From Agarophyton chilense (taxonomy: Eukaryota; Rhodophyta; Florideophyceae; Gracilariales; Gracilariaceae), in assembly GCA_030374765.1 (NCBI GenBank), contig JARGXX010000086.1:806001-870000 (forward strand): a stretch of DNA of 64,000 nucleotides, given 5' to 3'. The notes under the pieces were generated by a model. The model made no database searches and was not told the origin of the DNA. It saw only the letters and a program-made list of their open reading frames with translations. A program made the translations under genes and the position numbers. Positions 1-64,000 of this stretch are shown piece after piece (the first letter of the stretch is position 1; every line of letters starts with the position of its first letter).

Positions 1-1006
1 CACGGCGTATTTCAACCGTCAATCGATCATGAACAGGATCAGTCAATGGAACAAGATGAGTTGCTCTCCATGGTTGTGGCAACGAATTGCGTTTCTGGAC
101 TTTTGCAGGAATGTCTCCGCGCACCGGATATACCGCACCGGATGGATGAGACTCAAAAAATCGCGGTACATACACACCCGAAACTTCTTTCGCAAGTCTA
201 GCCAATATTTCTTCTCGAGTGATATTTGGATTCTGTTCGAGTGCTCTTACTAAACATTCACCAATTTCTGGAAGCATTTCTTCACCGTCCCCTATACTCA
301 TGAAATCAAACAGATCCGCGTAAGGTTCTGGATTTGCAGTAACTGACAAGCCACCGGCAAAAACGAGAGGAGGGCCTTCTCGCCACGTTACTGTTGTATC
401 TCGTGCGGCCCATGTGCACGGTATATTCGCTTGTTCCATGACTTTGACACAGTTGGTAGCACCAAGTTCATACATTAGACTCATACCAATTACATCGAAA
501 TCTGACAAGGGTCGCTTTGATTCGACACCGAAAATAGGGAGTTTATACTCCCGTAGAACCTTCTGCATATCTGGTGCAGGTAAATAAGAACGATCACAGA
601 GAAGATCTGGGTGCTCATTTAAGCAGCTGTATAACACAATATGGCCAGTGCTACTCATGCCAATCGAATAAAGGTCTGGATAAGCCAGACAAAAATGTAC
701 TTTGACAGAGTTCCAGGGCTTATTGACGGCACCAAACTCATTTCCAAGATATTGACCTGGCTTCGACACATTTCGTATCTCACGAAAGGGAATCACAGAC
801 TTCAAGGCCTCCCATTCATGACTTACCTCTTCTGCCAATGATATTCCGTCTATATCAGAGTTTTGAGCTAGATCACCGCGCTTCGTACCTAACGAAGCAC
901 TGCATGTAAATCCTCTTTCATCTCTTCGAGATGTTTGGGACTTCGTTTTCGATTTGCATAGTCGGGATAACCAAGTTGCGTTTGAGTATGCAATAAAAGC
1001 CACCAT
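1..1006 (-). CDS. B12-binding radical SAM protein, TIGR03960-like, N-terminal part (runs off the window)
   Basis: An open frame on the minus strand starts at the ATG at 1004-1006 and stays open to the left edge (335 codons, no stop). The first ~60 residues are rich in Ser, Thr, Arg and Lys and look like an organelle transit peptide. After that come segments typical of the bacterial/cyanobacterial family of B12-binding domain plus radical SAM proteins: KPGQYLGNEFGAVNK, LAYPDLYSIGMS, FGVESKRPLSDFDVIGMSL, and a Gly-rich cobalamin-type segment VFAGGLSVTANPEPYADLFD. The last residues seen, DRLTVEIRR, come just before the point where the family has its CxxxCxxC iron-sulfur motif, so that motif should lie outside the window. 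Reaction unknown. Plastid location is inference from the N-terminus and the cyanobacterial look of the family. A GTAAGT inside the frame is not treated as a splice site because the frame reads through with family-like residues. Confidence 0.82.
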   Translation of the reverse strand, partial: MVAFIAYSNATWLSRLCKSKTKSQTSRRDERGFTCSASLGTKRGDLAQNSDIDGISLAEEVSHEWEALKSVIPFREIRNVSKPGQYLGNEFGAVNKPWNSVKVHFCLAYPDLYSIGMSSTGHIVLYSCLNEHPDLLCDRSYLPAPDMQKVLREYKLPIFGVESKRPLSDFDVIGMSLMYELGATNCVKVMEQANIPCTWAARDTTVTWREGPPLVFAGGLSVTANPEPYADLFDFMSIGDGEEMLPEIGECLVRALEQNPNITREEILARLAKEVSGVYVPRFFESHPSGAVYPVRGDIPAKVQKRNSLPQPWRATHLVPLTDPVHDRLTVEIRR

Positions 1007-1295
1007 TGTCGAACGATAGCTTTTGTTAGCGATATTAATTCAACGCTAATGGGGTGTTTTATTCAATTGACTGAAGCTGCAAACACACGTCCCACACTAT
1101 TTCCCTTTCCTATGGGTCAGGCCCAGAGGAATCCTCCCGTTGGAACTATGTTTCCTCCCAGTCCGAAAGATGCAAAGAACGTTCTAATCGTATGGATTAC
1201 AAGACAATCGAGGATTGCTAGCGTTCATCGCCCTCCACGAGAGCTCGGGATTTGCATTTGGCAAGTTTGTGAGCTCGAAACAGATTCATTTATTC

Positions 1296-1943
1296 GGCAA
1301 GTGCCGAATCGACACGACGTCGCCGGCGTCGAAAAAGTGACCAGCCAGAGGTCTAGTGTCTATACGACCGGAGAGACAGTTCGAAATTGGTTATTTTTTG
1401 AAAGGTAGTTCTGTTTCATTCACAGCTCCAAAACGATTTTTTAGAGTGCAACCACGGTTTTCTCACCCAAAAAATACCTGTTTTATATTCTAAGATAGAA
1501 ATTAGCCTGCTTATCAGTTAAACATATATTCTTTACTGTTTTATTTCTTATGTGGCATTCTTTCACATGGAAGCAGTTTCGTGAAGCGCATATTCTTTTG
1601 AAAAGGCTGTACCAAGTCTTTACTGTTTGGAGGTCAAAAAAAGGAAAAAATCTGGTCAAAATAACTAAAAATCAGCACCTAAATTTACAGTTTGGCCTCA
1701 TATGAGGCCAGCGGTCGTATAGACACTAGGCTCAGACACTGGTCCCCACCACCATTGCATCAGGAGGCTGATTCTCCCTCTGCCAATGGCTATATTGTAT
1801 TTTAGAATTTTGACCAATAAAAAATGTAGGCTCAAACATCGTTGCTCTTCTTCCTTATAGTTCCAGTCCACGTACTCCCCTTTGTCAGTCATTATCGTCA
1901 AGTTCAATCGTCTTCGAAGCGTGACCATCGAGGTCGTCAGAGC
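1296..1943 (+). repeat. Left terminal inverted repeat of the MULE, split by a MITE
   Basis: The sequence 1296-1356 plus 1730-1943 matches the reverse complement of 7152-7429 over its whole length with scattered substitutions. Shared segments include GGTCCCCACCACCATTGCAT, CCTCTGCCAATGGCT and ATGTAGGCTCAAACATCGTT. The missing block 1357-1729 corresponds exactly to the MITE plus one copy of its target duplication. The outermost 18 bases, 1292-1309, form a near-perfect palindrome. Confidence 0.85.
1357..1725. mobile_element. 369-bp MITE-like insertion inside the MULE left TIR
   Basis: The insertion begins TGTCTATACGACCG and ends with the exact reverse complement CGGTCGTATAGACA, a 14-bp perfect terminal inverted repeat. 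CTAG flanks both sides (1353-1356 and 1726-1729), while the uninterrupted right TIR of the MULE has a single CTAG at the matching place, so this is a direct view of the empty site. No open frame is present, so it is non-autonomous. A perfect 16-bp palindrome GGCCTCATATGAGGCC sits at 1694-1709 near the right end. Superfamily undetermined; a 4-bp CTAG or 3-bp CTA duplication are both possible. Confidence 0.85.
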
Positions 1944-1955
1944 GTGACCATCATT

Positions 1956-2057
1956 GATATCCGGTCGCCAGAGCGTTCTCCCGTCGCAAGTACCATATCC
2001 TTCGTTGATATCCTATCGCCAAAGCGTTCTCCTTTCGCACGGTCTCCCGTCGTATCC
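1956..2057 (+). repeat. Two imperfect 51-bp tandem units next to the MULE left TIR
   Basis: GATATCCGGTCGCCAGAGCG at 1956 recurs as GATATCCTATCGCCAAAGCG at 2007, each followed by TTCTCC and a TCGCA block. Similar shorter pieces continue to ~2090. Subterminal repeats of this sort often serve as transposase binding sites; that role is inference here. Confidence 0.5.
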
Positions 2058-2253
2058 ATCCGTTTTCCAGAACTTTCTCTCGTCGCCCGTTCTTTTTTCA
2101 GTATAATACCAGTATCAGCGTTTTAACCATTCTTTACTCTTCAATAACTACAGTTGTAGACTAGAAATGAATGCATTAACCCGTAAATTGTTCTTTTAAT
2201 TCTATTTAATTCATTTTCAGAAACTCTAATGCTAACAAAAATGATTCCTTTTT

Positions 2254-5216
2254 TTGGTCACTACAGAATCAAACCTTTTTAATTTTGAACAATTGTTTAG
2301 AGACGATCCTAGCGCGAAGATTTTTAATATATTCAGAGACTTTTACCAATGGCTAGAGCAATTTGAAAAACTGAAGCTCAGAGATGACAAGAAACGGTTT
2401 GCTGTAGTGCGCCAGCACGTTTACGATATTGTAAAAGCTGAAGAGCGTGAGAGCACTCCAGTATCGTTTGTTCACAGTTCGAAGCCGGGAGTTTATATTT
2501 GTTCGGATCTCATAACCGCAGCTCTTATGGACATGAGACCACTTCTGGGTTTGTTTCACTGTACCTGTGATACAGGGGTTTCTCTTGTGTCTTATGGAAA
2601 TCGGATAAAGAAAGAACCATTGCAGCGAGAATCGTTTTTATTGAATATGAAACAAGCATTTACGATGAATGTGACTGAAGACTCAAGAAGAATAGACACT
2701 TTTTTCGTCCCAATTAACTTAATTAGAGTTTATTGGGGATTCTTGATTGGAAAACACTTTATTTTATCGGAATCAAGTTTGAAGGAGAAGCCTACTGTTT
2801 ACTTTGGAGACAGATTTGGATGGAAATGTCCTGATCAGATTCTGAGGTTCTTTAAGAAAGCATTCGACTATAGTATTCTCCATGGTGAAGCTAAGGCTAC
2901 TATATCAAGAAAAAATATATATTGGATGTTTTCAACTACTAAAAACAGTCGGATGGGTATAGTTGTGGTTGTTTCGTTATAGCAGCGGCGATGGAACTAG
3001 CGGAAAGCCTTGCACATGACAAGTAAGCTACATTTTTCTCTCCCAGATACCGTAAGGTATTTGCAAGATAGATATGGAATTGTCATAAACCCAACATCTG
3101 TCCGAAAGATGTTGGAGTACGGACGCAGAATAAGTAACCCAAAGGACCATGAATGTACGAAGCTGTTCAAGGAGTTGGTCATGTTACATGAGGAAAATGT
3201 CGAAAATAGGAACTACATTACTCACGATGGTGAAGGACGAATGGTATCGGCATGCTGAGCTTTGGCTGAGTGGACTGACGACTACAAATCGTTCGGAGTT
3301 GTCCCCGGTGTTTCTATGGATTGTAAGGCAGTAGCAAATCGTTATGGATTTCCGCTTATAACAATTAATGGAAGGTCAAATTACGAAGTCGTCCTTACTT
3401 TCTTTATGGGTTTTATCAGTGGTGAAGCGGAATCGGACTTCGTAGATGTCCTAACGCAGTTTAAGTCCATGATTCAGATATCACCGGCCATTATTACAAT
3501 GGACTTGACCCAAGTGCAGCATGCATAGCAGCTACAGCGAAAGTATTTTAGAAGTCATTTATTGTTCTTGATGATTGGCATGTGAATCAAAACCAAATCA
3601 AGTATGTTACTACATGGTGTGTCCAAATCGGACGAAGTAGTTGGTGTGAGGACATGTCTGGAGATCTCTTCAATATTCGCAGGTCCAAGTCACTGGCCAT
3701 TTTCATACAACGGCGCTATGACTTCCAGGAAAGGTACTTAAAGCCCTTCACAAACAAATTACCTATGTGGTTTACTTATACTTATGTACATAGACCACAA
3801 TTGGTTGTTGAATGTTTTGGAATCATCGCAGTTCCAAGGCGATACCTCTCCCAATGAACCGGATATACCAAAGCTTCCAATTCCGGGTATCGCGCCTATG
3901 TGATATCTAAGAAAGTCCTTTTCTCGGACATTCCAAAACAACTGCAAGTGTTGACTCACATACGTGCTGAGGAGCGCAAAGAATCACGCATACGCTCCAT
4001 GTCCCCTCTCAGTTCTATATATCGTGCTATACGGAATTGTGTGTTTCCTGCCCCCCCCCCCCCCAAGATCCTCGATGAACTTATTACAGAATACACAAGC
4101 TATTCACTGAAAAAGTCCAGAGAAATAAGTATAGAACCGTCAAGGAACTTTGCTGTTCGCCGTGCATTTGTCACGAACATGGAAAAAGTGCATTGGCCTG
4201 AGCTGCTTTTGCAAGAAGAAAACAGAACCGGCGTCGTTGCGTGTTTTGAGCTAACTTGGAGCTTTTATTTCATCCGAAAGCCTGATACTTCTAATTCAAA
4301 TACTCTTATCCCTTCAACTGAACCCCTACTAGTTCTATTTGCACGTCAGGAGGTGGAGAGCGAAGATGGAGGAGAAAGAGATCTATTCGTACGATGTGAT
4401 TGTAAGAACATGGAATCACTCGGATTTCCCTATGGGTACATTGTGAAATGTGCGTTTTCATATAATGACTACGTCCTCACTGAGCCTAGATTGAAAGAGG
4501 TCTCAGACAAACACATTGAAATCGAATCGTTTTGCGACCCATATGGGAGGTCCAACCGTGAGTTCTATTCTTTTAATGACGTCTGCAATGTAAGGAACAT
4601 GTGCGGTGTTATTGATTTGTATTCGTTGCAAAAGAAAATGGAATCGTTTACCAGTAATTCAATTCATACAGACATAGGCGTTGATCTATTTCTCCATAAA
4701 TCTACAGAGCAAGAAGTGAGAGAGTATGTGAAATGGTCCGATAACAACTCTCTGTTTAATCGAGTACATCGGCTTGTAGAAGGGATGGGCCCTGTCGCTG
4801 TGGAAGAGTTTGGCGAACTGCTGAAGGAAGCGAAAAGAAGACTAAGTAAAGGAATTATGGTGACGAAACAAATGCTTGATGGCTTTCTAACAGTTGTCGG
4901 CACTGGAGATAAGATTAACGAGAGATTTCACAAAACGGATAAAGAAACTATTCACACCACACTAAATCTACTGCCTCCGAATCCGTCCAGAGTGAAGATC
5001 ACCAAAAGAAAAAAAGGCTTTACCGAAAGATTAAAGGCAAAGAAGAGCAAACTTAGCAACAAGGAGAAACAACTCGTGGATATGGGCGCAAATGGAGATG
5101 GTCTGAAATCATCACAAGGTTCCGCTGATGATTCTCAATCACTGCTTACTAGGAAAGCAATCAAAGCAGCGCAGAAGATGGCCTTTGATATTATAGAAAA
5201 GGGTAATCGTCGTTGA
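2254..5216 (+). pseudogene. MULE transposase, degenerate
   Basis: Readable in two frames. Frame one covers 2254-3528 with stops at 2980, 2998, 3256 and 3526. A frameshift near 3540-3580 leads to a second frame that is open to 5216 apart from one stop at 3855. The core has the MULE pattern: MDCKAVANRYGFPLITING, then IITMDLTQVQHA, then after the shift DWHVNQNQ, matching the catalytic Asp and the WHxxxN segment of the MULE domain. Further on, VRCDCKNMESLGFPYGYIV (~4393-4450) resembles a SWIM zinc finger (CxC...CxH) in which the second Cys/His pair is replaced by PYGY. The C-terminal tail is basic (KRKKGFTERLKAKKSK). The gene is clearly non-functional. Confidence 0.78.
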
Positions 5217-5362
5217 ACCTAGAACATGGCCTTTCGGCATTGAATGTCAAAATCAGCCTTCACATCAAGCTAGGTTCGAGTATCGGCAGCCTCGAGTATC
5301 GATGTTAAAGGTTTTCCTGAGACTCGTCTGATCTGATGGACGACTTTCCGAAGTTTGACGAG

Positions 5363-6151
5363 CTACATCCATTTTATTCCGGATTGTTCAACGTTTTGTG
5401 CGACCTTGATCAGTATAAGCTGTTCTTTGACAATTCGCAACTGCTCTATTCTTACTTGATGGGATAGCGAGAGATTACGTGCGTTTGTTGAAGTACGCAG
5501 ATTCTCTGTGTCGGCTGCCCTCTGTATCACTTCAAATGTCTCAAACACGCTACTTTGGGACCGATTTGCGCACTCATTTCGCGCCACAAGAAGAATCTTG
5601 CATATCTGGGACAAGTGCGACAACATCTGGCTCGTTTGCCGTCTATAGATCCGACCACGAGAACTCTCTTCAGTTCTGGATTCTCAAACGTCCGAGAGAG
5701 CTCCTTTATCAACAAGATAACCTGTGCCGACGTTGATGTGCAACCGTATGCCTTCACAACAAAATACCTTTTTCATGATCTCATCTTCTTGAAACTCAAG
5801 ACGGCCGCCAACGATTCGGTCTCGCCACGACCATTTCAAAGAAAGCTTCTTTTTCGCAAGGTCGAGATCCGCTCTCCATGATAGCATAGGTACACCCAAT
5901 GGATAAAAGAACTTTTGAAGCTTGAGCTTAATAGTGGGATCAATGTTCCAAACCACCTTTTGCAATTTGTCGACCAGGGCGAAACGATTATTGTTAGCGG
6001 TTGGCGGTGAGGACGGCGAGTTTGTCGGGAATGGCGAGACAGCAAGACGCAACTGATGTTGAGCTGCATGGAAACAACTGATAAATTGCGAAAAGGGCGG
6101 CGTCAAACGTAAGAAAAAGTCCACTGTGATCAAAGGCTCAGCCTTGGCCAT
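5363..6151 (-). pseudogene. Unrecognised gene inside the MULE, possible captured host gene
   Basis: A minus-strand frame opens at 6151 (MAKAEPLITVDFFLRLTPP), stops at 5684, and continues in the same frame without another stop to 5363 (NVEQSGIKWM then stop), about 262 codons with one internal TAG/TGA-type break. The middle has alternating hydrophobic and charged residues ([32 protein letters not shown]) that suggest beta strands. The last 80 residues look helical. I do not recognise a family. It lies between the transposase and the right TIR on the opposite strand, which is where MULEs often carry acquired host sequence. It might instead be a second gene of the element. Confidence 0.45.
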
Positions 6152-6158
6152 GTTGACC

Positions 6159-6970
6159 TCAGAAAAAACAAACTTGAAGGCTTCGATCTTTCAACTGAGC
6201 CAAACTGGGTGGAATACAACGAACTTGGCTAACTGAACGGCCATTGACCAGTTCAGGCAGGTTAGTATTGAGCCGTGTCTCCACTATTGTACTTGAGCAC
6301 AATGGAGTCTCCGATGTCACTTTAATCCACCGCATCTCTAACGGAAACATAAGTGCTATTCCAACGTGTAATGAATCCAGTCATGAAACGCACACCAGCA
6401 TTCTTCCTATCTGAAATGATGGCGCGAATAGTTCTGGAATCAAACCCAAGCAGAGTTCTAGAGAATATGGGCTTTCCGGCGTTTTCAGCCATTTTTATGA
6501 GCTCTGGGTGTGTTGCGAGAGGTTTGAGGATTACAACGGCTTGTGTTTCAGGATCCAACATTTACAAGATATAAAATTTTGGTGTCATTTGACGTCTGAT
6601 GTGCTGCGGACGCTCAACCAAGCTCGGAAGCCAAGTGGATGTGATGCTGCACAAATAAGAAAGGAAACGCAAGTTTGATAGATTGAGAAATGAGATTTGG
6701 TCAGGGTGGCACAGAAACAAAGCTGTGGGTGTCACGAAGTACAAAAGCAGCACTTTCGGTTTCCAAGTGGGTCATTGTTCCAGGTTTGATGACCATCGAT
6801 TCCTTAACCAAAATGCTTCTAAACCATCTTGAACATCCCCTTTTGGATCCTGCCTCAACCTGTAGCATCACTGACTCACCCATATGAGCACATTTCTGTC
6901 TCCAAGCTTGACTGGCGAATCTCCAAGCGGAGCTTTTGCAATCGTCGTTTACGTCAAGGTTTAGCTCCAT
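6159..6970 (-). pseudogene. Possible hAT-type transposase fragments inside the MULE
   Basis: Three short minus-strand frames (6159-6350, 6322-6561, 6701-6970). The middle one contains HPELIKMAENAG and ends with GFITRWNSTYVSVRDAVD. The TRWNSTY segment resembles the conserved TRWNST stretch of hAT transposases. The other two frames show nothing I can assign. Frames are shifted and short, so this is at best a relic. Confidence 0.3.
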
Positions 6971-7151
6971 GACGGCCAGGCCGACTAGATGGCTGCCAAT
7001 GCTGTTACTACGGCTTTGTCGGTCTGTCCGTCAACAACGCCGGTAGCGGTGCGGTTTGCATCGGCATTGGCATGCACAACGGCGGTGGTCACGCACACCA
7101 AATAAGCAGCAAATGTTCCGGTTGAAAAGCGCCCCAATTTTTGAACTTGAC

Positions 7152-7429
7152 GAAGCTCTGACGACGTCGATGGTCAGGCTTTGAAAACGATTGAACTTGA
7201 CGATAATGACTGGCAAAGGGGAGGACTTGGACTGGAACTATTGGGCAGAAGAGCAACGATGTTTGAGCCTACATTTTTTATTGGTCGAAATTCTAAAATA
7301 CAATTTAGCCATTGGCAGAGGGAGAATCAGCCTCCTGATGCAATGGTGGTGGGGACCAATGTCTGAGACTAGACCTCTGGCTGGTCACTTTTGCGACGCC
7401 GGCGACGTCGTGTCGATTCGGCACTTGCC
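7152..7429 (-). repeat. Right terminal inverted repeat of the MULE, uninterrupted
   Basis: Inverted copy of the left TIR. Because it lacks the MITE it shows the original MULE end: GGCACTTGCC at the outer edge, then GATTCG, CGACGTCGCCGGCGTCGC on the complementary strand, then the CTAG that became the MITE target, then the long shared block ending near 7152. Confidence 0.85.
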
Positions 7430-7481
7430 TATTCAGCAAGTCACGCCAAAGCATGTCGCCCCAAACCCCAAAAATTCGGCT

Positions 7482-7525
7482 CGTGCCGAATTGACACGGC
7501 GTCGCCGGAGTCGAACTTCCGGCCA
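7482..7525 (+). repeat. Third copy of the MULE terminal motif outside the element
   Basis: ATTCGGCTCGTGCCGAAT followed by TGACACGGCGTCGCCGGAGT resembles the left end at 1292-1335 in the same orientation. It lies just outside the right TIR and may be the start of another, mostly lost, member of the family. Confidence 0.5.
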
Positions 7526-7534
7526 ATCAGAAGC

Positions 7535-7930
7535 TGGGGTTTAACATCCACTACCCCGCTCAACGGCACAGTAGAGTCAGACATTGTGGGGGGCTGGCCA
7601 TCAGCGAAATGTTCGGACAACTTCTTGAAAAACGTTGGGAGGCTCCACTGGAAGAAGGTAAAAGCCTCTGATACAGGTGTGCTACAGATGCCTACCAGCT
7701 CTCGAAACTTAGTGATGTGGGTCTCCAGAGCACCATCACCGATATGTAGCTTAATCAAATTGGCTCTGGTCATAGATCTCTCATTGGCGGGGACGAGTTA
7801 TTTGAGCATAGCATCTTGGAGCGCTTTGAGAGTACAGAATGAAACTCTGTCACAAGTGACCCTTGAAATCCACATATTCGCGTTGTTCTTTAACATAAAA
7901 GCCGCAGTATGGACCTCCTGAGTAATTGTG
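7535..7930 (-). pseudogene. Ty3/gypsy-type gag fragment
   Basis: On the minus strand the frame reads through ANMWISRV, LKALQDAMLK, a stop, then MTRANLIKLHIGDGALETHI, TKFRELVGICSTPVSEAF and WSLPTFFKKL. This spacing (Trp near the start, an RxNLxxLxxGD block, a helix with HITKFREL, then a short LP segment) is that of Ty3-type capsid domains. One internal stop and a sudden end at the hairpin repeat show it is a remnant. Copia gag is the alternative. Confidence 0.5.
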
Positions 7931-8671
7931 ATACTAAGACAGAGAGTAGTGACCTTTCGAATCCCTGAAATAAACAATCGAAATTTGACTGATGTTCTCT
8001 CGCTATCGCCACCATGTTATGGAGAGAAGTTTGACAAATGCGACGACAAACCAACGCGCTTAGCAAGTCTTGATTGACAGGCTAGCGGCATGATTGATGA
8101 AAAGAGATGGGTGTTCCAGCGGCGAGAAACGAAGAATAGATGTTACTAAATGTGATACGAGAGATTAAAGTTGTCAAAAAGGTTTTTGTCGGGGGGTCTC
8201 TGCCTCCCCTCTTCAGGAAAGAGCAGAGCTCTCAGAGCTTTATTTTGTGCCAAAGTGTAGCTTGAAGGTAGTAAAAAGGGCTTGAAGTAACTTGGATGTG
8301 ACTAAGTATCACTACAGTACGTCTAACTAAGCTTGTAGCTGTGACAAGGCTTGAAAGCTGGTCACTTTATGTTGAATTAGGCTTCTAGCTGTGACATAGT
8401 TTGCAGGCTCGTATTATTATGTTACATTCTCTCCTTCTTGGGCTGAAGATGTCCTCATCGAAGCCTTTTTTAGGAATGAGTCTAAAAGTTCCTTGCTGCT
8501 ACGTAGTGGCGTTCGAGTTAACCAGACGGCCTCATCGAAGTATTCGCCAACGAATAAAGCAAGATAGTACACAAGGCGGTTGAAACGCTTATTTGTCAAA
8601 ATGAACGACACTTCTTATTCTACATTTCCATCTTTATCGATGTCAATGTCCAACGGTTCCTTTCTGTCATT
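7931..8671. other. Non-coding stretch between gypsy fragments
   Basis: No credible gene. A 50-bp duplication is visible: AAGCTTGTAGCTGTGAC at 8329 and AGGCTTCTAGCTGTGAC at 8379. On the minus strand GAAGAGGGGAGG near 8205-8220 could be a polypurine tract of the gypsy remnant whose integrase lies at 8672-9390, which would place a decayed LTR to its left; I could not find LTR ends. Confidence 0.3.
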
Positions 8672-9390
8672 TTAAAACCGACGAAGCTTCGAAAAATGCA
8701 TAACATCGTGTGCTTTCCGCATGGTAGAAGGCAACTCGATTCGACATGTCACAGAACCAGTTCGTTCACGAATTCGAAATGGACCGATAAAGCGCGGTTG
8801 CCACTTCGACGGTAGTGAAGAACGGCGTGTTAGGGAAAGAGAATCAGCACGGAGCAGCACAAGATCACCCTCTTCGAAGGACACTTCAAACCGAGAGCAA
8901 TCGGCGTAGTACTTCTGATTAGTGACGGCGGTGGCCAAGTGTTCTCGGGCTAGCTACGTCATCGCAGTCCTGCATTCGAAGTAGTCGATGGCGTCCTGCG
9001 AGCGATCTGTACACTGATTCAGCGTCCTGGTGATGGGGGTGTGCGGGTTGTAGCCCAGAAAAACTTCGAATGGAGAAAGACGGGTACTTGTATGCCGTGA
9101 AGAATTGTACTAGAATTACAAGGGTGGAAGCACGGTGTCCCAGTCGGAAGGAGAGGCTTGAATACCGATTTGAAGCATGGAGGACAAGGTGCGGATCGGA
9201 TTCTCGGACTGTCCGTCAGTCTGTGGATGGTTGGTGGAAGATATGTTTCAAAGGATGTTTAGAAGCTGCGTAAGAGTTCTCCAGAATCGAGAACGGATCT
9301 TTGGATTGCGAACGGAGACCAGTGTGTGCGGAACGGCATGTTTCGAAAAGAGATGGGCTTCGAAGAGCTTAGCTACATATGAGGCCAAGC
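8672..9390 (-). pseudogene. Ty3/gypsy integrase C-terminal half, degenerate
   Basis: Minus-strand translation gives NHPQTDGQSENPIRTLSSML, the usual integrase segment around the catalytic Glu region (YHPQTDGQTE in most elements), then FEVFLGYNPHTP, and after 8938 KYYADCSRFEVSFEEGDLVL, SKWQPRFIGPFRIRERTGSV and the end AHDVMHFSKLRRF. This is the GPY/F-type end of a gypsy polyprotein. Several stops and shifts occur upstream of 8938. No chromodomain follows, so it is a different lineage from the chromodomain elements further right. Confidence 0.8.
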
Positions 9391-10438
9391 TGGCCTCATG
9401 TAATGCCAATATTCCGAGCTTGTAGACACAATTAGAATCTGGTACACAAAGAATGTGGTTATATATTTTTGAAGTGCTCTGTTAGTGTGCTAAATGTAGC
9501 GATTCAAAAGAAACATCCAAAAACTGTTGCGATTTGTATTTCCGGGAGTATTTACTTTCATATGTTGACAAGAACAGCATGTTTTAAAAAGAAACTTTGT
9601 AGCGATTTGATTATTGGGCAAGGTATCATAGGGTGCATTTAAATTTTTTATCTCATGCCAAAGCCAGTGCCATTGACTTCATTTATTGTACTGTTCTCGT
9701 CTGTCCGTAACTGTGTACTATATCCAGAAGTCTACAAGGACGTTAAGTAGTGATTTTCATACGATGAATACTGTAATTGATGAAGAAAAATGTAGAATAG
9801 TAGAGAGACAAACAGATTTGGCACTACCGGAAGAACTCCTATCATCCTCTTTCTTTTTCTTTGTCGACTGCTCTGTGGGACTTGTTTCCACTTAAATAGA
9901 CTTCATGCGGTCCCTCTTTCATCGTTTCCTTCCGCTCTTTAAAGTGTTATTCGTACTCTTCGCATTGGTTCCCTCATTTAGACTCTTTCGAGTTACCGTT
10001 TCATAATCGAACTAGCTTGCCTACAATATGTTCTTTTATCCGGTCGATCCGAGATTTTGTTCCTTTCCAATGGTCATGATTACGTCATGGTCGTACTCTT
10101 TCAAATTCTTTTACCCTCAGGTTCTTTTATGAGCTCTTGCAGGTTTGTACGTATTCGTTTTGCTTCTATTCTGGGTCATAAAGCATGTACAGGATTTCAT
10201 ATACCCTTTAGTAGCCTGAAACGTTCTTGGAAGCTCCAATACTTTAGGTGACTCTTTTTTGTGCAGGTCAGCGTCTGTCTATGTCTATTCTCTTGTGGGT
10301 TTTCTTTGATGCACTACGTGTGGAGATTTTCTCGCAATAGGCGAGAATCCGTTGTGTGAGTAAACCAAAGATTGATCTTTGTGTATGAAATAGTACTTGG
10401 CATTCAAAAATTTTTCGCTTTGATTTTACTTGCTGTAC
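9391..10438. other. Intergenic DNA with no recognisable gene
   Basis: Only short frames without family features. A palindrome-like ATGAGGCCAAGCTGGCCTCAT at 9380-9400 resembles the palindrome near the right end of the MITE at 1694, followed by TGTAGACAC near 9422, so a diverged MITE end is possible. Nothing else seen. Confidence 0.4.
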
Positions 10439-10952
10439 TGTTGTTGAAAGATCTCTAGTCGCCATGAGTCTGATCTTACGAGGAAAGGTGTAGTGAGAGA
10501 GACGCCTGTCATGGTGGGTAGATGAAGAATAGACAGATGCGGCACAACCCGGAGAATAGAAATTCTCGAATAAGGTTTTCTAAATGGTGAGAAGAGGTTG
10601 CGTTCATCAATATACGCCGTCAAGTTCTTCCTTTTTCTCTTCCTCTTCGTTCATCCGTATGATACCTGTTTTCTGCTCTGTATAAATGCACTTTTGCTTG
10701 CTGTCCGCACCCGTTCACGTTCTGCTTCCTATTGCCTGTGAGTTGCCCCTGGGGTTCCCTCACCTTGCATTCTCCCCGCTTGCATTGCAGCTCTCGTGCT
10801 CTAAACTTCTTGCATTTAACACTCCCTTGCTCTTGTCTGTTTGCACTACCAGTTTCGGATTGCGGTTGCATTCGCTTGTGGTCATTTCAGAAGTCCTTTC
10901 AGCTCGTTGTCACTGTGGTACTGTGTCATCCCGATACTATTCGTCTGATACA
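10439..10952 (-). repeat. Left (3') LTR of the copia element
   Basis: Matches 36153-36598 plus 39426-39504 over its length. Plus-strand ends are TGTTG and CTGATACA. CCCCCAGT at 10954-10961, i.e. ACTGGGGG on the element strand, borders it as the polypurine tract. TATAAAT at 10681-10687 lies on the plus strand, opposite to the element's own direction, and is kept in the other LTR at 36402-36408. Confidence 0.8.
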
Positions 10953-11078
10953 ACCCCCAGTCACTTTGATAACGTTCTTATCTGCGATGAAACGATCAAA
11001 GGGACTATCAAGCTATGTACCACACGGTGAAGTGGTTGGAAGAACTTCATCCTTTACCTAGTGGCCATATTAGCGGCG

Positions 11079-11541
11079 TCATGCCCAAGTGCGTCTATCC
11101 AATTCAAAGCCGGTATGGATATCAGTAGTCCAAATCCCTGAGGGAGCAATTTCATTCAAGGTCCTATACATCGCCAAGTTGCGTTTCGTTAGGGAGTCAG
11201 CGATATTTTCGCTCCCGGACACACAGAGTAGCACGTCCCAATCTTGACTTTCAAAGCTGTTGCATATACGCTAAACAGTTTGGGGTAGACGATATTCCCT
11301 ACCTTCGTGCAACGACGTGATGGTGTCTTACAGTCCTCTGGAATCGACGTGCAGCACGTGCTTCAGTAGGCTCTCGGTGTCCAGGGACCGCATTGAGCTC
11401 CGCAGATGAAAACTTGCGGTCGTCGGAGTCTACACAGGCGAGTATCTCTGCGCCATACAATAAGTGGCTGATGCGTCGTTACTTGTGGCTGGACCATTCG
11501 AGAATGTGGTGACTAGGAGGTGCCTCTGTCGTTGGGAAGCA
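11079..11541 (-). pseudogene. Copia RNase H, distal end
   Basis: Minus-strand reading gives VSGSENIADSLTKRNLAMYR, the motif near the end of copia RNase H where the polypeptide contains xxADxLTK, and ends RRTWA then TGA at 11079. Upstream of this the frames shift at least twice. It continues the RNase H at 11988-12286, from which it is separated by a solo LTR. Confidence 0.7.
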
Positions 11542-11987
11542 TGTAACGCAATGACTGTTGTGTCAGCGTACGGGTCTCGACCGGTGGTAGCGTGGTAGAG
11601 CGGGTCCTAAGGTTCGAATCCTTGACGGCCGCACTCTCAGAGTACTTGGTGCAATGGGCTGGCGTTTACTGCGTAGTCCTACAGGTTGGAGCTACGGAAA
11701 CGATGGCTTGAAGACCAAAGAGTGGAACTAATATACCAAAGGGGATTATTTAGTATCCTAACGGTGCCTACCGTACTCTAAGGGAGAAGCGTCACTCGAG
11801 CCAAGTAAATAGTACTGGCGAGGCGCTGGGATCTCCCTGGCACTGTGGTGTTATTCTATTACTCTACTTAAATTAAAACAATAATCTACATGAGTCCACC
11901 TAATGTCGATCCGTACACGTGTCATCGGCGAGATCCTTCAGGGCCCGGCGCCTTGCAGGGACCAACCGTTATCATCGCTCCTTCACA
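11542..11987 (-). repeat. Solo LTR of the gypsy-2 family (LTR-B) inserted in copia RNase H
   Basis: 446 bp, the reverse complement of the LTRs at 22140-22585 and 30594-31038, from TGTGAAGGAG to GCGTTACA. Flanks are AAGCA (11537-11541) and ATGCA (11988-11992), a 4/5 match. Copia coding sequence resumes on both sides. No internal gypsy sequence remains, as expected for LTR-LTR recombination. Confidence 0.85.
11577..11633 (+). other. tRNA-like segment with Pol III B box in LTR-B (antisense to the LTR)
   Basis: GGTTCGAATCC at 11611-11621 is a perfect B box. It closes a plausible 5-bp T stem (TAAGG/CCTTG) and is preceded by the D-arm-like TAGCGTGGTAGAGCG at 11589-11603. The flanks CGACCGG and ACGGCCG can form most of an acceptor stem. 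The anticodon arm is missing, so it is not a functional tRNA. The same segment is in LTR-B at 22506-22516 (perfect B box, minus strand) and 30960-30970 (one change). Confidence 0.6.
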
Positions 11988-12614
11988 ATGCATAGGCCCG
12001 GAATAAACCCAGTCTGGCCGTAGTAGTTCTGCGCCTTACAGATATTGAAAGACCCATTTGAAAAGGTTTCAAGGTAGGTATCGCGGATCGGCTGTGGTGG
12101 CGGACGGAAGAATACAGCTGGCTGCAGACGACCGAGTTCTTTCAGCATTACGTTGGCTTCGTGTATATTGCAGACCTTGAGCAGGCCGAGTTTCTGTTGA
12201 AGGTACGACGCTGTAAAGGCCGCTTGTCGCAGAATACCTCCTCCCAGCCTTATTAGCTCACCTTTGAGTCCGTGGTAGCCGTCCATCTCCTCCTTGGTTG
12301 CTCGAGATTCAGACTCCTTGCGTTGTGATCAGGTCAGGGGGATCGATGGGATATAGCGTGCGTATTCCTCCATGTTCATCCTGATACTCTCGTTGACGTG
12401 CTGGGGGATTCGACATCCATTGAACAGAATAGTGGTATCAACACATACTTTGCTGATCTTGAACCGCTCTTGCATGAGGACGTTGAAATGATGAATGGCT
12501 AAAGTGGTCCCAGCCAGTAGCAAGTCGTCGGTAAATTTAGGCACAATCAGGATGGTTCGGCCATCAGGACTACGCTTGCTGTAGAGTTGACTGACTCCGA
12601 ACACGCGTTCCAAT
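11988..12614 (-). pseudogene. Copia reverse transcriptase C-terminal part and RNase H start
   Basis: 12329-12613 reads ERVFGVSQLYSKRSPDGRTI, then VPKFTDDLLLAGTTLAIHHF and MQERFKISKV, matching copia reverse transcriptase where the usual YVDDLLLAG is here FTDDLLLAG. 11988-12286 continues with GELIRLGGGILRQAAFTASY in another frame, the start of the RNase H region. The 5' edge of this block is the solo LTR at 12615. Confidence 0.78.
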
Positions 12615-13278
12615 TGTAGTATCCGCTCTAACGGAGAGAGCAGACACCTGCGACAGCGTTCGACTGCCGATGGGTCGCTTGCGGCGAAGGAAAAGGGGTG
12701 GTAGAGCTACAACACCAGCGAGCTGGAAGTGGGATGTAAGGCCACTACTCGCAAGCGAGGGTGAACAGTGCAACTGTAAAATGTTGATGGAACGTAGGTA
12801 CAAGACGGCTCGTGAAGTGGTTGGGGGATGACTATCTATTATAGCTCGTCCGGATCTCCGGTTAAGGAATCCTAAGCGAGGAACAGGATAGTCATGATGC
12901 CCATGTTGCCTCCTTTACTTGGAGTCGGCGCTCACCTCTGGTGCACTATATACTGTGTGCCAGGGTGAGTGCCCAAATAAATATATAAATAATTCCCAGT
13001 GGTCAGCCACTTAGCCAAACCACTGTATGGGTACGGTCCCTAATGGACGTCTAGCTACAAAGGGTAGTAAAACCAGCCACGTGGATCGCCACTACATGCG
13101 CCGTTGCAAGCCACTCCACTCGTGATACCACGTGTTCCAACAATGTACCCTGCCTCCTGGCATCCTACGCGGTGTGTCGCTTCTTATCCTAGCACTGACC
13201 AGGCCACTCAGTAATGAGTTCCAAACGCGCCTTTGCGACAAAGAAACCATCGGAACGCCGAAGTAGTAGAATACTACA
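12615..13278 (-). repeat. Solo LTR of the gypsy-1 family (LTR-A) inserted in copia reverse transcriptase
   Basis: On the minus strand it begins TGTAGTATTC and ends ATACTACA, as do the gypsy-1 LTRs. It shares blocks such as AGAGCGGATACT and the GGAGTCGGCGCTCACC region. Perfect 5-bp duplication CCAAT flanks it (12610-12614 and 13279-13283). At 664 bp it is longer than the 576-578 bp gypsy-1 LTRs and more diverged, so it comes from an older or sister element. Confidence 0.85.
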
Positions 13279-14412
13279 CCAATCCAGCCTCGTTTAGTAG
13301 CCAGATCTCAAACACCTTCTGCCATTGGCGCCCGGTCTCGACGATTCCGTATGGGAGCTTAATAAGGCGCCAGAGTATGAAACTTATCGACAATTAGAGC
13401 ATGTGGCATGCACAAGGGGGTCTGACAAAAACCGTGCGATTGACAGGACCACTTTTTAAGTATGCTCCCTTCACATCGATATTTCCTAATTGGAAGCAAA
13501 AGATTGTTGCCAAGCTAAGTAGTAGACGTATCACGGGAAACTAGGCGGGGGACGAATCTTTCCCGATGTTATCCTTTTCATCATCAAGCTTGCCGTGTAG
13601 CAATAGTCGAGACTTCATACTACGTATCCCGCTAACCTCTTTCTTGGTTTTGTATATAACATGGAAGGTGATGATATTGGCTTTAGCGGGGAAGTCGACC
13701 ACCGGGATGGGGATGTATGCTTCCTTCCAATTCGAGTCGTATTTGCGGCGGAATGCGTCGTCCATCACCCACGCGGGTGCGATCTCAGGCTTGCGGCGGG
13801 AAATTTGGGCATTCCCGATCTCAGCGTGGATATTTTTGACCACATCCTGGAGAGAAGACTTTAAGTCGCCGGAGTGTTCGGTATTGTGGTCAAAAGTGGA
13901 GTCGCCGATGTCACGTGAGGGGTTACCTGTCTTTCCCGATGCGAGGAGTGAGGGGTGGGATGGTGTATCGGTGCATGAAGCAGCGGAGAGGTTCATGCGG
14001 AGTCTGAGGGAAGCAGGAGGAGGTAGGTCGTCTGGGATAGTAGTGGGTGGGTCATCGAATGTGACAATGTCTATAGATCTTGGTGGTGGCTTCGGTAGTG
14101 GTGCGGGAGGGGTGGCGGGTTCCAGGTGGTTGATGTCACCAGGCGTGCCCACTTTGCTGCTCATCAGTGTGGTTGTGAGGTGAACAGAGGGGGCTTATCG
14201 AATGTCTTCTTAATTCACGGCCACAGCGGGGCCACGCAGCGAACGGCGCCACATTACCTAGTCGCGCTGAGCACCCTTCACCTTCCCACGAATATATTCC
14301 TTACGTTGATTATTACTCGTAGTATTAAGGAACAGAAAAACATCGGTACCGGGAGGGAGAAGGCGACTGGGAATAGTACTAGTGTCCCTTGATTTCAGCA
14401 GTGGTTGGATCG
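13279..14412 (-). pseudogene. Copia reverse transcriptase N-terminal part
   Basis: The minus strand carries DDAFRRKYDSNWKEAYIPIP, then FHVIYKTKKEVSGIRSMKSR, then after a stop at 13541 LLLSLATIFCFQLGNIDVKG, AYLKSGPVNRTVFVRPP and RQWQKVFEIWLLNEAG. This is the order of copia reverse transcriptase (W..A...E, K.K..G...+.K.R, QLDVK.A+L, W...+...L). Upstream is a proline-rich linker (PPAPLPKPPPRS) and, at 14258-14407, the integrase C-terminal end joined to 33677 across gypsy-1. Confidence 0.8.
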
Positions 14413-14990
14413 CGTAGTATTCTGCACTGTCAGAATGCCGATGGAACATTTTTTTGGCTTAGTATAATTATCTTCATAAGTGAGTGCAACGGCTAGGATG
14501 AAGTTATGAAGCGACACCCCGCAAATGGTCCATGAGTTGGTATTAAACACGTGGGACCTCGGCCTGCCACGACAACAGCGCATATACTGTAGCGAGTAGC
14601 CAAGCGGCAACCATTATCCCGTACTATAGAGGTGTTACTCAGCTAACCAATTTTATATCTACATATTATTATGTGCGGCGCTCACCCCTGTGCACTGTAC
14701 TTAAGGCACAGAAGGGAGCGCCGACTCCAAAGTAAAGGAGACAACAAAGGGGTTCACAACTCACTTGTCCCTTGTTCAGGATTCTTTAAGTGGGGATCCG
14801 GACAAGCTAAAACAAACAGTTGTCCATTCAATAGTACCAACCACCCTCATTGGCGAGTGGGGCCTTACAACCCCCATTCGAGCTCGCTAGTGTTGTGGTC
14901 TACCACACCTTTCCCTTAGCCGCAAGCACCCCTTCGGCAGTCCCTAACACTGTTGCAGTTGTCTGCTCTCTCCGTAGAGCGGATACTGAA
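14413..14990 (+). repeat. Gypsy-1 5' LTR (LTR-A)
   Basis: 578 bp, nearly the same as 33101-33676 by eye, including the long shared block TTATATCTACATATTATTAT onward. The first base is mutated (CGTAGTAT instead of TGTAGTAT) and the end reads GGATACTGAA instead of GGATACTACA. Confidence 0.9.
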
Positions 14991-14992
14991 AG

Positions 14993-15010
14993 TGGTCTCC
15001 CGACTTAGAA
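14993..15010 (+). promoter_or_regulatory. Primer binding site of gypsy-1
   Basis: TGGTCTCCCGACTTAGAA starts two bases after the LTR and begins with TGG, as expected for pairing with the CCA end of a tRNA. Gypsy-2 has the related TTGTTTTCCCGATTTAGAA at the same distance (22588). The priming tRNA was not identified. Confidence 0.6.
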
Positions 15011-15190
15011 ACACTGTGGTTTGCTACTCCAAATATTTCGCACCTGCAACGTGGAATCGATACCATTCTTCAATTCGAATGGAATACGAACTCGGGAGCG
15101 GTTTCCGATCACGTCCAGCTATTACGGAGTTTCGTAGTTAACTACGCTGTCGTATTCGATTGAAGACCTCAATTATTTTGTCGCCGAACA

Positions 15191-17378
15191 TTGGAATCGT
15201 TCGGAACGCCGAAAAAGAAGACCCAGCCTAGTACTGGTGCCCCGGGTCCTTCAGACTCACTCCCACAACCGAGGCTCGCCTCATCTATAGAAGCCGGAGA
15301 GCGACGATACCATCATGCGATGACGCACTCTCGTTCGGTGACCTATAGACGAGATCTCTCGGATGTACCCATGCCCGTGGAGTTGGCTATTGCACTAACC
15401 ACGCAGACCGATGGTTCCCATAATGAACCTAGAGACCAACAGGTCGTAGCCCTGTTGGAGAAAATGATGTACACGGTCAGCTGCTTAGTCTCAATTTGAA
15501 TCAAATGCCTATCGTGAGCGAATCATTGGAGTGAAATCGCAGATGGCAATCATTACCGAAGAAGTCGAGCGCTTACGCCGAGAACAAAGCTTACTCGCTC
15601 GTCGAGAAGAAAGGGACCCGATGCCCGCGGTTGTGAGAGCCCTGCGAGAGGATTTGAACCATTTAATGGAAAGGCATGGTAATGCTTCGGAGGCTTTACC
15701 GGGCCTGACCGTTGACGAGGGAGAAATCCTTTCTATATTGAACCCTCGTCTGAAACGCCTGGAGGCAGTGGTGAATGCGCAGACTACTGTTATTCTAGTC
15801 GTCAAAGACGAAAATGAAGTCCCTTTGAGGGAAGAGCGATCGAGGAGATCGAATTCAAGACGTCGCAAGAAGCGAAGGTCCAAGCCGGACACGAGCGATG
15901 ATTCATCAGGATCGGGGGATGAGGACTGCAGTTCGGACGAATCTGACTCGCTAAACACGTCCACTGACGATGCTAGTGATGATGATCATCCTAGTTTCCG
16001 TTCTAGGAAGAGGAGCAAGGCTTCTTGGCTATTAAGGAAGAAGGATCCGAAGTACAAGCGTCTCAGGCCACTTTCTTGTACGAATCCGTTGTTTCGGAAA
16101 GTCCAGGACTACAGGTAGTATAGCTTAAAGAAAGGAGGAAAGAAGCGATCGGGTCGCGAAACCGCAAAGGTTAAGGACCACATTAGGCGGTTGAAGATTG
16201 GACTGAATGATCCAGTCTTTGATGGAAAAACGCCCATTCTCAATATCGAGTTCCTTACTCGTTTTGTTGCAGAGGCGGACACCTTTGAAATGAGTGAACC
16301 TCGAGCTTGGGTTTCATTATTACATTTCTTGACGGGTTTTGCGTCCGAGCAGTATCGTTCCGTTTGCGGATCCCTGACCGCTGAAGAAGGAGGTGTGACA
16401 TCCTGGCCGGAGGCAGTACAGTACTTACTGCGCAGCTATGCGACATCGAACGCAATCCGACCGACTATCCTGGATCTTCGCCATGTGACCCAAAAATCTG
16501 GTGAGGAAGAAGCAGAGTACAGCTCGAGGCTTGACCGAATGGACACGCGCTGTGGAAAAGTTCACTCAACGGACGACAAGATTACCATGTTCATCGATGG
16601 ACTCGATCCCAATACCAAATCTCTGGTGGCTCGGTTTCGAGGAAAGCATGAAAGAACCCCATTTCTGGAGATGGTTCAGTTTGTTCTAGCTGAAGGTGGC
16701 GTGGTAAGAGCTCGCGGAGATATGCGGAACAACAAAACTCTTGGGGCATCCAAAGCAGAGGAAAGACACAAACAAGCCGCGAAGTCCACTCGAAAGTTGT
16801 TCCACCTGGAATCTCCAGTTAACTGTCGGGAGTCGTCGTTCGCTAGACACGATAACCAATCGTAACATGATGCTATTCACCTTATGGATTATTGGCACTC
16901 ATCGATGCTTTCAGAGGATCTACCTCAATCAGAATCCCAGGAGAAAGAAGCCCTAATGGTTATGGAGGGCATACGCCCAGTACCCCGTGCTTACATGAAA
17001 CCCCCGGAAGGAGGATTCAAGAATGAAAAACCTGGAGAAGTGGACACACGAATAGCGTCCCGATCACCACCGAGGTTGGTAGCACGGCGTGAAGCGTTAA
17101 TAGGCTGTCTGTGCTATGGACGTCATCATCTCTCTTCAGAATGTACCCTTCCTGCAAAGGATTTAGTTCGCGTCCTCACGAATTACGAGACTCACTCAGA
17201 GGAGGAAAAAACCCGAGTGCCGGTTAGTACGTACTGGAAGGTCAAAAGCTGGCTTAGCTACCATCCTGGACGTCAATATGGAGCTCCAGTGATTCAGAAC
17301 ACTGAAGCACCACAGGCTGTTTCGCAAGTTGGAAGCAACGCCTCAAGGGCGAACGACCCGCCTCAGTCGGGAAACTAA
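15191..17378 (+). pseudogene. Gypsy-1 gag, degenerate
   Basis: Four frames in sequence: 15191-15499, 15531-16118, 16191-16865 and 16884-17378. The second has a coiled-coil-like start (ITEEVERLRREQSLLARREE) followed by a Ser/Asp/Arg-rich stretch. The third holds the capsid-like core (LHFLTGFASEQYRSV, WPEAVQYLLRSYATSNAIRP, MFIDGLDPNTKSL). The fourth contains a zinc-knuckle-like CLCYGRHHLSSEC at 17106-17144. Stops and shifts separate them, so the gene is dead. Confidence 0.72.
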
Positions 17379-17476
17379 GTGAAGGAACCCCTAGGGGGTC
17401 GGCCCTATTACATCGCGTAGAGCCGAACAGGGAGTACTCACCTCCTTTTTCCCGCGCTTGGAAACCCAAGATTCTG

Positions 17477-19868
17477 ATGAAAACTCATCATATTCCGTTG
17501 AGCGGATTGAATCCGTCCCTTGGAAAGCGAGTACAGTTTGACTATGAACTCAAACGTCGTCGGAGACGTTATGTTTGTCCGTGGAAACGGGAAAAATTTA
17601 TTATGGTAATGCAGAGGAGGAACTATAATGTCTATGCCAACCTCAGCTCGGACAAAGATTTATTGACCCGCCGCCTTATAGTTCTTGATACAGGCGCCAG
17701 ACCACAATTTATTCGGATATTTGAACTAGGACCCACCGATCAGGAACAAATTCGTGACGGTCCGTTGCCAGATATCCGAGATGCTAATAGAAATGAAGTG
17801 AGAACACTTGGAACAGTGAAGTTGCTCGTTTGACTCGGACACTTTTTATTGAAGGTAAATTTTAGTGTCTGCAACTCACTGGCCGCACCAGTTGTTCGAG
17901 GATATGATTATTATAACAGAGTTTTCGAAGTAATCCGCCCTCGAAGTCGACTAATCCCGTTAGAAGATGGCTCGACAGTGCCAATAGTGAGAAGACCACT
18001 ACGAAGAGTCCCTTCAGCTGATCCACTTCCACCCTCAATGGAATATTAGTTAGCTCATGGTCTTACATGACCAAAGATTCGTGTGTCGAAACCTACAGTG
18101 TCGAAGGCTCAATCCCAAACTTGGGTACAAGTGATAACACAACGACACGGTCTCGCGGTAATCCAGCCTAATGCTGCGATGTACGAACATCGAGAACCTC
18201 TCGCAGCGAATGGAATCGCCCAAGTTGAACCGGGCAAACCCTTCCAAATACTCATTAGTAACTTCACCGATAATGATTATCATTCACAGAAGAATCGGAT
18301 CGTTGCAGCTGCTCTGCCGCACCCAATAGCAGTAATTCCGACTCATGTCGCAACTACGGAAGTGCTAAAGTTTTCTGAGGTGTCAGACGAATCAACCTGC
18401 GCATATGAAGGTCTCAGAGAGCAGTCGCACCCAACAGAAGAAGAGAAGGAGCCAGGCCAGCTGTTAGAAGAAGTAGCTCTCGAGAATATTCCCGAAAAAT
18501 ATATGGAAAGAATCAAACAAATGTTGAAAAAGTATGTCTCTACATGGACTGGAAAATCAGGAGAGATCTACGCTACAGAACATTATATTGATGTTATTTC
18601 GGGATCTTCTCCCATTTCTCAGCCACCTTACAGAGCAGGACCGCGAGCTCGTCAGATCCAGGAGGACAATGTTGCCAAGATGCTGGAGGAAGTAGTATTA
18701 GAAGCAGCACAATCTGCTTGGGCTTCACCTGTGGTGTTAGTACGAAAACCTGATGGTTGTTTGCGATTCTGTGTCGACTACCGGAAACTCAACGCAGTTA
18801 CGATACAGTATACCTATCCACTGCCTCGCATGGACGAGTGTATAGACAGCTAAGGCAATTCGAACTTGTTCACCACGCTTGACGCCAACACTGGCTATTG
18901 GCAGTTTTCTGTAGCCGAAAAAGATCAGTGCAAGACTGCATTAGTGTCACACGCTGGACTATAACGTTTCAAGCGGATGTCCTTTGGATTTACCAATGCT
19001 CAGGCAGCTTTCCAGCGCGCACTGGCCATATTACTCTCGAAGTATAAATGGAAAACATGTCTAGTCTACTTGGGCGATGTCATTGTTTTCTCTCAAGATA
19101 TGGAAAATCATATGCGACATGTGGAAGAGATCCTCAAAGCCTTGCAGACAGCAGGTATAACTTTGGAGTTAAAGAAATGAGAATGGTTCGAAAAAACTGT
19201 AAAGTATTTGGGCCACATAACTAGGCCTGGTCAGCTTGCACATAATGAAGCTCAGAAAGCGACAGTCCACTAATCGCAACCACCGTCCCCACAGACTCAA
19301 TTGCGATCCTTCCTTGGATTATGGAACGTCTACAGCCGATTCATATCGCGAAACTCGCACATTTAAGCTCCATTGAATGCATAATTGCGTTAAGGACATC
19401 CTGTTAAGCTCGAGGAATTCCGACCCGCCTAATAGGAAGCCTTTAACACTTTGAAGACAAAACTCGTCACAGCACCAATCTTGGCCTTGCCCAAACCTAA
19501 CCTACACTATTCTTTGGACACCGATTCCAGTGAGTATCAGGTAGGGTTTGCCCTTTTTCGGACACATCTGGAAGGTCAGAGGAAACCAATTGGTTACTGG
19601 TCACGAACGCTGAACGCTGCAGAGAAGAATTAGTCCGTATCAGAAAAGGAATGCCTCGCGGTAGTGTGAGCGCTGACTACTTTAAGACCTTATCTTCAGA
19701 GGGAAACGTTTACCATCCATATGGATCATTCGCCCCTATGATGGTTATTATCAATAACAGACCCCTCCGGGGGAATAACACGCTGGCGCTTACGCCTATC
19801 TGAATTTGATTTCGAAGTTAAATATAAGAAGGAACTGGCTAACATACATGCCAACGCTTTATCGATGA
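17477..19868 (+). pseudogene. Gypsy-1 pol: protease, reverse transcriptase, RNase H
   Basis: Protease active site LIVLDTGARPQFI at ~17678-17716. Reverse transcriptase from ~18600 with WASPVVLVRKPDGCLRFCVD, YRKLNAV and LFTTLDANTGYWQF. The catalytic box near 19067 reads YLGD where active enzymes have YxDD, so the second Asp triad member is lost. RNase H follows with ALPKPNLHYSLDTDSSEYQV at 19480-19540. In-frame stops occur at 18853, 18963, 19180, 19273 and others. Confidence 0.82.
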
Positions 19869-20082
19869 CGATCTACCGTGTTTCGCAATGGAGATGAACA
19901 ACGATGAAACGAAACTTGAAGATCAAGAAGATGAAGGCAATTACTCTCAATTGGACCCTATTATGGAAGCCCATGGAACTGAGTCTCTCGATCAACTCGA
20001 GCGTATCTCGGTCACTGAGCTCCTCAATTAACAACTCATAGATAACTTCGGTACAGCGATACGCTCTCGTCTTAACGGGGGG

Positions 20083-22139
20083 TTGGAGTTGCCCTTTTCG
20101 CTCGAATCACGAGGTATATTGCTCAGACATGTCGAGAAGCATGATCAGATCGTGGTTCCGCACGCTTTGAAGAGTCTTGTACCCTACTTGGCCCATTATG
20201 CGAAGCTACCTGGACACCCAGGAGTAACAAGGTTGTTTATGACCCTAAAAACGGACTTCTATTGGCCAACGTCGGCAATGAACTGCCATGCTATGGTAAA
20301 GCTATGCCGTACGTGTGCGATGAATCGCTTGAAACTATATATAAATAGGAAAGAGATGAAACCATTCCCGGCGAAGGCGCCTTTATCATTCGTCAGCATC
20401 GACATACTTGGAGAGCTAATTAGTTCCAACCATAAATATTGCTGCCTACTGGTAATTACGGATCGATTCTCAAAACTTGTACGGACTCTACCGTTGAAGA
20501 GTACGACCGTCTCGGTAATAGGTAAGGATTTCATCAAACACTGGGTGTCTGTGTACGGACCGCCGGAAGTGCTGCTGTCAGATAATGGAAAACAGTTTGT
20601 CGCTAAGTTCTTTCAGAACGTATGCCGAAAATAAGGCATCAGGAACTTGTCTACAAGGACCTACCGTCAACAGTGTAACGGTAAGGTGGAACGCTACAAA
20701 CGTACTTTATTAGCCTCTCTTCGGCATTACATCGCGGATCACCCTAAAGAGTGGGACATGTACACAGACACACTCTGTTATGCGCACAACACGCAAGTGC
20801 ATACGTCTACCAAAGCGGCTCCTTTTGATCTCTCGATATCCCGTAGCCCACCGTCACTACCCATTAGGTTGGATGAAATCGAGGAAGACAAACTGACACC
20901 GGCGAAGAACCATCTGAGGTGGAGAAACGACCTGAGGTTAAGAACAGAGCAGGCGGCTCGAGAATTGGCGAGAACCCAAGCGCGTTAAAAACATAATTCG
21001 GACGCCCGACGTCGAGGACAAGTGTCAGATCTCAGGGTCGGAGGATACATCTTTGTTCGCGGGGAACGGCGTGAGAAGCAAGATGGACCACGTCACGAAT
21101 TGCTACCGGTAGCATCCGGACCTTTCAAGGTAGCGGAGCTCACCAATGTCATGGTAGTCCTGAAGACAGGAGAGGAAATTGAACATTCTTCGCGCGATCG
21201 TGTTGAAACCGCACCAGACAACCCTGATCCCCAGGAAACTGAGAAAAAACGCGCTGTTTATCAGCAGGAACGGGAGCTACACGTCTAATCAGACGATCCG
21301 CCTCCCGTGGCACATGGGGCTGACACGGCTCGTTATATCCCGCTGTGCGGCAGTACAGTGACATTCAATGGCAATTCTCCGAGAAATCTGAATAATCCTC
21401 GTGGCAAGAGCCAGCACTCTGGTACGACCACAGCACATGAGGACAGGAAAGATATTTTTAAAATTGGTCCAATGAGATCCGGTCCAGAAGAACCTGCACA
21501 CACGCCATCACCAGTTCAAGTTGAACCGTTAAGTGGAATACCACCCGCAAAGCGATTGCGCTTGGCAGCCGACCAAAGAGTAGAAGGCGAAGATGAAGCT
21601 AAACCTCCATTGCTGGTGGAAGCACCCCCAGCCGAACCCTCGGTGAAGAAGCCCAGTGCCGCTCAGAACCCTCAGAAGGACAGACAGAACAAGAAACGTG
21701 AATAAAAGCGGACAACCGTAGACCCGACGACTGTGCAGTCAGAAGCGGAGAACGACTCTACAGAGGCACAAAAAGGCCCTCAGCTGTCCCAACAGACTAC
21801 GCAGGTTCAACCTGAAGATATAGGTAGTTCCCAAGGGCCCTCTTGGGAGGTTCAAGGAAATGAAAACGGTGCCATATCCCGTCAGGATTCAACGCGTTTG
21901 TTAGTCAGACGGTATAAACCAGTGAACCAGAACCTCGCGCCATCCGCCGAAACATTGGGAAATGCCCAGGAATACGTTATGGATCGGATCATCGATCACA
22001 ATGAAGACAAAAACACCCACAGACTACTGTATCGTTTCCGTTGGTACGGTTTTCCCCCGGAAGCGGATACGTGAGAGCCTATAACTCTTATTCCGCGCTC
22101 GCAGGTTGTGCGTTATCATCGTCGCATTCGACTACCACT
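20083..22139 (+). pseudogene. Gypsy-1 integrase and chromodomain
   Basis: 20083-20634 has the HHCC zinc site (LAHYAKLPGHPGVTRL, CRTCAMNR) and integrase residues Asp in SFVSIDILGEL and Asp in VLLSDNGKQFV; the Glu is in NGKVERYKRTLL after a stop at 20632. 20647-20988 and 21022-21288 give the C-terminal part. 21307-21705 is a Pro/Ala/Lys-rich linker. From 21970 the frame reads EYVMDRIIDHNEDKN, then RLLYRFRWYGFPPEADT and SQVVRYHRR, a chromodomain. The last codons are cut by gypsy-2; after 31044 the same frame continues as PAEIDTAMMGFLDPILRRDC and stops near 31090. Confidence 0.85.
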
Positions 22140-22585
22140 TGTGAAGGAGCGGTGATAGATGTTGAGCCCTGTGAGGCACCGGGCTCTAAAGGATCTCGGA
22201 GATGACACGTGTACGGGTCAACCTCAGGTGGACTCATGTAGATTATTATTATTTTTTAATTAGAGTAATAGATTAACATTATAGTGCCAGGGAGATCCCA
22301 GCGCCTCGCCAGTACTATTTACTTGGCTCGAGTGACGCTTCTCCCTTAGAGTACGGTAGGCACTGTTAGGATACTAAGTAACTCCCTTTGGTATATTAGT
22401 TCCACACGTTGGTCTTCAATCCATCGTTTCCGTAGCTCCAACCTGTAGGACTACGTATTAAACGCCAGCCCATTGCACCAATTACTCTGGGAGTGCCGCC
22501 GTCAAGGATTCGAACCTTAGGACCCGCTCTACCACGCTACCACCGGTCGAGACCCGTACGTTGACCCAACAGTCATTGCGTTACA
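22140..22585 (+). repeat. Gypsy-2 5' LTR (LTR-B)
   Basis: 446 bp from TGTGAAGGAGCGG to GCGTTACA, matching 30594-31038 in direct and 11542-11987 in inverted orientation. It carries the antisense tRNA-like segment (B box GGTTCGAATCC on the minus strand, 22506-22516). Confidence 0.92.
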
Positions 22586-22769
22586 TTTTGTTTTCCCGAT
22601 TTAGAAACCATTGGAATTATTGAACGGACCACTGGAACGAAGAATTATTCGGATTCTAACCTTTGGTTTACAACCCCAACGGACCAGAAGTACAGGAGCA
22701 ACCGTCATTATAGATGCAGGAAACACACCCAACTGACCTGACCATAGGAATTCTACGGTAGGGCAAAGT

Positions 22770-24790
22770 GTGACTACAATGCCGGCGATGTCGCCTGACC
22801 CTCAGGTTGATACTCCTAGCGACTGCAGAAGCACAAGGAGCCAGCGGCAAGAAGTACTGACTCCACTGGATAACCCTGAAAGGATTCACCGAGAACGCAC
22901 GGTGGCAGCGCGTTTACGAGAACGCCTCACCAGGGCCACCTCTAGGCCAAGGACATCTCAAGGAGAAACCCCCCAGACCGAGGAAATTCGAGAAAACCTG
23001 CCTGCAGGTCTTGCCGACCTTCTCTGGCCCCGTCTCCGTGAGCTCTGCTCAACCCACGTGGATTCCATTATGGACATGCGACTCGCTACGACGATCGCTG
23101 AACATACGGATTACCTCATCGCGCGAATCGTCCTTAAGGTATTGGAGTCTAACTTATTCATAGACTCCCTCCTACAGGTCGTTCAAGGAGCCGTCACCCG
23201 CCAGGCAGGCAATTGCGTCCCTAGAACTACCCCACCACAAATTGACCATCCGGTCTCCATATGGCGACCCTTTACCGAACCCCCAGAAGCGGCGGTGTTA
23301 CCCGCCCCTCGCCGGGAATACCATCAGGAAAACACTATGGTGGGACAATCTAGGAGTAGAAGAGAAGCTACGCGTCTAGATCAGAGACAGGTGGCCCATC
23401 AGGGGAATCCAAGGGAGGGACAGGCGAGGAGCAGAAGAGAAGCTGTGCGTATAGATGAGAGACCGCTTGCCCCACCCGACGGATTATATGAGGTACAGCG
23501 ACCTCAGGGCTCCATCGGATCTGATAGAGAGATCGATCCTTTAGGTCCCTATTCCGCTGGAAAGAAAAGAAGCAACGGCAGGAGATAAAAGAAAAGAAGT
23601 AGCAAAAGAAGAGACCATTCGGACGCGAGTGATTCCGAATCGGCCTCGACCAAAATGACCGACTCGGAAGTGGATGAGGCTGCCGTTCGAGGCCTCAGAT
23701 CACTGACAACCACAAACGAACCTTTCCTTAAGTTTCTAGACTACCGGAATTACCGGCTGGCAGACAGGTCCGCGAAGTATTCTGGTTTGGCGGATCGCAG
23801 GATCGCCAAATGGGCCAAACGGATGCAATTAACCATTGCAGACAAGTTCTTGGGTTCCTATCTCATTGATGCCCTTAGGTTTCTCAGTTTGTTCCGTACG
23901 GCCTGCGATCAGAACAGAGTCCACGAGGGCGCCGCTCTTTACCTTTTCCAAGTCTTTCTTACAGGACAGACGCGTGACCGAGTGGTTTCGAAGATATCTG
24001 GCACAATTGACCTCGGGGATGCTCAAGACCGTGAGCTCTTCAGGTCATACCCTCAGGTTGTTCATTACCTCTTCGAAACTTACGCCACGGATGAAGTTAT
24101 AATGGATGCCCACCAGAAAGTCATATCCTTTAGGCAGAGCTCCAACATGACCGAATCGGCTTTCGCAGGCAAACTATGGAAGAAGGCTTACCGGTGTGGA
24201 AACGTGTTCTCCGAAGGACGGATTAAACGTCACTTCATCAGGGGATTGCTCCCTGCCATTCGGACATATGTGCGCAATTACCACACGGAAAACCCGCAAT
24301 AATCCTTCCGAAGGCTCGTTACCTATGCCGAGGGTTATGGAAAAACCTACAGGACCTCCAGGCATAACGCTGATATAAGCAGAGAACACGCAACTCCATT
24401 GCGTACACCCAACCAAGCCCATTTGGTTAGCTCCACGGAGTCGGACATGGATGCTTCATTCCATTACGCCAATTTGAGAGACATCCTTGCCGTCGATTTC
24501 AGTGCTCCTTCGTTCGTGCCCCCATCATATACCTCCCAGGGAACTACAGCGACCACTAAACCAGCTACACCCATGTATTCTCCCTTTCCGCCCCGCAAGG
24601 ACGTTTTTGTTTGCTCTCCAAGGGCCTGCTTCCTCTGCCTTGCCATGTCCCAGCATTGTGACTGCACGAGGAATCTGCCTAAGGACGCACGTAAAAACCT
24701 CCTAGCCCAAAGGGAAGTGTATTACCGGGTGCAGAGATCGGGAGGAATGTATAACAGGGCACAGCAACGAACCAAAGGGACCCCTGGAAG
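22770..24790 (+). pseudogene. Gypsy-2 gag, degenerate
   Basis: 22770-23588 is an Arg-rich N-terminal part with two similar ~27-residue units, each with RSRREA(T/V)R(L/I)D. 23655-24302 is the capsid-like core (AALYLFQVFLTGQTRDRVV, HYLFETYATDEVIMDAHQKV, KRHFIRGLLPAIRTYVRNY), ending at an in-frame TAA after which the same frame reads on. 24399-24800 contains a zinc-knuckle-like CFLCLAMSQHCDC at 24627-24665. Positions of core and knuckle parallel gypsy-1, which has little sequence in common. Confidence 0.72.
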
Positions 24791-25141
24791 CTCACGCTAA
24801 GCCACACCTCCGGATACTCTGATCAAAGCCCCACAGGTCCACGCCATTGTAGATCCTACGGAGGACCCCGTGGAAGAATCCTATCCTCAGAAAGAAACGG
24901 AAACCCCATCAGAAAACTCCTAGAAGAACGACTCGAGGCAAATCCTCCCTCTTCAAGCCCCTGCCTCAACCAATTAGACGGTCATGAGCCAAAGAGCTCC
25001 TCACCTCCAAATACGAACTACCCACAATGGACCACTCAGGATGAACCACAATGGGAACACAGTAACGATCCCGTCTGTATCCTCAGGAAAGAAAACTATG
25101 AAGTTCGAGTAGCAGTAGGACTTCGTTCCAAAAACTCTCGA

Positions 25142-27337
25142 GTGACCACAGCTGTATTAGACACAGGTGCTGCCCCCAACTTTGACCATCCTAAGCTACT
25201 CCCACTGGGTTGGAAAGATTTCGTTCAGGCAAGGAAGACCTCAAGAATTACCGATGCATCACGTAGACTAATGGACATTAAAGGAATAGTACCACTATAC
25301 CTCCAGGTCGGACAATTCAAAGTCCTCACGTGGTTCCTTGTATGTCCTAGCTTGGGCACTGAGGCAATCCCAGGGACCTCCTTTATCGTCAGATAAACTG
25401 AGGCCATTTATCCAAGCCTTAGGAAAGTCGCGTTCTACCATGCAACTTCCATCTCCATAACTGGTTCGGCCCCAGGGCCAGAAGCTAACCGCAAACGAGC
25501 GGTTGTCTCCGAAAACACGACTTCCAATAAGGTTCGCCTGTCCAAGGCCATAACGATACCCCCGATGACCCAAATAACTGTATCGGTCCATTCCCAGTTC
25601 TCAGGTCTCGTAACGAATCAGAACCACCCGAAAACGGCTCTGAAGCATATTACCTTGATGGCCAATGGAGTAATGGACATCCTCCCTAACAGGCCCTTCT
25701 TGGTCATAATCAGCAACTTTTGAGATAAACCCGTACGGCTACCTAAAGGTACAGTGATGGGTATCAGTTTACCCACGCCCGTGGCCATTATGGAAGTCCA
25801 AATGAATAACTTTGCGACGCCAACTCTCGACGAGGACGTCAAGTCTTGGGATGAGACGGTCGCCATCGACGCAGAATTCGAATCCTATAGGCCCCAGGTA
25901 CTTGATCTCCTCAGGGAATACCAAGTTATGTGGTCAGGTAGATTGGGCACAATCAGAGCCACTACAAACCGCATTGGCCTTCAGGATGATGCTACACCCC
26001 AGTTCCAGCACCCATACTGTACCGGCCTTAAAAGTAGGGAAATCGTCGCCGACGCGATGGACAAGATGCGCAAAGCTCAATTCAGAGAGCCGGCGCCTCC
26101 AAACCAATCCGAATGGGAAAGATTCCTTGTCCTCGTGGCGAAGAAAGATGGCTCGGTCAGGTTCTGTGTCGACTACAGGAAGCTGAACGCAGTAACCAAG
26201 AGGTCATACCCGATACCCCGCATGGACGACTGTCTGGATTCCTTAGCCAAAGCTGTCGTATTTACCACACTGTACGCTAACTTTGGATACTGGCAAATCT
26301 CTTTGGCCGATGACGCGAGAGCGCTGAAAACCTTTACCACCCATGAAGGTCTGTTCAGATTTACTCGCATGCCCTTTAGTTTGAACAATGCACCAGCCCC
26401 GTTCCAACGGGTAATGGACATTATACTGTCCAGAGTCAAATGAAAGTTCGCCCGGGTCTATTTGGATGACGTTAGAATCTTCTCAGTGACCGTAAAGGAA
26501 CACTTTCGCCACGTGAAGAAGGTGCTAACAATTTTACAGGACGCTGGGGTAGCACTGAAACTCCGCAAATGCACTTTCTTCCAAGCCTCAGTGGACTATC
26601 TCGGTCACGTCGTCCTACCAGGAAAGCTAAAGGTGGCCACAGGAACAACGAATGCGATTCGCCAGGATAAACCTCCTAGGACTCACACGGAACTACGATC
26701 CTTCGTGGCCTTTTGCAACGTTTACCAACGGTTCGTCCAAGGGTTTGCCAAGATCTCGGCCTCTCTCAACGCGATGCTGAAGAAAAGAACACCTTCGGAG
26801 TTCTAAGCCCTTTCCGACGACCAGTACGAGGCATTTGAGACCCTAAAGGACCAATTGCAGAACCCACCCATATTAGCTTTACCAAAACCCAATAGGCCTT
26901 TCGTCCTGGACACAGGTCCCTCTGATGTCCAGAAGGGTTGTGCATTGCTACAGGAACAGGAGTCACCGAAGGACTATCAACCTATTGGCTACTGAAGCAG
27001 AACGCTCACCAGCGCGAAGCGAAACTACAGTACGACCGAAAAGCAATGTCTAGCCATCGTATGGTCTGTACTGGCATTCCGTCCGTACCTCGAGGGAAGC
27101 AGGTTTACCATTAGGACAGACCATGATTCACTCCGCTGGTTACTCAAAATGACCGATGCATCGAGTCGCCTCTCTAGATGGCGCCTCAGGCTCTCCGAAT
27201 ATGACTACGAGATAACCTATAGACCAGGCATCACGCACAAGGCAGCGGATGCCCTCTCGCGAATCATTACCGACGGAACTGATGACACCCCATTGGACGA
27301 CCTAATTCCCACCCCCTTTACAGATTATGGACCTTAG
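25142..27337 (+). pseudogene. Gypsy-2 pol: protease, reverse transcriptase, RNase H
   Basis: Protease TTAVLDTGAAPNFDHPKLL at 25145-25200. Reverse transcriptase 25754-26806: VRFCVDYRKLNAVTKRSYPI, FTRMPFSLNNAPAPFQRVM, and after a stop at 26441 the catalytic box VYLDDVRIF near 26457. RNase H with ALPKPNRPFVLDTGPSDV near 26880, TIRTDHDSLRWLL near 27110 and ITYRPGITHKAADALSRI near 27215. Single stops separate otherwise good frames. Confidence 0.85.
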
Positions 27338-27559
27338 AACAATACGGGAACAGATGAACATATGGGTAAGGTTCAATTGGAGGATCCTGAGGTAAAGGAG
27401 AACGAAGTATACGTATTGGACTGGTAGACGGTACCGCCCAATTCGGCACCACCTCAGGTCCATGCGATAGCCCCGGAAGAAAAAGAGCTCCTCTATATAA
27501 CTATTTAGGAACCCCTACAGGCCCAGGTCGAACACGATTACTGCAAAGAAACAGCCTAA

Positions 27560-29390
27560 TTGGTAGGAACCCCAGGATACCTGTTCGATTATGACCGATT
27601 TGGACTACTATGTCGCCGCTCACCGCTGGATGGGGCACTCCAACGGGTAATACCAACTTCGCTAAGGGCGCCATTCCTATACTTCCCCCAATTCCCCCGC
27701 TTGGCTGGTCATTCTAGAGGCCCACGAATGTACCAGACCCTAAGGAAGTTCTTGTACTGGACACTAATGGCGCAGGACCTATAGCAAACCGCACGGAACT
27801 GTGCATCGTGCTCACAGATCCGAGGGTCTCGCGCCAACCATCAGGGCAAATTGAAGCTCTTCCCCGCCGCAGGTCCGATTCAATTTGTCGCAATGGATAT
27901 ACTTGGGCCTTTGTCTAATTCGTCACATGGGAAACGGGTAGTTTTGGTTATATATGATAGGATTACCAAACTTACCCAAGCCCTACCCCTCGGAAAGACA
28001 ACTGCCACGGATGTCGCCCCGGCCTTCTTGTCCCACCGGGTATATCCATGTGGCATGCCACTCTACCTCCTTACAGATAATGGCAGCCAGTTTGTATCCA
28101 AATTCTTCTCACACGTTTGTGATACCTTAGGAATCAAACATGTGACCATGACGGCGTACCACCCGCAGGCAAATGGCTAAGCCGAACGCTTCAACTGCTC
28201 CCTTCTGGACCGATTGGCACACTACGTATCGGAGCACCAAGTGGACTGAGACGGCTACGTTGAGCCACTCGTTCATGCCTACAACACGCAGATGCACGCT
28301 TTCACAGGGACAACACCGTTCGACTTAGCGCTAAGAAGAGCGCCGCCGCCGATAGCTGTTGGCCTTCAGGAGTCTATCATACCCCAGGACATAACCGAAG
28401 GAATGACTGCTACCCAGGCGAAGCGCTACTCGCGCCGACGCATCGATCGCATTATTCTATCGGCCAGAACTGTCCTAACCAAAGCCCAACGGCGCCACAA
28501 GATCAATTTCGACAAAGCCGTTTCGAACACACCGACCTTTGGGATAGGAGACCTGGTTTACCTGGACAGGCCACCGAAAGACAGTAAGGAACTCGAGGAC
28601 ACTACGCAAAAGCTCTTATACCGCTCTACAGGACCATACAAAGTCCTTAAGGCCAATGAACACACCATCACGTTTCTCATCGATGGCCTACAATACACCG
28701 TGTCTATTGACCGCGTGACACGAGCTCCCAGTTCCCCCGGACCACCAAAGTCCCAGCCCCCTGGCCCAACGGAAGCACCACGACCTCAGGTCGACTCTGA
28801 AGCCTCCACACCACCTAAGGCAGTTCCCGAGGACTCGACTAGCCGCACGGACACGATGGTTCGTTCCAACTATTATGAACCATCGCTCCCAACCGACTCC
28901 GATGGATCCGCCCCTCTGGACCACACTCTCTTTCCGGAGTATGAACATCAACAGGAATATTTGATTGAGCGCATCATCTCCGCCGGTCGGGGAGGAGATA
29001 GAATTATGTGCTATCGCGTCCGTTGGTTCAGCTACACAACTTAGGAATATACTTGGCAAGAGCCTCAAACCATTCCGGCTAATTCTATCGCCCGCTATTG
29101 GCGCAGAATCAGCCACTCGGAGCGCGGCCTTCAGGAGGGGGCAACCATTGGTCCGAATAATTCCAAAATGCTTCCCAAACCGCCTCCTGACACGACTGTT
29201 TGCCGGAGCACGACGGTTCGTCGTAGCTCTCGCATCAGGGAACCAAGTCAGTCCTTCGGAGACACCTGAGGAAGACCTGAGACGCTCACAAGATTGAACG
29301 CCGTCCCGGGGCGCGCACATTTGAGATACAAGAAGGACCTTAGGAAAGCACAAGCACTAATTTATTCAACTTATTCGAGTAAGTAACAGA
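27560..29390 (+). pseudogene. Gypsy-2 integrase and chromodomain
   Basis: LAGHSRGPRMYQTL (zinc-binding region) near 27700; after stops, FVAMDILGPLSNSSHG and LLTDNGSQFVSKFF give the catalytic Asp residues at 27851-28180. The frame breaks after AYHPQANG, just before the Glu region. 28292-29044 holds the C-terminal domain (GIGDLVYLDRP, LLYRSTGPYKVL) and a Pro-rich linker. A chromodomain follows at ~28955-29090 (EYLIERIISAGRGGDR, RVRWFSY). The frame tail QEGATIGPNN is shared with gypsy-3. Confidence 0.85.
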
Positions 29391-29451
29391 GGCCTAACTG
29401 CCCTCGGTAAGACCTCAAGGTTCGCGGAAGCGCTCCGAACACCAACAGGAC

Positions 29452-29962
29452 TCACTGGGGCGGCGCAGGAGTAACTTCGTCGTCCACATTTGAACCTGCA
29501 GGAGTGAAATCTGGACTAGGGTCACCCCAGGAGCCAACTAGACCACTTCAACCGGCCCCAATGAGCCGAGCAGGCTTCTTCGGCGGAGATTCACCTCAGT
29601 AACTAATGTCACCGTCGCAAACCTCCCGGTCACCCAAATTAAGACCATACCCGGCATCCAAGTCGTCAGTAACCCTCTGGGACATCATCTGTGCCTTCTG
29701 CTAGCGGATATTGACCATAGCGGTCTTCAGATTCTGACCATGTTGTACAACCGTGTCGTAGCGCACCTAGCGACGCTCCCAGAAGTAAGCTTCCCTAAGG
29801 ACTGTCGCAATGTCCATCGAGGCAGTAATACCAACGGGACGGCACAATGGCATGATGCTCTGCTCGTGGATCTCAACTGATGGTATGGTCATAGCGGTCC
29901 CCGGGGCGCTCTTAAGCTACTTGGTATCCAGAGAAGCTCCCTGCTTGGTTGTTTGAAGCCAT
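29452..29962 (-). pseudogene. Antisense frame downstream of gypsy-2 pol
   Basis: The minus strand between pol and the 3' LTR carries a protein-like frame. It starts MASNNQAGSFSGYQ (ATG at 29962), shifts frame near 29910, then reads MTIPSVEIHEQSIMPLCRPV, ASMDIATVLREAYFWERR, and after two stops VTDDLDAGYGLNLGDRE, ending PAPPQ at 29452. The matching frame in gypsy-3 (62119-62328) reads VTADLDARYRLNLSDRQ and ends in the same codon position (PVPAQ). Pol ends about 60 bp away, so the two are tail to tail. No family recognised. A TATA-like CCTTATAAG lies upstream near 30060. Confidence 0.5.
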
Positions 29963-30580
29963 GCTGGCGCTGCACACAGGTTGGTCCGCAGGGAAATGGA
30001 TAGAAAACCCGACGGAAGCGACATAGTTGGGAGGGAGGATGGCATATGGGACCGGCTTATAAGGCGATCGCGGCATCGCGCGCGATCAATGGAGGAATAC
30101 CGCGACGGGAAGAAGGAAAGATGAAACCGAATCGGGCAGGATGACTGACGTGACCTTGAATGGACGAAGCGTGCACCGTGGTTCACGGCGGACAACGCGC
30201 GTAGGGTCACCAAAGGAATACCGAAGGATAAAAAAAAGCGGCCAGGAACCCCCCCCCCCCGGTGCGCATACAGTACCTCATGTGAATTAATTGCCAACTT
30301 GGCGCCAAGGGTCAGGTCTTATGCACTGGTACCCTCGAGAATAATGGCGGTGCGACGCCCCGTCGCGCCCACTGGTAAGGAGAACAGCTGAGCCCCGGGA
30401 TGGCCATAAGAAGCCGACATGTCTGTCACGGCACCGCTCGTGTCCAGGCCATTAGAACGCTGAGGATCACGACATTCCAACCCCGAAGGCAAGATCGGAA
30501 GTTCACCCATAGGTCCAACTAGAGCCAGACTCCCAGGGAGGTGTGAGGAAATTTGGACTTCGCTGTGACGGTCGAATCCT

Positions 30581-30591
30581 AAGGAGGGAGA
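30581..30591 (+). promoter_or_regulatory. Polypurine tract of gypsy-2
   Basis: AAGGAGGGAGA lies two bases before the 3' LTR, the expected site for plus-strand priming. Confidence 0.75.
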
Positions 30592-30593
30592 TA

Positions 30594-31038
30594 TGTGAAG
30601 AAGGGATAATAACGGTTGAGCCTGGTAAGCCGGCTGGCCCTGAAGGATCTTGCAGGTGACACGTGTACGTGTCGACCTCAGGTGGACTCATGTAGATTAT
30701 TAATTTAATTTAACTAGTGTAATAGATAAACACTACAGTACCAGGGAGATCTCAGCGCCTCGCCAGTACTATTTACTTGGCTCGAGTGACGCTTCTCCCT
30801 TAGAGTACGGTAGGCCCCGTTAAGATTCTAAATAACCGCCTGTGGTATATTAGTTCCACTCTTTGGTCTTCAAGCCATCGTTTTCGTAGCTCCAACCTGT
30901 AGGACTACGCAGTAAACGCCAGCCCATTGCACCAATTACTCTGGGAGTGCCACCATCAAGGATCCGAACCTGAGGACCCGCTCTACCACGCTTCACCGGT
31001 CGAGACCCGTACGCTGACCCAACAGTCATTGCGTTACA
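30594..31038 (+). repeat. Gypsy-2 3' LTR (LTR-B)
   Basis: Direct copy of 22140-22585 with visible substitutions; begins TGTGAAGAAGGG and ends GCGTTACA followed by the CCACT duplication. The antisense B box at 30960-30970 has one change (GGTTCGGATCC). Confidence 0.92.
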
Positions 31039-31242
31039 CCACTCCCTGCAGAGATCGACACTGCCATGATGGGCTTTCTAGACCCGATTTTGCGGAGGGA
31101 CTGCTAATTCCCCTCCCCCTCAGAAGAAGGAAGAAGAAGAGAAGACTCGGTAAGACGAAGACAAGAAGACTCGACAAGACTAGAGAAGAAGAAGAAAAAG
31201 TACTTTGGAACACATGAAGTCATGGACATAGAAGAATTTGGT

Positions 31243-33176
31243 TTAAGTTATCGCCTCAAGGGTGTTGACGATATCTAAAGTCGGTCGAGGTACATACCCG
31301 CGGGTATGATTATTCAGCATGGCGGTAAGATCAGCACGATCTCCTTGCAGCTGTTCTTCGGGGAAGTCCGCGTCTAAGAGGAATTGTCTCAACGGTGCCA
31401 AAAAAGGATCCTCCACATCGCTCGGTTGTTGGGCGAACCCATGATGGTACCCCATCGACGGGTTGACACCCGATGCCATAGCCGTTGGTGGCGAAGCAGC
31501 CGTCATAGACGCAGTACCAGATAGTTCGGGTTCATCCTCGAAATCGAGTTCTGCATCAGCACCTAGAGCTTCTTCATACTCCTGATCTGCAAACTCAGAA
31601 GGTGTGGACTCGTACACATATCCAGTACGCTGATTTGGAGAGCACTCTCTAGGATTCGCACGAGGGTCACGAGCCTGATCAGAAGTGATTATCTGGCTGG
31701 TACAGGGATTGAACCATACAAAGTCTCCAGCATTAGCTGTGCGTCCCGGCGAATGATCTCTATTGCGCACCCTTGTGCATCTAGCTGATTGCTTCAATGG
31801 AACCCCATCCCAGTCGATACTGTCGATCAAGTCTACGAAGAGTAGGAATTCGTCATAATTGGCACGGGACCACAACACAAGGGAAAGATCGAGTTGTCTC
31901 GCATATCTCCGCGCTCTTGACGACATGTACCAAACCCTATAGGTATGGCATGCATCCCAAAGGACATAAGCTTCCATCTTGGCAATGATATCGGAGAGCA
32001 CGACCGTCCAGTACCCCGAGAACGGGTCGTTGATCAATGCGGAACCGATATAGGTTTTATGGCAGGATGAAGCTCCATCGGAAATCCACGAGGGCTCTCG
32101 ATCTCCGCCCAGTGTTCTGGCAGCGCGACATAGCGTCCGACGCGAGCATTCCACCTACTTCGATCAATCTCGATCATTTGGTATGGAACCAGGTATCCCA
32201 AGCGGGATCTCGTACGTTGTTCCCAACGAGGATAATCCCAGTACGGAATGTCTCTCTTATGGAGGAAGCGGAAGTTCGCACGGAGCAAGGGCCGGCGAAA
32301 GCAGAGTGCCGCGTTGCGTACATCGCGGGATCCGCGCCATTCGTTGACGTCGACTTCGTATAAGGTCTCGATGTACGAGTATCCTCCGCCATTCTTGCGA
32401 GCCATACAAGGATCCAGATTCCAGTCTCCAGTGAGAACGACCGTGCCAATGAACCGGTGCGGACGCTGGTATATCAGCTTGGTGAACCGAGTTCGGGCTT
32501 CGTCAATACTTTCGTTGGTATACCGGGCAATAGAGTTATCTGGCAGGGCACAGTGAGTAAGCCAATCGTGGCTGCAGGTAGCCGCATATGGAAGGCCGTC
32601 GGGAAGTTTACTGCCGAAGACGTATCGGGTGATCAACGCGTCATCGCGAAGAGCGACTGGGTCAGAGCAGGGAGCCTGTGCGAAGAGGTCAACATCGGCG
32701 AGAGGTTCTCGTCCCACCAAGTCTGTGGGATATGGATAGCTGCGTTGAGCCCGACGAGACGGCGCTCGAATGATCCCAGCGGAGGATACATAAGCCGTAT
32801 TCGACATCACATCTGAAGCCGGAGGCTGTAAGGGCAAAGATTGGAAACCCACGCGAGGAGACCGCATTGACCGGAAGATCGGAGGCACTGTGGCATGCAA
32901 ATCGAAGCCACTGCTGGCGTAAGGACCCTCGGAGGGTACGTCTCCGTTGTTGGAGTTTTGCAGCGCGTAGGGGTTCACCGCTGAGCAATTTGGAACAGAT
33001 AGTACATTCGTGGAGACGAAGAAATTTCGGAACGCGAAGCATGCTCCGGTATATAAGGACGTCTTGCGTCGCCGGTGCTTCGCGCTTAACGGGGGGATTG
33101 TGTAGTATTCTGCGCTTTCGGAATGCCGATGGAAGATTTTTTGGCTAAGTAGAATGATACTCATAAGTGAGTGCAA
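31243..33176 (-). CDS. Unknown protein antisense in gypsy-1, two overlapping frames
   Basis: Between the chromodomain and the 3' LTR of gypsy-1 the minus strand holds two long open frames: 33176-32034 (380 codons; its first ~30 lie in the LTR, and the first ATG outside is at 32867) and 32154-31243 (303 codons) in another frame, overlapping by ~120 bp. The first contains TNESIDEARTRFTKLIYQRP and VVLTGDWNLDPCM. The second contains YARQLDLSLVLWSRANYDEF and an acidic tail (EEALGADAELDFEDEPE). The likely original is one ~600-residue protein broken by a frameshift near 32040. No internal stops otherwise, unlike the gag and pol of the same element. No membrane segment or known motif seen. Pol ends near 31090, tail to tail. 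Confidence 0.55.
33091..33097 (+). promoter_or_regulatory. Polypurine tract of gypsy-1
   Basis: GGGGGGA, three bases before the 3' LTR at 33101. Confirms that the sequence 31044-33100 belongs to gypsy-1 rather than to gypsy-2. Confidence 0.65.
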
Positions 33177-33676
33177 CTGCTAGGATGAAGTTATGAAACG
33201 GCACCGGCAGATGGTCCATGAGGTGGTATGTTACACGTGAGACCTCGGCCTGCCACGACAACAGCGCATATACTGTAGTGTGTAGCCAAGTGGCAACCAT
33301 TATCCCGTACTGTAGAGGTGTTACTCGGCTAACCAAGTTTATATCTACATATTATTATGTGCGGCGCTCACCCCTGTGCACTGTACTTAAGGCACAGAAG
33401 AGAGCGCCGACTCCAAAGTAAAGGAGACAACAAAGGGGTTCACAACTCACTTGTTCCTTGTTCAGGATTCCTTAACCGGAGATCCGGAGAAGATACAACA
33501 AGTAGTTGTCCATTCAATAGTACCAACCACCCTCATTGGCGAGTGGGGCCTTACAACCCCCATTCGAGCTCGCTAGTGTTGTGCTCTACCACACCTTCCC
33601 CTTAGCCGCAAGCACCCATTGAGCAGTCCCGGACACTGTCTCAGGTGTCTGCTCTCTCCGTAGAGCGGATACTACA
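33101..33676 (+). repeat. Gypsy-1 3' LTR (LTR-A)
   Basis: 576 bp, TGTAGTAT at the start and ATACTACA at the end, an 8-bp inverted repeat. Matches 14413-14990. Followed by the GATCG duplication at 33677. Confidence 0.92.
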
Positions 33677-34720
33677 GATCGCAGGAAGGGACTCTTGCTC
33701 ACAGTAGGCATCCAGGAGATCTTGAGGGATAAAAGTGGTCGGGGTACCGATGACAGATGGGGAGTATCATCTAGCCAGTTCAAATGCACTCAGAATTTTC
33801 GATCCCTGAAATATGTTGGTGAGGAACGAGCATCGGGATATGACGGCCTCAAGGGTTTCTTCGGGGAGTTCTCGAGCTAGACGACAGAAGATATTCTTAA
33901 AGACGCCGTTATTTCTTTCGATTATACCGGTCTTATTAAGACGTCGGGCCGGACGCGGTCGCATAGTGATATCATGCTGCTGGAGGAAGCGCTTCATCGT
34001 CGAAATCTGGAACTTCGGATCTGAGCTTAACCTCGCGGGAGATCGATGTCGGTCGATTCATATCTGTCACATCATATTAGCCATTACCCCTGCCATGCGG
34101 TTCTCGGCGATGCAACGTTCATCGTATGCTGTGCCAGTGTCGATAATATTCAGCAGAATATGTTTCTTACCGTGAAAATCAAACCACATATAGTCGGCTT
34201 TGGTTTCCTGGTTGAAGGCCTCTTTGGTGTGAGAGATGGAGATCTCCTTTAAATGCCTAGGTCGTCTTTTGGAAGCACAAATCTGGCACGCATTAAAATT
34301 TTATTGAAAGCTTCCGCTAGTTCCGGGGTCGATATACCTGCCTTTTCCTAGAGGCTCTTCATTTCGTCGGAGCTTTCATGGGTAAGGCGGTGGATCTTCT
34401 TGGCCGTAGAGTCCAGGTCGATTCCGGATACATGCTATTAAGGAACAGATAGTAGTCATTTGATGGAGAGCAATCTCTACAAGAATGCGTGGGACACCTT
34501 TGTCATTCGTGATATATGTGAGTATTATCCGCGGCGAGGTATCACTAGGACGTTGGAGCACGATATGAGGCAATTCACCACGATTGAAGGTGTCACAATA
34601 CTGCTTAACATCTAAGCCCATAATAAGCGACGATGAACTCGGCACCAAATCGTAAGTCAGAGAAGTAGGCTTTCCATTGATATTAAACATGGTGAAGGTC
34701 CATGAGCATGTTATCAATTT
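33677..34720 (-). pseudogene. Copia protease end and integrase
   Basis: 34376-34717 contains SSSSLIMGLDVKQYCDTFNR, like the end of a copia protease domain. Then KIHRLTHESSDEMKSL gives the H..H part of the integrase zinc site, with the matching C..C in the next frame. MWFDFHGKKHILLNIIDTG and, at 33767-33997, RLNKTGIIERNNGVFKN give the catalytic Asp and Glu regions. At 33677 the frame runs into the gypsy-1 target site and resumes at 14407. Frameshifted in several places. Confidence 0.8.
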
Positions 34721-34871
34721 TGCGTCAAGACAGTCTTGCTCTCATCCATGTAGATATATCTCTCCTGGTTCATCTAGACGTAATGGTATTCCGAGAATTC
34801 CACATAACTTAGCCGCATTGTTGATTCGACCTGCGGAGGTTGGAGGTCCTTCGTCCAATATGGGATTAGGA

Positions 34872-36117
34872 TCAGCTGGGAGCTGATCTGATCCTATCGA
34901 CGAGAAAACGCGAGAGATTGTCTGGAGTGTCTGGTGGCAGGATCATCGAAAGGTTCTTTCGGATAGGCCTCCTCAGTTGCAGGCTTTGAATTTCGACTAT
35001 ATTCAAAGTTAACTCTGGCCGACTTAGAATGACGTTCGCAAGTGGCTGGGCGTGGCGGCTGTGAGCGTACCTTTTGTCAATTGAGTCTGGCTGTCGCGAA
35101 TCGCTTTCGCATCTTCTCTGCGCAGGAAGGTTGATCCTTCCACTAATGTTTTTTTTCCACAGGCACAACAAGGAGAGTACGCCTTGGGACCCTCACCTGG
35201 ACGGATATGACGCTTTCTATTATCCAAACCGAATGGCCTTTTTCCGAGCATGCTACCGAGGGTTGCAGGAGTAGTGACTTCAGTGACTCAGTTCTATTGG
35301 GATATTCAACAGGTATGCGGGCGCTCACTTCACTCACTGCTCTCGTAGCAGCATCGAGGGATATTTTGGGGGGCATTGTACCTTCTTGATTACGAACGAC
35401 TCCAACATCTTCGTAGATCATATCCAGATGGTTCACACAATGAGATAGTGAAGACTTAGCATCGTCAACAGTGCCATTATCAGTACTCGCGGAGTGAAGA
35501 ATGGTAGCTAGTTCATTTCACAGATTTACGAGACTACTGCGTTTAATTGGAAGGATCATTGGCGTCCTGCGTGTTACGAGGGACGCTTCGCTGATAAGTT
35601 GAAGGATTATGTGATTTAGAGTAATTTCCGGTAGTCGAGCGTTCTGGAAAAGGATCATGGCAACTAACTGACTATCTCGCATGAAGATCCCTTTACTACA
35701 GTTGTTGAGGTACAAATTAGCAAGACCCTTGAACCGTCTCGCGTATGTCGTAGGTGATTCCAAATATCCTCGCGTGTAGTTAAGGACATTCTGGAGCATG
35801 CTGATAAGTCGCTTAACACTTTTCGTAGGTGCATCTTCAGCCACTATAGAGATGAATGTGTAGATCATCTTACACTGCAGAGGGTCGGTGAAATCGGGTG
35901 TCAAATCGAGGATCTCTGTCTTGATGGAATGGTCAAGGAGAAATATTGTACACTTGTCGACTGCTAGATAATGGGAATCTCCAAGTGCTGACTGCGTAGC
36001 CTTGGCATGCTTACATCCACCTGCGGCTATGCGAGAGACGATGTGTACCCAGCCAAAAACATTTTCTCGCCAAATGAATTTGTTAGAATCGGCAGTGAAA
36101 GGATGTGGATCAGTCAA
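34872..36117 (-). pseudogene. Copia gag
   Basis: 35518-36117 opens MTDPHPFTADSNKFIWRENV and contains LNYTRGYLESPTTYARRFKG, LANLYLNN, a copia-type capsid pattern. The part 34872-35436 continues in other frames with Cys-rich pieces (SPCCACGKKTLVEG, SVACSEKGHSV) that suggest a decayed zinc knuckle. The copia 5' LTR lies directly upstream at 36153. Confidence 0.68.
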
Positions 36118-36598
36118 TTTCCTGGGAACAGAGCTCAGATCTGGGGCTATAATGTTGTAAAATCGCTGGTCGCCATGAGTCTGATCTTACGAGGATTCAA
36201 GAAGAAAGGTATAATGAGGGAGACGGCTGTAATGGTGGATAGATGAAGAATAGACAGATACGGCCCAAGCCGGTAAATAGAAATTCTCGAATAAGGATTA
36301 CTAGATGGGGAGAAGAGGTTGCGTTCATCAATCTAGGCCGTAAAGTTCCTCCTTTTTCTCTTTCTCTTCGTTCGTCCCTATGATACTTGTTTTCTGCTCT
36401 GTATAAATACTCTTCTGCTTTCTGTCCGCACCACTTCACGTTTTGCTTCCCATTGCCTGCTAGTTGCCCCTGGAGTTCCCCCACCTTTCATTCTCCACGT
36501 TTGGATTGCCATTCTCGTGCTCTAGGCTTTTTGCATGTAACACTCCCGTGCTCTTGTCTCGTTGCATTACCAGTTTTGGTTTGTGGTTGCATTCACTT

Positions 36599-39425
36599 CA
36601 GTCGGTGATTTCTTGATTTCAAATGGCATTTTGGGAAAACATGCCGTTGTACCGAATTGGAGATCGTTGTTGCCACACCCCAAAACCCTCCCCATCACTG
36701 CTTGAATCGTTACGTTCCCGTTTGACCCATAATATCCACACCATATTCGCTATAGTTTGACCACTCATCATACGACGCGCCCGCCACCGCTGTGGACGTA
36801 CAGTTAGTACTTTCTAGTACTGGAATATTCTTGCACTTTCAGAAGAGGCATAATAGTGGAAACGGGGAAACGCGTTGCAGCAAATCCAAGTTCTTCCCGG
36901 AGCGAGTACTGGACTGTTTGCTTTGCTTGTGGTTCATGTATCTCTCGAAAAACAAGCAAACTCTTCTCGTTTACACCGACAAAGTTACAGAAGCGTGCAG
37001 AAGTCGATACAGATTTAGTACCTAACCCATTTTGTTCAATTGACTGCACAATATCGCAAAACATATGGCGATTCTCTCATCGTCTTGGATGACACAGATG
37101 TATTTGTGATCATGCTTTGAAATCCTGTCATTCATGGTAGAGGTGTATCGCACGTCTTAAATGGTACTGTGCACGATGTCGACACAGATATAGAGAAGCT
37201 TCAAGAAATGGGGGGTTAAGGTGCAAGCTTAGCAGCTTTATACTCCATCACTGGGTGCAATTTTTTGCCCTCTTTCTATGGAGTTACTCATGAACTGTTT
37301 TGGTTACCGTTCAAGGTCCTACTCAGACAGTATGGTGGTTCGCTGAACCCTTCTATTTTGAATGGACAGCTGAAGCTGGATGTGCCTTCGTGTGTCCTAT
37401 TTCTCACGAAGCACGGAAAGAAAAACTTCTGTAATAAAAGACAAGCAGAAGTCAACCATGAAGGAAGAATTGGAAAAAAGGGTTTCAATGAGCGAGAGTT
37501 GAACAAATTGCGGAAGTCTTTTTTTGTCTCGGTGAGTACACTTGGATCTTTGAACTGGCGAACGGAGGTCAGAAACTTTGTCGCAGATGAAGCTGCTTGC
37601 GCTAATGAGCTGCTACCAGATCCTTCTCATTTTCAGTTCCATTGGCAAAGAGCCGTTTTCATAGCTGCCAAGTACTGAGGAAGAGCTTCTGAAAGAAATG
37701 TTTCTCGAGAGTTTGTCAGAGGATGTAACTGGGATGAGGGATACAATGAAGATGGTAATGTGGTAGTTGACCTTCAAGACAATGTGACTAGGGTACAGAA
37801 CCGTATAAAGAAGGTTACCACCTGTTGCAACTGCAAAGGCAATTGCTCCACGAGGCGATAGGCGTGCCGCAAAACATCTTTGAGCTGTATTCGCTGCGGT
37901 TGCAATGACGATAGATGTAAAAATCGTAGTATCATAGGCCTAAAAAAAATATTGAGGCAGCTGCGACAAAATTGTCTCCTGCTAGAGCCACATTGCAAAC
38001 TCTTCAAAGAATTGAAAGTGCATTCGAAGCGGCAACTACGTTGCGTCCTGAGCGACATGAAGGGATTGAAATTGGTGCATGTTAAAGTTCACGAACCTTA
38101 TCGCATGACACATCCAGAATTGAATGTAACGACTCCCAAGAAGAATAAGACATAATTGACTTACTTCAAGGTTTTGAAGAACAGAACAAGTCTCCAAAAG
38201 AGGGAAAAATGTAAGGAAGGGATAGCATTCAACCGTTGCCGCTATTTTACCTCATCTAAATAGCTTTCCAACATCACTTTCCTCCCTCTCATGTCATGTG
38301 AGAAAGTGCAATTAAACGCCTCGCCATGTGAAACGAAGTCTTCACAGATATGAAGGTTGCGTTTTATCCATAACGGGTAGAAATTTTCAGTATCACATAG
38401 AAACTTGTAATTCAGTAGGTACTCCCTGTTAAAACATAGAAATATGCCAACTGATTAAAACATGTAACGCTCACGCTTCAGATGATAACGGGAAGTAAAA
38501 TCTGTTGGTTTATAAACAAAAATGACGAAACATGGGCGATAATTAGCAATTGCACTTCACTAAACAGGCTCTCTATAGGTTTGAACATTCCATTTAGCTT
38601 CCAAAGAAAAAAAGCACAAGAAAACAATATGTTTTTGTTCGCTGCACACCGTTTTCCAGAGAATGGATAAGCTCTTAAATGAAACATACATCAAATGGAG
38701 AATTTATAGCACACTCTTCTATTCTTCTCCCTTGAGACTATCATGCATTCAAACTACTAAATAACACATCTGCACTGTCGACACTACAGTATGACCGAAC
38801 TATTCCACTTTCATTAAAAGAATCTGCAAAACGTTCAGTGGATAACTGACTTGTTAGCAATCTGAGCTTTTCAAAACTAGGCAGGGCGACCCCCGAAGTA
38901 ATTATGTAATTAAAAACCAGTTTACGATGCAGTGCAGTGAAAACTGCTGACAAGAAAAGATCACAATTCTCTTCTGGCATAGAAACGGTAATGCATTTGT
39001 TTGCACCAGTAATTTCCTTAACGGCCGCCTCTGTTTATTCAGTATCCAGAGGTTTAGAACAGCGGATGTGTATCTTCCCTAAGTTTGCCGTAATATAGAC
39101 GCCCAGCAACTTGTTCGGCCGCAAAAGACAATTTAAGTAGAGATGGGGTGCTTTTTAGCAGCACATTGCATGGAGGTGCACTTGACAGTTCTTGCACAGA
39201 AGAACAACCCCAAGAAGAGGTGGGTTCGTAGTGTAGAGAATGATTGTCCCACTCGCGGGACCCTTATCGGCGATGACATGACCGTTTGCACTCTCGGTTC
39301 ATGTCACGAGTGTCCAAGCTCCTCCAAATACAGTTACATTTGAGCAGGACGAAATGCCTCAAATCGCAACAGGATTTAGCGATTTGTCAATAAATATTTC
39401 AAAACACGCAGCATGTCACCGACTG
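36599..39425 (+). mobile_element. DNA transposon remnant, Academ-like, in the copia LTR
   Basis: 2827 bp with terminal inverted repeat CAGTCGGTGA...TCACCGACTG and flanks ACTT (36595-36598) and TCTT (39426-39429), consistent with a 3-4 bp target duplication; the empty site in the other LTR reads GCTT. The left half carries a decayed gene with a FEN/XPG-like segment and a CXC-like Cys domain. Academ elements are known for XPG-type nuclease domains and 3-4 bp duplications, which fits, but no transposase core was recognised. 38160-39410 shows only short frames. Confidence 0.6.
37030..37960 (+). pseudogene. FEN/XPG-like plus CXC-like domain gene of the DNA element
   Basis: Reading across shifts gives GDSLIVLDDTDVFVIML at ~37072-37122, then LYSITGCNFLPSFYGVT, then LLPDPSHFQFHWQRAVFIAA near 37610-37670, and finally VTTCCNCKGNCST, a stop, ACRKTSLSCIRCGCNDDRCK at ~37825-37925. 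The DTDVxVxxL plus TGC(D/N) pairing is the pattern of a PIN/FEN-like nuclease module found in transposon-linked proteins. The C.CK..C...C.K..L.C...C.C...C.N spacing resembles the TSO1-type CXC fold. Several stops, so dead. Confidence 0.6.
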
Positions 39426-39504
39426 TCTTGTGGTCATTTCACAAGTCCTTTCTGCTCGTTGTCACTGTGGCACTGTGTCATCCCGACACCATTAGTCTGA
39501 TAAC

Positions 39505-40059
39505 TGTAACTCAAGAAGCACTTATCGGATTTTGGTGCAAGGGATATGTTTTTGAAACCACTTTTACATGTTCCAAAAGATATGCTTCTGAAATGTTTCT
39601 GGCTCAAGGGTTGTATTTGGTGAACAATCTCACTACACGAAATCTCTCTTTGACGTTGGGTTTGGCAAGAGATATTTTTGAAACGCACTGTACGTATCCG
39701 CCTTGTTTGGACTCCATCAAATCTGCCGTGATGGTTCGCCGACGAAGTGGTCGTTGGTGTCTCATTTCAATTCTAGATTCCGAATGCACTGTACTTGCTA
39801 TGATGCGGTTGCGTCTCATGCTTGTCATTTCTCTTGTGATTGCGCGAGTGCCACATCTTTGCCAACACGCCTCACCAGCATAGGAGCGACTTAACATTTC
39901 CTTCACACCGCTGGGAGTCAGGGTCGGGGCGGCAGCCTTCTATTGACCCTCTACAAACCGGCTCTAGATTTCGTAGTTATCTGGCTAGAGTGCTTCCTGC
40001 GCTGACGCAAGTCTCTATTACAATTTCTTCGGAACATAATTTCTATTTCTGAGAATACC
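39505..40059. other. Intergenic DNA upstream of SEC10
   Basis: No gene. Diverged copies of GATATGTTTTTGAAAC occur at about 39543, 39582 and 39671. The promoter of SEC10 must lie in this stretch; no clear TATA box seen. Confidence 0.4.
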
Positions 40060-42981
40060 ATGGATTCGAAACATGGGCATCTTGCAAGTTCAAAGGAACC
40101 ACAAGCCTTTCGAATTCGTAGGCCGTCGAATCGCGAGTCTGCAATATACTCCAACTCCTTTGCAACTCAAGAATCTTCGCCTCTGGCAAAGTTTCAGTTT
40201 CGAAGAGAAAGAGACAGTTTCCAAGAGCCAACATCTTGGCTTGAACGAGGCGAACTTAATTCAAGAATCTTCAATGCTCATGATTTTCTTCAACGCTCCA
40301 TTCTGCACCGACATGATCGCAATGGAGCGAAGATCCCGCATCTACCTATGCTCGACTCTTCCGTTGAAGCTGATGCGGTCCTAGCGCTGCTGGATACCGT
40401 AGAAACCACTTTGAGAGCCCATCGGGACGAATCGGTTGGCGAAGAACTTACTGCTCGCGACAAATTGAAACGAATACTACTCGGGTCTTCAAAGAAAAAA
40501 GAGGAGTTAGGCAGTGCCGCTCGCAAAGTTCGTGCAAATGTGACAACTTTTGGAGCGGCTGGAAAGCAAGCGGTTAAGTCACTACAAGAAGGAATCCTAC
40601 ATTTGAATTCACATATATCATCGCTAGCCTCGCTGGTGGAGGCTAGGGACCTAGTCGCGTTGCTTACCGATCAAGCATCCGAGCTCGATGCTGTACATGT
40701 TAGCAAACTTCTGGCAAAGGCATCGAGGGTTTTGAAAGAGAATCCAATAAAGGAATATTTGGCGGTTGGCGAGCTTGATGAAGCAAAGTCCGAGATCGAC
40801 TCATGTCAAAGGGAACTCGTGGAAAGCGTTTTTGACTGGATGCGTGAGGCCGTAGATACATCGAACAACAGAACGGTTAGAGACTGTGCGCTTGCGGCTT
40901 CGGAACTTGGTGTGTACGATCGGTTTGTCAAGGAGTACGTCAGGCACATAACCTCTACGGATGAGGAAACTATTTCGACTGAATGTCTGTCTGGGGACGC
41001 CAGAAATGTCCATCAGCTATTTAAAGCGACATGTAATGATGCAATCAGTGTCTTCCGTGGCATGATCTCGACTATAGCTGACACTTTCACGGATCCATCA
41101 ATGCCATTGGGCATTCTTATTCGGTTGATCACGGAAAAAAAGGTCAATTCTGTAGCAATGAAGATCTTCAATGAGACCAAAACGAAAGTAGAGAATAACC
41201 CGGAGAACGCATCGAAGCTCTATGAGGCGCAAGACCGCAAGAAAATGGAAGCGCACTCGAGGAGCTCTGGGACTTCTGCCTCACATGAAGGGTCATGCTA
41301 TTTTTATCTGCCGAAACTTGAAGACAGCAACGAGACACAGCGCCATGAACTCATGCAAAAGAAAAAATATCTTGTTCTTTCTGCAGACGTGTTTAAAGAG
41401 CTGGCCAAATTTAGAGTTGACGTTCTAAAGACTAGTCGTGATCTGGACCAAGCTGTTTTAGACACAGTAATCTCAGCTCTGGAAGGACCACATTACCTAT
41501 TTATTTGTCGACAGTTTCGATTCTATCTTGAACTGGAAAAGAAATGGATTGAGGATCAATTGGCAGTTTCGTTCATTGAAATAGCCTACATTGAAGCAAG
41601 CATGCAGACATTGGCGCCTAGGAAGCATAGTGACCCGAAGATGTTTCATCAGTATGTACGATTTTACAATGACGCAACTGCGAAGTTCAAGGGCATTACT
41701 TCAACGGCCATTGATTTGATCTGGGAAGCTATAGATCGTTTGTCTGATGTTGTAATAGCTCTCACCCAGGGGTCAATGGATGGATTCACTGAAAAAGGTT
41801 TGGAAACTGGATCTTCTTTTCGAATGGACTTAATAACAGGGTTGTCAAAACTAGACTTCAAAATTTCATCCCCAGATTTTGAAACAATGGATACTCTCCT
41901 TGAAATGAACTGGGATCAATTAAAGAAGACAACGAAGAATGGGAACGACGGACGGGAAGCAGGGGAAACCCCGGTGTTAACAAAACTTATCGCAGATGTT
42001 AGTAGTGTTATCCACGACATACTGAGGTGTCTGCTAGTTGTATACGTTGCGAATGCGGAAACCGTGTTACAAGCAGCAGCTCCTTTGCTACCGATTTGCA
42101 AGGAAGATGCCATAAGGGAGCAGATATGGACACCAACCTCATCCCCACTGACAGCCTACTGTATGGCTGTTGAGAACCTTTCTCAGGCGAACGAGCTCAT
42201 GGCAAACTTCTTGCTGAACCTGAAAAACACTCGGAGTACTACCATGGAATCGGACTTGTGTATCGAGCCGGAACCAAGTCTGTGGCCTTTTGTTTCGCAA
42301 GAGACAAGAGACTTACTACACTCTGAATTGAACAGTGGCTTAATCGAGCTTGGAGCAGAAGCCCATCAAGGCGTGAAGGCATCAATTCGTGCTACACGTC
42401 TCCGTTTATCCGCAATACTCGCTGTTCCAGAAGCAACGGAAGGGTACACTAGTTTTAACGAACATGACCGCGCCTTGTGCGACAATTTCGAAGAAAGACA
42501 AGAATTTTCGAGCATTGCGAAGCCCAAACCAACGGAATCCTTCGTCGAAGTGTCCAATTTTTTGGAAAATCATATCCGTTTCATAGTGAAGAACATCAAA
42601 GATTGTAATCGAGACTTCGTTTTGACAGAAGTAGGGTCCCTCACTCGAGATGTCATCTTGAAATGTTGGTGCAGAAGCCAACGTCCCATATCCTTAGCAG
42701 GGGCAATGCAGATGATCGCAGATAGCCGAGTTATCTTAAAACCATTCGAAAAGCATGGGGTGTTGGCTGAAATTCTTCGTTGTCTACCATCGCTACCACA
42801 GCTGTTTTTGGAAACTGCTGATGAGCTTTGGACATGTATCGAATGTACAGCACTGGCTGATGTTGACGCCCGGATACTGGTGAGTTTGCTTAGAAAGAGA
42901 CCCGATTCCGAATCTAGAGAGATCACCAGAATATGTCAGGCGTTAGGGGCAAACGAAGATATTCTCACAACGGGAAGATAG
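40060..42981 (+). CDS. SEC10: Exocyst complex component Sec10 (EXOC5)
   Basis: 973 codons, one exon. Sec10 is a rod-like subunit of the exocyst, which tethers secretory vesicles to the plasma membrane. The N-terminal ~110 residues are Ser/Arg-rich and unlike the family. Next comes a helical part with AVKSLQEGILHLNSHISSLA. The stretch EAKSEIDSCQRELVESVF followed by TVRDCALAASELGVYDRFVK and EYVRHI matches the Sec10 pattern (SKIxxxYxDLExxL, then L..F..Y..C+..Y+...). FTDPSMPLGILIRLITEKKV corresponds to the P..V+..L++++F..K+ segment. The C-terminal DARILVSLLRKRPDSES resembles the D..+L.SF..LR.D end. Length is above the usual 700-870. Sequence is diverged, so a different exocyst-like rod subunit is a remote alternative. 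Confidence 0.72.
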   Translation: MDSKHGHLASSKEPQAFRIRRPSNRESAIYSNSFATQESSPLAKFQFRRERDSFQEPTSWLERGELNSRIFNAHDFLQRSILHRHDRNGAKIPHLPMLDSSVEADAVLALLDTVETTLRAHRDESVGEELTARDKLKRILLGSSKKKEELGSAARKVRANVTTFGAAGKQAVKSLQEGILHLNSHISSLASLVEARDLVALLTDQASELDAVHVSKLLAKASRVLKENPIKEYLAVGELDEAKSEIDSCQRELVESVFDWMREAVDTSNNRTVRDCALAASELGVYDRFVKEYVRHITSTDEETISTECLSGDARNVHQLFKATCNDAISVFRGMISTIADTFTDPSMPLGILIRLITEKKVNSVAMKIFNETKTKVENNPENASKLYEAQDRKKMEAHSRSSGTSASHEGSCYFYLPKLEDSNETQRHELMQKKKYLVLSADVFKELAKFRVDVLKTSRDLDQAVLDTVISALEGPHYLFICRQFRFYLELEKKWIEDQLAVSFIEIAYIEASMQTLAPRKHSDPKMFHQYVRFYNDATAKFKGITSTAIDLIWEAIDRLSDVVIALTQGSMDGFTEKGLETGSSFRMDLITGLSKLDFKISSPDFETMDTLLEMNWDQLKKTTKNGNDGREAGETPVLTKLIADVSSVIHDILRCLLVVYVANAETVLQAAAPLLPICKEDAIREQIWTPTSSPLTAYCMAVENLSQANELMANFLLNLKNTRSTTMESDLCIEPEPSLWPFVSQETRDLLHSELNSGLIELGAEAHQGVKASIRATRLRLSAILAVPEATEGYTSFNEHDRALCDNFEERQEFSSIAKPKPTESFVEVSNFLENHIRFIVKNIKDCNRDFVLTEVGSLTRDVILKCWCRSQRPISLAGAMQMIADSRVILKPFEKHGVLAEILRCLPSLPQLFLETADELWTCIECTALADVDARILVSLLRKRPDSESREITRICQALGANEDILTTGR

Positions 42982-43393
42982 AAGGAGGTCTTTTCAGATA
43001 AGTGAACTCTCACTCTGAATCTTCCCGGTTCAGGGGGTGATAGATTGCCATTGATCTGCTGTGAAGGTTGAGTTTAGACGCGCAACTCCCCAGAAGAATG
43101 GAGAAATGAAAAGGGCCAAGATTATGCCGGTTCCAAAAACTGCCTGGTTTTCTCTTTGGCCCGTAATTCAGGCCGCTCATAGTGAGAAATCCAAAGACCA
43201 TTCCCGAATGTCAGAAGCAGTGCGAAGGACAACAGCTAGTGGTGCTTTGTACAGGTGTTTTGGTATCCTTATGTGTATGGTTCGTTTTTGGTTACACTCA
43301 GAGAAGCCTCGGCTCTGTTATTCAACCTCCGTCACGCTGGGCTGCTAATGAAGCTGAAGTAGGATCCTAGTTTGTCGCGAGGGGAAGCAGATA

Positions 43394-45910
43394 ATGCCAT
43401 TAATTGAACATACAGATGGAGGAAGGAGCCCATATGCCATTGACATATCCGATGATGCTGAGGATTGGAACGTAGCATTCAATGAGGGGAGTCCAGGTGT
43501 TTCGCAAGAAGTGAATTCAGTCCGATTCCTGATTCCAAGGGTAACGTCAACTCACTCAGAAGTCATGAAACCGCACGATAATTTTTCTGTTGTCTCTTCA
43601 GAGGATGTAGATGAGCGGGAAAGCTACGGAATTTCAACTGCCCCGAAAGAAGAGGCTGTTTCTATCAATCTTAGTGCCAAGACGTTCACCAAACTAGAAG
43701 TTATTGGGGCGGAAGAAGTCACAAAATTGTTGTGGTGGTTCCATGGTTTCATACTATTTGGTATATTATTCTCCATTGTGTTTGTGGCAATGGCAAACAC
43801 TGTTTATCTTCGTTTGGATTCTATTCAAGGGACCATGGTGCGTTACTACAATCTACCTCGAGTGTACGATTGGTTGCTCTCAGTTGCGAACATACTTTGT
43901 TTTTTCTATGCTACATCATTGGCTATAGTGTTTACATCTCGAATGCTTCGGATTCGTCGAATAGATCGGACGCATGAACAGGTTTGGGTGATTTTGTTGA
44001 CGATCGCAGCCGCCATATACATGAATCCTTATGAAAGTATAGTTCGTATCATGATCAACGCAGATTACAACCTTCGGGAAGAAAAATGGTATGATCCCAT
44101 TTCTCGAATGTACGATTCTGTTCGAGACGCGTCGTTTACGGCAAGCACTCTTTTCTATGTATGGGCAACTGTGCATTCGTATCGGGTTTTGACTGGAAAG
44201 CTTGGAGTCAAGTTCTACATTCCAAAGGTATTCTTAGTCATTGTCTATATGTTACTCAAGCAGTTTGCGTTCTGGCGATTCGATATATATATGTCAGAAA
44301 TGCCTATTGCATCGATGGTGGCGATGCTACATCTTTACAAAACTTTAGACTTCTGGCCCGTGGAAGGAGTTGTATTTGTTACTCTAGTAACAGCGTTTGA
44401 GTTATTTCTCGTAGCTTGGATTATCCGAGAGATTCGAATCACTCGTCGTTTCTTGAAGAGCAAAGATTACACAAAGTATCGAACAAAGCAGATTGGAATT
44501 CGATTTTTCTTGTACCACAATCTAACGTTTTATCTTGTATTCTGGCTATGTTACTTACTACTGCTTCTTTTCCTTCCGTCCGGGGCTCAATTAGCCGCAA
44601 TGAAGGTTTTCAAGGTATCCTATGTTGAAGTTCAATATGTTCCGTTTGGGCTATCAATATTGTATCTTTCCTATGTCACAGTAGAGGCCTACATGAATCT
44701 CCCATCCGATGCTATTGGTTTGAAAGGTTGGTTGCGTCCACAAGCTCCGAGATTGAATGGAATGCTGGAACCGATAACGTACAGAAAACGGGAACCCAAT
44801 TCACAACTAGTGCAGACAAATTGCTTTGTAATGGAAACTCATGTTATCATGTTTAATTTTGCGTGGCTAGTATACTATTATGGAACTCCAAAAATGTCAA
44901 AGCTTAGTAGTATGCGGAACAAGTTTGATTACCGGGTGAGAAAGGTTGTGTCTGACGAGGGAACAGATACGCGTGCACTGATAATTGACGGCGAAGACCG
45001 GATCATAGTTGCTTTTCGAGGGACAAGCAGTAACCGCAATTTGCGCACTGATCTTAAGGCGTTTCATGTCCAATTGAACCGCATTCTTCCGACTACATCA
45101 GGAGGAAACTCTTCTAGAGAGCTGTTCGGAAGCATTGCACAAGAAGTTCTTGAAAATCGTGATGCTCTGCTTGCAAAAATTCATCGCGGGTTCGCAGAAG
45201 CCTATTTGAGTGTTGCCAACGAAGTGATGCTTGGCATTAAAGAGCTCTACAGTAGCGATCGTCGCCCAGTATTTCTTACCGGTCATAGCCTTGGTGGCGC
45301 ACTCGCAACCATTTGCGCTCTTGACTGCGCATTGAAGTACCAACTGGGGACAAACGATATTTACGTTGCAACTTTTGGATCCCCAAGAGTGGGCAATTCA
45401 GCCTTCAGGAAGGTTTATGACGAGTTATTACCTGCGTCATGGCGAGTGTCTATCGCAGCGGATATAGTTACCACTCTACCCAAAGTCGACTATCAACATG
45501 TTGGGAAAAAAATAATGCTGACAACCGCAGGAGACCTATTCATTGATCCGAACTCGTTGGAGCTATCAATATGGAGTGGTGATTCCCTATCTTTTGTTCA
45601 CCATCGGAAAGCTTCGTACCTCCTTGCGATGCGATCCTGGTGTAATCGGCATGAGAGTGGAGCGTACAGGCCTCAATTTTGGAACTGGCCTTTCTCTTCT
45701 GACGATGAGAGACGATGGCCAGCCGCGCTGGCTTCCGATTCAAGAGATGATGACTTTCGCCGCGAGCATCGTCGCCATCTCCTTCATCAAGATGCTATGA
45801 TTGATGCTCTTAACGAAACTAAGGCCGAAAATATCGAAGAAAGAGCTGTCGACAATTGGTCACGATTGACTCGACGCCTCATTTTGAATAGCGCTGTACA
45901 TAAGACATGA
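43394..45910 (+). CDS. Class 3 lipase with N-terminal polytopic membrane domain
   Basis: 838 codons. Residues 1-105 are soluble and acidic. Residues ~113-435 contain about seven hydrophobic segments (first LLWWFHGFILFGILFSIVFV at 112-131; another FYLVFWLCYLLLLLFL at 379-394), with KYRTKQIGIRFF before one of them, reminiscent of the seven-helix Wntless/GPR107-like fold (inference). Residues ~525-740 are an alpha/beta-hydrolase lipase_3 domain: IIVAFRGTSSNRNLRTDLKA, IHRGFAEAYLSV, nucleophile elbow LTGHSLGGAL with Ser632, VATFGSPRVGN, probable Asp690 and His736/737 (FVHHRKASY). It should cleave acyl glycerides or phospholipids at a membrane. It follows SEC10 by 412 bp on the same strand. A short frame upstream (43182-43370) with a hydrophobic segment has no ATG and was not joined. 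Confidence 0.85.
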   Translation: MPLIEHTDGGRSPYAIDISDDAEDWNVAFNEGSPGVSQEVNSVRFLIPRVTSTHSEVMKPHDNFSVVSSEDVDERESYGISTAPKEEAVSINLSAKTFTKLEVIGAEEVTKLLWWFHGFILFGILFSIVFVAMANTVYLRLDSIQGTMVRYYNLPRVYDWLLSVANILCFFYATSLAIVFTSRMLRIRRIDRTHEQVWVILLTIAAAIYMNPYESIVRIMINADYNLREEKWYDPISRMYDSVRDASFTASTLFYVWATVHSYRVLTGKLGVKFYIPKVFLVIVYMLLKQFAFWRFDIYMSEMPIASMVAMLHLYKTLDFWPVEGVVFVTLVTAFELFLVAWIIREIRITRRFLKSKDYTKYRTKQIGIRFFLYHNLTFYLVFWLCYLLLLLFLPSGAQLAAMKVFKVSYVEVQYVPFGLSILYLSYVTVEAYMNLPSDAIGLKGWLRPQAPRLNGMLEPITYRKREPNSQLVQTNCFVMETHVIMFNFAWLVYYYGTPKMSKLSSMRNKFDYRVRKVVSDEGTDTRALIIDGEDRIIVAFRGTSSNRNLRTDLKAFHVQLNRILPTTSGGNSSRELFGSIAQEVLENRDALLAKIHRGFAEAYLSVANEVMLGIKELYSSDRRPVFLTGHSLGGALATICALDCALKYQLGTNDIYVATFGSPRVGNSAFRKVYDELLPASWRVSIAADIVTTLPKVDYQHVGKKIMLTTAGDLFIDPNSLELSIWSGDSLSFVHHRKASYLLAMRSWCNRHESGAYRPQFWNWPFSSDDERRWPAALASDSRDDDFRREHRRHLLHQDAMIDALNETKAENIEERAVDNWSRLTRRLILNSAVHKT

Positions 45911-46669
45911 CATGACGTGTATCTTTTGTTTCATATGAAGCTCGAAAACGGTTTTGAAATCGCAGCTCTATATCCCAACTCTTAGGGCTTTTGGATTTTC
46001 GACATATGTGTATTTTTCCCCTCGTCAGAAGAAATATGCACATCTATCTTTCAGAGCGTGCATATGTAGAGTTTTTTGATTTGTTGAAAGTCGAAGAAAA
46101 CATGTTTGCAGAGAAGTGCGTGATACTGGCATAAAGTAACTTTGCACATCATGATATACCCTAATATGTTTTGATCATGAATCGAGCGTATCTCAGTCGT
46201 TTCGATTGCCTCCTCCGTCTTACTATTGTGCTTCACGGTTTGAATCTTTGTCTAAAAGCGACACTCGCTTTTACATAGGAGAATAGAATGGGGATTGGAT
46301 AAGAACCCCAAAATATCAAAAGATAGAACCGAAGCAATACATGACCTTTGCATTGAGGGCACCAAATCCATAGAGCACCGTGGATTACAAAACCGGTGGA
46401 AGACGTAATGGGCTTTTTGAGTTTGACCACATCCGTTCCCACAACTTTAGAGCGATTGAATCACGGTCAACAAAGGGATACTTGCCATGACGAAAATGAC
46501 GGAGTCAATATTCAATACATTACTTTTGTGCTGCCACATCCCTCTGAAAACAAAAACAAGTTCGGGACCACTTCATAAAATTTGCATCGATTCTTCAAAG
46601 TGTGCTTTCTCACTAATACTGTAGGAGTCAATCAGATGTAAACCTACGGACGAACTCACTTTGAAGAAT
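45911..46669. other. Intergenic DNA between convergent lipase and RCL1 genes
   Basis: About 760 bp holding the 3' ends of both genes. Only short frames without features. Nothing else seen. Confidence 0.5.
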
Positions 46670-47854
46670 TCAAAATCGCTGGCGGGCAATATTAGACAGC
46701 CCAATTCCAATGCATGAAAGAAGCACACCTCCCTCATTGTTTATGGAGTTTTCACTTCCAGAATCCTCAGAATGTTCTGAGTCTGATTCATCGGCCACCG
46801 CATTCCCAAAGATGCGAACTTTGAACTGCACCCCAAAAAAAGAACGCAGGTCTCGCATGAAATGAATAGCGGCGTCACTCAATCGACCTATTCGAATACG
46901 ATTCAAATCGGAATCTGCCAGAGCGCAGAACAAAAGTGCCAAGCAAGTATTGTTAGAGTCGACACAACCCCCATTATTGACCTCTTCCAGTAGCATGCGG
47001 CATGCGTTTTCCGATACTTGTTCAGGAGTGTTTTGCGCATTAGAGCTAGACCAGTCTGCCCCCACAAGACACCCTTCAGTAGTCTCAGCTACAACTTGGA
47101 TTCCAAAGCCAGTTCCACAGGCTTCAAGATTGTTATGGTCGGTATGTATATAAACGTCGGCTGTAAACCTATTGAAGATTCGGCGGACGACATCCACCAT
47201 GCGCGTAACATGTCCCGGAGACGCCCTGTTTGCAAACGCGACGCCTCTAATCCTCTTCACGAAGCCTGGATCTACGAGTTCTATAGGTTTGATCTTTGAA
47301 TTCAGTACATCGCACCGAAAGTGAACAAGACCGCCATTTCCGTTTCTATTAGCATCTCCACTAGCCAACGACCGCTTCCTAATACGAACTTGTGGCAAAA
47401 GGGGGATGCTCATTGTGAGCCGGCGCAGTAGCGGAACTGAAACAGAAGCAGATGTGTCAATGCACACATCGGTGGTCGAGTGAGTAGCGCCTCTAAGCGT
47501 AATATCCAAAGAACGCTTCGAAAATGGGGCAAGCATTAGAAGCGGTTCGAGATAATAAGCAATCGAACGTGAAACGTGACAATCATGAACGATGTGATTT
47601 CCGCTGATTAGAATTCCAGGAGTGTATGACAAAGTTGTTCCTGTGTCGTTGATTTTTAAAACGCTTCCGCTCGTGATTTTGTCTAGGAGTCGTATAAAAC
47701 ATATCTCCGATGGGGAGAGGCCAAGAAACTGCCCATCATCCTCGCGTATTGAGTAGATGGTCACTGGTCTCGATGATAACGTGGCGAGCACCAGCCGATG
47801 ACGAAGAAAATGACCGCCTTTGAATTTCAGCGCTTTTCCTTTACTGGCAACCAT
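46670..47854 (-). CDS. RCL1: RNA 3'-terminal phosphate cyclase-like protein Rcl1
   Basis: Rcl1 works with Bms1 in the nucleolus on early 18S rRNA processing. The frame is open from 48139, but family similarity begins at the internal Met at 47854 (MVASKGKALKFKGGHFLRHR), so that start is preferred; the 95 upstream codons show no similarity. Family landmarks: RLVLATLSSRPVTIYSIRED, FIRLLDKITSGSVLKINDTG, TTLSYTPGILISG, HDCHVSRSIAYYLEPLLMLA, then KPIELVDPGFVKRIRGVAFA, VYIHTDHNN, VVAETTEGCLVGADWSSS and CRMLLEEVNNGGCVDSNN. The catalytic His of true cyclases is not evident, as expected for Rcl1. An acidic insertion (ESDSEHSEDSGSE) lies near the C-terminus. Confidence 0.92.
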   Translation of the reverse strand: MVASKGKALKFKGGHFLRHRLVLATLSSRPVTIYSIREDDGQFLGLSPSEICFIRLLDKITSGSVLKINDTGTTLSYTPGILISGNHIVHDCHVSRSIAYYLEPLLMLAPFSKRSLDITLRGATHSTTDVCIDTSASVSVPLLRRLTMSIPLLPQVRIRKRSLASGDANRNGNGGLVHFRCDVLNSKIKPIELVDPGFVKRIRGVAFANRASPGHVTRMVDVVRRIFNRFTADVYIHTDHNNLEACGTGFGIQVVAETTEGCLVGADWSSSNAQNTPEQVSENACRMLLEEVNNGGCVDSNNTCLALLFCALADSDLNRIRIGRLSDAAIHFMRDLRSFFGVQFKVRIFGNAVADESDSEHSEDSGSENSINNEGGVLLSCIGIGLSNIARQRF

Positions 47855-48493
47855 ATAAGCGTCCTTCGACGTTTTACCACCGATGAGAGCAATGCAGTCG
47901 ACTGCGTTGCGGTTTGCTACAACAAAATTCAAACTGTGGAGCCGTCGTAGGGTCACAAACAGTAAGATCCGCCACGACGCCGCTTGGTAGCGATCGCTAG
48001 ATAAGTACTGTAGCCGCATGATTGTGTTCAAGAAAAGGTCTCGTTGGAGGATGATGCAGCCGTCTGAACGAAAAAGATAAAAATTTATTAGATTCGATGG
48101 CTTTCCCTGCAACAGAGCAGGCTCTGCAGTGCCAGCCATGTAAGCGCCCCGAATACTTTGTTGACATGTGGCGTTTCTCTCTCCTTGCTGTTGTCGGGCT
48201 CTCTCTAGAGTACCAACAGCTCCTCCTTGTCAGTTGTGCACGCGCTTCTCGGCGAAAGTTTAGCCGCTCGCGCAGCGCCTCGCGATTTTAAGCGGTAGCT
48301 TCGAAGGCGCCCTTCACCCACCGCTCGGAATTTTAGTCGTCACACAGCTTAATTTCGCCACAGCACATTCCGGTCGAACTACCAAGCCCCAGCTCTCATT
48401 AGCGCCATTCGACGACCGTTCTTCATACGCAACGTTCCGCCGAGAAGCTGACTTCCTGCACTGTCTCCGAGCCGATTTGCGTAGCTCGCCGGT
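47855..48493. other. Divergent promoter region of RCL1 and VPS37
   Basis: About 640 bp (345 bp if the longer RCL1 frame to 48139 is real) separating two genes transcribed away from each other, so both promoters must be here. No TATA box or repeats recognised. Confidence 0.4.
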
Positions 48494-49261
48494 ATGTGGA
48501 CGGGTTCCAGCGGCACCTATCGAACAACGCCCCCCACACAAGCTCCGAGTGACGCCGCTCATTCGGTGTGGAGCAATGAAGACGCTGGACCCTCCTCCTA
48601 CATGTGGGACAGAGACAACAACTCGAGTCGTTTCCCACATCGCATCAACCGCTCTTCTTCTCAAAGCACCACCCTGGAGATGAACTCCCAATATCCCGCT
48701 TCTTCAAGGTCGCAAGATCTTGTTGATTCCGTCGGCGGTATTCCGGACGCACCGAGAAGTTTTCCAGAATTGGAGTCCATGTCGCTGAGGGACTTGACGG
48801 TATTACACGAGGAAAGGGCTCGATTCGATGATTTTGTCTCGAAACATCAGTACCAACAACAACTTGATTCTATTGTTTCACGAGAACGGAACAAGGTCGA
48901 GGTGATTGAACGAGAACATATTGCAGTTTCAGCCAGAATGCATGAAGCATTAGATGAACAGGCGCTTGAGAAGTTGTGCGAAAATGTCGCAAAGCTTGAA
49001 ACCGAAGTGAGTACTCTTCAGAAACAGAAGGATGAATGGATAGAACATAATTCTCCTGAACGCCTAATTGAAAGACTTCGAGTTGCTATTCATGAATCCG
49101 AGACAAAGGCGGAAGCTTTAGAAAAGTCAATGTTATCAAGCTCAATGCATTTCGACGACTTCGTCGCACAGTATATTGCTTGCAGACAAAAATATCATGA
49201 ACGAATGTGGAAGTTAGAACAACTTCAGATGAACATGAAGAAGAGATCCTTCGGTCGGTAA
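48494..49261 (+). CDS. VPS37: ESCRT-I subunit VPS37 (Mod(r) domain)
   Basis: 255 codons. The first ~85 residues are Ser/Thr/Asn-rich and disordered. FPELESMSLRDLTVLHEERA opens the Mod(r) coiled-coil domain (residues ~90-250), which continues RFDDFVSKHQYQQQLDSIVS, NVAKLETEVSTLQKQKDEWI and ends with FDDFVAQYIACRQKYHERMW, KLEQL, the typical end of VPS37 (FL..Y+..R..YH.R..K.E.L). The protein is a stalk subunit of ESCRT-I in endosomal sorting of ubiquitinated cargo. The start could also be Met62 (MNSQYPASS). Confidence 0.82.
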   Translation: MWTGSSGTYRTTPPTQAPSDAAHSVWSNEDAGPSSYMWDRDNNSSRFPHRINRSSSQSTTLEMNSQYPASSRSQDLVDSVGGIPDAPRSFPELESMSLRDLTVLHEERARFDDFVSKHQYQQQLDSIVSRERNKVEVIEREHIAVSARMHEALDEQALEKLCENVAKLETEVSTLQKQKDEWIEHNSPERLIERLRVAIHESETKAEALEKSMLSSSMHFDDFVAQYIACRQKYHERMWKLEQLQMNMKKRSFGR

Positions 49262-50267
49262 CCTTAACGTAATTCTGATTGTGTATGGACGACGAAGGGC
49301 GAATCTAGTTAAAAAACGACCATCGATACCTATACCATACCTTTGTATGGAATGCCGTTCTATATTCGATGAAGTTAGGAGTACAGGATCTGAAGTGAGC
49401 GTTCCGTTCTCCATTTTCCATCGCAATTTCGCTCCCATGAACGAAGCAGTGGGGAGCTCACCATCTTGGAAACTTTGCCATGCCATCAATTCCATGAATT
49501 CCCCGTCATGTCTCACTTCTCTTTTTTTTCTTATTCAAATCAAGGTGTTGCGTCCTGTACAAAAGTTGTCTTGGTATCTTTTTCCTTTCGTACTGTACCA
49601 ATTGGATTTAATACTTGTCGGCTTCATCAAGTTCTTGTCCAACAAATCGTTCCCGACTTCCAAGCCGAACAAAATCGTGAGTTCCGTGAACTCTTTAGCC
49701 AGGGGCAATTTGTACCCAGTTGTTGTAGAGGTACTCTCGTTGGTCGTCGTTATTTCTCGACCATTGGGAGAAATGGCTTGACAGTGTGTCATATTTCGGT
49801 CTGAGTGAGTCGCCTTGCAGCGATTTTGAGGTCAGCGGGAGTGGAGTTGACTCGATTCTAGAAATCGCTCGATGTTTTCATGATTGTGAAAAGACTTATA
49901 TTTCTTCAAAGTGTAGAGTAGAGCAATAGAACTTAAAAGAGAGATGCAGATGTGCCTCAACAAGTGTCAACCCGCACGTTAAGTGTTTCGTAGCTGCTCT
50001 AGCGGTTTTTGGAACGTCGATAGAAAACATTGCATATTTTTATTTTATGCTCGTTCCAGATAAGCGCACCCGCTGCGATGTCGTCCTCCGAAGGGATCGA
50101 CCATCTCCCAATTTGTTAAACGTGTCATCTCTTTGCTTTCAATCCGAAGAAATCTGTTCTCGCCAGCTGAAGCACACATTCGATATTGATCCCGCGCAGA
50201 CCTCGACGTTGAAGCAAAATTTCTATCTGTTACGAAGCTACTCCGAGAAGAGTTTCTCGGAAGTAAA
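49262..50267. other. Intergenic DNA between VPS37 and spermidine synthase
   Basis: A 166-codon open frame at 49281-49781 overlaps another at 49466-49804; neither shows domain features and amino acid composition looks random, so they are not called. The spermidine synthase promoter must lie here. Confidence 0.4.
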
Positions 50268-51137
50268 ATGGAGAATATAAAGGATGGGTGGTTCATTGAG
50301 AGAAACTCGTTGTGGCCTGGGCAGGCAATGAGCCTTGAAGTTGAAAAGGTGATAGAGCATTGCAAGTCCAAATACCAGGATATCTTGGTTTTTAAGTCAA
50401 AATCCTATGGAAACGTTCTTGTTCTTGACGGGGTCATTCAGTGCACGGAGCGTGACGAATTTGCGTATCATGAGATGATTGTTCACATCCCTTTGTTCTC
50501 CCATCCTAATCCTGAAAAAGTTCTCATTATCGGAGGGGGTGATGGCGGTGCCATGAGAGAAGTGTTGAAACATCCTGTTGTGAAAAAAGTAGTGCAATGC
50601 GAAATTGATGAGAAAGTTATGGAATTGGCGAAGAAATACCTTCCAACTTTGTCATCATCGTACGGTAATGACAGATCTGAGGTGTTAATCAAGGACGGCT
50701 TGGAATTTATGAAGGACAAAGAAGAGGAATTTGACGTCATCATAACCGATTCGTCAGATCCGATTGGCCCAGCCAAAGCACTTTTTTCAATGGCTTATTA
50801 CGAAGCTATGCATAGGAGCCTAAAACCTGGCGGGTTAATATGTGCTCAGGGTGAATGCATGTGGCTTCATGCCAGCCTCATTCAGCCCCTAATATGGTCC
50901 TGTAGAAGACTGTATGCTGTCGTAGAATATGCGTATACCACGATTCCGACTTATCCATCTGGACAAATTGGCTTCATTCTGTGTTCAAAGGATGTGAATA
51001 CAAAGTTTCGTGTCCCTTTACGGAAGCCAAATGAAGATATGTTATCAAATCTGCAATACTACAACAGCGAAATACACTCGGCATCATTAGTACTTCCCAA
51101 CTTTGCAAGGCATGCCGTTTTGTCACAAGTGCTCTAA
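50268..51137 (+). CDS. SPDS: Spermidine synthase
   Basis: 289 codons, the usual length of the compact eukaryotic/bacterial enzyme. Transfers aminopropyl from decarboxylated S-adenosylmethionine to putrescine. N-terminal beta part: WFIERNSLWPGQAMSLEVEK, VLVLDGVIQCTERDEFAYHE. Nucleotide-binding core: VLIIGGGDGGAMREVLKH (Gly loop at 89-94), CEIDEKVMELAKKYLP, and the catalytic-loop motif ITDSSDPIGPA (Asp161/164). Then GECMWLH and YTTIPTYPSGQIGFILCSK, the putrescine-side residues. Cytosolic; no signal sequence. All key residues are present, so it should be active. Spermine synthase is less likely because the chain is short. Confidence 0.95.
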   Translation: MENIKDGWFIERNSLWPGQAMSLEVEKVIEHCKSKYQDILVFKSKSYGNVLVLDGVIQCTERDEFAYHEMIVHIPLFSHPNPEKVLIIGGGDGGAMREVLKHPVVKKVVQCEIDEKVMELAKKYLPTLSSSYGNDRSEVLIKDGLEFMKDKEEEFDVIITDSSDPIGPAKALFSMAYYEAMHRSLKPGGLICAQGECMWLHASLIQPLIWSCRRLYAVVEYAYTTIPTYPSGQIGFILCSKDVNTKFRVPLRKPNEDMLSNLQYYNSEIHSASLVLPNFARHAVLSQVL

Positions 51138-52280
51138 TGGAAGTAGAATGCTTGAAGTAGTTATACAATCGGTACGTGAAGTTCGTCACAAATTACGGGC
51201 TATCGATCACACAGGAGCGAGTACTCAAAAAGACTTGCTTTTTATTATAATACTCTAGAACATGTTTTTACCATGGCTGTTCATTTTTGTTCTTGAGCTG
51301 ACTGTCGAAGGGAGATTAGTTTTGGAGTATCAAGCACCTCAAGCTGCCTTGCGCGCGTTTGAAAAGGCACCATGTGTTGTTGTCGCGAGCATGGACGAAA
51401 GAATGTCGAGGCCCAAGTTCATGCTTTTCGGGCAAACTTTGGCAATAGATCTACATATGAGATAAGCGTCAGATTTATGTAGTCCTGAAAAGGCGTTCAT
51501 TATCTTCTTTCAGTTGCCGCTCTGATCAATGTCGAAACTGCGTGCCCTGTCTCCCTTCTCTTCTAGATACCTGTGCTAGAAATAGATGTGATATGCACTT
51601 CCACAAGTAGAGAAGCGTCGGAAACACACTTGCACCGAGACCACGACTTTCGCTGCGCATCAGTGTAATTGCCTACCCATTCTTGTACACACACTTGTTT
51701 GGTGCCCTTGTTTCAGTAAATATCCGAGAAATGCTCTCCCTCCAGCCGTTTTATTCCGCACACTTTCTTCTGTGCCGCAGAAACCTAGAAGTTTTGAGCT
51801 AACTGGATATCATGCAGCCGCAAACCAATGAAACATCAATCACTTCGATAACACCAAGATTATTCATGTTCGAACGTCCCCAAGAAAACTCCTCCGAAAT
51901 CACAACTTGTACAACTTGGTCGTATCTCTGACCGTCAGAAACTCTTTACTTCCTGCGATAATCTCTGGCTGTAAACGCCCATGACTTTGTCGCCAGTGAG
52001 TTAAAATAACTTCGCCCTCTGCCAGCTCATCCCGAATCCTCCGACAACGTCAACCTAATCCACAGATTCCGTAAACCACACAAATCCTCCCCCATTCTTT
52101 ACACTAAAAAGCTGCTGGGAGCGATAAGACTCCCTTTTGCTGCGAGTGACACGCAGCTCGTGAGAAGCAGTTCATCGAATGGTTTCTCTTCCAACATAGT
52201 AACTAAATGCAGGCTTCCCAACAATTCAACGCACTAGAAACCCTTCAGAAGGGGAGCAGGCGAGAAATGGAAATACGACC
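51138..52280. other. Intergenic DNA between convergent SPDS and DUF1995 genes
   Basis: About 1.1 kb holding both 3' ends. A 67-codon frame at 51262-51465 has no features. Nothing else seen. Confidence 0.5.
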
Positions 52281-53102
52281 TTAACCCAACATTTTGGTGA
52301 TAGCGTGTCTCAAATCTTCACTCTGGGGCCGGCTTACAAATTCCTGACATAGTTTACATACATCACCATTCTCTCTGCGAATATTGCCAACTTCCAGAAC
52401 TGATGACGCATCTTCGCAATATTGCCAAAGCTGCCAGACGCCAGGGAACTGCCTGTAGACGACAAATTTTTGGCCCAATGCACCTTCAGAATCTTGCAGC
52501 GCAAAAGGGGCCATCATAAACACTGACTCGTATTTCATCATCTCTATGGGAAGATAACCTCCAAATCCCAACAATCTGTACAGAGAATCTTCTCTTGGCT
52601 GATTATGAACTACCACATGGGCTTCTCTTTCATGAGCGTCGCGCAAAAGTTTGCGGAACTGAAGCACACTCCGTCCCGTGGGTGGGTCTATTACAATCAC
52701 AGAACGAGAACCTGAGCGTTCCTCAGCCCCTAATACATCAACCGAAACACCTTTAAACGCGGAACGTAACAACCACTTTTGTACACGAAGAGCTGCAGCA
52801 GAGCCTGAGACAACGACCTGCACAGATGGGTCTGAGTCTGCGAGCAATGGTTGTACAGATTCAACTAGTGCGTTAAAAATGACTTCCGCAGCTTCACTAT
52901 CGAATGTTCGGGATCGAGGGTCTGTCGCAGCAAGTAAAATGTCGACGCAGACGCGGCGGCGCCCGGTTACCAATGCAGTGCGTACTGATTGGCGAATTTG
53001 AGATGCTGCTACTTTGGCGTTAGATGGGACGCCTGCGGGTACAGCAGAACAGAATGTCGTGAATGCAATACAACAGGGGCAGAAGTTCTTTGGGGCTGCC
53101 AT
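52281..53102 (-). CDS. DUF1995 protein, probably plastid
   Basis: 273 codons. DUF1995 proteins are confined mostly to cyanobacteria and plastid-bearing eukaryotes; some plant members (LPA3 type) act in photosystem II assembly. Landmarks: ASQIRQSVRTALVTGRRRVC, VDILLAATDP, LVESVQPLLADSDPSVQVVV, RSVIVIDPPT and AHVVVHNQP, then MMKYESVFMMAPFALQ and FVVYRQFPGVWQLWQY. The N-terminus (MAAPKNFCPCCIAFTTFC) is short for a transit peptide and has no acidic residue; a longer form could start upstream. It is divergent from nothing close: CTPA lies 319 bp upstream on the same strand, another plastid gene. Confidence 0.72.
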   Translation of the reverse strand: MAAPKNFCPCCIAFTTFCSAVPAGVPSNAKVAASQIRQSVRTALVTGRRRVCVDILLAATDPRSRTFDSEAAEVIFNALVESVQPLLADSDPSVQVVVSGSAAALRVQKWLLRSAFKGVSVDVLGAEERSGSRSVIVIDPPTGRSVLQFRKLLRDAHEREAHVVVHNQPREDSLYRLLGFGGYLPIEMMKYESVFMMAPFALQDSEGALGQKFVVYRQFPGVWQLWQYCEDASSVLEVGNIRRENGDVCKLCQEFVSRPQSEDLRHAITKMLG

Positions 53103-53421
53103 TTCTCATGCGAGAAAAAGAGAACCTTAGGTTCGGCGGTAGACGTTTAAAAACAGGAGAAGCTGATCTCAATCATCGGTCATGTGCAAAACAGGTACCT
53201 TTGTATTCGCGGTTTGTTTCGGGAGCCGTATTGATAACTTATGATGTAGCCGAGTGTTGCCTCTACGTCTCGTCAGGTGGCACACCAGCGAGGAGACCTC
53301 TTTATTTCTTAGTTAGTGGTCGTACGTGTCCACGGGGCGTCATTACACGTAGTTCCAATGGCAACTGTTAAAGCAGCAATCTCCTGCCAGGGAACGATTA
53401 TGACTTACCAAGGTAACCCTC

Positions 53422-54849
53422 TCAGCTTGTTCCGACTGAAGTAGGTTCGGGCGTACCAAATCGTTCTTTGCAGTAGCGGGTTACGTCTCTTACTTGCTGT
53501 CGTGAAATTCCAATCCCCCTTTCATCTGTTCTTGTTATTCCAAGGTACTTCAGAAACTTATCTAGCCCCTCGTAATTTCCTGGAAGATCGGCTGGAATTC
53601 CAATCCCATCAATCTTATCTCCCCGCGGAGTTCGATACTCTGCAATTGTTACGACGATTCCTCCGCCATCCGGAAGTCCGAAAACCCCCTGTATGACACC
53701 TTTCCCAAAACTCTTCTCACCTACGATGGCCGCTCGACAACTATCTCGAAGGCCTCCCGCCAACACTTCACTGCTACTTGCGCTTTCGTTGTCGATAAGG
53801 ACAGCAAGATCGATTTTTTCATCAATGAATCGTTCTCCTTTGACAACTCGGGATTTGTACGATTCTTGTAAGCCCCCAGCGCGCGTGTTTCGACCAAATA
53901 CTTGGGCAACGGTTAGGCCATCTCCCTCCAACAGCCCAGCAATCTCCAAAGCACCTTCGAAGACACCACCATGATTACCACGCAAATCGATGACAATCCA
54001 CTCTGCACCATCTGCCAAAATTTGTTGTAACGCGTTTGAAATTTCTGTGCGACCAGACGCTCTAAACTCAGATAGACGAATATATCCCAATCGTCCATCT
54101 GAACGGTCAATAGTTGCAACTTTGGTTACAGCTGCAGGAGAGCTTTCCGCCCGATACTTGCGCATGAGGGTTGTAACACCCCGATCTCGAAAGCGTATCT
54201 GCATGGGGCTTCCGTCCGGCCCTTGCATCCATTCGGCAACTTCAAAAGGTGACACATTTGCTACATCTCGACCATCAATTTCTAAAACCTGATCACCACG
54301 TTTAATACCAACCATACTGGCCGCAGTGTTTTTCGGTGGTTCCGTTGCAACGATGAGACGACCCGACCCGTCGTTTGTCAGAAGTAAGCCAACCCCAGAG
54401 ACGTCAAACTTTCTGAGCTGTTCCATTTGTTTTGGGTCGAGCACACGAGTGTAGCGGTCATCCAATCTTGAAACGGCCTTCCTCAGGGCTTTGTAGGTCG
54501 AAGCACGGTCAGGCAATGGAGAATTGATGAGTTTTTCTAATTGACTTTGCCAATCTAAATGATTGAAGGAAGGGTCTAGGTAATAATCGTTGACAAACTT
54601 CCATGCTTGCTCAGCAAACTCATGCTCTGCGTCTCTTGCAACGTCTACGGCTGGTGCAGCTCGGATTGGATGGGCAGGCAGAGAGTATAGAGCGGTCGCG
54701 AGAACTGTGGAAACAGCAACTTTTCGAAATGGCATGCTAAACAATGAAGCTGTCGGACACACAAAAGAAGCCTTGTGTGTGTATTTCTTCATAGTAGTTG
54801 CAAGTTGTACGAGCGGGCTCAAGCTTTTGTAACTGTTTTGGGAGATCAA
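53422..54849 (-). CDS. CTPA: Carboxyl-terminal processing protease CtpA, thylakoid lumen
   Basis: 475 codons. Cuts the C-terminal extension of the photosystem II D1 precursor, which is needed for manganese cluster assembly. N-terminus is bipartite: a Ser/Lys-rich transit part (1-42), then the hydrophobic VAVSTVLATALYSLPAHPI and an AAPA cleavage site near 64-67, typical of lumen proteins. PDZ domain ~143-232 (VSGVGLLLTNDGSGRLIVAT, IKRGDQVLEIDGRDV). Peptidase S41 part ~250-430: IVIDLRGNHGGVFEGALEIA, NESASSSEVLAGGL with the nucleophile probably Ser358, and EKSFGKGVIQ with Lys383, 25 residues apart as in known enzymes. A second Met at residue 20 is an alternative start. Intact and probably active. 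Confidence 0.93.
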   Translation of the reverse strand: MISQNSYKSLSPLVQLATTMKKYTHKASFVCPTASLFSMPFRKVAVSTVLATALYSLPAHPIRAAPAVDVARDAEHEFAEQAWKFVNDYYLDPSFNHLDWQSQLEKLINSPLPDRASTYKALRKAVSRLDDRYTRVLDPKQMEQLRKFDVSGVGLLLTNDGSGRLIVATEPPKNTAASMVGIKRGDQVLEIDGRDVANVSPFEVAEWMQGPDGSPMQIRFRDRGVTTLMRKYRAESSPAAVTKVATIDRSDGRLGYIRLSEFRASGRTEISNALQQILADGAEWIVIDLRGNHGGVFEGALEIAGLLEGDGLTVAQVFGRNTRAGGLQESYKSRVVKGERFIDEKIDLAVLIDNESASSSEVLAGGLRDSCRAAIVGEKSFGKGVIQGVFGLPDGGGIVVTIAEYRTPRGDKIDGIGIPADLPGNYEGLDKFLKYLGITRTDERGIGISRQQVRDVTRYCKERFGTPEPTSVGTS

Positions 54850-57317
54850 CGTTGTTTTGTGTGTACATGCGAACTGCTTTGTGTTGTTTATGGCCGGAGA
54901 CGCTGCACTGTGTCGAGGTGGTGCTTCTCGGGCGAGATTTGTTACACATTAATTGTGCCCCTGCATAATCTTTGAAAATGGGTGTGTTGCACGTGTAAAA
55001 CGTTCGTGCAGCAAGCGCGTCGCATCGCGTTCATTACAGTGCCTGAAACTCGTTTTCGACACTGTGGCGCATACTGCAAACGGCGCTGCAGAGCGGTTTG
55101 AAACGTGCTAATGTACGCGGCGTACAAGATGGTGGAGCGGGGGATTCGATGTAGACGGTGTAGAATGCGGCAGCGCAGCGGATTCGACGTAGACAGTGTA
55201 GAACGCGGCGGTGCGGCGGATTCGACGTAGACAGTGTTGAAGATGATGTTGAAGACGAAGTTAAAGCTTTTATTGATTATGGTTATGATCATTGAAGAGA
55301 GAGACGAGAAAGTGTCTCCTATCAGTCTTAAATACTCCTCTGCAACATATCAAGATTGTGAACCAAACTAGCTGTTCACAACCGTATCGTAGGTACCTAC
55401 AGTTCGAGCCACATAATTACAAGTAGCTCTATCTTAAGAAATGTTGTGGATAGTCCAAAGTCAGCCTACCCGTGCTGCAGCAATATTCGTGTTAAACATG
55501 TAACAAGCTTTTTCTCGTTATAGTTGTTGTACGTTACTAAATCAATCGAAACAGACAACCCCTCTTTTTATGCATTTCAATGTGGTACACAATACAATTT
55601 CTATAAAACTGGGCCACATTATTCGGTTCTTGTATTCAGATAGAGCCATATTTTGTGAGACAAAACTAGTTTATAATTAATTTTTTTATTTTGGATACCA
55701 AAGAATCCAAAATTCCTTTCTAAGAACTTTTTCTGTAGCATTCTGGATGCACTCAAGTTCGACCGTTCGAAATACTACTAAGCCGCAATACGGCATTCAT
55801 AAGCTATGTTTTAGGCTATAATTGATTACGAGAAGTTATGAAAAGAATTATTTCATGGAAAGGTTTGGACAGGAGAAATTTAATTTAGAAGTACTGTCTC
55901 AATTGTACACTGTAAGACGCCATCACCAAATTTTTTATTTGGTAGTATTTAGATAATTGTGTAGTGGCACGCCCCGTGCATGCATTAATGCACAGTATTT
56001 GATTTGTCTCTTGGCCCATTAAAGGGCGCAAAGCCCCGGTGGGGACGGTGGAAGGCCAACAAACAACCAACCTAAACACGATCTCGGTGAGTCCTAGAAA
56101 TTCTAAAGTGGCTCACCACAAAGATGCACGTATAGTATCAGTTCTTAACCGTTCTGAACTAAAGCTCTTGTTCCAAGAATTCTCTCAACTGTGGCGCATT
56201 TACTGCACTTTTTTTACATCTTTCTGTGTGTTTGTATGTGTTGTTTTCTGGTTGTTTTCTCTACTATTACCTGGTTGTATGTGTTATCACAAAATTTGTC
56301 GAGCCGATCTCGAGTGCATTACGTAACGCCGTATCTGGACATCAGCCTTCTGAATACACGTATCATCCCCATTGTTCAGGCACATCTGGCTGCATTCCAC
56401 ATAGTCTCTTGATATCTAAGAACCGTCGCTCGCAAGGCGACACTCGCTCGTCGTGTTTATTTATGTGGATACCCACTGTACCGAAACTTCTACAGTCTTC
56501 GGTGGAATACCACAGTTTCTTTCTTTTTGGTTTTTTTAATAAACGTAAACATGTCGGTAATTTATTTTGATTTCTCTAGTCTTCAAAAAAACTCCCTTAT
56601 ATTTCATAAACACGTTTTGTAAATGTCGTATTCGTTAAAAGTAGGAAACGGACAAACTGTGCGTATGTATAACTCTACGGAACACAAGTAGTGGAAATGC
56701 TCCAGAGAGTACCAGTCCAGAATAGGGCAAAGAAAAAAGTTAAAGAAAGACGGCAGAAACAAGAAATGTAATGGTTTGAGAGTGTAAATGATAAAGCTGT
56801 CAAGGTCTGTGTGACAGGTCGTGACCAAATTATTAATTTTTACGTAGTAAAATAGAATGTGTAAAAGCATACACGACGATGTTAAAACTGGATATATGTA
56901 TCGCAACTACTCTAGGAAATAGTATTGTTTTTCTTTCTGACTTCAGTTTGATAATGACGGTTTTCGTTTTGAACTCAAAGATCGTCAGCTTCTAGAAACG
57001 TTATATAGCATTCGCAGCAATAGAAGTCGTAACGCGTTTCAATGATTACCACTGCATTTGTAAACCTATAATTGGCGTTGGCTCTGCAATTTGACGCTGC
57101 AGACGATACAACGCTTCAAAATGACTTTACGAGAATAATTACGGTAGAAAAGCTTCTCACATTGGGTATCAACGCAAATAATGTCCCAGGAGCGGAGGTT
57201 GATAAGAGGTGCGGGGTAAAGTAAATAATTTGTTTTTGATGTTGCTTCCTTGGTGACACTGACAGCTTCCACTTTCGAATCGGAGCGTCGCACAATTCAG
57301 TATCCTATAAATGATAA
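54850..57317. other. AT-rich intergenic DNA
   Basis: No credible gene on either strand over ~2.5 kb. Contains the 38-bp minisatellite at 55140-55250. The CTPA promoter must be within the first few hundred bases. The gypsy-3 remnant starts abruptly at the right edge. Confidence 0.5.
55140..55250 (+). repeat. Three-unit 38-bp minisatellite
   Basis: Units start at 55140, 55178 and 55216, each with GGATTCGA(T/C)GTAGAC(G/A)GTGT and, in the first two, AGAA(T/C)GCGGC. The third is truncated after GTGTTGAAGATG. GC-rich units in AT-rich surroundings. Confidence 0.8.
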
Positions 57318-60300
57318 TTCCCCTTTCCGCCCCGCAAGGGAAGTTTTTGTTCGCTCCCCAAGGGCTTTCTTCCTCTGCCTTTCTATTGTCCAGCTTTGTA
57401 ACTGTACGATGTATTTCCCTGAGGACGCACGCAAAACACTCCTAGCTGAAGGATAGGAGAAGTACAGGGTGAGACGATCTGAAGGAATGTTTCACAGGGC
57501 ACCGCAACGGGCCCCAGGGACCCCTGGAAGCTCACGTTATGCCACGCCTCCGGATACTCCGATCAAAGCCCCAGAGGTCCACGCCATTGTAGACCCCACG
57601 ACTACCCCGAAGAGGAATTTTATCTTACGGAAAAAACGGAAACCCCATCGCAAAACTGTTAGAGAGTCGACATGAGGCAAGTACCCCCTCTTTACGTCCC
57701 TGCCTCAACCAATTGGACGGTTATGAGCCAGAGAGCTCTTCACCTCCCTATACAAACCACCCAGAATGGACCACTCAGGTTGAAGCACAATTGGCACACA
57801 ATGACGACCCTGCCTGTATCTTCAGGAAGGAGAATTACAAAGTTCAAGTAACCGTGGAACTTCGTTCCAACAACTTTCGAGTGACCACAGCTGTGTTGGA
57901 CACAGGCGCTGGTCCCAATTTGGTCCATCCTAAGCTACTCCAACTGGGTTGGCAATATTTCGTTCAGGCAAGGAAGACCCCAAGGATTACCGATGCATCA
58001 CGTAGACCAATAAAAATTAAAGGGATAGTACCACTTTACCTCCAGGTACGACAATTCAAATTCCGCACGTGGTTCCTTGTATGTCCTAACTTGGGCGGTG
58101 AGGCAATCCTAGTTATCTCCTTTATCGATAGATGCATCAAGGCCATTTATCCAGGCCTTACGAACGTCGCATTCTACCGCGCACCTTCATCTCTAGAACT
58201 GGTTCCGCCCCAGGCCCAGAAGCTAACTGCAAACGAGCGGTTTTCTGCGAAAACACGAAATCCAATAAGGTTCGCCTGTCAAAGGCCATAACGGTACCCC
58301 CCGATGATCCAAATCGCTGTATCGATCCATTCCCAGTCCTCAAGTCTCGTGACGATTCAGAACCACCCGAAAATGGTTTTGAATCACCTCACCTTGATGG
58401 CCAATGGAGTAATGGACATCCACCCCAACAGGCCCTTCTTGGTCACAATCACCAACTTCAGAGATAAACCCCTACAGTTACCTAAAGGTACAGTGATTGG
58501 TATCACTCTACCCGCGCCCCTGGCCATCATGGAGGCCGAAATGGATAACCTTTCAAAGACAATTCCCGACGGGGATGTAGACTCTTGGAAGGGGACGGTC
58601 GCTATTGGCGCAGAATTCGAATCCTATAGGCCCCAGATACTTGGTCTCCTGAGGGAATCCCATTCCATGTGGTCAGGCAGATTGGGCAAAATTAGAGCCA
58701 CTACACACCGCATTGCCCATTATGATGATACTAGACCACGGTTCCAACACCCATATCGTACAGGCTTGAAGAGTAGGGAAATTGTCGCCGACCAGATGGA
58801 CAAGATGCGCAAAGCTCAAGTCATAGGGCCGGCCGGCGCCTGCGAACCAATCCGAAAGAGCGAGTCCCCTTGTCCTCGTGGCGAAGAGAGATGGCTCGGT
58901 CGGGTTCTGTGTCGACTACAGGAAGCTGAACGAAGTAACCAAGAGGGACTCATACCCGATACCCCGCATAGATAACTGTTTGGATTCCTTAGGCGAAGCT
59001 GTCGTATTTAACACACTGGACGCTAACTCTGGATATTGACAAATCCCTTTGGCCGAAGAATGCACCAGCAACCTTCCAACGGGTAATGGACATCGTACTG
59101 TCAAGAATCAAATAGAAGTTCGCCCTGTTCTATTAGGATGAAGTTTTAATCTTCTTCTCAAGGACCGTAAAGGAACATCTTTGCCACGTGAGGAAGGTGC
59201 TAATAATCCAACAGGACGCTGGAGTAACACTGAAACTCCGCAAATTCACTTTCTTCTAGGCCTCAGTGGACTATTTCGGTCACGTCATCCTCCCAGGAAA
59301 GCTAAAGCGGACCACATGGACCAAAAATGCGATTCGCCAGGCTTAGCCTCCTAGGATCTACACGGAACTACGATCCTTCGTGGGCTTGTGCAATGTTTAT
59401 CATCGGTTCGTCCAAAGGATTGCAAAGAATTTGGCCCCTCTTAACGCGGTGCTGAAGAGGAAAACATCTTCGGAGTTCGAAGCCCTCGCCAACGACCAGT
59501 ACGAGGCCTTTCAGACCCTAAAGGGCGAATTGCTGAACCCACCTATATTAGCTTTACAAAAACCCAAAAAGCCCTTTTTCCTGGGTACAGACGTCTCTGA
59601 TGTGCAAATGGGATGTGCACTGCTGCAGAAACAGGAATCACCGAAGGACTATCGACCTATTAGATACTGGAGCAGAACGACCACCAGCGCGGAGCGAATC
59701 TACAGTATTACCGAAAAAGAATGTCATGCCATCGTAAAGTCCATATTGACACTCCTTCCATACATCGAGGGAACTAGTTTTACCATTAGGACAGACCACG
59801 ATTCACTCCACTGGTTACTCATTATGACCGATGCCTCAAGTCGCTTCGCTCGGTGGCGCCTCAGGCTATCAGAATATGACTGCGAGATAACCTATAGGCC
59901 GGGCATCAAGCACCAGGCAGCAGATGCCTTGTCGCGAATCATTACCGACGGAACTGACGACACTCCATTGGACGACCTAGTTCCCACCGCCTTTAAAGAC
60001 GGTGGACCTCAGGACTATACGGAAACGGATGACCTTGTGGGTAAGGTGCAATCGGAAAATCCCGAGGTAAAAGAGAACGAATTATACCTATTGGACTGGG
60101 AGACAGTACCGCCCAATTCGACAGCACCTCAGGTTAACGCGATAGCCCCGGAGGAAGAAGAGCTCCTTCCCATAACTATTGAGGAACTCCTACAGGCGCA
60201 GATTGAAGACTAGTACCGCAAGGAAACAGCCCAAATGGTTGGAACCCCTGGGTGCCTATTCGACTATGACCGATTTTGACTACTATTTCGCCGCTCACCA

Positions 60301-61790
60301 CTGGATAGCGCACTCCAACGGGAAATACCAACTTCGTTAACGCCGCGATTTCTATATTTCGACAAGTTCCCTCGCTTGGCTGGTCACCCTGGAGTCCGAC
60401 GAATGTACCAGACCCTAAGGAAGTTCTTCTACTGGCCACTAATGGCGCAAAACCTATGGCAAACCGTACGGAACTGTACATCTTGCGCACAAATCCGAGG
60501 GTCTCGCGCCAACCATCAGGCCAAATTGAAACTTTCCCCCGCCGCAGGTCCGATGGAATTTGTCGCTATGGATATAATTGGGCTTTTGCCTGATTCGTCC
60601 TATGGAAAATGATTTGTCTTGGTCATAAACGATAGTTTTACCAAGCTTACCCGATCTCTACCCTTAGGAAATACAACAGCCACGTATGCCGCCACGCCCT
60701 TCTTGTACCACTGGGTCTACCCATATGGAATGCCACTCTACCTCCTTACGGATCATGGCATCCAGTTTGTATCCAAATTCTTCTCAAATGTTTTTGCTAC
60801 CCTAGGTATCAAACTTGTGACCACCACGGCGTACCACCCGCAAACTAATGGCCAAGCCAAGCGCTTCAAACGCACCCTTCTGGACCAATTGGCATGCTAC
60901 CTTTCGGGGCACCAATTGGAATGGGACAACTACGTTGAGCCACAGGTTTATGCGTACAACACGCAGGTGCACGCTTCCACGGGAACAAGGCCTTTCTACG
61001 TAACGCTAACGAGATCGACGCCGCCGATAGCTGTTGACATTCAGGAGTCTATCATACACCAGGACATAACCGCAGGAATGACCCCGTCCCAGGCGAAGCG
61101 CTACTCGCGCCGACGCATCGACCGCATTTTCCAATCGCCCAGAGCTCTACTAACCAAAGCCCGACGGCGCTACAAAGTCAATTTCGACAAGGCCTTTTGG
61201 AGCACACCTACCTTTCGGGAAAGGAGATTTTGTGTACCCAGACGGGTCACCGATAAACAGTTAGGAACTCGAGGACACTACGCGGAAGCTCTTACCCAGT
61301 TCTACGGGACCATACGAAGTCGTTCAGACCAATGAACACACCATAACGTTACTAATTGACGGCCTACAGGATACCGTATCGATTGATGGGGTGGCCCGAG
61401 CTCCCAGCTCCCCCGAATCACCAAAGTCCCAGTCCCCTGGCCCACCGGAATCACTACGACCTCAGGTCGACGCTCAAGTCTCCACACACCCTAAGGCAGT
61501 TCCGGCGGACTCGACTAGCCCCATGGACCCGATGGTTCATGCCAATGAAGACGACCCATCTCTTTCAACCGACTCCGATGGATTCGCCCCTCTGGACCAC
61601 ACTCTCCTCCCGGAGAATGAACCACAACCAGAATATGTGACTGAGCGCATCATCTCTGCTGGTCGGGGAGAAGATGGAACCATGCGCTATCGCGTTCGTT
61701 GGTTCGGATACACACCTGAGAAAGGCACTTGGCAATAACCTCAAACCATTCCGGCTAGTTTTATCGCCCGCCATGGGCGTAGAATCAGCC
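57318..61790 (+). pseudogene. Gypsy-3 gag end, protease, reverse transcriptase, RNase H, integrase, chromodomain
   Basis: Gag knuckle decayed (FFLCLSIVQLCNC: the first Cys and the His are lost). Protease TAVLDTGAGPNLVHPKLL near 57890. Reverse transcriptase 58304-58975 then frameshifted; near 59052 about 75-80 bases present in gypsy-2 are missing, which removes the segment before the palm motif, and the YLDD box is lost. RNase H in a long clean frame 59380-60213 (TIRTDHDSLHWLL, ITYRPGIKHQAADALSRI). Integrase 60376-61335 (HPGVRRMYQTL, FVAMDIIGLL, YLLTDHGIQFVS, NGQAKRFKRTLL: the DNG Asn is His and the catalytic Glu position is Lys). Chromodomain 61650-61735 (EYVTERIISAGRGEDG, RVRWFGYTPEKGTW). 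Confidence 0.87.
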
Positions 61791-62118
61791 GTACGGAGTG
61801 CAAACTTCAGGAGGGGGCAACCATTGGTCCGAATAATCCCAAAACACCTCCCAAACTACCTCCAGACACGACTGTTCTCTGGTTCACGACGGTTCGTCGT
61901 AGCTCCTGCATTAGGAAACAAGGTCAATCCTTCGGCAACACCTGAGGAAGACCTGAGACGCTCTCAAGGTGGGACGACGTCCCAGGGCAGGCACGTTTGA
62001 GGTAAAAGAACGACCTTAGGAAAGCACAACCATTAATTTATTTGACTAACTAACAGAGGTATAACAGCCCTCACCATGACCTTAAGGTTCGCGGAAGCGC
62101 TCGGAACACCAACAAGAC

Positions 62119-62328
62119 TTACTGGGCCGGCACAGGAGTAACTCCGTCGTACTTATGGGAATCCGCAGGAGCAAAACCGGGACAAGGGTCACCCGAGGAG
62201 CCAGCTGGACCACTAGAACCGGCCCCAGCGAGCCGAGCACGCCTCTTCGGCGGAGATTCACCTGAGCAACTATTTTCAGCATTGGAAGCCTGCCGGTCGC
62301 TCAAATTTAGACGATACCGGGCATCCAA
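62119..62328 (-). pseudogene. Antisense frame of gypsy-3, partial
   Basis: Open minus-strand frame reading MDARYRLNLSDRQ, GESPPKRRARLAGAG, GDPCPGFAPADSHKYDG and ending PVPAQ. Upstream, past one stop, the same frame reads QQNAQVMS and VTADL, matching KAQMMSQRVTDDL of gypsy-2. Cut upstream by the LTR-like sequence at 62380. Confidence 0.5.
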
Positions 62329-62379
62329 ATCCGCAGTAACCCTCTAGGACATCACTTGGGCATTCTGCTGTAGGATGTT

Positions 62380-63180
62380 TGTAGGACAACCCTTGGATCG
62401 GAGGCACTACGAAGATGTTCGGGATCTTCCTCTCTTGGGAGACACGCCTCAGGCGGGGGAGACGCGTCCCAGCGGAGCACAGAAACAGAGCCACTCTGGA
62501 AAGGCACGACGGAGTCGGGTGTAAGACCGAGGCCAATCCGGGGGGATATACCTAGAGTGTTTAGGTGAGCACGGCAACAGTCCGGGGTGAGATCAATCCT
62601 AGGCGGAGCGGTTTCACGGCGATTGTTGGAAAAGGAGCGAGGAAACACTCGTATGAAGTGGACGAGCGGGGTGAGTGGTGCGGCCACTCACGAGAGCCAA
62701 AAAAGAGAACAAGAGGAAAACGGGGGCGAAACCCTATACAGGGGCGAGACTACGACAAGTGTCGGAGTTTAAATATGAACCCACAGTGGTGGTTGCACTC
62801 TGGTCGACAGAGGGGTGGATGAACTAACGTGCCACGGGCGCTCACGCAATATGCGTTGAAGACACGCCGAAGACGAAAAGTTCAGAGCCAAGACTCCCTC
62901 CTTGGATCTCCCAAGAGGGTGTTTACTGGGGAGCAGTGCTCAACCTCCTAAGTAGTGTGGCGTGCGGCCCCTGACAGGGGGCGCGCGCCCGAAAAATAGA
63001 CACTCAATACTGATAGCGTAGCCAAATAAATACTAAAAATTACTAAATAATACTAACCATTAGGTAGAGTCCGGGCCACGTGTGGCACTCCTCGTACTCG
63101 AGCGTTGGCATCCGTGCAGTCCACTTGTTCCACCCGTGTGCACTTCCGGTCCTAATCGGCCGTCAGCACGCAATGGCGGT
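62380..63180 (-). repeat. LTR-like sequence C1, approximate right end
   Basis: Starts TGTAGGACAACCC at the point where gypsy-3 similarity ends. Resembles C2 at 63303 onward: ACGAAGATGT(T/C)CG, CACGAGAGCCAAAA, AGAGCCAAGA and a TAAATAAATA-type tract occur in the same order. The AT-rich tract preceded by CTGGCACT resembles the reverse complement of LTR-A and LTR-B, so orientation is probably minus. The right boundary was not found. Confidence 0.5.
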
Positions 63181-63302
63181 ATAGCTTGTCATAGCCCAAG
63201 CTATTCCTCAAGCGAGCGAAACTTCTAAGTCCTGCGAAGAAACCCCTTGAAGGGCATTGTCCTTCAATTTGTACCCGTTTATCGGCAAAGTACCTTCTTG
63301 AA

Positions 63303-64000
63303 TGTAGTGCAACGCCAAGGGCGGCGGAAACACACGAAGATGTCCGAGTCTTCCTCCAAGGAGGGTAGCTCGGCGACGGAGCCTCTCCGGAGTGAACACG
63401 ACTAAGTCGGGGTGTAAGGCCGAGGTTCACCGTCACGACAAGCGGGGAGAGTGCGGGAGGCTAGAAGGGAGCAGACCAGGTATGAGCTGTATTCCACGGG
63501 AGTAGGCAAGTGATAAAGGGGGGACCACCCAGTGGGGGCGATCGGGGGCATGGGCCACGAGAGCCAAAAGAAATATGTAGCAAACCCAATACTGGGGCGA
63601 GAACACGGCAGTGGTATGAAAGATATACACGCTAACAGCGGTGAGTCTCCTGTTGACGCAGGGTGGATAAGTCTACCGTTAGTAACGCGGCTTCACCTCC
63701 GTAGAGTGTGGAAGACTCGCCAAAGCGAAAAAAGACTTAGAGCCAAGAACCCTGGTTGGGGAGGTTTACTGAGTGTCAGAGCGAGATCGCCCTGGCACTA
63801 TATAGTGTAGAATACTGTAAAGAGCTCCCTAACCTAGTGTAATAAAGCTAAATAAATAGAGAAATATCCAGCTATGCTGTGCCAACCTGTCCTGGGCCAC
63901 CCGTGCTACACGTGGGTAAGTCACACCCGAATCGGGGCCACGGCGCACGGCCGCCGGTGCACTTCGCGTACAACGCGTATACACCTGGCTACGCCAGCCC
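63303..64000 (-). repeat. LTR-like sequence C2, runs off the window
   Basis: Starts TGTAGTGCAACGCC and follows C1 in order with many substitutions and indels. Contains CCCTGGCACTATATAGTGTA near 63790-63810. Orientation probably minus, by comparison with LTR-B. No gene in either copy. Confidence 0.5.

Follow-up and report, generated by a model that had tools for sequence, protein, structure and literature searches.

A Selected Antisense Gene between pol and the 3′ LTR in a Chromodomain Gypsy Lineage of the Red Alga Agarophyton chilense

A gypsy retrotransposon lineage of the red alga Agarophyton chilense carries a third protein gene, antisense to gag and pol and located in the interval between pol and the 3′ LTR. 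Its frame is that of a selected protein gene, with constraint about that of gag and pol, and the two minus-strand frames found in the window (the whole 64,000-nucleotide stretch of DNA analyzed here) are a decayed copy of it. The first-pass annotation had proposed that a chromodomain gypsy lineage of an alga has its own antisense gene at this place, and position, genomic copies, and dN/dS all agree with that proposal. We think it probable that this third gene would be expressed from a separate antisense mRNA as a trans-acting accessory protein, most likely nuclear and binding nucleic acid or chromatin.

The Antisense Frames Lie within a Gypsy Element Split by a Second One

Minus-strand frames of 380 codons (32034–33176) and 303 codons (31243–32154) are present as first described. 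Their placement inside a gypsy element also stands, because the outer LTR pair and the GATCG duplication enclose them (Table 1); this rules out a position outside the element, which another LTR pair (22140/30594) had suggested. The outer LTRs are ∼576 bases long and 91% identical across 581 aligned bases; behind the 5′ LTR comes a TGG-type primer site, and the 3′ LTR has a G-rich tract ahead of it. Elements that carry the antisense gene have the LTRs, target site duplication, gag, and RT-RNaseH-integrase order of Ty3/gypsy elements.

Table 1. Coordinates of the Outer Gypsy Element, Its Antisense Gene, and the Nested Element in the Window
Feature	Position	Strand	Evidence
GATCG target duplication, left copy	14408..14412	.	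sequence at element edge
Outer gypsy element, owner of the antisense gene	14413..33676	+	LTR pair 91%, TSD GATCG
5′ LTR of outer element (right edge approximate)	14413..14990	+	LTR pair
gag region of outer element, 2 stops	15498..17042	+	Pfam Retrotrans_gag in 16191-16865
Protease-RT region of outer element, 12 stops	17348..19579	+	matched codons; Pfam RVT_1 in corresponding frame of copy L043
Integrase region of outer element, 2 stops	20086..21219	+	Pfam rve and Integrase_H2C2 in 20083-20634
Chromodomain (part), pol end of outer element	21973..22071	+	Pfam Chromo E 0.0049, below curated cut-off
CCACT target duplication of nested element	22135-22139 and 31039-31043		
Nested second gypsy element, separate from antisense gene	22140..31038	+	LTRs 88% identical
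Antisense gene, 3′ part with the acidic linker and the conserved helix pair of the C terminus; stop codon at 31243	31243..32055	-	frames and relative protein
Antisense gene, 5′ part; relatives' presumed start is GTG at 32978 here	32046..32978	-	frames and relative protein
Antisense-gene leader up to 3′ LTR (presumably untranslated)	32979..33100	-	
3′ LTR of outer element; putative antisense promoter site	33101..33676	+	LTR pair; promoter inferred
GATCG target duplication, right copy	33677..33681	.	sequence at element edge

The nested element, absent from the first-pass annotation, is inserted just past the outer chromodomain and separates pol from the antisense gene. Behind it only 2.6 kb of the outer element remain, comprising the antisense gene and the 3′ LTR. 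A second copy of the inner gypsy family, 83–84% identical, occupies 57317–62369. Sequence comparison found no recognizable homolog of the antisense gene in either the nested element or this relative, nor behind the relative as far as the window end. The window thus holds a second gypsy lineage without a recognizable homolog, and the antisense gene is therefore not needed by every such element. Among the best 50 of 150 matches of each, no inner-type chromodomain is paired with an antisense match of the lineage termed D below.

Other repeats surround this nest. Direct repeats at 10442–10888 and 36153–36612 (84%) enclose it entirely, and minus-strand frames at ∼12.3–14.2 kb and 34.4–34.7 kb look Copia-like by eye. 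Pfam RVT_2 matches 12329–12613 under its cut-off (E 0.00078), and 13541–14164 and 34376–34717 have no Pfam match; possibly an old minus-strand Copia element was invaded by the outer gypsy element, making a triple nest. A solitary inverted copy (91%) of the inner element's LTR lies at 11541–11988, and 12610–12991 is an inverted stretch related, at 69–70% identity, to part of the LTR of the outer element. At 1296–1943 and 7155–7429, ∼5–6 kb apart, are inverted repeats (218 nt, 94%; 65 nt, 97%) that possibly mark a DNA transposon or hairpin element.

The Two Frames Form One Gene

A single relative protein is collinear with both frames, its residues 23–366 aligning at 33086–32046 and residues 363–609 at 32055–31303. 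The two frames are therefore one gene with one frameshift near 32050, close to the junction near 32040 at which they had originally been joined. The 380-codon frame begins inside the 3′ LTR, which covers its first 25 codons, and the presumed start methionine of the family reads GTG in this copy.

The frames had first drawn attention by their near-absence of stops relative to gag and pol. This holds for the window copy, with no stops in 598 matched antisense codons versus 18 in ∼2,100 codons of gag-pol (pol pieces overlapping slightly), but does not extend to the family: among the best-scoring copies only, for both genes, the antisense frame has 112 stops in 72 × 611 codons (2.55 per 1000) and the integrase 103 in 104 × 398 (2.49 per 1000). 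Low stop density is thus ruled out as a family-wide mark of the gene.

Position and Orientation Are Shared among Genomic Copies

We searched the 79.8-Mb, 135-contig assembly that contains the window, and all copy counts are lower bounds drawn from the best-scoring copies. The 380-codon frame gave 1540 candidates, of which the best 108 places were scored; the 611-codon frame of another copy, C4, gave 1825, of which the best 72 were scored. Among these 72 best-scoring matches, 58 yield the 611-codon frame when stops are read through and 14 are stop-free, although four of the 14 score identically and may be one locus assembled repeatedly.

Three copies of a second subfamily (B) were read piece by piece with both LTRs, which are 95.7% (C4), 95.3% (C88), and 86.4% (C111) identical. 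In all three, the chromodomain match is on one side of the antisense frame and the 3′ LTR on the other; the frame is tail to tail with pol and opens 14–15 bases from that LTR. With the C4 integrase as query (best 104 scored places of 3994 candidates), 38 of the 104 places have a tail-to-tail antisense match at 1076–2244 bases among the matches listed, 2 have a head-to-head match within 8 kb, and none has one in the same direction. The tail-to-tail arrangement noted in the window is the same in the copies read with both LTRs and in the 38 integrase matches.

The first-pass annotation had held that other copies lacking the frame would speak against the gene. Most copies examined have it: all three with both LTRs, and six of eight further integrase copies, chosen by eye near the top of the list and followed for ∼3.3 kb behind each. 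Of the remaining two, one has a distant homolog in reversed direction, and the other, with no gene in its 3.3-kb stretch, may have lost it. Opposite the antisense gene, a 271-codon sense-strand frame is open in L032:865–1677, L046:1174–1986, L050:1262–2074, and L053:1307–2119, and is taken for a shadow frame.

Two additional lineages of this genome, C and D, have homologs at 34–40% identity that face other pol genes tail to tail. Copy C4 has lineage C beside it, and a lineage D copy, L054, has a 673-codon open frame facing its chromodomain. A 221-codon lineage D query gave 1297 candidates; of the best 150 scored places, 115 are stop-free. Three lineage D antisense matches at C68:3139267, 3148464, and 3157661 have identical scores, lie on the same strand exactly 9197 bases apart, and represent a tandem element array or an assembly repeat. 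In total, the genome holds at least about 290 scored antisense places, spread over two subfamilies and a further lineage.

This distribution bears on whether an older nested mobile element landed by chance beside pol and left its gene there. Nesting is rife in the window, but the place and orientation are the same in copies of both subfamilies (A and B) and of lineages C and D, the three B copies read with both LTRs share the short distance to the 3′ LTR, and no close relative with an empty site was seen; we give such a chance insertion hardly any credence. A gene belonging to the element is the reading we retain.

The chromodomain itself is matched less firmly. Pfam Chromo matches at the pol end have E values of 0.0049 and 0.00049, both under the curated cut-off, and place the domain C-terminal to the integrase in the window copy and in lineage D. 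The subfamily B chromodomain was recognized by its match to that of the window; Pfam Chromo has no match in the B piece L044:396–1388 or in the lineage C piece L032:4227–5555. Chromodomain elements outside the chromoviruses are reported from brown algae in the cited part of PMC12477816.

The Antisense Protein Is under Selection

Codon comparisons covered 49 of 53 copies, each with at least 200 matched codons; 15 belong to subfamily B, and the 34 others, among them the window copy and the distant L049, were grouped as A. Pairs with fewer than 150 shared codons were excluded from dN/dS. Between A and B the median dN/dS is 0.128 (pairs with computable dS among 499), a rough ratio because the median dS, ∼2.2, is near saturation; dN is 0.28. 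Divergence at the three codon positions is 0.27, 0.22, and 0.57, so that third positions are twice as variable as the others. Equal rates of synonymous and non-synonymous change between copies had been named at the outset as grounds for rejecting the gene, and between the subfamilies synonymous changes are far in excess. With dN/dS at ∼0.13, the frame is a selected protein gene, and a chance open frame is ruled out.

The other genes of the element provide a scale. Between the window copy and the three B copies, dN/dS is 0.12–0.13 for the antisense gene, 0.14–0.15 for gag, 0.16–0.19 for RT, and 0.09–0.10 for IN. Among the three B copies themselves, the four genes range from 0.49 to 1.27 and the antisense gene from 0.58 to 0.90. 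Likewise, the ratio within subfamilies is 0.70 for B (104 pairs) and 0.62 for A (561 pairs), as expected from the decay of copies after insertion; selection is visible only in the deeper, between-subfamily comparison.

These ratios also speak to a reading in which the antisense RNA is the functional part, acting through dsRNA or transcriptional interference, and the protein frame is a by-product. The cited part of a review (PMC7264820) discusses control by antisense RNAs in other retroelements, but the low dN/dS and the variable third positions indicate selection on amino acids, and three outside proteins (P0014, P0015, and P0020) are collinear relatives of the window frames at 31%–42% identity. 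We therefore judge an RNA-only function highly improbable. An antisense RNA may have a role alongside the protein, not in its place.

Outside Relatives of the Family

A search of 5.8 billion proteins returned 18 distinct outside proteins in all. The nearest named ones to the 380-codon frame are entries of Agarophyton chilense, a red alga of the order Gracilariales, labeled “unnamed protein product,” 51–82% identical over the aligned parts; the other named relative is P0016, a “hypothetical protein” of Gracilariopsis chorda. Further relatives are P0006, P0009, P0018, and P0021, together with the three collinear proteins. Several Agarophyton gene models and the Gracilariopsis protein thus belong to a family whose carriers in this genome are transposons. 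No match was found among viral contigs, with P0015 as the only query, or among phage records, with P0014 as query.

Host origin, which the first-pass annotation had considered possible, is not borne out, as none of the relatives among the 5.8 billion proteins has a named function. A captured host gene that keeps a cellular function and is passively carried would be in line with the general ability of retroelements to capture genes, discussed also in the cited part of PMC7264820, and the outside relatives could not be assigned to elements. Against it stand the lack of any functionally named relative, the number of genomic places across two subfamilies and a further lineage, and a constraint that resembles that of pol. 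A passenger of this kind is very unlikely, and a gene serving the element is preferred.

The Protein Matched No Family in the Databases Searched

Full-length members have ∼525–660 residues; a conserved core is joined by an acidic linker to a short helix pair, likewise conserved, at the C terminus. The core is neutral to basic and aromatic-rich, whereas the tail has a pI of 4.0–4.6. The structure prediction and profile search that had been suggested at the outset were both run, with a limited yield: AlphaFold2 with 14 sequences gave a mean pLDDT of 43.7, too poor for a fold search, and no family in Pfam, NCBIfam, or PHROGs matched the antisense proteins above cut-off. In the predicted model, 83 of 547 residues reach 70, chiefly where the core ends and within the C-terminal helix pair.

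Matches below threshold are scattered. Pfam E3_binding matches 6 of 14 members (best E 0.029) and ARM_TBCD_2nd 1 of 14 (E 0.28), and the NCBIfam BspF model matches 1 of 14 (E 0.042). One of 14 members has an Ish1-type C-terminal match (E 0.092; 13.5 bits against a cut-off of 26.6); together with the loop-containing helix pair, this gives a hint, from sequence, of a DNA- or chromatin-binding end. Chromo has no match in any antisense protein scanned with Pfam. Searches of the PDB by sequence returned nothing for A1 and a single match for A6 (E 0.31). A 37-residue motif gave 12 rows in the PDB, the best to IcmE (E 0.00049), in which no individual stretch passed; the other rows are short matches to unrelated proteins.

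The same data weigh on a structural or particle-associated protein, whether a second capsid-like, an envelope-like, or a movement-like one, made from the antisense mRNA in place of a regulator. Its constraint, about equal to that of gag and pol, would suit such a protein, and a transcript of its own would uncouple its dosage from gag-pol. However, the element already has its own gag, no capsid-like or envelope match appears in Pfam or in the PDB by sequence, and the maximum 19-residue Kyte-Doolittle mean in six proteins is 1.6, so that nothing is as hydrophobic as a membrane span. We regard a structural role as unlikely overall; its envelope-like form is rejected, since the gene is antisense, not sense, and has no stretch like a membrane span.

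A Proposed Accessory Role

Our preferred reading of an accessory protein would operate as follows. An antisense promoter in the 3′ LTR would drive a separate mRNA convergent with gag-pol. We infer this from the position of the open frame, which begins so close to the LTR in C4, C88, and C111, and from the presumed start methionine, which in C4 is ∼170 bases from it. The protein would act in trans as an accessory factor, and by analogy would most likely be nuclear and bind nucleic acid or chromatin. It would most likely tune the element's transcription, RNA fate, or integration, as suggested for Grande gene23 and Retand TRP28. A regulatory role, already entertained in the first-pass annotation, is plausible by analogy; perhaps the protein is a nuclear, DNA-binding regulator, as analogy and the sub-threshold motif match together suggest.

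HTLV-1 HBZ is a retroviral antisense regulatory gene with an antisense promoter inside the 3′ LTR. The likeness lies in the antisense gene and in the promoter, here a putative one; HBZ is retroviral, and no sequence relation to it is claimed. More speculatively, the antisense gene could be a third core gene kept throughout the divergence of the red-algal chromodomain lineages, unrelated to known families, whose product would be a regulator acting with the chromodomain, an independent counterpart of the retroviral antisense regulators. We offer this wider reading tentatively, as possible but doubtful.

Comparison with Known Systems

With these results, the few retroelements on record that have a conserved antisense gene come to include a red-algal case and a lineage with a chromodomain. 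The dN/dS values show that the antisense gene of an LTR element can approximately match gag and pol in constraint. In this genome the gene combines abundance, divergence, and compactness, which makes the role of antisense genes in LTR elements testable outside land plants.

The arrangement has precedents. Antisense additional genes between pol and the 3′ LTR are described for Retand, Grande, RIRE2, PvRetro13, and fungal Boty in the cited parts of PMC11963269, PMC7264820, and PMC8365987. Retand, from flowering plants, is not a chromovirus lineage; its antisense proteins match Pfam TRP28 (PF04195) and are predicted to bind DNA, according to the portion of PMC11963269 cited here. In contrast to Retand, which combines a TRP28 match with the absence of a chromodomain, the red-algal elements have sub-cut-off chromodomain matches and no TRP28 match in either window frame, in 5 proteins, in 14 members, or in the L054 frame, P0015, and P0020.

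Maize Grande gene23 has its own promoter and a nuclear protein, and rice RIRE2 carries aORF-3R (excerpts of PMC7264820). Both have their antisense gene at the same place as here; they are land-plant elements, and the likeness drawn here is one of position. Botrytis Boty-like elements carry the antisense gene brtn (cited passages of PMC7264820 and PMC8365987). Boty shows an added antisense gene in an LTR element that is not from land plants; it is fungal and is likened here by arrangement.

Chlamydomonas REM1, an algal gypsy element termed a chromovirus, has a reverse-oriented frame (cited part of PMC2774666). As described there, the GPY/F module and chromodomain of REM1 are encoded by the reverse frame itself, whereas in Agarophyton pol encodes the chromodomain and no match of this kind occurs in the antisense protein. 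The first-pass annotation had pointed to antisense frames at this position in plant Tat/Ogre-type gypsy elements, which lack chromodomains. In the passages cited, the algal, chromodomain-bearing REM1 and the non-plant Boty come before the present case. Among the papers listed in searches of open-license full texts, none described an antisense gene in red-algal LTR elements. Considered together, the antisense aORF-3R position is known from other systems, and the protein family, the chromodomain carrier, and the red-algal host look new.
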